A stretch of 64,000 nucleotides of DNA from Bolinopsis microptera (taxonomy: Eukaryota; Ctenophora; Tentaculata; Lobata; Bolinopsidae), in contig NC_087081.1 in the NCBI RefSeq assembly GCF_026151205.1, forward strand, positions 3,725,246 to 3,789,245, in the 5' to 3' direction. The position numbers and the translations under genes are program-made. The notes beneath the pieces were generated by a model, which saw nothing but the letters and a program-made list of their open reading frames with translations, had not been told where the DNA came from and searched no databases. Position 1 is the stretch's first letter; each line of letters opens with the position of its first letter. Below, piece after piece: positions 1 to 64,000 of this stretch.

Positions 1-195
1 GAAATCCTAGCCCTCTAATCTGATCCTAACCCTAACCGAATCTCTAACATGTAACAAAAGCATAGGTATGCATTTAATTATTTAATTAACAGTGACCTGA
101 ACTGATCACTTTTATTTTTACTCCAGATTTATAACTTATATCGATCAAATGTGGTCATGTGTTAATTTTATGTTTTACACCAACTGTAAAGGCTG

Positions 196-589
196 GCTCT
201 TACTAATACTAATTCGCTCGCCCAAAAATTTCACGTGACTTTGGTTTTTATGGTTTTGCAGCCGTACAAAACGGTTTTACATAAACCCTAATTCCAACCC
301 TAACCCTAACCATAACCCCGAAGCTAACAATAACCCTTACCACAACCCTAACCCTAACCCGAGCCCTAAGGCTAAACAATCGTATTCATGGTTTACTAGC
401 CTGTCACGTGACCAAAACGGTTTTTTGCCCATAAATCTCCGTGGAAGAATTTTTACCCTATACGTCATGTGCAATGTGTGGTGATTCGGAATCAGCGTCA
501 AAAAATACACCGATTTAGATCAATTTCACACCCAAAGGGCCTTTTCACAAGAATTTTCTTAAAATTTGGGCGAGCGATTTAGTAGGAGC
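196..589. mobile_element. MITE-like element carrying telomere-like repeats, copy 1
   Basis: The ends are inverted repeats built on CGCTCGCCCAAA (left) and TTTGGGCGAGCG (right). The interior holds several CCCTAA/CCATAA telomere-like hexamers around 290-360, then a segment with CACGTGACC near 408. The same element lies in inverted orientation at 25230-25621, and the two copies align end to end. No ORF is present, so it is non-autonomous. The left end has a short insertion relative to copy 2. Confidence 0.75.
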
Positions 590-776
590 GGTAAAACTAA
601 AGGCTTGATGACTTACGTTTGAAGTTCATGTATCAGACTAAGTGAATACTGCGAGCGTGCAAAGTGCGAGCGTGCTAAATCACTCTATGCTTTATAGTCG
701 ATCTTTGAGATTGTTCTAAATGGCCCCCGACAGTTGAAACTAAATGAAACCAACTTCCATCGATGTATTTTCGGTT

Positions 777-902
777 GACCATTGGTAATGGTCTGGCCCG
801 GCGCGCGCTACTTCGCTTCGTAGCACTTGCCATCGGGCCAATATTTCGAGAAGAAAGCGGCGCGCGCTACTTCGAAGAAATTTAGACGAGTAACATTCGT
901 CA
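777..902. repeat. GC-rich structured dispersed repeat, copy A
   Basis: This AT-rich region contains a GC-rich island with TGGCCCG ... CGGGCCA arms, an inner GCTAC/GTAGC stem and a GGCGCGCGC block. A closely similar copy is at 1801-1928. Neither has an ORF. Flanking ATTTTCGG occurs on both sides (768-775 and 906-913) and may be a target duplication. Confidence 0.6.
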
Positions 903-1150
903 AATTTTCGGACGCTGATTCCAAATTTCACCCCTTGACGAGATATTGCAGGCGAAAAACTGTCTCGATCACGTGATACATTATGACCGTATAAGTATAA
1001 CTATAAGGAAGTTAGTCTAATTTATCGTTAGGGTTAAGGTTTCAGCTTATGCTTTTGTAAAGGATTGGGTTACTGTTAGGCCTAGGGTTGAATTCAGGCA
1101 AAAGCCGCCGCCTAGCTGAGCAATTTGGCATTGCACTTGCAAAGATCATC

Positions 1151-1230
1151 TTGTAGATTTATAACCTACCAGGACGCGTGCCGACTGCCGAGTTGGACTC
1201 GGAACAAATATTTTACGAGTATCACCCGTT
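1151..1230 (-). mobile_element. 80-bp mobile element with 10-bp target duplication, copy 1
   Basis: An 80-bp unit is flanked by perfect direct repeats AAAGATCATC (1141-1150 and 1231-1240). Read on the minus strand it begins AACGGGTGATACTCG and ends GGTTATAAATCTACAA. The same unit on the plus strand at 24688-24767 has its own, different 10-bp duplication. There are no terminal inverted repeats and no tail. It may be a very short SINE-like retroposon or a solo DNA-transposon remnant. Confidence 0.7.
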
Positions 1231-1800
1231 AAAGATCATCACGATTCAAATAATACAATTTAATGTATATTCAATATTATAGCCTGCCAGCAGCTTTTGC
1301 TATAAAATCAGCTAATATAATCAGCTATGAGCTAAATAAATGGAATTTGAAAAAGGTGCATAGGGAGCGTTGACATATTACGTCAATCCATTTTTATACA
1401 GCAAGTAAGAAAAGCTGTCGTTAAGCACAAAGCAGTAAAAATGTTCAAAGATGTGTTCATGATCACTATCAGTGTTTAATATCGCATATCATCTTCATCA
1501 AATGGGGTTTTGTGTATGAACTAGTTCAACGTTAAAAAATTAACTTTTAAAATTAACCAACGTTGGCCTACAAAACGTTTAAGAACTTTTCATTCACAAT
1601 CTAAAAGTAAAATTAAATACAACGTTAAAACGCTCTTCAATTTTAAACGTTGCTCATATCAATTGGTTTATCTTTTTGGGCGTTCGTGTAATGTTTTTTA
1701 TCCCAGTTTCAACGTATTTTCAGTTTCAATGAGTCAGCTAGAACATAGAAACTTAATCAGAATCTCTATTTCCAGACTTTCATAATCAATAATGATCATT

Positions 1801-1928
1801 GACCATTGTTAATGATTTGGCCCGGCGCGCGATACTTCCAACTTCGTAGCTCTTGCCATCGGGCCATTTCGAGAAGAAAGCGGCGCCGCGCGCGCTACTT
1901 CGAAGAAATTTAGACGAGTAACATCCGT
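1801..1928. mobile_element. GC-rich structured repeat, copy B, with 14-bp direct repeats
   Basis: This is the second copy of the 777-902 unit. It is bounded by perfect direct repeats CAATAATGATCATT at 1787-1800 and 1929-1942. A duplication of this length is typical of LINE-mediated insertion. The unit is non-coding and can fold through TGGCCCG/CGGGCCA. Confidence 0.65.
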
Positions 1929-2072
1929 CAATAATGATCATTATGATTAGGCTCACAACAGCTGGAATAATTATAAAATAAGTTAACCTCCTTTCTGGCT
2001 CACTTGTGGACTGCTTCAGAACGCTATACTATATATAACTGTCTAATTTAATAATTGGAAGAGAACTCCATC

Positions 2073-2163
2073 AGGCCTAGCTGAACCAAGCGGGGAGTTG
2101 ATACACCTTTCACAAGCAAGAGCCACTTTGGTCTACTTGCTGTGAGGTGTCTCAGCTACGCCT
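2073..2163 (+). ncRNA. Candidate structured RNA (nested stems)
   Basis: Outer arms AGGCCTAGCTGA (2073-2084) and TCAGCTACGCCT (2152-2163) pair at 11 of 12 positions. Inside them, ACACCT-TT-CAC-A-AGCAAG pairs with CTTGCTGTGAGGTGT as a 15-bp stem with small bulges. A T-rich run (TTTTCTTTTTTTT) begins 18 nt downstream and would serve as a pol III terminator. No tRNA, snRNA or snoRNA family was recognised, and a DNA foldback is an equally simple reading. Confidence 0.3.
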
Positions 2164-2922
2164 ACATGGGTTGGGGGTCCCCCCTTTTCTTTTTTTTGCT
2201 TTGCTGTTTGTTCTGCACTGATCACCATTATTTAGGACTCGAAATGATTTAGTGTTTTACAGTGTGGGAGCTTGGGAGTAACTCTTAGAGGGAATATCTT
2301 CGATCAGATTTGCAAGGGTTTTGCTTGACCGTCCTTTTTCCAGTTCCCGCTCTCAATAGCGATTCATCAACTTCAAGAGCGCTTTTTCCATGGGATTTAT
2401 TTTCGTTGACTTAAATATTGCGTAGTTTAAACTCCATGATATCATTGTGGTAATTTAATTTCCCGAAGCTGCAAGATTTTGCAGTTTTCAATTCCCGGGT
2501 GCAGATAATTATATAGACTTAAAATAGAATTAAAGTCGATGAACCAAGCGCTTAAGGGCTGTTGCAATCTATAAATCAATTCTATATTGGAGAAACTCTT
2601 TAGTCTCGTCTAATAGACAATGTCCTTGGCAAAACGATTTACTATAATATATGTAGAGGCTGGAACAAGTTTGTAATGTTGGGGGGACTAGCTCATGAAC
2701 TATGTTGTTGAGTGCCATAATTTCGTTGACTTTTTTCGCAAAGTGCCCCTTGAAAACATCATATACTAGTAGAGTTTTCTGTGCCTCCAGCAGACCAAGG
2801 AAAACCTTTCCGTCGTTAACTTACGGCACAATAAAGTTCTCATAGTTGTCATATTCTGGACAAAAAGTTCGAATTTTTGAAAAAAATTCAACGGACTTTA
2901 ACTTTGACGGACCTTAAATGAA

Positions 2923-3000
2923 CGGACTTTATTTGAACGGACATTAAGATGAACGTTAAGGCCTCCAGCGTTCAATTAATGTCCGTCCAAATAAGGTCCG
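2923..3000. repeat. Short inverted repeat
   Basis: Arms at 2923-2947 and 2976-3000 are near-perfect inverted copies (core CGGACTTTATTTGAACGG against CCGTCCAAATAAGGTCCG). A weaker related copy precedes at 2888-2918. Probably a small foldback element. Apart from this and the 2073-2163 structure, I see no gene between 1950 and 4190. Confidence 0.5.
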
Positions 3001-4196
3001 ATAAGATATATACTAGGTAATCACTTCTTTTTTCTAATTTGAATCGTATCCATAGCTGTATAATACTAATAGTGTAACTGTAGAGTGTCCTTATTATCTA
3101 CAGTCTACTTGATAAACTTCGCATTATTTCAGTATTCCGCTAACAAAATTAAAAGTTGTTCCATTGAAAAGTTTTGCCACTGCCAGCACCTGTTATACTT
3201 TGATAATATGATACGGATTATTAAAATAATTAACGCCGGTTAATACTTAATTATAATAAATTCTAGTTATCGTGGCTTAGACCCAGACTTCAATACTTGA
3301 ATTAGTATGTTAGAATTACTTTGTGGTTAGTACATGGCACGGTACATCATTGACACGTACAGGCGCCAAACCCAACTTTAAATTACAATTCTGTTATAGC
3401 TGGAAGAAGTTACAAATTATTCTAATTTTAATTCCGGTCACAATTTCTTATCGCTATAATATCAGTAATCACATTTTCCATACATTTAATTTTAGTTACT
3501 GAATTTTGGCGGTTGTTTATCATTATCAGTATACCAAATTATTGTAAATGTAAAACTGATAACTCACGTGAAAATATTTGGGCGGTAAATATGTTTGTTA
3601 TTTAAGTATTTAGAATGGTAAAACATAATTAACATAATTAACATAATTAACTCCGTGAATTTTACCATAATTAGAGAGGTGTACTCCGTGAATTTTGGGA
3701 AGTTTTTCTGACCTTCTACCGGCAGCGGGGAATATGTTTTGAATATTATATATTATGTTTAGTGGTGATTATCTTAGTGAAGTGCTGTTATACTACTACC
3801 GTGAATGTGCCATTGACACACCATGTTTGGTGCATGCACTGTGAAATCGGTTCAATTAGTGGGTTTTCTGAATATAATATGTGATAATATGTGAATATTA
3901 GGGCCTGTACTCTGCACTACTCAGCTGGATGATGACGGTGTAAATGGATTAATACCAAATAAGATAGCCCCCTGTCCGACCCTAATTACTGATCTAATCC
4001 TAATCTCTAATTCACGAGGATTCTGTATATACTCCTTCATAAAATTACCATTTTCACACAAAATACAGAAAGGCTTCTTATTCAGCTCCGGAGCAGTGAT
4101 TGTGATCCAAATTATTTTGGGTTTTGTTATTTTGTTATTTTCTAGTCTTTGTTTTTGCGATGACGCATGGGTTGTCCGTTACAAATGCGAGACGGC

Positions 4197-4550
4197 TGAT
4201 GTCATGATATTTTGCTGCTGTCATGATGTTTTGCTGCTGTCATGATGTTTTGCTGCTGTCATGATGTTTTGCTACTGTCATGATGTTTTGCTACTGTCAT
4301 GATGTTTTGCTGCTGTCGTGATGTTTTGCTACTGTCATGATGTTTTGCTAATGTCATTATTTTTTGCTATTGTCATGATGTTTTGCTACTGTCATGATGT
4401 TTTGCTGCTATCATTATGTTTTGCTGCTGTCATGATGTTTTGCTACTGTCATGATGTTTTGCTGCTGTCATGATATTTTGCTGCTGTCATGATGTTTTGC
4501 TGCTGTCATGATGTTTTTCTACTGTCATGATGTTTTGCTCCTGTTGTTGC
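4197..4550. repeat. 19-bp minisatellite
   Basis: About 18 tandem copies of TCATGATGTTTTGCTGCTG, varying mainly at the CTGCTG/CTACTG positions. No splice site or gene was found next to it. It lies about 0.8 kb upstream of the first candidate exon of the protease gene. Confidence 0.9.
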
Positions 4551-5379
4551 TTTGCTACTGACCGCCGGGGAGATTTGTATTTCGTTTAGAGGATTTAGTT
4601 CACGGGTATGGTAAAAGGAATACAAATACAATTATTGTAAAACGCAGAAATGAATTATTACCGTCTCAAGAATAAATTTCGTTTTGACGAGTCCACACAT
4701 TTTTATATTAACACTGAATCGGATAGCCACCATCAGTAATTTATATTTGATCGCTTTAAACCGATAATAGCATTAGGAATCTGTCCGCTGTCTCAGAGTT
4801 ACGCCCTGCAAACCTAACTCTCACCCTACAACCCTTATTAACACAGATTACTCACTACACCACTCTCTCCATTTCTCTCTATCAATTCTAATACCTAGTC
4901 TGAATTTGATGTTTGCCTCGGAAACTTTGTTCCTAACCCGGACTAGTTTGCTCGGGTTGTTAGTTTTCAGTGGACTTGTACTCGGCGGGCACTCCGGCTC
5001 CGGGTTTAAAGAAAATTGTAAGTTGCGACTTGGACAGTAATTAGTTTGCATATTCGAAGTTTTGTGATTAATCACACTTTGTGGTACGTAGGCACCTAAC
5101 TGAGCCAAGAACACTCCTGCCTTCCGGTTTGATAATTAATTTCCGTTTAACATTTCTCGGCAATGCTCTGAAAACTTAAAAGATTTATAACCGGTTTACA
5201 GGGATTGGGTACTCGAACGAGTTGAGTGTTTAAAGAATCGTGGAGATCAGGAACTTTATCACATACTGGAGTAGAGTCCTTGTAAATACACTTGGTTGTA
5301 GAATAGATAAAAGTCAAGCGGTGCATATCCAATCCGACTTTAAGTGACCAAGACAACTCCAATTCAGGCAGAAACCCAG

Positions 5380-8300
5380 TTAATTGTGAAGCTGGGGACG
5401 CTTGCAGAGGAACATGTTTTGCAGGACAGAAGGCAGACTATTACTGTGTCGGACAGTGCGTTTCTAACAGTGAGTTTCTACTATTTCAAACCGCCCAACT
5501 AGTTACATTTTAAACAACGTTCAACTTATTTCAATCAGCTTGTTTAATTATTTACGATTTTTGGCTGGATGGTAGTCTCTGTCAGTCTATTAGTTTATTT
5601 ATAATTTATTAGTTTATTTATAATCTATCAGTTTATCTATAATCTATTAGTTTATTTATACATTCGTGCCAGCACCTAGACTGTGTGGATACAACTATAT
5701 TTCTACCACTACTTGTGTGGCTTCCTACTTCTTCCGCTCACCGTTTTAGATTCAGTTGGACTGGTGCAGCTTTTTAGACGTTTTACGTTTGACTTGCATG
5801 TGTATTGTTACGGGTTTTTATAGTGTGATAATATTCTTCCTAATTTAATGCTGAGTAGTAACTGATCGAGGAGAGGGTGGTAGATATTTTGAAATAGTCG
5901 TCTAATTCGATGGAATTTGGGAAAACCTTTCCGTAAAACTAAAGGGATTATGCCCTGCATTTAACGAAATAAAGTGAGCTGGAGCTACATTCTTTTGTAT
6001 GTGTTGGTCGATTATCCCGAATACAATTTCTAGATTTTTCTCTGACTGAAGAAAATGAATTTTGAGTAGGTGATTGTAATTCTAAATAATATTGCATCCA
6101 GTTCGGAAATATTATTTAAATGAAGATGAAATAAAATTTAGTCAACAAAATGATAGCATTGTCGCACAGAGTACTGTGTAGTGTGTAGTGTATAGTGTGT
6201 ACTGTGTAGTGTGTACAGCTAGAGCTATAGCTAATCATTTGAGATTTCACATCATTGAATCTACCCCAAAATGTCTATCACGTGACAGACCGTACCTCAG
6301 ATTTCAAGTCGCCATCGAGCTAAATACTTAAATATCCGGAGAAAACTTTGATGAAAGGCTAATTTTGAAAATGTCCTACCGGTGAGACATTTTCAGATTT
6401 CGGCTTTCCGCGACCCAGATTCCGCCCAAGATTCCACCAGATACCACCTCAGATACCACCTCAGATACCACGAGAACTGCGTCCTGTGAAGATGACTACG
6501 CTAAATGTACGCCCTGGCTCCACCTGTGTTCCAACTCGGTGGTCGCTAAAGTTTGTAGGCAGAGTTGTGGGCTCTGTGATGTAGGTAGGTGCTTTAACAG
6601 TCTGTGTAGTGAGTTATGTAATTTATGTAATAAAGGTTATAAGCAGTTATTTAGGTTTCAATAATAAATATTACCCCATCATTATTATGAAGTTTAAATC
6701 TTTACGGTGGACATTTCATCTCATACTGTTCTGGAGGGTGGTGCCAGAAAGGGATACACGTATAGTTATTGTAAGGTTAATATAAGTATTATATAAGGGT
6801 TATATAAGGGTAATATAAATATAAGGGTAATATAAGGGTAATGAAAGGGTAATTTAAGGGCAATATAAGAGTCATATATTTTCAGTGCCCAAAGAAGCTT
6901 GCGATGGGTTCATGTGTGATGGTACGTGCGTTCCTCTAACTTTCCTGTGTGATGGAGTTAAAGATTGTCAAGACAACAATGACGAGCTTAACTGTAATTA
7001 CTTTCCGGAACTGTGGTTCACCGCCAGACGTGAGTTATTATGTTGTGGCTTTGTCCTAATTGCTAGTTAATTGCTATTTAGTCCTAATTGCTAGTTAATT
7101 AAGATTTTGGGTATCGGGCCATCATTATTACGTTACTATCGGCCGTTCCCCTCATGCAGGTCTATTTTATCCATATATATATTTTATGGTGTAATTTTGT
7201 GATTGTTCTATTTATAATGGTGACTATAATGACGACTCAATGGCTATAAACGTATACACGTCTTAAAGGAGAAATGAGAACACACAATTTGTGTTGAACA
7301 AATATGTATCACATTTAATTTTCATCATCCTTTCAACTAAATTTGTAACCAACATTTCCATCGACCGGAAACACGTATACCTGTATAGTATACGTCAGCA
7401 AAGAACTTATATAACGTAATTTGTCGAGTAAGATACTCTGTTCATCCGTCATCGACCATCGTTGAGGAGCATAAAGCATTAAAACTGTTTATATAATTTG
7501 TAATTCAAATGGAAGCCTACAATGAATTTGGTCCGGATTTATTTTCTCAATACAAACTACATTTTATGTATTTTAAGTAAATACCAGTTTATACGTCTGT
7601 CCCACGGTGCTTCGAATTTTTTTGCTTCACGCATTTTTTATGTACCAACACATGAACTTAACATAATTTAGTAGGTTCCTACTTTCAACCGAACTTTTAC
7701 TTTTTATTAGAAGTAGAATTATCAAGTTATGGGCCAGGCACACAGTCTTTAGTCTTTGTAAAGGTCTTTAGGACCTGATTCATACCTAGCACCTTATAAG
7801 TGTCGGATTGCTTTGGCACCACATTATTCATTAATCCACGTGGATTCGTCGCCTAATCTGTTTCTCTTATCTGCAGTGCATAATGAAATAATGAAATAAT
7901 GAAATGGTAATGAATAATGTAAATGATAAAATTCTCAGCAATCTACGACTACAACCATTTGTATTGATTGTGCAAAAAGCCTTAAGTGTGTGGGATCTTG
8001 ATTTAATTGATTTAAGTTGTCATTAAACCCTTCTAATAGGTTTCACGCCTTGAAACACAACACTTCCATTACTTGGACTGACTAATTAGCAATTATACTC
8101 CAATTCTTTCTATTCATACACTATACAATTTACATTGTACACTCAATAGGCTATCGACAACTATGTTTTGTGTGACAAATGGTTAATTGCACATCCAATA
8201 ATATGTATATCTGAGCATATCTAAAATTTGAAGATATATTATTATAAATTTGCTGTGTTCATCATAATCCGAGCTTATACCAAGTTTCATTATTTACTGC

Positions 8301-11300
8301 CTTGTCATTTGTATCGCACGATGTATGTTTGAGTATGTGCCAAAATACCATGTTCTAGGTATCTCTTAGGCAATAAAATCGATCTAAAAGTCCTTTCGCG
8401 TAAATTTCCAAAGTTTACGAAAAAGAGGTTCCGGCGAGGTTCGAACTCGCGACCTTCTGCGTGTGAAGCAGACGTGATAACCACTACACCACGAAACCTT
8501 GAACAATTGTCCGTCGATCCTGATAATTTGGCCCATCTTTAATGAGCATTATTCGGAGATTCAAGGATTAGTCCGTCCAAAAACGGGCAAATAAGGTAAA
8601 TATTTAAAATTTTAATCCAGAAAGTTGTGGATTAGACGCAACTTGTTACTGGATCCCTATCGAGCTTACATAATGGACACAAAATGTTATTCGATTATAA
8701 TTATTTAAAAATAATAACAACACTACAAATCTATTACATTTCTTGAGTATTATGTAACGTGAATCTTGATGGAAAGGTTTTAAACGGGTACAGCAAGTAC
8801 AAACCCAGGCTTCATTATCCATAACATGGAGCCTCAATTTAATTTGTATTGAAAATCTCTAATATACTGCCTCGTCATTGGTAGGCTACAAATTGTACCA
8901 CATACTTGACTAAGTGCCAAAGTTTCGTTTAGAAAGATTTTGATCATGCACGGAACAGTGATCACTATAATATTAATAATGAATACAGTATTCTAGCATA
9001 CATTTCAAAATTTTACAAAAGAAGGTTCCGGCGAGGTTCGAACTCGCGACCTTCTGCGTGTGAAGCAGACGTGATAACCACTACACCACGAAACCTTGAA
9101 CAAATGTCATTGTTTAGATATTTATATGCCTAATAATTTCGCACGTTTTTTTAAACGACGCATATCCAAACACCAAAGTCAATCTTTTTGGTTGCGAATA
9201 TTACTTTGTATTTAAAGTTTTGGGTCAACATTTTTGTTTTAAGGTAAAGTTAATTAGCTTTAGACATCACAAATTCGCACAATAAAGTCAAACATGTTTT
9301 GCTTTCACAGGCACTCGACGCTGTGGTGTAAGAGCAAGCGACATCCCGGACACGGATATCTCAATTCAATTCTCAAAATCCAAGAAAACAATGAACATGC
9401 GGCGAGGAAAAGTAAGGAGACGACAGAAGAGATTGGTGAATGGAAAGTATGCAGCGTCATATTCGTGGCCGTGGAACGGAATCCTGCTGAGTGACAATAA
9501 ACGTGACCAGACATTAGTAAGAACATTTTGACGTTTCTTTTTAACAAATCAAGATCAATTGTTATTTCATGGTTCTTGAACTGATTAAACAAAAGATCGA
9601 GGTTCGACCGGGTTTTGAACCCGGGACCTTCTGCGTGTTAAGCAGATGTGATAACCACTACACCACCGAACCGACACACAGATGACAATGTTGCTATTTT
9701 AATTTTCTAGCACGCCTATTTCAATGCCTAAAATTCTACCTTTTTCGTTTCAAGAGCTTCGATTTTAGCTCAAATAAATCAATTAGAAATTAACAAAAGG
9801 CAAACTCCAACCGAATTCGCTGACATTTAATCAGATATAAGTAGATCAACACCATCTTGCATATGCATATTTTCTCGGATAATATTATATTTATAATGAT
9901 TATGTTTCGTATCAGAATCAACTGAATATCAAAATCATTTTAGGCCTTAGGTCATGAGTCTCCATGAAGTATAATATTGGCGTTGCAAATGACAGACTTC
10001 TGCGAAAATTGTGACTTTTTGACTGCCTAAAATTCTTAATTTTATCAAATAGATAATATAATTCCCCTTATAATTACAGTGCTGGCAAGCCGCCAAATTA
10101 TAGATTAGATAGCTATTAAGCTATATAAGTTGCAGGGAGGTAGGGGGATGTTTTGCGATATAAGACTTATAATAAGAACATGTTATGGCCTTTATATATA
10201 TTCAATCTCATGAGACGATTACCCCTTTGATATTCTATTGCAAATTTGAGGGACAATTTCGACAACAATTAGACCACTAAAAGAGGACGGAGTACAGGTA
10301 CAGATTTTCCAGACTTTTAAAATGTATCGATATCTCAGGACCAGAAGAAGAAGACATTTTGCGGAGTTACTCTAATTCACCCGGAATGGGCAGTGACGGC
10401 TGCTCACTGCGTCGTTAGTTCCGGGGGGAGTGTCCAGTCCCCTGACTTCCAGATGACTTTTGGCAAGGTGTGCTGTTTTATACTTGAATAGTAGTGACAT
10501 TGTAGATTGGTTGAAAAGAGATAAGACTAAGAGTGATTCAATATAGGTGACTTGCAGCTTTGATCGATCATCGTCAGTTCCATCAACCACGATTATTTCC
10601 AAACCCTTCCACTTCCAGAGATCCATCAGTTCCTTAAAAATAATATTTCAGCACTACACGGCACGAACTGGGTCAGAGAGGTTAACAAATCAAGTGAGAA
10701 ACGCATCAAGAATATTATTCTTCAGGGACTACGAGGACACAGGTATAAATAAAAATATTTCCGAGAAACGTAACAAAACGACTGCAATTTAATTACGATA
10801 AATTCATTCTATTTGCTTACGAATTGTTTGTTCAACTTGACCAGAATCCAGTGAACAAATCACATCTATACTTACATCTAAAAACCTAGTGAACTGTTTT
10901 CATTGGTTATTAAACTTATTCCAGACATCTACAACGACATAGCTCTTCTAAAGCTGAATGAGTCAGTGGTCCTGAACGACTTTGTTAACATTGTGTGTCT
11001 GCCATTATCTCTTGATGTAGAGCAGTTTCACCGGACCGGAGGAGTGGCTACAGGATGGGGCTACGACGAAAAAGGTAACCACGGTAACCGTAACCACGGT
11101 AACCGTAACCACGGTAACCGTAACCACGGTAACCGTGACCACGGTAACCGTGACCACGGTAACCGTGACCACGGTAACCCTGACCACGGTAACCCTGACC
11201 ACGGTAACCGTAACCACGGTAACCGTAACCACGGTAACCGTAACCACGGTAACCGTGACCACGGTAACCGTGACCACGGTAACCCTGACCACGGTAACCG

Positions 11301-13748
11301 TAACCACGGTAACCCTGACCACGGTAACCGTAACCACGGTAACCGTAACCACGGTAACCGTAACCACGGTAACCGTAACCACGGTAACCGTAACCACGGT
11401 AACCGTGACCACGGTAACCGTGACCACGGTAACCGTGACCACGGTAACCCTGACCACGGTAACCGTAACCACGGTAACCGTAACCACGGTAACCGCGGTA
11501 ACCGTAACCACGGTAACCGCGGTAACCGTAACCACGGTAACCGTAACCACGGTAACCGTGACCACGGTAACCGTGACCACGGTAACCCTGACCACGGTAA
11601 CCGTAACCACGGTAACCGTAACCACGGTAACCGTAACCACGGTAACCGTAACCACGGTAACCGTAACCACGGTAACCGTGACCACGGTAACCGTGACCAC
11701 GGTAACCGTGACCACGGTAACCCTGACCACGGTAACCGTAACCACGGTAACCGTAACCACGGTAACCGTGACCACGGTAACCGTGACCACGGTAACCCTG
11801 ACCACGGTAACCCTGACCACGGTAACCGTGACCACGGTAACCGTGACCACGGTAACCCTGACCACGGTAACCCTGACCACGGTAACCGTAACCACGGTAA
11901 CCGTAACCACGGTAACCGTGACCACGGTAACCGTGACCACGGTAACCGTGACCACGGTAACCCTGACCACGGTAACCCTTACCACGGTAACCGTAACCAC
12001 GGTAACCGTAACCACGGTAACCGTAACCACGGTAACCGTAACCACGGTAACCGTAACCACGGTAACCGTAACCACGATAACCGTTACCACGGTAACCGTA
12101 ACCACGGTAACCGTAACCACGGTAACCGTAACCACGGTAACCGTAACCACGGTAACCGTAACCACGGTAACCGTAACCACGGTAACCGTAACCACGGTAA
12201 CCGTAACCACGGTAACCCTGACCACGGTAACCCTAACCACGGTAACCGTAACCACGGTAACCGTAACCACGGTAACCGTAACCACGGTAACCGTAACCAC
12301 GGTAACCGTAACCACGGTAACCGTAACCACGATAACCGTAACCACGGTAACCGTAACCACGGTAACCGTAACCACGGTAACCGTAACCACGGTAACCGTA
12401 ACCACGGTAACCGTAACCACGGTAACCGTAACCACGGTAACCGTAACCACGGTAACCGTAACCACGGTAACCCTAACCACGGTAACCGTAACCACGGTAA
12501 CCGTAACCACGGTAACCGTAACCACGGTAACCGTAACCACGGTAACCGTAACCACGGTAACCGTAACCACGGTAACCGTAACCACGGTAACCCTGACCAC
12601 GGTAACCCTAACCACGGTAACCGTAACCACGGTAACCGTAACCACGGTAACCGTAACCACGGTAACCGTAACCACGGTAACCGTAACCACGGTAACCGTA
12701 ACCACGGTAACCGTAACCACGGTAACCGTAACCACGGTAACCCTGACCACGGTAACCGTAACCACGGTAACCGTAACCACGGTAACCGTAACCACGGTAA
12801 CCGTAACCACGGTAACCGTAACCACGGTAACCGTAACCACGGTAACCGTAACCACGGTAACCCTAACCACGGTAACCGTAACCACGGTAACCGTAACCAC
12901 GGTAACCCTAACCACGGTAACCGTAACCACGGTAACCGTAACCACGGTAACCGTAACCACGGTAACCGTAACCACGGTAACCGTAACCACGGTAACCGTA
13001 ACCACGGTAACCGTAACCACGGTAACCGTAACCACGGTAACCGTAACCACGGTAACCGTAACCACGGTAACCGTAACCACGGTAACCGTAGATTTAAATG
13101 AAGATATTACACCTACTTGAGGACACTAGTGGAATTGTGTTACGTTTTCAAGAACATTTGACTTTCAGTACGTTTTGCTTGGTTAGGAAACACTAACCAT
13201 ATATTTGACAGGAGTGATGGCTAGAAGACTGAAGCAGACTCTAGTGAGGCCCATGGACAGGGACCGGTGTACGAACCAGATATTCGACTGGCCGGATCAC
13301 ATTCCTAACTACTTCAGCTTAGGACCTTCCCTTCTCTGTACTGAAATAGATGAAGATAATGTGAGTGCAAGTAATGCAGCCAAATAAACATTCCACACCT
13401 TAAATTAGTGTTTTCGTTTGTAAAAATATTAGTATAAAATATATAGATACTAAACTGGTTTCGACCGTTTCAGCATTACTTTAACCGTAAGTGTAATATT
13501 TTTTTACTAATAAACTACACAAACTTGACCAAAACTCAAAACCTCTGCAGGGATTTGGTGTTATATGTGACGGAGACAGTGGAGGACCAATGGTGGCCAG
13601 GAGAAAAACCGGATCTTATGCTCTACTTGGCGTCGCCTCATTCGGGACGGACAAGGACTGCAGTAAATCCGGAGAAGCTGCCGTCTACACGAGTGTTTAC
13701 TATTATCTTCCCTGGATCAGCCACTTTGTGGATCTCACTTTCATTTAG
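5380..13748 (+). CDS. Secreted ShKT-LDLa-S1 serine protease (multi-exon)
   Basis: Exons, all phase-matched: 5380-5469 (tentative), 6441-6584, 6886-7029, 9311-9516, 10339-10467, 10652-10742, 10925-11074, 13212-13360, 13551-13748 (TAG). Order of parts: a Cys-rich segment ([11 protein letters not shown]), a Thr/Asp linker, a ShKT domain (CEDD..C..W...C...CGLC), an LDLa repeat ([10 protein letters not shown] ... DNNDELNC), a pro-region Cys (RRCGVR), a dibasic activation site RRRQKR followed by LVNGK, then the S1 domain with His (AAHC), Asp (NDIALLKL) and Ser (GDSGGP). The triad is intact, so it should be an active extracellular endopeptidase. The pocket residue before CDGDSGGP is Val instead of the trypsin Asp, and Gly226 is replaced by Ala, so cleavage after Arg/Lys is unlikely. 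The start codon and signal peptide were not found. The intron after TGWGYDEK is a 2-kb satellite. Confidence 0.85.
6770..6880. repeat. Short repeats before the LDLa exon
   Basis: Irregular tandem copies of TATAAGGGTAA run up to the 3' splice site of the LDLa exon (TATTTTCAG at 6885). They are too degenerate to define a strict unit. Confidence 0.6.
8427..8498 (-). tRNA. tRNA-Val(CAC)
   Basis: On the minus strand it reads GGTTTCG...CGGAACC (acceptor stem). It has a TAGTGGTTATCA D-arm, an anticodon stem TCTGC/GCAGA with loop TTCACAC (anticodon CAC), and a GGTTCGAAC-type T-arm seen as GAGTTCGAACCTC. The length of 72 nt is standard and there is no intron. It lies antisense in the protease intron between the LDLa and activation-site exons. 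Confidence 0.93.
9024..9095 (-). tRNA. tRNA-Val(CAC), second copy
   Basis: Identical over the mature 72 nt to the copy at 8427-8498, while the flanks differ apart from a few bases. The two form a recent local duplicate or a copy held identical by selection or conversion. Same intron, same antisense orientation. Confidence 0.93.
9601..9672 (-). tRNA. tRNA-Val(AAC)
   Basis: The minus strand reads GGTTCGG...TCGAACC. Anticodon stem TCTGC/GCAGA encloses loop TTAACAC, giving anticodon AAC. The T-arm is CCGGGTTCAAAACCCGG. Compared with its two CAC neighbours the body is related but the T-arm and acceptor differ, so it is a separate isoacceptor. Confidence 0.93.
11075..13090. repeat. 15-bp satellite starting at a 5' splice site
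   Basis: About 134 tandem copies of GGTAACCGTAACCAC occupy almost the whole intron between the TGWGYDEK exon and the next protease exon. The first repeat base is the first intron base (AAAG, then GGTAACC). Each unit carries the 7-bp palindrome GGTAACC. Variants with GTGACC or CCTGACC cluster in the first 900 bp in recurring blocks; the distal half is nearly uniform. The unit is a multiple of three and lacks stops in several frames, which explains the long low-complexity reading frames on both strands. I do not regard these as proteins. Confidence 0.95.
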
Positions 13749-14554
13749 AGGGATTTTTTTAAAGTAAGATGCAGAATTGCAGAAGTGATCATGTGGGTTT
13801 TTTGATAAAGATCTATGGGATTAAGATGGTTTTGCCGGACAAAATCAATAGACTCTGACTATAAAGACTTTTAAACTTAAAATATGTGTGTTATACGATG
13901 TCGAGATATCATGGAGTAATGTTTGTAAAAACTAGATTTAATCTACCCTTAATGTTAACCATACGGCTTACTGTAGGGACACTTTTCAGACTCAAAACAA
14001 TTATTTGTAGCCATTAAGTAGTAGGAATCGTGCAATCGTGCAGCAGTTTTAGCTTAATTTAATAATGTGTTATATTGCACAAGAAGATACGATTATAGGT
14101 TTGGGTTATAGCAGCAGTGGCACTGCATGGATTAAACAAAAGTCTTGTGAAGATTCAATATGTTAAAGAATGCAACCATATTTTAGATATATTATATGTT
14201 ATATCAGCTATTTTAATCTTTAACTTTAGGTATTAATAAAATCCAGATGAAATATCCATCAACACTTTGAGGAAGAAGGAAGATATTTGATTAGAAATGG
14301 ACAATTATTTTTCGGGCATTTTAATAATAATTTGTAGGGTACAATGATGATTCCAATTAAATGTTTCAGATTTCAATTTGTAAATTTACTTTTTACGGGG
14401 AAAATCTAACATGAAATAATGCAAAATGTACATTATTTATATGAATTAATTTCCAAATAATTTGTATTACTATCAAAGAATGTTTACATGTCTCGTTTTC
14501 CGGGCTCCGGCAGATCCACGATGAATAAATTTCCGTGATTTGTATTCAGCATCA

Positions 14555-14646
14555 GCTCCTGTGGCACAATCGGTTAGCGCGTCGTACTTATAAGCAGTAC
14601 AGGCTTAGCAATGCGAAGGTTGAGAGTTCGAGCCTCTCCAGGAGCA
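14555..14646 (+). tRNA. tRNA-Ile(UAU) with intron
   Basis: Acceptor GCTCCTG pairs with CAGGAGC, and a D-arm GCACAATCGGTTAGCGC is present. The anticodon stem TCGTA/TGCGA encloses loop CTTATA-A with anticodon TAT. An 18-nt intron (14593-14610) follows position 37, as usual for animal tRNA-Ile(UAU). The T-arm is AGAGTTCGAGCCTCT. Mature length is 74 nt. It sits between the protease and NAA50 genes. Confidence 0.93.
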
Positions 14647-15225
14647 GAAATTTTAAACAAATGTAGAGCCACAAATTTTTCAGCAATTCTAGTACAAAAT
14701 CAATAATCAGGCATAGTTAAGTCTCGGTTTTATCTAGACGTAACATGACTATTAATTACATGACATGTAACAAATTTAAATGCTGTGTGCGCGCGCAGTA
14801 ACAACCAAATCTTTCGCGCGAAAAATATGCTTTCAACGTACAATTTACTGTTGCGCCTTCCATTTAATTACTATGTAGACCTCGTGTCAATTAAGCACGT
14901 GCTGGACTAACCGATAAATTTAGTTTCGTGTTGCTCATCCTAACATAAATTGATAATGATCTATACTACATGATGATTACTGTGAATAAGGGTAAAAACA
15001 AACTTTCCAGCTTCTAAAATTACAAATGGTACTTAAAAAGCGTTCAAAACGGCTCAAATACATAAACCTATATTTTAACATTTCAACCATCTTTGAATCT
15101 TTAAATAAAACTTGTCATGGGATATCAAAATGATGAACTCCATGATTTAACCATAGCAAAGTAACAAATTCGGTTTGAAAATAACTCGTACAAAGAATTA
15201 AATCAATAAATAACGTCTCTGATGT

Positions 15226-18200
15226 CTACGAAACAGTTTCGAGTTTGTCGACCTTTAAACTTTTTTCAAGTACGTAAGCGTCTGCAGGTTCGATCCTCTT
15301 GTAGTATTCTTGCTTAGTGTCTATAATCTTGAAGCCGAACTTGTTGTAAAACTGAAGAGCCTCGTCGTTGCTGATCTGCACATGCCTGAAAACATTCAGA
15401 TTAGAAATTCAGATGAAAACAAAATCGGACATTTCCGTTATAAATGACTTTTATTTCAATCCATCCATCAAAAATATTCTTTTTTAAAAATGTGTATTGA
15501 TTGGGCACCCTCTTAACTAATTGAGCAAAGTTGTCAGTCATAAACTCACAAGAAAATAGCATCGTATTGACCGTCATCTTTTGCTATCTTCATCACGTGA
15601 TCTAATAGCTTCTTGCCTGAAAATTTAATGAACTGAGATAGATATTAGTATAGTTATTCCATCTGTTTACATACACAAATATAAAAATACTGTCAATATT
15701 TAGTTGGTTGAAAACCATGCATAAATAATATAAGCCATTTTAATCATCCCCTAGTATCCTGATAAACCTGAGTCCTAATTTCAGTTTTAAATATAATTTC
15801 AGTTTTTGAAGAACATAATTTTTTTGAACATTTAAAATATAATTTGGAACATTACAGTAACGTTATTCAAATCTCAAACAGAAAAAAGTATATTTCAAAG
15901 CTTTGTGTTTTGATCATATGATCATGGGTGTATAGTGATTTTGATTGCATAAATTTGTTTAGGCAGTGATGGTGAGTGAGAAAATGATGGGAGTGCCAGC
16001 CAGTAACTCTGTCAAATGAACAGCCCACTGAGGAGTGGGTGAGCGCAAACCGAGAACGGCAGAGAGGGTGGCACAAAACGGAACACACGGCCACAGAAAA
16101 GACACAGAAACTAAACCGTGCGCAGTAAGTTAGCCAGTGTCTGAGAGCTAGTGTTGCTCGGCAGGAGGCATCCAAAAGAGGTGCCGTGGTGAACTGTGGA
16201 GGCAAAGTTCGAATGCAAGGCGAGGCAGCTCTAACTGATGATGAAGAGGTGGACTGAACGGAAAGTAAAGAGAAAGGAAAAGGAAGGATCCAGCTGAGGT
16301 CTGGCTCATGTCAGGAAGTGATGGAAAACTCACAGACAAAATCATCCGTGGCTGTCTACCCCGTACGTAGGCAGTGTCCGAGATTTCAGGCATCAGGATA
16401 CACTGAAACAGTGCAGAGCTGATTACGACCAGGGTCCTCACGGATACCCCACCTCGGAGGTCGAGCCAATGCCCTGCTTTCGATACTTATGTCTACTGGT
16501 GGAACCTTCATATTTTCTCTACTAGCGTCTAGCAGTCACTGTAACCCTATCACTCGGAAGGCCCCACAGCTCCTACATGGACGCTCGGCCGGGAGCCCAT
16601 GTAGGGATAACAGTGACCGCAAGCCCTCCATCACATCCATCACAGATTCAAAGCTGGGAGGAAAAGAGGAGGGAAAAAGGAAGAAAGAATACAAAAATAA
16701 AAAGCTGAGAAAGGAAACTAATTATCTGCTTTCAGACTGTCTTTGAAGTTGAGGGTCAGTCTGTAGATCTTGTTAATGGTGCTGGTTGAGAGTTTGATCA
16801 AACTTACGTCCTCATCACTGGGAGTATCCTTGAAGATGAAATTTCCAGATCTCACTGCAGAAAAATTAACAAAACGAAAATTCATATTTTCCAATTTCTG
16901 TCCCATTTTCAAATATGAAAATTTCTCAACATAAATTTGACAGATTGGACGGAATTTTTGCCCAGAGACCAATTAGTCAGTTAATTGATGATGGTATGAA
17001 TCCAAATTGAGGTACTGAAGTCAAAATCACAAAGAAAATTGAAAAGTCATATTCTCCCATTTTCTGTCCCATTTTCTGTTTTTGAAGATGAAATTTCCAG
17101 GACCGAAATTTTACAGTTTTGACTGAATTGTTCACCCGCAACCAATTAGTCAGTTAACTATAGATGGCATATATGACACAATTGAGGTGCTGGAAGTTTG
17201 ATTTCAGTCGGAGGAAGCTCACTGCAGAAAACTTAGCAAAACGAAAATTCATATTTTCCAATTTCGGTCCCATTTTCAAATATGAAAATTTTTCAACATA
17301 AATTTGATAGATTGGATGGAATTTTTGCCCAGAGATCAATTTTTCAGTTAACTGATGATGGTATGAAACCAAATTAAGGTACTGGAAGTCAAAATCCCGA
17401 AGAAAATTTTAAAATCCTGTAAACCTGTAAACCTGTTAACCTGTAAACCTGTTAACCTGTAAACTTGTTAACCTGTAAACCTGTTAACCTGTAAACCTGT
17501 AAACCTGTAAACCTGTAAACTTGTTAACCTGTTAACCTGCAAACCTGTTAACCTGTAAACCTGTAAACCTGTTAACCTGTAAACCTGTTAACCTGTAAAC
17601 CTGTAAACCTGTAAACCTGTAAACCTGTAAACTTGTTAACCTGTAAACCTGTTAACCTGTAAACCTGTAAACCTGTAAACCTGTTAACCTGTAAACTTGT
17701 AAACCTGTAAACCTGTTAACCTGTAAACCTGCAAACCTGTTAACCTGCAAACCTGTTAACCTGTAAACCTGTTAACCTGTAAACCTGTAAACCTGTTAAC
17801 CTGTAAACCTGTAAACTTGTTAACCTGTAAACCTCTAAAGTGTAAACCTGTAAACTTGTAAACCTGTAAACTTGTTAACCTGTAAACCTGTTAACCTGTA
17901 AACCTGTAAACCTGTAAACCTGCAAACCTGTTAACCTGTTAACCTGCAAACCTGTTAACCTGTAAACCTGTAAACCTGTTAACCTGTAAACCTGTTAACC
18001 TGCAAACCTGTTAACCTGCAAACCTGTTAACCTGCAAACCTGTAAACCTGTAAACCTGTTAACCTGTAAACCTCTAAAGTGTAAACCTGTAAACTTGTAA
18101 ACCTGTAAACCTGTTAACCTGTTAACCTGTAAACCTGTAAACCTGTTAACCTGTAAACCTGTAAAGTGTAAACCTGTAAACTTGTTAACCTGTTAACCTG

Positions 18201-19728
18201 TAAACCTGTAAACCTGTAAACCTGTAAACCTGCAAACCTGTTAACCTGTTAACCTGCAAACCTGTTAACCTGTAAACCTGTAAACCTGTTAACCTGTTAA
18301 CCTGTAAACCTGTAAACCTGTTAACCTGTAAACCTGTAAACTTGTTAACCTGTAAACCTCTAAAGTGTAAACCTGTAAACTTGTAAACCTGTAAACCTGT
18401 TAACCTGTTAACCTGTAAACCTGTTAACCTGTTAACCTGTAAACCTGTAAACCTGTTAACCTGTAAACCTGTAAACTTGTTAACCTGTTAACCTGTTATA
18501 TTAACTTACCAACTCCACATCTTCTGTAAGGACCCAAACAGCCAAGAGTCATGATGTATAACTTCCTCTGTCTCTCCTGCAAGTCTGTTCTGCAACACAC
18601 TGCTCCCACCACGATATCATTGAAAAATGCTGCATAATTTTTGTTTGTTAATACAAGTTGTTGTTAATGTAAATTGTTAATATAAGTTGTTAATATAAAT
18701 ATGAAGATATAAAGTTGCAGGAGTACAACTTGAAACGTATCTTATTGTTAAATTAGTGACATTTTCTACCCATGTGAGTTGTTTTAAAAGCCACACTAGC
18801 TAATAAGTTACTTGCTAAATATTTAACCGTATATAGAACGAATAAAAACCAGTTTCATTCTTTTTCAAGCGTTATCACTAATTAGTGATAACCTTTATCT
18901 CACATAGAACATTAAAGGTAAGTTCAAATCAGATCTAGATTTAACTTGAACTCAACTAACTGATTAATTAATTAATTAATTAATTAATTAACTAACCTAA
19001 TTTGGCAAGTTCCCCCACGTCCAGGACATCTTTGTAGAACTTGTCATTATACGTGACTGGAAACACTACCTGATTTAACACTTTCAACTGTCTGAAAAAC
19101 ATGATATTAAAAAACACTACCTATTCAACACTTCAACACTTCAACTATTTGAAAATTCACAAATTGTCGAATATCAACATCAACTATTAGAGCCTATTGG
19201 TTTTAACCTACTGTAGAATGATCCTAAAGTTACACCCTACAGTACTGCACATGCTCTTATATGGCTGCTGTGTGATGTTGCAAATAAGCACTGGCTGATA
19301 AAATGGTTTTACGAAAATAAATTGTAAACAAATAATTGAATTATATAATTTCGCAACACGGGTGAATTAATTAATTAATTAATTAATTAAATAATTCAGA
19401 CTTATAAATAGCACTTTTCATGAGTTTTGTTAGAACAACTCTCTTATTTAACCTTTACTATTGAACAACCTTTAAAATAATTATGTCTAATTTAAAACAA
19501 ACTGTAAAATAAATTGGACTTGCACACGTTGTGACTCTTCTAAAGTATTAGAGTTTTCAAAACAAATTAAAAAAAGGCCTTCATGTTATGGAGCCATGGT
19601 TTGGACTGGCTTTACCCATTTAAAACGTTTCATAATAGTCTCAATAGTGTTGTACTTAGTTTAAATATTTACTTGATGTTGTGAGGTGTGATGTCTCCAA
19701 GTTCTATTCTGGGCGTGGCAACTGGCAT
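15226..19728 (-). CDS. NAA50: N-alpha-acetyltransferase 50 (NatE catalytic subunit)
   Basis: Five phase-matched exons on the minus strand: 19673-19728 (ATG), 18997-19091, 18510-18629, 15550-15616, 15226-15385 (TAG), coding 165 aa against about 169 in human. It is a GNAT-fold enzyme that acetylates N-terminal Met-starting peptides, in the NatA/NatE complex at the ribosome. Visible signatures: RIELGDITPHNIK at the N-terminus, FPVTYNDKFYKDVL, the catalytic Tyr context KLYIMTLGCL, the acetyl-CoA loop RRCGVGKK, the catalytic His context FLHVQISND, and the C-terminal EYYKRIEPADAYVL. Intron 3 (2.9 kb) holds tandem repeats and an unidentified segment. The 5' splice sites of exons 2 and 3 are followed almost at once by TTAA and CAGGTTAA repeats. 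Confidence 0.95.
15990..16745. other. Unidentified segment in NAA50 intron 3
   Basis: This stretch is less AT-rich than the rest of the intron and contains a perfect hairpin CCTACATGG/CCATGTAGG near 16572-16606 with a GC-rich loop. Short open frames on both strands (up to 112 codons) show no recognisable domain. It may be the remnant of a transposon. Confidence 0.3.
16853..17400. repeat. Diverged tandem copies of a 150-230-bp unit
   Basis: Three related copies start near 16853, 17080 and 17219. They share TTCATATTTTCCAATTT, CAAATATGAAAATTT and CAGTTAACTGATGATGGTAT-like blocks. The middle copy is shorter. They abut the 8-bp satellite that follows. Confidence 0.6.
17415..18498. repeat. 8-bp satellite in NAA50 intron 3
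   Basis: About 135 tandem octamers, mainly CCTGTAAA and CCTGTTAA, with CCTGCAAA and CTTGTAAA variants and a recurring CTCTAAAGTGTAAA interruption near 17833, 18071 and 18359 that marks larger-scale duplication. On the gene's strand the unit reads CAGGTTTA/CAGGTTAA, which resembles a 5' splice site, and the array begins 13 nt downstream of the exon 3 5' splice site. Confidence 0.93.
18963..18992. repeat. TTAA tetranucleotide run at the NAA50 exon 2 donor
   Basis: A run of about seven TTAA units starts five bases inside intron 2, right after GTTAG on the gene's strand. Confidence 0.8.
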
Positions 19729-20069
19729 TGTGACAGCTACTACAGGGGTATATTATTAGTAAAACTTATATTATCCTTAACTAGTGAGTGTATAGGAAGG
19801 AGTTGAAAATATGACACTAGAATGTTTTAAAGTTGTAGTAAGATAATTCTATATTGGGTCGGTCACAAAAAATATTATTGGTATATTTTAATAGTCTAAA
19901 TATCATAGATATCAAGTGATTTAAACGGGATCATTTCGTCTGTAAAATTGTATACAATATAAAATAGTACAGTAAAATATCTACAAAATTTACATAAACA
20001 AATCTAGGAGACCTCAAAGCTCGTCTTCTGGGGGATGAGGTTGAAGGATACGTCTTGCAGTTCAAGATG

Positions 20070-20790
20070 CTAGGCTGTTGACCTTCCTCTGATTCCTCTC
20101 AGTGCAATGAGTGTACTTCTTAACAGATCGAATCTGAATCGTGTTCTGATATGATTTTTGACTTGGCTCTTGGCTTCTTTTTTGTGGTCAGCTATCATCT
20201 CAGAGACACGATCCACAAACACTGTGCAGAGCGGTCCCATACCTCGGGAGGTTGTGAAGACTAGAGGGACAAAGGATCCCTTCTCCGACTGAAGTACTCT
20301 CTCTTCATACAAATCTTTCTTTTCTTTCTCATGATCTCTATAAATCTTATCTAGTGGCTTAAATGTATTTGTGTCACAGTTAGGATGTGTGACTCTGATG
20401 TCATAGAGCCAACGTATGGGTACTGACTTTTGGCCCACCCTGTGTAACTAGCACGAACTTTAGATCAGATATCCTAGGGACTTGGAGTAGCAAGAGATTG
20501 ACTATACTAGAAGGTATATACCTTTTACAAAGAATCCAGGGTGATACAGGATCGGAGAGTGCAGACCATAAACTTTACGCACCCACCTTTGCCTCCTGAA
20601 TTCTTGGTTGGATAGAAATTTATGCAAACTTGGTTGTTATATCGGAGAGAGAGGGCATAATGGAATTCCTTTGTTGAGGACATACCCATATGCTTTGAGA
20701 GGAAGTGTGGATAGCCAGAGCCCAGATGAATGCTCCTTTATCACCAAGGAGTTCTAGTTGCCCTTGTGTGGATCGGGGTAGTTGTTTTTT
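20070..20790 (-). pseudogene. Decayed C-terminal tail of a PHD/RT retroelement
   Basis: The minus strand at 20070-20438 encodes a stretch matching the last ~120 residues of the element at 21042-24353 (DIRVTHPNC, EKEKKDLYEERVL, FTTSRGMG, STLIALRGIRG). Upstream, 20600-20790 in shifted frames matches the earlier segment (LSTLPLKAYGYVLNK, then EFHYALSLRYN after a frameshift). Between them about 100 codons are missing and an unrelated segment (20440-20520) intervenes. The 5' part is absent, as expected of a truncated target-primed insertion. It is a diverged relative, not a copy, of its neighbour. Confidence 0.85.
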
Positions 20791-20799
20791 GTGAAAATA

Positions 20800-20938
20800 T
20801 GACAGCTTCAGCGCTCGATTTTATACTACAGTGTGAATTGGTGAAAATATGCGCGGCCCACTTAAAATTCTAGTTTCATTTTAATTAATTTTGTGTTTTG
20901 GTCATAATTGTATTAAATACATTTGAATTAGTCCAGTT
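20800..20938. repeat. Dispersed repeat shared with 46045-46200
   Basis: CAGCGCTCGATTTTATA, TGCGCGGC and CATAATTGT-TAAATACATTT blocks occur in the same order here and at 46045-46200. It lies directly upstream of the retroelement ORF and might be its leader, but the second copy has no RT beside it. Confidence 0.6.
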
Positions 20939-21041
20939 TTAAACTAATTACAACACTACAAATCTATTACATTTATTGAGGTATGTCCAATGAACTCATG
21001 TCACCTAATATGTCACCTAATTTGGCTTTCTAATTCCTAAT

Positions 21042-24000
21042 ATGTCTTCCTCAATTCCTAATGACAAGAAACCATTCACATCTTCTTCAAGGTACGGACT
21101 TCGACATCACATCAGACCAGAAAAACCCTTATCAATTAAAACTCAAGTCAGATCAGAAAATCCTTTGTCAATTAAACGTCAAGTCAGATTAGAAAAACCC
21201 TTGTCAAATAAATCTCAATCCCAAGTAGTAGACTCAGTAAAAGTAGTAGAAACATATCATTCTGTTGAAGTAGGAACTTCTAACAATCATAGCCCAGTTG
21301 AGGCTCCAATCAGAAATGGAAGCAACCCTGATGCCCCTTCTGTTGTGTATCCATGTGGTTAATGCTCTCATGATGTCACCGGCTTCGAATGCGTTAAGTG
21401 TGATGGTCCCTGTGAAAAATGGTATCATACTAAGTGTTGTATGCACAAAAAAACTTTTGAAAAACTTGGGCAACACTCAGAAGTAATGTGGGTGTGTAAG
21501 AATTGTAAGGCCCTAGAGAAGAAACCGGCTAAGCTAGTTAAAGTAGTTAAATGGGGTAATTATGCTTCTTTAAGTGAGATATCCAATGCTGCTGATTTAG
21601 CCTACAGTGAAATTATGAAATGGACCAAGAACATGTTCCTAGTGCCACGGGGCAAAGTGGGCAACGCCTTCATTTTTGAAGTAAGCAGATTACTCAACCT
21701 GTTTAATGACAAGACAGAATGGGAGAGTATAGCGTTGAGATTACTATTTATCTTCATTCCTATGATGCTGCAAAAACCATCTAAAAACTCTCGTGCAAAG
21801 GATCACAACATCTATCTTGATAAAAGGCTCAAGTTATGGAAAGTTGGGGACTTGAACGCTATAATCAGTGAAGGGTGTGAGATTCAGAAACGACTTGAAG
21901 AAACACGTCAAGCCCAGGAGAGATCCCTTGCTACCAAGTTTGCACAGCTCATGATCCATGGCAAAGTCTCAGCAGCAACCAGTCTCATAAATCGTCAAAG
22001 TGGTGGACTGTTGGATGTTGATGAAACGGTTATTGGACAGCTAAAGGAAAAGCATCCCTCTGCTATGAATGCAGCAGATGAAATTTTGATCACAGGTAAC
22101 AAAGTGGCAGTCGAAGAAGTTATCTTTGAAGCCATCGATTCAATGTTAGTGAAAAAGGCTGCTAAGCTGACATCAGGATCAGGTGGACCAACACTAGTAG
22201 ATTCAGAGTGCTGGCAGCACATCCTGTGTTGTAGTGCATTTAGTAAATCCCAAGAGCTTGTCGCTGAAGCAATTGCCAGATTAGCCAGGCGTGTATGTAC
22301 TGAAGATGTAGATTTCAAATCAATAGCAGTGCTCACAGCTGGTAGGCTTGTCCCCTTAGATAAATGTCCAGGCCTAAGACCAATTGGTATTGGTGAGATC
22401 CTGAGACGGATTATTGGGAAGTGTGTGATGATGGTATTAAAAAAAGATGTTCAGAAGAATGCTGGACCACTTCAAACATGTGCAGGCCATGAAGGGGGGA
22501 TCGAGGCAGCAATACATGCTATGGCAGAGGTGCACGATGATGAGGACACGGAAGCCATTTTGTTAGTGGATGCTTCCAACGCATTCAACGCTCTCAATAG
22601 GACTGCTGCTACCAACAACATGCAGTATGTTTGCCCACCACTTGCTAAATATTTTGAGAACACCTACAGAGAACCAACAGACCTTTATGTGGCAAACAGC
22701 AAGGGAGTGATCATCAAGAGCTGCGAAGGTTTCACTCAAGGAGACAATATTGCCACTGGTGGATATGCTCTTAGCACCAAGCCACTTATCGACCGCCTGA
22801 GAAACATCATCAAACAGGTGTGGTTTGCCGATGATAGTGCTGCTGGAGGAAAATTGGAGGCAGTGTATAAGTGGTGGAAGGAGTTGCTCCAAGTTGGACC
22901 TAAGTATGGTTATTTTCCTAACCCATCTAAAAGCATTCTAGTAGTGAAGGACCCTCAGATGATCGACCAGGCCAAGGCATTGTTTGGAGAGTTCAATATG
23001 CAAATAACATCAGGCACAAGGCATCTTGGTGCAGTACTTGGCAATACAGGTGTCAAAGATCAGTACATTGCCGATAAGGTCCAAGGGTGGTGCGAAGACA
23101 TCAAGATGCTAGCTGATATTGCAGAATCTGAGCCTCAAGCAGCCTATTCAGCCTACATCTCTGGCATACAACACCGATGGAAGTTTGTTCAAAGGACTGT
23201 TCCTCATATCTCTGAAGCCATGGAGCCGCTAGAACATGAAATAAGACAAAAGCTTCTGCCAAAGATGCTGGGCAGGGAGATTTCAGACTTAGAGAGGGAC
23301 GTGTTAAGTCTACCAATAAGATTGGGAGGATTGGGCATTGGTAAACCCCACGAGGAATGCCAGTCTGAGTACACAGCTTCCAAGCTACTCACCACCGAGC
23401 TTACAAAGGCAATAGTGGACCAACAGGAAGTTTACACTGCATCCAGTAACCTCACCAAATCAGGGAAAGAAATGATAAAAAATTTGAAGAATTCCGAGCT
23501 CCAAGTCAAGTTTAACGCTATAGCTGAAAGATGTGGCACCTCCTCTAAGAGAGCACTACTAACAGCAAGAGAAAAGGGAGCGTCCAGTTGGCTTAACACA
23601 TTGCCACTTCAGCAGTATGGCTACACTCTGAACAAAGAGGAGTTTCGAGACAGTGTATGCTTACGCTACAGTTGGTGGATACCAAACACTCCCATCACCT
23701 GTGGATGTGGGAAAACAAGTGATCTTGACCACCTTCTCACCTGTAAGCTAGGGGGCTACGTGATAATGACCCACAACAACATCAGAGACACAATGGCAAA
23801 TCTACTTCGTGAGGTATGTCATGATGTAAAAGTTGAACCCCAGCTACAGAAGGTGAATGAGGGTGACTGCCTCAACCCCAAGACTATAACAGGTGACCAA
23901 GCTCGGCTTGATGTATCTGCTAGAGGAGTTTGGACTCCATTTGATAAGACCTTCCTTGACATAAGGGTTTCACACCCCAATTGCTTATCAAACAGGACAA

Positions 24001-24353
24001 AAACTCTTCAAGAAGTATACGAAGAGAACGAGAAAGAGAAGAAAGACGAGTACTTGGAGAGAGTGTTGAATGTGGAGAAGGCTACCTTCACCCCGGCTGT
24101 ATTCCTCACATCTGGAGGAATGTCTAAAGAGTGTAAGAAGTTCGTCAACAGAGTAGCAGACCTCATTGCAAGAAAAAGGAAGGAAAGGTACTGCGATGTA
24201 GTAAGACACGTGAGAACTAGGATAAGATTTGCAATGTTGAGAACAACTCTTATTGCTCTACGAGGGTACCGAGGAAAGAAGGTGGACACCAAACGTGAGA
24301 TCCAGCTATCAGAAGTTTCATACAACCTCATCCCTGCCCCTATAATGGAGTAG
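21042..24353 (+). CDS. Non-LTR-like retroelement: PHD finger, reverse transcriptase, zinc knuckle, putative nuclease; one in-frame stop
   Basis: A single reading frame of 1103 codons is interrupted once, by TAA at 21360-21362. The part after the next ATG (21441) alone codes 970 aa; numbers below refer to it. The stop falls inside the first Cys pair (C-G-stop-C) of a PHD finger that is otherwise complete (FECVKC, WYHTKC, WVCKNC). Reverse-transcriptase motifs follow: LRPIGIGEILRR, DASNAF (Asp377), TQGDN, WFADDS (Asp464/465), GTRHLGAVLG. A CxCx9HxxxxC-type knuckle begins at Cys754, followed by THNNIRD and a D824 ... D840-I-R842 pair, an arrangement like the restriction-like nuclease of R2/CRE-type elements (inference). 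The frame is otherwise intact, so the insertion is young. Whether the stop is read through, mutated or a sequencing error cannot be told. Confidence 0.9.
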
Positions 24354-24470
24354 ATCATGTGTTTTGTTAAAATGTTTTTGAAAAAATTATTAGTAGCAAT
24401 GAATTGTGCTCTGCCAATTGCAACACTTAAAATTTGATTGTGCTCTGCCAATTGCATCACTTGATTTAAT
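24354..24470 (+). other. Likely 3' UTR of the retroelement
   Basis: Directly after the TAG, the segment TTGTGCTCTGCCAATTGCA is present twice in tandem (about 24408-24426 and 24440-24458). No poly(A) tail or clear target duplication was found. Confidence 0.4.
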
Positions 24471-24687
24471 TGAATGTATATATATACTGTTTGACATATT
24501 TTTCACTTTAAAAAAAAAATTAGTCCTAATAACCAAATATATGAAAAATTTTGCCGATAATATAATGCACCAAAGTACCAAAAATGAAAAGTGGCAACAA
24601 AATTTCAAATTTTGACTAGACCAATAATCAATATTATATTTAAATTGTAAATCATAAATAGAATTTTAAAAGTACGCGTATACACAT

Positions 24688-24767
24688 TAACGGGTGATAC
24701 TCGTAAAATATCTGTTCCATATATGAGTTCAACTCGGCGCGCGTCCTGGTAGGTTATAAACCTACAA
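24688..24767 (+). mobile_element. 80-bp mobile element with 10-bp target duplication, copy 2
   Basis: Same unit as 1151-1230 in opposite orientation, starting TAACGGGTGATACTCG and ending GGTTATAAACCTACAA. It is flanked by perfect direct repeats GTATACACAT at 24678-24687 and 24768-24777. Partial copies follow at 24837-24884, 24932-24956 and 26545-26590. Confidence 0.75.
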
Positions 24768-24836
24768 GTATACACATGGCTATATGTAAAATTAGAATAC
24801 AAAATATATTATATATTAAACTATAAAAATATTTAA

Positions 24837-24884
24837 TGGGTGATACTCGCACGTCCTGCCGTCCTGGTAGGTTAAAACCTACAA
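24837..24884 (+). mobile_element. Partial copy of the 80-bp element
   Basis: It keeps the first 14 and last ~27 bases of the unit (GGGTGATACTCG ... GTCCTGGTAGGTTAAAACC), with the middle deleted. A still shorter 3' piece (CTGGTAGGTTGTAAACCTAC) lies at 24932-24956. Confidence 0.6.
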
Positions 24885-24979
24885 TAAAATATAAAATAAT
24901 GATCAAATCTTTTAATTTTGTAATGTGTTTTAACTGGTAGGTTGTAAACCTACAAAATATGTGTAGAATTAATAAATGT

Positions 24980-25085
24980 ACTTGGAGGACTTCGCCGCTT
25001 CGACGCGCCGCGCGAACTAGCATTCTTGCTTCGCATCGTCGATCGTTGCTCTGCTTCGCAGAGCAACGATCTCGATGGGTTGACA
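24980..25085. repeat. GC-rich dispersed segment with hairpin
   Basis: GGAGGACTTCGCCGCTTCGA recurs at 26721-26740, with related downstream sequence. A perfect inverted repeat GATCGTTGCTCTG/CAGAGCAACGATC lies near 25040-25070. Confidence 0.6.
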
Positions 25086-25229
25086 TCGTCAACCAATAAA
25101 TGTACTTAAATATATTATATAAATTACCTGGAATAATTTTTAAAGAAAATGCAAATGCATTTATTGATATGAAACAGGTCAAGCTTTACTGGGCCGCGCT
25201 TTGCTCTAACCAGAGCCCTCTCGCTTGCC

Positions 25230-25621
25230 GCTCCTACTAAATCGCTCGCCCAAATTTTAAGAAAATTCTTGTGAAAAGGCCCTTTAGGCATGAAAGTGAT
25301 CTAAATCGGTGTATTTTTGGACGCTGATTCCGAATCACCCCCCCCCCCCATGACGTAGGGTTAAAATGCTTCTCTGGAGAGTTATGCATGGTCAAAAAAC
25401 CGTTTTGGTCACGTGACAGGCTAGTAAAACGTGAATTCGATTATTTAGGGCCCGGGTTAGGGTTAGGGTTGTGGATTAAGATTATGGATAGCTTCGGGGT
25501 TATGGTTAGGGTTAGGGTTGGGATTAGGGATCTGGGATTATGTAAAACCGCTTTGTACGGCTGCAAAACCAATAAAACCAAAGTCACGTGAAATTTTTGG
25601 GCGAGCGATTTAGTAAGAGCC
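25230..25621. mobile_element. MITE-like element carrying telomere-like repeats, copy 2
   Basis: Inverted copy of 196-589. Terminal repeats GCTCCTACTAAATCGCTCGC and its near-complement at the right end are clear. The interior has GGTTAGGGTTAGGG tracts at about 25453 and 25505. TCGCTTGC is found beside both ends (25221-25228 and about 25623-25630), a candidate 8-bp target duplication. Confidence 0.8.
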
Positions 25622-25671
25622 CTCGCTTGCAAACAAGCGCGTCACGCAGTACGCGTAGACACATGGCTATG

Positions 25672-26533
25672 TAGTAGAGGCTCTTACGGGCATTGTCTGC
25701 TCGATACGTTAGGGACCCCAGATACACCTTACTAGACGTATTTTTGACCGTAGAATCGATTGAAAGTGGTTTCAAGATGATTGGACTGATTGTTCTGGGG
25801 TAAAATCGCAAAAAAACCGATTTTTGGGCCAAAAATAGGCCAAAAAACCATGTTTTTTGATATTTTGAGCAAGTTAATTTTGTTGGCATGTCGGCAAAAC
25901 TTGCATAAAGATAGCTAAAAGACAGCCGCACAAGATTGTATAAAAATAAAACAAATCCCTCTATTTGTTCTGAGGTAAAAATCCAAAAAAGTGGTAAAAA
26001 TTGTGACTTTTTTGCTTGAAGTTTGAATAATTTTTTGCAGTTGTATTAAATCAACCCAAAAATAGTCACATCGTGTTTGCCTAAATTTTTCCTTTCCGAG
26101 AAGTACCCACTTCATATACTTTATCGAAGTTTGAATATTTTCACTCCGCAAGCGTTTTTGCCAAATTTTCGACGCGCACTACGCGCAAAAGCATTTAGTT
26201 GTTATCAATTGGCACCCGCGCGTTCATCATAAATTTCAAACAGCTATAACTCAGCGAGATTATGTCCGTTCTAGCTCATATTTTCACACTAAATAGAAAA
26301 TAATGTGATCTTATTGCTGACAAAATATGAATATAATTACTCTATTTGCCTTAGAGTAATAGACTGTCAAAGTTTAAAACGCGCATTGGTATAGCACGTG
26401 ACTGATAAGGCCAAATTTATACTTCTTAACATATTAACGATCCTTAGACATCATACTATTGTGTCCAATTAGCGGTTAGGTCTCTAAACTCGTAGCAGAA
26501 AACACGTCTTTTTGCCCGTAAGAGCCTCTACTA
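25672..26533. mobile_element. TA-flanked element with 19-bp inverted ends
   Basis: Perfect terminal inverted repeats GTAGAGGCTCTTACGGGCA are bounded by TA on each side, as in Tc1/mariner-type insertions. There is no ORF above ~115 codons and no transposase motif, so it is non-autonomous. Confidence 0.8.
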
Positions 26534-26544
26534 ATTGGACCGTC

Positions 26545-26590
26545 GACGAGTCCAACTCGGCGCGCGTCCTGGTAGGTTATAAACCTACAA
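26545..26590 (+). mobile_element. 3' part of the 80-bp element
   Basis: GAGTCCAACTCGGCGCGCGT and GGTAGGTTATAAACCTACAA match the 3' two thirds of the 80-bp unit. No flanking duplication was seen. Confidence 0.6.
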
Positions 26591-26848
26591 AAGACCTTTG
26601 GCCTTTGCACTCTGTAGGCTTTTTGTCCATGAACAAATTGAATCATATTTGCATGTAATGGGATGACAGTATAAGCTCCGCTTAGTATTACTGAAATGAT
26701 TTTGATTGGGGTGACTTGAATTGGAGGACTTCGCCGCTTCGATGTTCGACGCACCGCGCAAACTGGCATTCGTGCTTCTCTAAACTCGATATTTTTAACA
26801 TGCACCAAACACGTTTTATTATATTCCGTAAGTGGCCCTGTTCGACAC

Positions 26849-26932
26849 AGTTTACTGGGCCGCGCTCAGCCTGTCATTCCGCCTAATCTCTATATGTTTA
26901 TGAACATAATAGCCTGAGGTCCCCAGGTAAGA
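26849..26932. repeat. Dispersed repeat shared with 48087-48175
   Basis: ACTGGGCCGCGCTCAGCCTG, TCATTCCGCCTAATCTCTAT and the palindromic TATGTTTATGAACATA are present in both places. The start of the unit (ACTGGGCCGCGCT) also appears at 25188. Confidence 0.7.
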
Positions 26933-27204
26933 CACAGTAGGGCCAAAGTGCAAAGAAACTGCAGTTTCTTTACACTACGATCTCTCTGTATCGAAGATCC
27001 TGACAAAATAAACATCGAACCGCGCTCTCGTTTTGAGACTTGTAAACGACTTATATTTGAACAGACTTTTGTCTTCGCGCTTTACGTATACGCGACGAAG
27101 AAAAGTAACCCTCAGAAGGACTTTCGACAAATCTGTTCCAAATAAAAAGATCGAAAATCGAGTGTTTTAGTGAATAACTTAGAATATAATTTTGATTTTC
27201 TCAA

Positions 27205-27656
27205 GATCTGACTGATAGATTTTCTTTAAACTTTCCAGATAGTTAGATGGCTATATGACGGATAATGTGTAAGAGTTTGGGAGAATTTCTATATGCCAAA
27301 ATGGAGATATGACTTCAAACACAATAAAATATCTTCACATTGGCGGTTTCTAGCGGAACACAGGCATATATTTAGAGATCTGAATGAGAGATTTCCTTTA
27401 AACTTTCCAGATAGTTACATGGCTATAAGACGGATAATCTGTGCGATTTTGGGCGAGTTTCTATGTGCCAAATTTGAGATGTGACTTCAAACACAAGAAA
27501 ATATCTCCAAATTGGCGATTTCTAGCGGAAAAAAGTCATGTATCTCGAGATCTGAATGATAGAATTTCTTTAAACTTTCAAGATAGTTACATGGCTATAA
27601 GATGGATAATCTGAGCGAGTTAGGGCGAATTTCTATGGGCCAAACTTGAGATATGA
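27205..27656 (+). repeat. 172-bp satellite, left arm
   Basis: Two full units and a partial third start at 27205, 27377 and 27549 (each at GATCTGA). They share TTTAAACTTTCCAGATAGTT, ATGGCTATAAGACGGATAAT and CTTCAAACACAA blocks. Confidence 0.85.
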
Positions 27657-27778
27657 ATGGGGAAGTGGAGAAGGAGGAAGAGGAGGAGGAGGAGGAGGAG
27701 GAGGAGGAAGAGGAGGAGGAGGAGGAGGAGGAGGAGGAGGAGGAGGAGGAGGAGGAGGAGGAGGAGGAGGAGGAGGAC
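27657..27778. repeat. GAG polypurine tract at a satellite inversion point
   Basis: About 35 GAG/GGA triplets, purine-only on the plus strand, separate oppositely oriented satellite arms. The apparent poly-Glu frame is a by-product. Confidence 0.95.
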
Positions 27779-28210
27779 TGTTATAGCCATATAACTATAA
27801 GGAAAGTTTTAAGAAAGTCCATCATTCAGAAAGTTTTAAGAAATTCTATCATTTAGATCTCGAAATATATGCCTGCGTTCCGCTAGAATGCTCCAATTTG
27901 AGATATTTTCTTGTGTTTGAAGTCATATCTTTAGTTTGGCACATAGAAATTCGCCCAAACTCGCTCAGATTATCCGTCTTATAGCCATGTAACTATCTGG
28001 AAAGTTTAAAGAAATTCTATCATTCAGATCTCAAGATATATGCAGGTGCGTTCCGCTAGAACGCGCCAATTTGAGATATTTTCTTGTGTTTGAAGTCATA
28101 TCTTTAGTTTGGCACATAGAAATTCGCCCGAACTCGCTCAGATTATCCGTCTTATAGCCATGTAATCATCTGGAAAGTTTAAAGAAATTCTATCATTCAG
28201 ATCTCGAGAT
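27779..28210 (-). repeat. 172-bp satellite, right arm (inverted)
   Basis: Two and a half units in reverse complement to the left arm, with boundary motifs near 27854, 28027 and 28199. The right arm is slightly more uniform than the left. Confidence 0.85.
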
Positions 28211-28555
28211 AATCGACTTTCGTCAAATATCGTTCCACGGAACATACGGAACGGAAAGTCCAACTAGTAACCCTAGTATTTTCTACTCAGAATTGTAAGC
28301 GAATGTCGCCCCAGTTCAGATACAAATTGGTACAGAAGTTAGGTCCGTGTGCAAATGTTACAATTTCGCCAGAACACCTCGCACCTGAAGTCTGATGAGA
28401 TTTTGGCGCTGACAAACATTTTTCGGCAACCAAATACTGAACAGATAAACTTCCATAGTCCAATGCAAGCAATTTACCGACATGGATCCAATGTGAGTAA
28501 TTAGATTTCTGCAATACATTGTTACGGTTCGGATGAAAAATAGTGTTTGAACCTT

Positions 28556-28612
28556 ATTCGAACCCGGACCTTCAGCATGCGAGGCGATAGTGTTGCCACT
28601 TGGGTGACATTT
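28556..28612 (-). other. tRNA-like relic
   Basis: The minus strand contains TGAAGGTCCGGGTTCGAA preceded by CGCCTCGCATGC, which looks like the anticodon and T arms of a tRNA. The 5' half does not fold as a D-arm and the acceptor stem is absent. Confidence 0.3.
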
Positions 28613-29088
28613 GCTTACTATTCTGAGAAATAAACCGGGGCAACATTCTTACAATTTTGCTTACAATTTCGCTAGAACAACTCCTCAAGTTACGAATTAT
28701 TACCATCGACAATTGAAAATCCATGTTAAACGACAAATAACATGAAAATTAATAGCAAATTACACAGCAAATTTACAACACAGGTCAACAAACCATGTGA
28801 GTCCTGTATTGAATACCATCTATTAAAAATAAGATCGTCTTTATTAGGAACAAATTATTACATTTCCTCACTTCTACAGACCAATAATAGTTCTGTCCTC
28901 ATCAAATTCATAGCTGATAAAGGAAATTAACAATGTACTATAAAGACAAATTGAAATTCTGGGAGCATTACCGAGGAGCTAAGATGCCGTATTACCATCA
29001 ATATAGCTCCAACACTAACACAAAAGTTCATTGAGTTTTGGATGAGAAGATTAGAAGGCAGCTTTAAAAGAAAGAAGGTGTTGTAGGA

Positions 29089-32000
29089 TCACTTTACAGC
29101 TGAATGTTTTCTGAGGAATCTCATCAAATGATCTGATAACTCGTCGCTTTTGAATTCCTGGATAAATTTCTAGACAGATTTATAAATGTGCATTGTATAC
29201 AGATTTCCTGATTAATTACCCCAGCAGTAATTCGCAAGTTTTTTGCCAACTAAAACCTAATAAAAGTTAGAGTTAATCGATGTGCTTGAAATTAATTTGA
29301 AATACCTGATACAAGTGACAACACCATATAGTGACATGTCATTATAAAGTGCTTGTCATTATATAGTGTTGTCACTAATTTAATTAATTTGAAATACCTG
29401 ATACAAGTGACCCCCGCCCTTAATAGGGATATCTTCACCGTTTGGGAACAGTGATTTGAACAGATCTTTGCTTGCACCACTCCCACTGAAAATACAAACG
29501 CATTATTATCTATACTAATAATCTCAAGATGTGTGTTTGTCTGTTCGTTTGCGTGTAATTTCCGAACGGCTTAATCAAGAAACGGTAAGAGTTACGGGCT
29601 AGTTTTTTCGGTATAGTGCCGACAAAACTCTGACCAAGCCAAAAGATTGAGGTTTTTTAAATCGGCTGGTGGTGAGTGGTTTAATTGATCATTTTGTGAC
29701 CCACATGTGATACTAAATAGTCTCACGTACTCTCCCTCTCTCCCTCTCTCCCTCTCTCCCCCCATAACAGATTTGCGATATAATTATGTAATTTAGCAGT
29801 GGAGTTGGACCTCAAGATTGGCTATCAAGTATTACTATGAGATATATGAGGGGTACTCAGAATTTAATTGCGGTGTGTTTGGATAGAGCGAGTTCATACT
29901 TTCGGACCGGTTTTATACTAGTACGAAAATGTAATGTGTGTTTTCGAATATAAAAGGCGGGTTTATACTTTTGAATTTCAACTGCGATAGTGAAGTCCCG
30001 GCCGTAGGCACGGGTTACACTAGTATTATTATCAGTTGATAATTAAAATCACCATTCCAACACTGTGAAAATGATGTGCTAAAACTGCAATATTCACTTC
30101 ATAATCTGCTGGCACTGTCAAAATGTATTCTGCCAAAGATTTCATCCTGATTCTCAATTTCCCTACGCATACGAGTCACCTTAACCGTGACCGCTACAGT
30201 AATGCATTACAAATAACACTGAAAACAATCACAATTGAAAGAACCATATTATATTGAACGAAACCAGAATATCCATAACCTTATACCATGGTCGTATTAC
30301 TGCACCAACACTGACAATTAGCTAGTGTAATGTATAGTTTTACATTTATATACGCAATTCTGCTCCAATAAGGCATAATTACTATTCGTGTGTATTAACC
30401 TACTTAGCTCTATTCCCATTCACTTAACTGTATAGTATATATGCATGCATAACGTAAACTTGGCAAGTGAAATGCTATGCTTTGCCAACAATTTGTGCCT
30501 TGTATATCTGAATCCAGCTGCTAAGATTAACGGTTTGTTGAAATGAGGGGGTAAGAATTAAGATAAAGCAGATATTTAAAATTAACATTTGTTAACTTTA
30601 CAGTAATAAAATGTGACTCAATTTGGGGTACATGGATAATAATTGTTGGCATTTGCCACCTATTCAACCTGAATGATAATTCCGAACCAACGAAATAGTT
30701 TCAGGTTACGGGGACAGTTACCCAACTGATCTTTAATTAGGCTACACTTACAGTTGTACGTGAGTTTTAGTACAAGGTTGCAGATCAAGTTGTACGTGAG
30801 TTTTAGTACTAGGTTGGAACAGTTAATATTTCAGTGTGGGTTAAAATGAAAGCATCTTATTGCTAAACATTTCTAAGAGATAAATCTTATTGTGAGAGAA
30901 ATAATTTATATTTAACTGTAAATAATAATAAACGTATAAACTATGAATATTATAAACTTTTAAGAAGGCTATTTTAGGAAATAGTCCGAGTTATTGCAGG
31001 TCAGCAATTTTTATGATCTTACAAATTTACGGTGATAAAAGCGACTCCACGACACAAAAATGCGTGGTATGCAAGACATAGGGAGGATGGGTAATGAATG
31101 GGAAATTGTTCATAATGAAGTGTGATGACTGGTGTAATGGACATTTAGGTTATACGGTTAGAATTATGTGATTTAGTACGTGGTTATACGGTTAGAGGTG
31201 ATTTAGTACGTGGGTCTTAGTTACATTCAATTTTAAAAACTGATATTTCAGTATTTTAGCATTAATAATATTTCAGTATTTTAGCATTAATAATATATAA
31301 TGACCAGACACTCATACTTTAAAGACGAATCAATTCGTCTACAGAAAATCCAATATTTCTGACAGCATCAAAAACAATGTACACTGTACATCGTGTAGTG
31401 TATCGTAAGATGTACAATGTACATGTAACGATACACCAGCACAGTGCATACCACACGGAATGGGAACGGTATGTGTTCTGCATCACGTTATCACGTACGT
31501 GGTTTTGGTATCATCTAACACAGCTACAGGTTAATGTTATTAGGGAGATATGAGCAGTGACACTAATTACACTAATTACACTAATTACAGTGGTTTTATG
31601 AGATATTATAATTTGTGTGAATAAGAAGTTCTTATCGTTTCCAGTATTGGAATGTGTTTAAGTGTTTATCTTGTTATCTTCTCCATTTGTGACATAGGAT
31701 CGACAGGTCACATCATACTACAACATATCTGAATTATGTTCAAATCATGTCAACAAATTATGCCAAAAAGTGGTCTTGAATTTTCCATATTCTCAGTAAA
31801 AGATGTTCATTGTTGAATGTCAAGTGTCACGCTTTAATTTCCAGACTAATCTATAGGTGTCAGTAAAACAATCACTATTTGCGCTTGCATTTTAGCTACA
31901 GGAGATTATCCAAAAGTTTGGACATACTAATTCTGATTTCGGAGTTTCGAAGGTTGCCATGACCACTAAAGCGACTTCAGTTGATCAGTCACTTCATGAA

Positions 32001-33353
32001 CTTAAATTGGCACCAGGCAATATATTGGATATTTGTGGTTTACTTTGATAAGCTCTGGTATAAGTTTAATATCAGAGTCTGGTATAACCTCTGGTATAAG
32101 TTTAATATCAGAGTCTGGTATAACCTCTGGTATAAGTTAATATCAGAGTCTGGTATAACCTCTGGTATAAGTTTAATATCAGAGTCTGGTATAACATCTG
32201 GTATAAGTTTAATATCAGAGTCTGGTATAACCTCTGGTATAAGTTTAATATCAGAGTCTGGTATAACCTCTGGTATAAACTCTGGTATAACCTCTGGTAT
32301 AACCTCTGGTATAACCTCTGGTATAAGTTTAATATCAGAGTCTGGTATAACCTCTGGTATAAGTTAATATCAGAGTCTGGTATAACCTCTGGTATAAGTT
32401 TAATATCAGAGTCTGGTATAACATCTGGTATAAGTTTAATATCAGAGTCTGGTATAACCTCTGGTATAAGTTTAATATCAGAGTCTGGTATAACCTCTGG
32501 TATAAACTCTGGTATAACCTCTGGTATAACCTCTGGTATAAGTTTAATATCAGAGTCTGGTATAACCTCTGGTATAAGTTAATATCAGAGTCTGGTATAA
32601 CCTCTGGTATAAGTTTAATATCAGAGTCTGGTATAACCTCTGGTATAAGTTTAATATCAGAGTCTGGTATAACCTCTGGTATAAGTTTAATATCAGAGTC
32701 TGGTATAACCTCTGGTATAAACTCTGGTATAACCTCTGGTATAACCTCTGGTATAACCTCTGGTATAAGTTTAATATCAGAGTCTGGTATAACCTCTGGT
32801 ATAAGTTAATATCAGAGTCTGGTATAACATCTGGTATAAGTTTAATATCAGAGTCTGGTATAACCTCTGGTATAAGTTTAATATCAGAGTCTGGTATAAC
32901 ATCTGGTATAACCTCTGGTAAAACCTCTGGTATAACCTCTGGTATAACCTCTGGTATAACCTCTGGTATAACCTCTCCAGCCCCCAGCTCTGTAGTGGCT
33001 CTCAACACAACATTAATAACGCGTTACTTCTCCAGGATAACGCGTTACTTTAATACCATCTGGCAATATGAGGGGCAGTGTATAATATGAAAGCAGCTGT
33101 ACCGTGATCACGTGATATCGCTCCTGCACTCTGAGTCGCTCCAGGGCAGCTGCAGCGTATTTAGCTATAGAATCACGGATACACTACATGGACAGTGCGT
33201 TCTATATAATGACAAGTTACCGTTCATAGTTACAATGGCCACGACAATATTTCAATAATTTAACCGTTCATAAAGTTACGATTTCCTATAATATAGCGAA
33301 GTGATAACGATATACGTTCTAGATAACCTTCCAAACTAACCTGATAACTTTCC

Positions 33354-33384
<31 letters not shown>

Positions 33385-33385
33385 A

Positions 33386-33460
<75 letters not shown>

Positions 33461-33885
33461 GTAACTAACTAAGTAACTCACTAAGTAACTAATTAAGTAA
33501 CTAATTAAGTAACTAACTAACTAACTAACTAAGTAACTAACTAAGTAACTAACTAAGTAACTAACTAAGTAACTAACTAACTAACTAACTAACTAAGTAA
33601 CTAACTAAGTAACTAACTAAGTAACTAACTAACTAAGTACCTAACTAAGTAACTAACTAACTAACCTGATACCGTCGTCACTAAACAGCAGGAGAACAGG
33701 TTTATCCCATTTTCTGAGGAAACGTTTCGTGCTCCGCATGTCCTCTATAATACGTTTACATCCCCAAGGTAACATGGGTACTAGCTGGGGCCACCGTGCT
33801 ACGCCTGCTTTGTATCTGTAAATAAGACAACTTAATAGAAACTTTCTTGTTTTGTTTTATTACAGATGAGCAAAAAGTGATTATC

Positions 33886-33962
<77 letters not shown>

Positions 33963-33967
33963 TACAT

Positions 33968-34000
<33 letters not shown>

Positions 34001-37000
34001 AAACGGACAGAAAATGAAACAGACAACACGCACAAACCTGTAGTTAGGGAAGGGAGCAGTGTAACCCCGCCTAGTTTTACTATCAATACTAGCGTACCCC
34101 AGTAGGTACCCCAGAGGTAGGTGGGTCTGACAGACGAATATAACAGCGGACCAGGTAAGAAAGTGGAACATGTTGACTAGGTGCTTTAGTCCTGTGTCTT
34201 CTCTGCAGGGCAGCACCTGAATATCACGTGTTAGGAAGTGGAACAAGTTGACTAGGTGTTTTAGTCATGTGTCTTCTCTGCAGGGCAGCACCTGAATATC
34301 ACGTGTTAGGAAGTGGAACATGTTGACTAGGTGTTTTAGTCCTGTGTCTTCTCTGCAGGGCAGCACCTGAATATCACGTGTTAGGAAGTGGAACAAGTTG
34401 ACTAGGTGTTTTAGTCATGTGTCTTCTCTGCAGGGCAGCACCTGAATATCACGTGTTAGGAAGTGGAACAAGTTGACTAGGTGTTTTAGTCATGTGTCTT
34501 CTCTGCAGGGCAGCACCTGAATATCACGTGTTAGGAAGTGGAACATGTTGACCAGGTGCTTTAGTCCTGTGTCTTCTCTGCAAGGCAGCACCTGAATATC
34601 ACGTGTTAGGAAGTGGAACAAGTTGACTAGGTGTTTTAGTCATGTGTCTTCTCTGCAGGGCAGCACCTGAATATCACGTGTTAGGAAGTGGAACATGTTG
34701 ACCAGGTGCTTTAGTCCTGTGTCTTCTCTGCAGGGCAGCACCTGAATATCACGTGATCAGCTGCTCTTATGTTAGGGTAGCTTTCACAGTTCACTTTTCA
34801 TTTGAAAATGTTAAACTGCTAGATTTGTTAGTGATTCCGGTATAAAACTGTCAACTTTAAAGACGTAGTCTCGTGACTGTGATGAGCCAATCAGCAATAA
34901 ATTCACAGGCACGTGTCATCTCCCACCCACATTAACACAATATCCTGGCCCCAAACAAGCTAATGTTTTTTATTGTGGCGGCTCCATTGTTAGTATGGAG
35001 ATCATATCTTATGTCATCACATCAAGTCATCTTATAGATGTTGTTGGGAGGTCAGACATATTGTTTGACATGTGACAGCAATTTACCAATGAAAGCCTAG
35101 AATCACTGTCACGTGTTTTATTCCCATCGGAATCCACATCTATTGTAATCCATAATTTTAAGGGTTATTTTTTGAAAGAAATTTGTTAATATAATGATCT
35201 AAAATTTATCGTCACTCAAAAATAGCAATTACGGGTATATGGCCCCCAGAATATAGGTGGCCCCCAAAATATAGGTCATGTTAGTGGATACAGTTCTAAC
35301 CAAGATAAGCGATACTAATGGGATCTGTTACTGCTAGGTTGGAGTAAAACATGTAACTTATGTTTCTGGATAAAAATTTTGGACCTACATGAGGTATTTT
35401 GGTATATTTGGTCATGACAGCGAAAGATTTAAACGATGTTGTCATTTTCTAGAGGGGTAAATATGGCGAAAAATTGTCATGACAAAAATCTGTCCAACAC
35501 ATGCCATTAAGACTACTGGTATGAGTATAAGTATTATTTTAAGCTATCTTTTCATCGAGACATCTGCAAACTGACAATTTGGAAAAAAGTTATGGCCACC
35601 ACAATTTTACGGGCCCCCAGAATATAGGTCTATACGACCCCCAGAATATAGGTTGGTCAAAAACCCTGAACATGCCCAAAACCATGCTTTGGGATGCTCT
35701 ACTTGTAGCTACTAGTCTCCTGAACCCACGTATCAAGTTTTATCAAAATTGGATAAAAATTGGCCGAGTTATGGGATAAAAACAAAAACCATATGCCCAT
35801 ATTTGGGCATACGCACCAAATTTGATCGATTTTGGTCCATAAATTGGTCAAATATCAATATTTTTGAATGAAACCAACTTTATATGGAAGGTAAGCATAT
35901 ATTACACATTCTCTATGATTATCAGCTCAATATCTACCTAACTGTGGATTCTGTGTTCAAATAATCGCAAAAAATGAACAAAATCGCCCATATCTCAAAC
36001 TGACTTCGCTCAAAACAATAGAACTCAATAGGGTTTCAATATTTTCACATGAAATTTTCAGAATCAACGTAGAATTGTCTCATGACCTTAAGTTTTGGGA
36101 CAGAATTTTGAGTTAGGCCTTTAAAAAAATTTGGCGGCCAAAAATGTCTGATTTACAGTCATTGAGGTGCACATTGTATTGATACAGATAAAAACAGCCC
36201 CCCTCAATCATATCTAGGGACACTCCTTCAATCTTATTTAAGTATTTAGTTAAGATCCCTACTAAATGAGTGCATGAAAGCTTTTTAACAAGTAAAATTA
36301 AAGATTTTACTCATTACGGGTATATGGCCCCCAGAATATAGGTTTTAAAAAAAAAATAGCGACCAAGATTCTGCATTTTCTCTGTCACCCTGAGCATTAA
36401 GGAATGTGGGGTAGTGATAAGAAACAGTTAAAGAACATATGCTGAAGAGATGGTATCATCAAAATGTATGAAGGTGGAGTATTTGAGGACGATTTTTGCA
36501 TACCTATATTCTGGGGGCCGTAGTTTTTGATTTTTTGCTATTAAGTATACTCTAAACCATTTCAATTTAGTATCTGGAGCCATTGGCATCATCAATACAG
36601 TCTCAGCAACATATTCTGACTGCATATAACTGTCTGTGACAATTTTAGAACAACTTAGGAACAGATGTTTGGACCTATATTCTGGGGGCCCTGTTAAAAA
36701 ATGGTATTTTTACAGGTGAAAAAAAAGTACACTTAAAAACCTAATAATTATTTTAAACTACCCAAGAAACATTTAAAGGGTTATTATGTACATATTTACA
36801 CCCCTAAACATGCTTAGAAGTAGTTTTAACACCTGTTTCTAAGTGCTCAAAAAACGACCTATATTCTGGGGGCCATATACCCGTATAGATCAATTATAGT
36901 TTAAATATAGATTAATATAGATTAAATCGATATGAATTATTCCACAAACCGTGTTTAAGATACAAAGGCTGTCGATTAGGTTAGGAATATCCTTCACAAC

Positions 37001-40000
37001 AGATAAACCAACCGGGCCACCCCAATCGTGTACTACTAGCGTTATCTTACTTAACCTGGGGTGTTATCTTAGTTAACAAAAGGTTTCGTTATTTAAAAGT
37101 TAGATCTGCTAATCAAAATAATCAGGATCAGACTTACCAATAACGATAATTAATAATTAATAATTATAGTTTATTGTAAGTCAATTATGGTACAAGACTG
37201 GGTGATAACACTTGAATGTCCTGCACAGCAGATTGAAGCTTTTTAAATCTTTAAATTATTTTTTATTCTTATTGTATTGCTGTGTAAATTTGATTTTAAT
37301 CCTAATTAACAGGGGGTGGATTATCATTACCCCTCATTAACATTATCAGTATTAATATTCAGTATTAATTGTAGAATCTATCATGACTAAAGTAAAATAA
37401 GTAATTTTACTATTGTTCACGTATAACCCTAACTCAAAGATTAGACTATTTATATTGTTTTCATAATCAGTGCAGTATCAAGATGCTCATAAATACAAGA
37501 AAAATGGCGTGATAATTTTGCTTAAACATTCAGATTTACATTGTCAAGCTATGCAGTAATGCAGTAGTAGTTTCATAACATATTTGAATTATATTCTGAA
37601 TAATCTATAACAACGTATTTTTCAGCTCACTAAGAAACTATGGCGACAAGTTTTAAACCGACTCAAGGGGGGTTTAGTCACCCAGCATAGCTATTAGCTA
37701 CACCTAATTCTATTTATCTCTCTCATTTTGTGAATCAATCAATACCAAAACGATGTATTTGTGTTGATGATGGACAGTCATTGAGTGGAAACATTACCAA
37801 TTATACAGTAAAACTCCGATTTACCGCGCCCCGATTTACCACAAACTCTGATTTACCACGGACATTTCCTTCCCCAAACTCCACGGTAAATCGGGGTTTT
37901 ACAGTAATACAATGTTGGAACCGATTTACACGGTCCTTATGACCGTACGCCGCTGAATAAAATAGCAATGAATGACAACCATTTTTCCTTGCTGTGTAAA
38001 TAATATCTCTACTATAATTCAAAAGATTCTTTCTGATGTACGACCGCCCACGTGCAAATCAGACGAGAAATAGGAATTTAGGTAACAACCAAAAGGTTCC
38101 ATAGCAACGGTGTTTTAATGCACACATGCACGTGCAAAGATTGTTTTAACGTCATTTTGATCGGTTTTGTGGTAATTACGTTGTGTTTAAAGTGTTTTAT
38201 ATTTAAATCGGCTGTATCTTCGGTTGAGATGGATATTTTTTGATGCGATTAAAACTTTCTTTCAAAGAATACTACTAGCTTCGTCCCTGTTACCACGGGC
38301 TTTCTAGTTATCTTATAAACCAGTCTAGTGGTCCATATTTAGTTATCCATGATACAGTATACACTAAGCAATATAGCCTCATCAAGATATAACGCATTTA
38401 CATTTAACATAGGTAATAATGAACAAGGCCGATAGTTATTATTCTCATGTGACAATAACATCGTTATATTATCCTTGTTGGACAGCAACATCTAATGAGT
38501 ACGTGAGTACATCAGCACTCAACGGGCAATGACCCGAGTTATATCAGTAAATATAACCCAGTTTACATTTAATAAACTTAAACCACTCCTTATAAGGGTA
38601 TCACGTGATTACTGATTGATAATAAAATGATAAGAATGTTAAAACTTTAATTATTTCTTACTTTAAATGTTCAATGAAGAGTCTGAGAGTGAGAGTGTGG
38701 AGATCGTGTGTGTACATGTCTAACGAGGAGTACTTGTCACTTTTACCAAAACCTGGGGTACAAACAGGGTAAAGAGGGGTAGAAAGAGGGTAAAGAGGGG
38801 TAGAAACAGGGTAAAGAGGGGTAGAAACAGGGTAGAAAGAGGGTAAAGAGGGGTAGAAACAGGGTAAATAAGGGTAGAAACAGGGTAAATAAGGGTAGAC
38901 AGAGGGAGGAGTTCTTGTCACTTTTACCAAAACCTGGGGTACAAACAGGGTAAAGAGGGGTAGAAAGAGGGAGGAGTACTTGTCACTTTTACCAAAACCT
39001 GGGGTACAAAGAGGGTAAAGAGGGGTAGAAAGAGGGAGGAGTACTTTTCACTTTTACCAAAACCTGGGGTAGAAACAGGGTAAAGAGGGGTAGAAAGAGG
39101 GTAAAGAGGGGTAGAAAGAGGGTAAAGAGGGGTACTTGTCACTTTTACCAAAACCTGGGGTAGAAACAGGGTAAAGAAGGGTAGAAAGAGGGTAAAGAGG
39201 GGTACTTGTCACTTTTACCAAAACCTGGGGTAGAAACAGGGTAAAGAGGGGTAGAAAGAAGGTAAAGAGGGGTAGAAAGAGGAGGAGTACTTGTCACTTT
39301 TACCAAAACCTGGGGTACAAACAGGGTAAAGAGGGGTAGAAAGAGGGTAAAGAGGGGTACTTGTCACTTTTACCAAAACCTGGGGTAGAAACAGGGTAAA
39401 GAGGGGTAGAAAGAGGGCAAAGAGGGGTAGAAAGAGGGAGGAGTACTTGTCACTTTTACCAAAACCTGGGGTAGAAACAGGGTAAAGAGGGGTAGAAACA
39501 GGGTAAAGAGGGGTAGAAAGAGGGTAAATAAGGGTAGAAAGAGGAGGAGTACTTGTCACTTTTACCAAAACCTGGGGTAGAAACAGGGTAAAGAGGGGTA
39601 GAAACAGGGTAAAGAGGGGTAGAAAGAGGGTAAATAAGGGTAGAAAGAGGGAGGAGTACTTGTCACTTTTACCAAAACCTGGGGTAGAAACAGGGTAAAG
39701 AGGGGTAGAAACAGGGTAAAGAGGGGTAGAAAGAGGGTAAATAAGGGTAGAAAGAGGAGGAGTACTTGTCACTTTTACCAAAACCTGGGATACAAACAGG
39801 GTAAAGAGGGGTACTTGTCACTTTTACCAAAACCTGGGGTAGAAACAGGGTAACGAGGGGTAGGAAGAGGGAGGAGTACTTGTCACTTTTACCAAAACCT
39901 GGGGTACAAACAGGGTAAAGAGGGGTACTTGTCACAGGGGAAGTTGTTAGTTAAACTTGAATTTAAGATTAAAATTTGATAAAGAAACAATTATATTATT

Positions 40001-43000
40001 GTTACAAATACAAATCTAAATATGGGCAATTCCACGATAACGGTAACCAGTAACAAAATAATAAAGTTTGGAGGTGGTTTGGGAGAGATAGAAAATCTTT
40101 AAGATATTTGACCATATTTTCAGGGGCAAAAAACCGTTTGTTGATATCTAGCCTAGTTTAAAAACTGTAGCGCGTCAAAGTTGGCTTAAATTTAGTGTAT
40201 CTTTAGTGTGAATATCCAGTTATTTTCCGAAAGATTTTAGGGAGCTTTATTAATCGTAGAATTCAATATTTTATCCTGTATATCAACCTAGTGGGCTTCA
40301 GATAGAAGGCCAGCCTAATTTTGAGGGCCAAATTTCTTTACTTTTTGAGTGTCTTATGATCAAATTTTTCCTCTTCGCGTGTGAATAACGCTACCAAATA
40401 GTGAAAAATGTTTTACTGTGGCTACACTATAAGTCTGTTTGATTCGTAACTGTCTCTCTAACGGCAACTTTAGTCATCTATAAAGGTCAGAAAATTTCAT
40501 TCGTTTTGTCACACTGGAAGTGCAAAAAGTAGGGGTAGTGTGATTCACAGGTAGCGTAATTCACAGCTTGGTAGTGTAATTTACACAGCGGAAAATTAAT
40601 AAAACAAGTAGTTTAAATGCTTTGTTGTGAAATAAATTGTACTTTCAATACTTCCAGGGCAATTCCAGGGACCTATTTTCAACAACTGCCTGAAAGTGTT
40701 GGTAATTTAATCGAAATTAGGGTTCCGCCAGGGCAAAATGTGCCACTTTTAGACCTTAAATCGCAAAAATAATGATTTTTAAATGGATTAGGACATCAAA
40801 ATTGATTTGAAAGTGTTTTATAGTCATTTTTAGGTCTGGGAACACTTATTTGAGTAATTTAAAGGCTTATTTTCAGAAAATATCAGCAATTTGGGGCTAA
40901 AATTACCTTATTTTCTTGTCACGTAACTAAATTTTGCTCAAAAGAGCAGTGTTTTTGCCCCCAAAATTATAATTTTATCAAAAACCATGTATAGAGGTAT
41001 CAAATTAAAGCTGTTGATGACCTCTTCACATTAAAAACACAAAGAAGTAGTTTAGAATTGATATAAGTGATAAAATGGTCTAAAAATGGATTCAAAAAGT
41101 TATAAATTTCGCCCAATTTCTGTCTAATCATGAACCTTTGAGAGCTCATAAAAAAATCATGCCACAATATTACACTGTACATTTTTCTAGGATTACTCTA
41201 AATGTCCTATACTTACAGATAGATCAACTTATAGATGCTTACCAAAGTTAATTTGCAACTTATTTTTGTAGTTTGTCCTAAAAAATGGCAAAAAATTGCC
41301 AAAAAATGCAATTTTTGACAAAAAATGAGGTAAAATTAATATTTGAGGTCAAATATCCATTTAATCACTCTAAAAACCTTTTTAAACGTTATTTTGGGGC
41401 AAGATACCCCTAGAATACATGTTTTGTGGTATATCATACCCCTTAGTCATGCCTATATCTTATGTCTACCTCGCATGGGCGCCCCGACCACTGTGGTATG
41501 GCAGTAGGGTGTAATCTACACCATTACCAGTATCTAATTGGACCGATTAGTAGTCAATTTAATTTAAAATCAGTAATAGTCAGTCTACTTCACCATTTTA
41601 CAATAGCAGCAACCAAATCAAGAACAAGCAAACATCAATACAACGCACAAACAGAGCAACTGGGCAGAGTGTGAGTTACACTACGTTCAAATGTGAATAA
41701 CGTTTACTTCCTATATTGTCCCTGTACTACACACATTCCACAAATTTATGTTAGGAAGGACATAGGAAGTTGAAAAAATGTGTACTTTATTGTGATCAAG
41801 CCTTATTGTAACTTCTGCTATTACACTGGGGCACGAATTGCAATTTTAAGGCAAGATTTCTAAAACACCAAATTATGCCTGTGAATAACGTCTACTTTTT
41901 AAAATGCTGTTCACATAAAAAGTATAAGAGATAGACATTAAACTTTTGTTGCCACATCATCACAAACGTTTAAACTTCATTTTGACTTTATATTATCATG
42001 CTGCTAATGTTAGCCTACAATTAGCATGCAATTAAAAGCTAAATTTTGTGCAAAGTGTGAATTACACTACGTGGAATTGCCCATATAATACTTTTATATC
42101 GGTGTCAAGAGATGCCAAATGGTGCGCATTATAATGAGTGTAACCATAGTAACTATACTAAAAGGAGTTCGGTCTATGGAAGGCTATTGTTCTCAAACTC
42201 TTGGCATTTCAAGAATTTTGTTAAAATTGTATAGAAACATTGTTCCTTAATTCCAGAGAATATCAATTGAGTTTCTCAAACAAATGGCCGGTAAAACTGC
42301 AGACCTGTTACATTTTAAAGCCAGCAAGTTCTGTTAAGGAATTACTCAAGCCGGGACCCCATAGTTTCAAATTCAATCTACTAAAATCCACACACAGGTT
42401 TACACTAACCTATAAAATCAAGCGCTATAACTCTGTATCCCTTGGAAGCTAATGATTTTATCATGAACCTGTAGAGAAAACTCCACGTAGGTTCTCCGTG
42501 TATCAGTAGGATTACTCTGTCACTGTTTGGAGGGCCCTGAAATTTGTCAGATATTACAGGAATTTGCTACAAAAGTTCTGTCACTACGTGCGATTCAATT
42601 GATGAAAGATATCACTGGGCTCATTTCCAAGATAACAAGTTTCAGTTTTAAAAGATCTCACCTCATCTACATAGTGTACTCTGGGTAGATGGAGATTACC
42701 TCCACACAGTTCTATGAAGTTAGGTTCAAATGTATAACCAAGGGCACTGAGGCCAGCAAATGATTCTTCTGGCGTCCTAAATTGTAAATAGTTAATAAAT
42801 TGATATTAAAGCAGAAGCAGATAATGCTATATGTGCACAAGATATCTGCAAAACCAATTTATTCTTTAATAAAATGTACAGATAGCAAATAGGTTCATAA
42901 GATTATTATACCTCAATACAGGTGTAAATGTAAAATGTAAAGTGTACCTCAATACAGGTGTTAATGTAAAATGTAAAGTAGTTAAGTGTACCTCAATACA

Positions 43001-43746
43001 GGTGTTAATGTAAAATGTAAAGTAGTTAAGTGTACCTCAATACAGGTGCTAATGTAAAATGTAAAGTAGTTAAGTGTACCTCAATACAGGTGTTAATGTA
43101 AAATGTAAAGTAGTTAAGTGTACCTCAATACAGGTGTTAATGTAAAATGTAAAGTAGTTAAGTGTACCTCAATACAGATTTTAATGTAAAATGTAAAGTA
43201 GTTAAGTGTACCTCAATACAGGTGTTAATATAAAATGTAAAGTAACTTTAAGTGTACCTCAATACAGGTGTTAATGTAAAATGTAAAGTAGTTAAGTGTA
43301 CCTCAATACAGGTGTTAATGTAAAATGTAAAGTAATTAAGTGTACCTCAATACAGGTGTTAATGTAAAATGTAAAGTAGTTAAGTGTACCTCAATACAGG
43401 TGTTAATGTAAAATGTAAAGTAGTTAAGTGTACCTCAATACAGGTGTTAATGTAAAATGTAAAGTAGTTAAGTGTACCTCAATACAGGTGCTAATGTAAA
43501 ATGTAAAGTAGTTAAGTGTACCTCAATACAGGTGTTAATGTAAAATGTAAAGTAGTTAAGTGTACCTCAATACAGGTGCTAATGTAAAATGTAAAGTAGT
43601 TAAGTGTACCTCAATACAGGAGGATAATTCTTTGGTTTGAGTGCTCTGAAAAGAAAGGAGGCAGCGTGACGTATGATGGCTAACGAGAGAACTAATGGGA
43701 ACATTAGTATCAGCACTGGTATAATGTATCTCTTCTTATTCAACAT
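29089..43746 (-). CDS. Haloalkane dehalogenase-like alpha/beta hydrolase, membrane-anchored
   Basis: Nine phase-matched exons on the minus strand: 43610-43746 (ATG), 42662-42776, 42410-42536, 38662-38752, 36950-37055, 34038-34216, 33666-33815, 29398-29485, 29089-29157 (TGA), coding 353 aa. Order: an N-terminal signal anchor (about residues 8-24, [17 protein letters not shown]), RTPEESF, oxyanion motif [11 protein letters not shown] (97-107), FGKSDK, nucleophile elbow VVHDWGG (Asp167, halide-binding Trp168), NTVLPC, cap region with APFPNYRYKAG, strand [12 protein letters not shown] carrying the probable acid (Asp298/299), and base His328 in GGGHLYQ. These are diagnostic of the family that hydrolyses carbon-halogen bonds. 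The animal substrate is unknown, and the anchor suggests a secretory-pathway membrane location. Six of its 16 splice junctions are duplicated or fused to tandem arrays. Confidence 0.93.
29291..29319 (-). repeat. Second copy of the exon 8 5' splice junction
   Basis: GTCACTTGTATCAG followed by GTATTTCAAATTAAT repeats the end of dehalogenase exon 8 and the start of intron 8. The authentic junction lies at 29398, 92 bp away. A palindromic segment (CATATAGTG ... TATATAGTG) separates the two copies. Confidence 0.85.
29509..30023 (+). mobile_element. Non-autonomous Helitron
   Basis: The 5' end is TCTATACTAATAATC and the 3' end is a CCCG...CGGG hairpin followed by TTACACTAG. It is inserted between A (29508) and T (30024) without target duplication, the Helitron rule. 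There is no Rep/helicase ORF. A pyrimidine run (TCTCCC)n lies inside at 29733-29762. It sits in dehalogenase intron 7. Confidence 0.75.
30030..32035. other. Dehalogenase intron 7, no further gene
   Basis: Only small duplications are present: GTTGTACGTGAGTTTTAGTA twice near 30750-30810, TTATACGGTTAGA twice near 31153 and 31183, and a hairpin GTGTATCGT/ACGATACAC at 31397-31428. No exon-like reading frame was found. Confidence 0.5.
32050..32975. repeat. 12/36-bp compound minisatellite
   Basis: Twelve-bp units GTATAACCTCTG alternate with a 24-bp GTATAAGTTTAATATCAGAG-type extension. Larger blocks of about 200-250 bp repeat three times. It lies in dehalogenase intron 7. Reading frames through it on both strands are low-complexity and not genes. 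Confidence 0.93.
33351..33665. repeat. CTAA array on the exon 7 5' splice site
   Basis: About 75 CTAA/CTAAGTAA units. On the gene's strand it starts at intron position 1 (GGTATCAG, then GTTAGTTAG). At the far end AACTAACCTGATAAC (33336-33350) copies the junction AACTAACCTGATACC. Confidence 0.93.
33885..33998. repeat. GACA tetranucleotide array
   Basis: About 28 GACA units with two ATACAT interruptions, inside the short (222-bp) dehalogenase intron 6, 40 nt from its 5' splice site. It makes up half of that intron. Confidence 0.95.
34141..34755 (-). repeat. 75-bp array of exon 6 head plus 3' splice site
   Basis: Eight copies spaced exactly 75 bp (marker CAGCACCTGAATATCAC at 34211, 34286, 34361, 34436, 34511, 34586, 34661, 34736). 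The first is the authentic start of dehalogenase exon 6. Each copy carries about 55 nt of exon head and the ATATTCAG acceptor. Units alternate between forms with and without a stop in the exon frame. Confidence 0.95.
35230..36885. mobile_element. TA-flanked element with repeated terminal motif
   Basis: Ends CGGGTATATGGCCCCCAG and its inverse are bounded by TA. Internal copies of the terminal motif lie near 35258, 35609, 35636 and 36315 (direct, the last including the full end) and 36502 and 36670 (inverted). No ORF is present. It lies in dehalogenase intron 5. Confidence 0.8.
37056..37080 (-). repeat. Second copy of the exon 5 head before its 3' splice site
   Basis: GTTAACTAAGATAAC lies 22 nt upstream of the exon 5 start GTTAAGTAAGATAAC, differing by one base, with ACCCCAG between. 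Confidence 0.7.
37806..37904. mobile_element. 99-bp MITE (pogo/Tigger-like ends)
   Basis: Ends CAGTAAAACTCCGATTTACC and CTGTAAAACCCCGATTTACC (inverted) are bounded by TA. Length and ends suit a Tc1/mariner-superfamily MITE. It lies in dehalogenase intron 4. Confidence 0.75.
38006..38307 (+). mobile_element. Non-autonomous Helitron
   Basis: It starts TCTCTACTATAATTCAAAAG and ends with CCCTG...ACGGG and CTTTCTAG, inserted between A and T. The subterminal TATTTTTTGATGCG also occurs in the candidate at 57797-58416. Confidence 0.65.
38752..39940 (-). repeat. Array of exon 4 head plus 3' splice site
   Basis: About 13 complete and one truncated extra copies of the junction TTTCTACCCCAG followed by GTTTTGGTAAAAGTGACAAG lie upstream of the true exon 4 start at 38752. 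They are spaced by variable numbers of TACCCTCTTTC-type pyrimidine units. Most copies carry 21-29 nt of exon. Markers (TTTTACCAAAACC) lie near 38915, 38979, 39044, 39135, 39203, 39290, 39359, 39445, 39550, 39660, 39769, 39816 and 39878. Confidence 0.95.
40023..42083. mobile_element. 2-kb TA-flanked element
   Basis: Ends TGGGCAATTCCACG and its inverse are bounded by TA. Internal repeats of GTGTGAATTACACTACG/GTGTGAGTTACACTACG lie near the right end. No ORF above ~70 codons. It fills most of dehalogenase intron 3. Confidence 0.8.
42911..43620 (-). repeat. 44-bp array of exon 1 tail plus 5' splice site
   Basis: Seventeen copies of CCTGTATTGAG followed by GTACAC, the last being the authentic exon 1 boundary at 43610. 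The spacing is 44 bp in nearly all cases (36 and 46 once each). Each copy carries 11 nt of exon and about 33 nt of intron. Confidence 0.95.
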
Positions 43747-44176
43747 GTCTGCAGAGCCTATCAGATCTGTTTGGATTGGTTAAATCTTGTAAAAGTTTTT
43801 TAACTTTGTTGTAAATAAGCAATTTTTCAGTGTTAGTAATATCAACCGCAAGTTGAACAATTTATGAATATCAAAAATAAAACTTAATGTTAGATATTAA
43901 CAACAATCTTCAGATCTCAAATTATTGTTTGAGAGATAAGAGGAAATTGGTTGGGGTAAATACCTCAATTTTAAGTCTCAATCAAAAATATCTGAGAAGT
44001 TTGGGTAAATGTGTATGTGTTCTATTCAATAATTTACTTATAAAAATCAGTCCAAAGATTATATCTACATAAATCATTGAATTTAAAAAGTAGTAAAAAC
44101 AGGTCACTTAATGATTTTACTAAGAACACAAAAGCTGCAGACAAATATTTCAACAGTCCTGACTTAATAAGTCTCT

Positions 44177-44734
44177 TCAAACTTTGCCCAGTGATTCATT
44201 AACAATTAGCTCAATATTTTCCTGAGTTCTGACTCCTACAAAGCCTCCAATAACTTTCCCTTCCTTAACCAGCTTCACACAGGGAATTGCACTAACATCA
44301 AATTCCTGAGCAATGTCCCCAAAATCATCAACATTCACTAAAAGCATGTTTATCTCATCTTCATGGCTTTCGACAACTTTTTTGAGAGTAGGGGTCAACA
44401 CTTTGCATGGTCCACACCATACAGCATGGAAGTCTATAATAGTCGGAGTATCACCTTGATATGCCTGAAAGTTTAATAGGAATAATTCTCATTTGTAAAC
44501 CTATTTTAAGTTTAATACTAAATTACGACATTAAGTAGATCTTTGATCTACTGGCATTCAACTTTTTGAAAACAGATTTTCTTTACCCCAAGAGACCAGG
44601 TAATTAATTTATTGGATTTTTACCTGATCAAATTGAGACTCCTTTTCACATTCTTTAACAGTGCCATATGTTCTCCTCACAGCTGGAACAATTTGTCTAG
44701 CTAGTGGCTTCAAGAATCTTGTACACATCGACAT
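44177..44734 (-). CDS. TXN2: Mitochondrial thioredoxin
   Basis: Two phase-matched exons on the minus strand: 44624-44734 (ATG) and 44177-44464, coding 132 aa. It is a small thiol-disulfide oxidoreductase. The active site is WCGPC (Cys54, Cys57) after TPTIIDFHAV, with the cis-Pro loop in SAIPCVKL and a glycine-rich GGFVGVRT strand. The Arg/Lys-rich, acid-free N-terminus (MSMCTRFLKPLARQIVPAV) looks like a mitochondrial import peptide, and the body resembles animal TXN2 more than cytosolic thioredoxin. It lies 430 bp upstream of the dehalogenase gene on the same strand. An open frame extends upstream of the chosen ATG, so the start is likely but not certain. Confidence 0.9.
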
Positions 44735-44902
44735 GACTGAAGCTGAAACATGATTTTTAGTTTGAACAGGTACTACAGGTGCAACATAAATATTTTGATT
44801 TACCAATTGAGCGGTAACTCAATTTAATCCAAGATTGATTACAAATGAAATAACAGTAACAAACTCTCAATTTGATGTACAACAATTCAGAGGCAGCTGT
44901 TG

Positions 44903-44937
44903 AGGGCGTTCAGGCATCCGTGGACGGCGAACGCCCT
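44903..44937. other. Perfect GC-rich hairpin upstream of thioredoxin
   Basis: AGGGCGTTC (44903-44911) and GAACGCCCT (44929-44937) pair perfectly around a 17-nt loop, 170 bp upstream of the TXN2 start codon. It could lie in the promoter or 5' UTR; the function is unknown. Confidence 0.4.
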
Positions 44938-44939
44938 AA

Positions 44940-46040
44940 ATTATTATCTGGTAATTGAAAAAAGAAATAGTATTCGGAAATATTGCGATGCAAAGCTTGT
45001 TATTTCACTCAAACGTTTGAATGTAAGCACACATAATCTTTGTGAAATCATGTAGTGTCAGATCCTCGTTTAGATGCCTCAGCCGTGCAGTAGTCAACAC
45101 ACAGTTAATTGCAATTACTACAAAGCACATCATTGCATCAACATACTGGAAATTTAAATAATTAGGGCATCCAGGACACTTAAACTATCTGCTATCATAC
45201 TGTGCGGCTGAGATTGTACACTATGTGTTTGTGTGTAAAACATGTGGGCGTGTGCTAGTATTTGTAGCGCAAAGCACTAGTGGGCTGCGCATGAAATAAT
45301 GTTTCTCGTAAACAGTAGATTGGCGAGATACACCACTGGGCCACGTTGAGCTGCCAAGGATTGACATTGTGAATCAATGCTAGTATATGCATGGTAAGTT
45401 CTAGCCTCAATGTAATATTTGAAATCCTGCCTAACGTTTAAATAATTTAATTAATTAATTAGCTCACAAGCACCCTGAGTCCATCAATCGGACGCCCGAC
45501 ACAACCGCCAGCCAGCTCCCATGAGCTGCATCTGCAACAACTAGTTATATTGGGGTTTCTGATCAAATTTTAGGATGAAACAACAGTGATTTCTCTCCGG
45601 GGAGACAGAGGTGCGAGAAAAAAACTATGTTAATATAAATAGTTTAGATTTGAATTTGGAGCCACAAGGCCAAGGGTGATTTTCAATTGTTTCTCCTAAT
45701 ATTTGAGATAGGGAATATATTGATTTTTTGAAGGGTTGTTTTTATATAGGATCATTGTGACAATTATGCTTTAAAGTTTTTTTTCTTGCTCTATACCTTT
45801 TGACAGAAGCTTTTAAAAATGATTGTGGTGTTGTACTCGAAAATGATAGGCCAAATTGTTTAGTATGACTAGTTTCTGTAATCTGTACATGGCAAGTTCT
45901 ATCAACCTCGTTTAGTATCTCCATATCAATGAGAATGCATGAAAACATTATTGATAATCAAATTACACATCGAAACGATAGTCAAATAGAGACAAAAGGA
46001 GTTTTGAAATCCAAAGCACTTCTAAGCAATCGTTATGAAA
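44940..46040. other. Gene-free interval
   Basis: AT-rich sequence with only short open frames. Nothing recognisable was seen on either strand. Confidence 0.4.
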
Positions 46041-46044
46041 AACG

Positions 46045-46200
46045 ACAGTATTCACTTTAGCGCTCGATTTTATAGCACGGTGTAAATTGGTGTTAACATG
46101 CGCGGCGCACCGTAAATTTTAGTTTTATTTTATAATCATGATAATTTTTGGCCATAATTTTTGGCCATAATTGTGCTAAATACATTTAGATTTGAAAACT
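46045..46200. repeat. Dispersed repeat shared with 20800-20938
   Basis: Second copy of the TAGCGCTCGATTTTATA ... TGCGCGGC ... TAAATACATTTAGATTT unit, with a small duplication of TTTTTGGCCATAAT. Confidence 0.6.
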
Positions 46201-46479
46201 GGCCACGGGCCTAAATATTAAATATCAATCAATTACAATTCATTAATATTACCAATATTAAAAACTATCGAAAATATTTAAAAAAGTATTCTCTAGCCAA
46301 AGGGCTCAATATTTAAATCGAAATCTTCAATATTGTCTGTTTAATACATTTAAATTAGTTCTTATAACAAGATATCCAAAAATTTTGTTATATATAATTA
46401 ATGATATAGCACCAAATTGCAAATGACAAAATGGCCAATAAAATGCACGCAAAAAACTTCCGCATAACCAAAGAAATCA

Positions 46480-46815
46480 TTGTCATACGTTGCATGACCC
46501 GCCGCGCACGAGTGCGCGGCTCCCCCTGTATCGTCGAAACTCTACAGGGATTCACTATAGTGAAGCGACCGTGGGGGTCACCGCGTGATACAAAGAAATC
46601 AATAATAGTTTGATTTGAATATTATCTTGTGCTGTTAATACTGATTCAGCTTTTTATTCACCTTGTCAGTCCTTCGCAGCTTGGCGAAGCTCAATGGTGC
46701 ATTTTGCCGATCTACTTTATATCACGTCGTGACCCCCGATGTCGTTTCACTATAGAGTTTCAATTCAACGATACAGGGGGAGCCGCGCACTCGTGGGTCA
46801 TACATCGTATGACAA
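46480..46815. mobile_element. Foldback element with ~100-bp inverted arms
   Basis: Arms 46480-46595 and 46715-46815 are long inverted copies with a few indels. They share TTGTCATACG at the outer end, GTGCGCGGCTCCCCCTGTAT, and GGGGGTCAC ... CGTGAT at the inner end. A 119-bp spacer separates them. No ORF; no clear target duplication. Confidence 0.85.
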
Positions 46816-46819
46816 GATT

Positions 46820-48080
46820 TACCGACAAATCGCAGCACTACATATTCTTGGATCAAACATTTTTCAAATATATAACTTATAAATTTTTGTCCGCTTTGCT
46901 ATACTTTATAATTTACTAAAACGCTTTCAATTTTAATGTCCGGCACATCACTTTCTATTCTGTGCACAGCACTTTTTGAAGCATTTTGGTGTTTATTAAT
47001 AACAATCAAAACATATCATTTCATAAAAATAAAGCCGCGCGTTGCATGGTTGACTGCCTCTGTAAAGTGAATAATTTAGTTGTTTGTAACGTTTACGCTA
47101 TCAGAGTTATAATTGGTATTTAGTTCATAGTTAGTGGTCCGGTTGCAATGTTGTTGCGTCTTTACTTGGTTCCCGTATATATTCCAAAACTAATATTTAT
47201 TATATTGTTTTATATTTCTGTTGTGATAGCACATGCCATACATGTCCATAACTTTTTTATTTCCTTCACACGTTGGCTTTTGGTATTCCAGTAATTTTTC
47301 ATTAGCTGCGAGCTGATCTCAAACCAGTCTTGATACATTTTTGTAGTTGTGTCAGTTGGTTACAATGGTCTTTTACAAATGATACACACTGATTCCAGAT
47401 ACAGATAACATCCTGTATAAGTTAATTGTTAGAATGTATTATCAATGATATCATTAGATTACTCAATCACAATATTATCAAATATATCATTAGATCAATC
47501 AATCACAATATGTCCTTGACATTACTCCCCCTTAAAAAAAAATATTTAGCGATAAAGTCGCGTGATAAAATGCGCGTTTTTTATGCGCGGCTTTAAATGC
47601 TAAAAAAATGTACTTTTCTTATGCGTAAGATCTAAAATCTAGCTGTAGAAAAACCGTTATTTCTATGCCACGTAAGTTTTACAAAACATCACGTAAGTCT
47701 GAAAGCTCAATATAAATTTAAAATCAGGTTAAAAATGTATCAAATTTGTCATTAAATGCATCTAATAAATATTAGTTAAAAGTTGATACAACTTTAAATT
47801 TATCTCTCATCATGACAGTTGCACCAATATTCAGGGTTTAAAGTAAAATTTTTATGTATGGCAAGAAGGAGCCTTCAATTCATGTTTAAAACAAAAATTT
47901 GCATTTGTCTTGTGTTTATTACTATAATATGTTATAGTGCACTAATAGATTAATTGATTTATTTATTAGGGGGTCTGTCACTAATCTGACGGTCACTGTA
48001 ACTTTTCACCTGGTTATGTCTGTTTCTAGGTGTTCGGCTTCAGTTAAGTGGAAGTTGAAGCATAATGACTAACGACAACC
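46820..48080. other. Gene-free interval
   Basis: AT-rich sequence with no gene, RNA or clear repeat recognised. A run of nine A after CCCCCTT lies near 47532. Confidence 0.4.
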
Positions 48081-48086
48081 AAAACA

Positions 48087-48175
48087 TTACTGGGCCGCGC
48101 TCAGCCTGTCATTCAGCCTGTCATTCCGCCTAATCTCTATTATGTTTATGAACATAATAGCCTGGGGTCCCCAGA
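48087..48175. repeat. Dispersed repeat shared with 26849-26932
   Basis: Same unit, here with CAGCCTGTCATTC duplicated at its left part. Confidence 0.7.
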
Positions 48176-48189
48176 TAACCAAAACACCA

Positions 48190-48282
48190 TTATGTGGGCT
48201 GTGTATCCACTATCCGTGTCTCCGATAGCCAGAGTTGCTAAAGCAGCATAGTTGTTGAAGTTTTCTTTTCCCTCAGCCCACT
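48190..48282 (-). other. Possible orphan exon
   Basis: After a TAGTCATCAG acceptor-like site the minus strand reads WAEGKENFNNYAALATLAIG DTDSGYTAH with protein-like composition. It runs straight into the dispersed repeat and has no partner exon. It may be a gene fragment or chance. Confidence 0.2.
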
Positions 48283-48974
48283 GATGACTAAATAATAAGT
48301 AAGCATCTTATTTATTTCAAACACCTTTATAGTAAAATACTGAACATTTTGTTGAAACATGATCAGAGTAATTAGTCTTTGTAAAGGGTGGAAGGTAAAA
48401 GGTTGATGAATAGAAGTGGCTTTTTTATATGATACATTTTCTAGGGTAGATTTGTGAGCGTTGAATTGCCACTTGGCCATACTGGCCTGACTAGACAGTT
48501 GTTCTAATATAGCTCAATGAAACAAGACATTTTTTCGATAAAACATGAATTTTAATTTTAGCACATTTTACAGAATCAACAAATTTATAAAAATTACTAA
48601 AATATAAATCCCATTACATGGTAAATGGCTTTTTGTCCTTGGCTGCTTATTAGATAGTGGAAGGACACACAACTGGCGGGGCAAGGAACGTGCAGGCCTG
48701 AAACCTTTTACACATGTAACCGGAACGCTAGTTTGGATGAGTTTTTGAAGACAAAGCTCATATTTGGACCGGATAACAGTTTTTAATTGTGGATTGCAGT
48801 CAGAAATTATACTCTGTATGCTTTAATTCTTGTCATGTGATTCGAAGATATAAAATGCAACTTGAAAGTGAATGTGATTTATGAACAGGCTGGCGAAAGA
48901 TTGGGCCATTGTATCAATGGTTATCATACAAAGGCCATAATATTTGCACCATGACCACTTTCAACGCTGTATTG

Positions 48975-49085
48975 TGTATATTCTTTAGGTATTCTTTTAA
49001 CGGTATATATACCTCCTAGTCACTCTCTTGCTACTCCAAGTCCCCTAAGATGTCTGGTCTAAAGTTTGTGCTAGTTATATATACA
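48975..49085. repeat. Dispersed segment shared with 20435-20535
   Basis: CTCTTGCTACTCCAAGTCCC and TCTAAAGTTTGTGCTAGTTA match, in reverse complement, the segment inside the decayed retroelement at 20440-20520. Confidence 0.65.
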
Positions 49086-49773
49086 TCTGAAACTATGCTT
49101 GGTGTAGCTTGTTGGGATATTATAGGAATTCTAGTTCCTATAGTTGGGAATGAGGTAGTTGTCTGTTCACAGATCGCCCTCTAAACTTACAAGGAAATAT
49201 TTCCTGTAGATCCTTGGTATATAAGCAACATTTGACAGAACATTGTGTGGAGTGAGCTATGTGCCCATCCTTGGAGAACCCGACGAATGTCCTTGCTGTC
49301 AGCAGTGTTAAACAAGGAACTGAAACCAAGGGGTTCCGTTCAGGCCCTTCACACTTTGTTTTTGTCTAGTTCTAATGTACCGTCACAATAGTGACTTTAA
49401 AATATATTATATAAAATAAATTCTTGCAGGCTTTAATTGATACTGCTGTTTTCTTGAAATTGTTGTTTTCTTTAGAGATTTTTGTTGTGGTTTGAGAAGT
49501 AAAAATATATATAATTTCACCCAATTTTTCTCCACCGAGCCAAGATTTAGTGTGACACATTCATTATTACCATGCAATGGTTCATCTGTTATTACAGTTT
49601 CCACCACTAAGCTTGTTATTTTTTCATCTATAAATCATGAGAAAAATGTGACATTATTTCTCTGACGACAGATTCTGATTTCTAACATAAACTTCTATCA
49701 AAGCAGTTGAGATGGTAGGTTGATGAAGTATTGCTGCAGATAAGATTTAATTTAAGGGCGACTGTCCAATAGC

Positions 49774-63461
<13,688 letters not shown>

Positions 63462-63832
63462 GTAAATTCTTTAACTTATTCAAAACTTATTACATTGTTA
63501 AACATTGCTTGTAATCCTACTTCAGCTTTAGCTTCTGTATTCAACTTTCAGCTACACTTTTTAAATTTCGATATACCCTAGACGTACTTCCCTAAAATTA
63601 GATTATAACTTTCCTACATTATTAAGTTATTAGATTGCGACTTTCCTACATTAATAAGTTATTAGATTGTTACTTTTTAAGTGTTTTAACACAATAATAC
63701 GTGGAATGTGGTTCCAAGCAGTCAACTCAGAGATCTATATAATTTAATTGGATTGCCCTGAACCAATATTGCTCCCAGCACTATCATCTAATGACTGCAA
63801 ACAAGATCACCATATCAATAAACCTGTCACTT

Positions 63833-63892
63833 AGCCAATATAACACATGTGACCAATATAACACATGTGACCAATATAACACATGTCACATG
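63833..63892. repeat. 19-bp tandem repeat
   Basis: Three copies of CCAATATAACACATGTGA, then CACATGT decay products, in the intron after the last visible kinase exon. Confidence 0.85.
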
Positions 63893-64000
63893 TCACACTG
63901 TCACAAAATCGACACATTATATAGTGGACATTAAACTAGAACAATCATGACGTCACCAAGTCCAATAAGTTTAACTTTAATACAATACAATACACAACAA

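Follow-up and report, generated by a model that had tools for sequence, protein, structure and literature searches.

Tandem arrays across splice junctions of a dehalogenase-like gene in the ctenophore Bolinopsis microptera look mostly like a by-product of intronic repeat growth

Gene structure of the locus

The window analysed is a stretch of 64,000 nucleotides of the Bolinopsis microptera genome. Its minus strand carries a gene named haloalkane-dehalogenase-like after the matches of the encoded protein. The gene consists of nine exons and eight introns and thus contains 16 junctions (Table 1). All introns are of the GT-AG type and the exons form a single open frame. Six orthologous proteins (P0001-P0006) are 72-89% identical to the product and, as judged by eye, colinear with it across every junction. 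In these orthologs from other species, the protein was seen by eye to be free of inserts at any junction. The orthologous proteins also show that the gene end at position 29089, as set in the initial annotation, is correct.

Table 1. Features of the window discussed in the text, with the basis of their assignment (TRF, tandem array found by TRF; 24-mers, junction copies counted as described in the text).
Feature	Position	Strand	Description and basis
Haloalkane-dehalogenase-like gene	29089..43746	−	Open frame, GT-AG introns, colinear with orthologs P0001-P0006 by eye
Dehalogenase exons 1-5	43746-43610, 42776-42662, 42536-42410, 38752-38662, 37055-36950	−	
Dehalogenase exons 6-9	34216-34038, 33815-33666, 29485-29398, 29157-29089	−	
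Exon 1 donor array	42926..43620	−	44-bp unit of 11 exon bases and donor; 17 junction copies; TRF, 24-mers
Exon 4 acceptor composite array	38725..39927	−	14 copies of acceptor and 28 exon bases; TRF, 24-mers
Exon 6 acceptor array	34161..34755	−	8 copies of a 75-bp unit made up mainly of exon sequence; TRF, 24-mers
Exon 8 donor (29411-29382) and single copy (29319-29290)	29290..29411	−	30 bp common, offset 92, 24/24 match
Exon 5 head (37055-37039) and diverged intron copy (37077-37061)	37039..37077	−	15/17 bases; weak
(GTTA)n array after exon 7	33322..33665	−	Begins at intron base 1; TRF; weak as junction copy
Kinase gene segment	54928..55536	+	Exon tail, donor, (TGTCAC/TGTTAC)n array from 54963, far-end exon copy
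Protease-gene array	11075..13090	+	134 × 15 bp; begins at intron base 1; TRF
NAA50-gene array	17416..18496	−	8 bp × 136; ends 13 bp from donor; TRF

Splice junction copies in the window

Copies of each junction were counted with a 24-mer of 12 exon and 12 intron bases, at 19 or more matching bases out of 24 and within 3 kb, the real junction being included in the count. Tandem copies were found at four of the 16 dehalogenase junctions: 17 at the exon 1 donor, 14 at the exon 4 acceptor, eight at the exon 6 acceptor and two at the exon 8 donor. The copy numbers of the initial annotation (17, about 14, 8 and 2) are reproduced by this count. Its description of a graded series of units that cover exon-intron borders, at donors and acceptors alike, is borne out by the 24-mer counts and by the TRF arrays, which include 11 bp of exon 1, 28 bp of exon 4 and 56 bp of exon 6. 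With at least 21 matches out of 24, two donors and two acceptors are duplicated, and the copies carry intact GT or AG signals. The alignment of the exon 1 array was restricted to its 14 ungapped full units (of 17 copies), all of which retain the donor. In the exon 6 array, four of the seven upstream copies contain an in-frame TGA, which makes a coding role of those copies unlikely.

The other two of the six junctions in the initial tally, those of exons 5 and 7, are weaker cases. At both the exon 5 acceptor and the exon 7 donor, the best copy of the junction 24-mer within 3 kb reaches at most 17 of 24 matches. At the former, 15 of 17 exon-head bases (counted by hand) are repeated 22 bp upstream, the copy consisting of the exon head only. 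At the latter, the far end of the (GTTA)n array bears a short copy of TATCAG/GTTAGTT (exon/intron), in which the common part is TATCAG and array sequence only. Since a near copy (21/24) exists for 27% of the sampled positions of the dehalogenase gene (558 of 2066), junction coverage alone is not unusual and was dropped as a statistic. The unusual aspect of the arrays is that their units cross junctions.

Three neighbouring genes, which we take from inspection by eye or from earlier reading to encode a kinase, a protease and NAA50, show the related array placement that had been claimed for them. The arrays lie 3, 0 and 13 bp from the respective donors. The far end of the kinase array carries an exact 15-bp copy of the exon, positions 55522-55536 being identical to 54928-54942. 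Across the other genes of the window, junction copies were found at 0 of 40 junctions with 21/24 matches and at 2 of 40 with 20/24.

Duplication in a blind sample of junctions

A wider sample was assembled from a 200-kb block, the position of which was fixed before inspection, and four chaperonin loci retrieved by profile search. The genes of this blind sample were predicted by a self-trained gene finder. The introns listed amount to 244, of which 28 are from the window, 182 from the block and 34 from the chaperonin loci. Some genes were merged or split by the gene finder, which also misplaced some dehalogenase exons inside arrays; the models of four window genes were therefore set by hand. 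The predicted chaperonin gamma protein agrees at 98.7% with a database protein (553 positions, of which 5 are mismatches and 2 gaps). Agreement was likewise seen between the predicted and the annotated dynein chain. Two predicted genes of the block that looked spurious (g21 and g22) were excluded from the position-rate and strand-bias counts and included in the edge test.

A position was considered duplicated when its 24-mer had a copy with at least 21/24 matches within 2 kb. In the block and chaperonin loci, five of the 426 blind junctions are duplicated in this strict sense (2/213 donors and 3/213 acceptors), about 1%. According to the initial annotation, a random intronic minisatellite would neither begin at the first base of the intron nor include the head of an exon; with these five cases, the statement proves too strong. 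The rate is 0.1-1% in the 60 bp of exon that flank the junction, and on the intron side it is 3.3-3.5% at 18-30 bp and 17% at 156-300 bp. When only introns of at least 400 bp are considered, it is 2.9% at the junction (3/104 sides, bootstrap 0-6.7%), 1.7-2.6% on the exon side and 18.8% in the interior. There is therefore no peak of duplication at the junction in the blind sample, long introns included; the rate rises from the exon flank to the intron interior. Over exon interiors as a whole, 451 of 12,390 sampled positions are duplicated (3.6%). These copies are provisionally attributed to coding repeats. Because copies do occur in exon interiors, it is true of exon flanks only that duplications are purged from exons.

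The dehalogenase gene stands out from this sample, with 4/16 duplicated junctions versus 5/426 (Fisher P = 1.3 × 10⁻⁴). The difference persists for long introns only (3/10 versus 3/104, P = 0.009) and when the rate is scaled to the array density of the gene, a scaling of our own (P = 0.005). These P values flatter the gene, as it was chosen for its pattern. A second gene with gathered arrays lies in the blind block; in this gene, presumably RNA polymerase III large-subunit-like, seven array edges coincide with junctions or come within 5 bp of them.

Position and strand of intronic arrays

TRF finds 75 arrays in the introns of the block. In 23 of them an edge falls no more than 20 bp from a junction or the array extends across it, whereas 8.9 are expected if arrays are placed uniformly within introns (P = 9 × 10⁻⁷). 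If one repeat unit is allowed to enter the exon, with this overhang limited to 60 bp, 14.2 are expected (P = 0.004). For arrays of at least 100 bp, 13 of 23 have an edge this close to a junction or across it, versus 3.8 expected with the uniform null (P = 2 × 10⁻⁷) and 6.05 with overhang (P = 2 × 10⁻⁴). Within 3 bp of a junction, nine arrays are found versus 1.7 expected uniformly and 8.5 with overhang (P = 0.48). Removal of g21 and g22 leaves 22 of 64 arrays, versus 8.8 (uniform) or 14.0 (overhang) expected. The enrichment of array edges at splice sites that the initial annotation had anticipated is thus present in the block against the uniform null, but much of the excess disappears under the overhang null. 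The gathering of edges is about as expected if arrays fill the intron up to the exon, sometimes overlapping it, and some excess remains.

Splice-like motifs were compared on the two strands of 103 intronic arrays. No bias towards the sense strand was found, which was favoured in 51 of 99 arrays for donor motifs and in 47 of 101 for acceptor motifs, ties excluded. The idea that arrays are born from splice sites in general was rejected on this absence of bias.

Origin of the arrays

Three junction strings of the dehalogenase gene were searched in the 264.65-Mb genome with up to two mismatches. At least 14, at least 8 and at least 14 matches were obtained, all at the gene itself, and the matches listed for each string have one orientation (14/14, 8/8 and 14/14). 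The joining of exon to intron in the copies, together with their single orientation and the location of all listed matches at their own gene, points to tandem duplication of DNA.

The arrays are what has been called mirages, minisatellites with a unit lying across an exon-intron border, and probably represent near-neutral tandem duplications across junctions that are tolerated. The long introns of B. microptera are rich in tandem arrays, and a duplicated segment occasionally crosses a splice junction. In the dehalogenase gene, the exon-adjacent junction would remain intact, while the added copies would land in the intron and be spliced out with it. Their position in the intron would make such duplications tolerable. 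Growth of the array would take place on the intron side, the other edge being presumably fixed by selection on the exon. The intact splice signals would come from young, homogenised arrays and not from demonstrable use. This near-neutral reading is based on the junction-spanning units, their locality, the cases at blind junctions and the lack of a junction peak. It is further based on the lack of strand bias and of spliced copies, the insert-free orthologs and the precedents in amphioxus presented below. It also draws on the acceptor of a dynein intermediate chain gene, a mirage of the blind block at which the annotated B. microptera protein is joined at the exon-proximal copy. The outlier status of the dehalogenase gene, the residual edge enrichment and the copies in exon interiors are counted against it. 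On the whole, the arrays look mostly like a by-product of intronic repeat growth and not like a splicing device.

Alternatively, a process coupled to splicing or transcription, such as R-loops or splicing-coupled breaks, could promote duplication at the junctions of certain transcribed genes. The dehalogenase and polymerase III-like genes would then gather many junction arrays at once, as would be consistent with the outlier status of the former, the seven edges of the latter and the residual edge enrichment. However, the blind profile has no junction peak, the motifs have no sense-strand bias, and both genes were singled out post hoc. We consider such promotion unlikely, if worth keeping in mind.

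The copies could also be maintained by selection for a decoy or regulatory function in splicing; selection for decoy sites was proposed in the initial annotation. Donor bases −3 to +6 are indeed unchanged in the 14 ungapped copies of the exon 1 array (0/126 sites), and the AG is unchanged in the 14 exon 4 and eight exon 6 copies. The remainder of the unit, however, is almost equally uniform, with 5/378 intron sites differing in the exon 1 array. As the arrays are near-uniform throughout, intact splice signals are uninformative about selection. The in-frame stops in the upstream exon 6 copies also argue against selected sites, and intronic arrays elsewhere show no excess of splice motifs on the sense strand over the antisense strand. 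The proposal is therefore unsupported, and selection of this kind appears very improbable.

An assembly artefact is more improbable still. The region is represented in a single assembly, in which a single search yielded no second haplotype contig of it, but substitutions are scattered between copies, unit lengths vary between junctions, and similar junction-spanning cases are present on another chromosome. Recombination involving cDNA, whether fully or partly spliced, as envisaged initially, is considered the least probable, as nothing was found in its favour, the copies are tandem, local and consist of exon joined to intron, and no copy of an exon-exon join was found on the minus strand of the window (best match 20/24 over eight exon-exon 24-mers).

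Comparison with known systems

Literature searching, including searches directed at ctenophores, retrieved no recognised report of junction-spanning arrays in this phylum. Mirages are already known from lancelets; new here are the ctenophore phylum and an initial, approximate frequency for one species. Their presence in a ctenophore, at 5/426 blind junctions, suggests that introns rich in repeats generally produce duplications across junctions as a side-effect. At a mirage locus, one exon is faced by several near-identical splice sites that compete from varying distances; long-read RNA could thus directly reveal the copy chosen by the spliceosome. Mirages also provide material on which intron gain by duplication could draw.

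Introner-like elements are repeated intronic sequences that carry splice signals. Unlike these and other transposed elements, the junction copies of the dehalogenase gene are not dispersed, all matches listed being at the gene itself.

Intron gain by tandem duplication, in which the duplication copies splice signals, is described for ATP2A1 and for a potato RdRp gene in PMC4974935. The tandem duplication in Bolinopsis likewise copies splice signals. It differs from the AGGT model of intron gain in that each of the three large dehalogenase arrays reaches a single junction of its intron, the opposite end lying 149, 2482 and 2194 bp away, and no new intron is made.

The closest parallel is found in amphioxus, where passages of PMC3087553 and PMC3902484 describe mirages in Adh3, the globin genes BflGb6 and BflGb9, troponin C and PGBD5. 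There, a mirage is a tandem repeat across an exon-intron border, at donors and acceptors, in which the splice signals are copied. The units measure 10-72 bp in Adh3 and 150-160 bp in the globins; according to the same passages, splicing tolerates the mirages, and their length is unstable. As in amphioxus, the dehalogenase unit comprises bases from both sides of one splice site, exon and intron, and both types of border are affected. The Bolinopsis arrays differ in their ctenophore host, in the four to six borders concerned in one gene and in copy numbers of up to 17. The amphioxus mirages are backed by RNA and population evidence, those of Bolinopsis by genome sequence and protein comparison.

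Splice-junction arrays outside the window

In the 200-kb block whose position was fixed blind (G000:C1:3,000,001-3,200,000), a gene identified by eye as RNA polymerase III large-subunit-like was predicted in separate pieces. Seven of its array edges coincide with a splice junction, cross one or lie no more than 5 bp away, and one of these edges falls at a doubtful gene end. Two of the seven are strict junction duplications (24-mers of 12 exon and 12 intron bases with a copy matching at least 21 of 24 positions within 2 kb). In an Ig-like predicted gene of the same block, the end of an array of 46-bp units crosses the predicted acceptor CCCTCAG|GTGACTGT, so that about 75 acceptor copies occupy the 3.5-kb intron. 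At the chaperonin gamma locus (L030), sampled in addition to the block, a pyrimidine-rich array ends 19 bp upstream of an acceptor, and looks like a duplicated branch-point/pyrimidine-tract region.

Other elements of the window

Three tRNA-Val predictions lie inside introns of the plus-strand predicted protease gene. A long open frame looks, by eye only, like a retrotransposon reverse transcriptase. A dispersed repeat is covered by most of the 46 genome matches listed, at about 79-89% identity, with 40 of 1521 candidates scored. The spacer separating the two exon 8 donor copies of the haloalkane-dehalogenase-like gene contains an imperfect inverted repeat (AGTGACAACAC / GTGTTGTCACT), which is perhaps a small hairpin element connected with the donor duplication.

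Positions of the features in the block (L009-L028), the chaperonin gamma locus (L030) and the window
Feature	Sequence	Position	Strand
RNA polymerase III large-subunit-like gene	block, L009-L028	~18,700-37,900	
46-bp unit x 75	block, L018	95,929-99,379	
30-bp unit x 61	L030	3077-4976	
tRNA-Val (predicted)	window	8425-8498	minus
tRNA-Val (predicted)	window	9021-9096	minus
tRNA-Val (predicted)	window	9599-9672	minus
Open frame, 996 aa	window	21363-24353	
Exon 8 donor spacer with inverted repeat	window	about 29310-29380	
Dispersed repeat, ~500 bp	window	about 29505-30000
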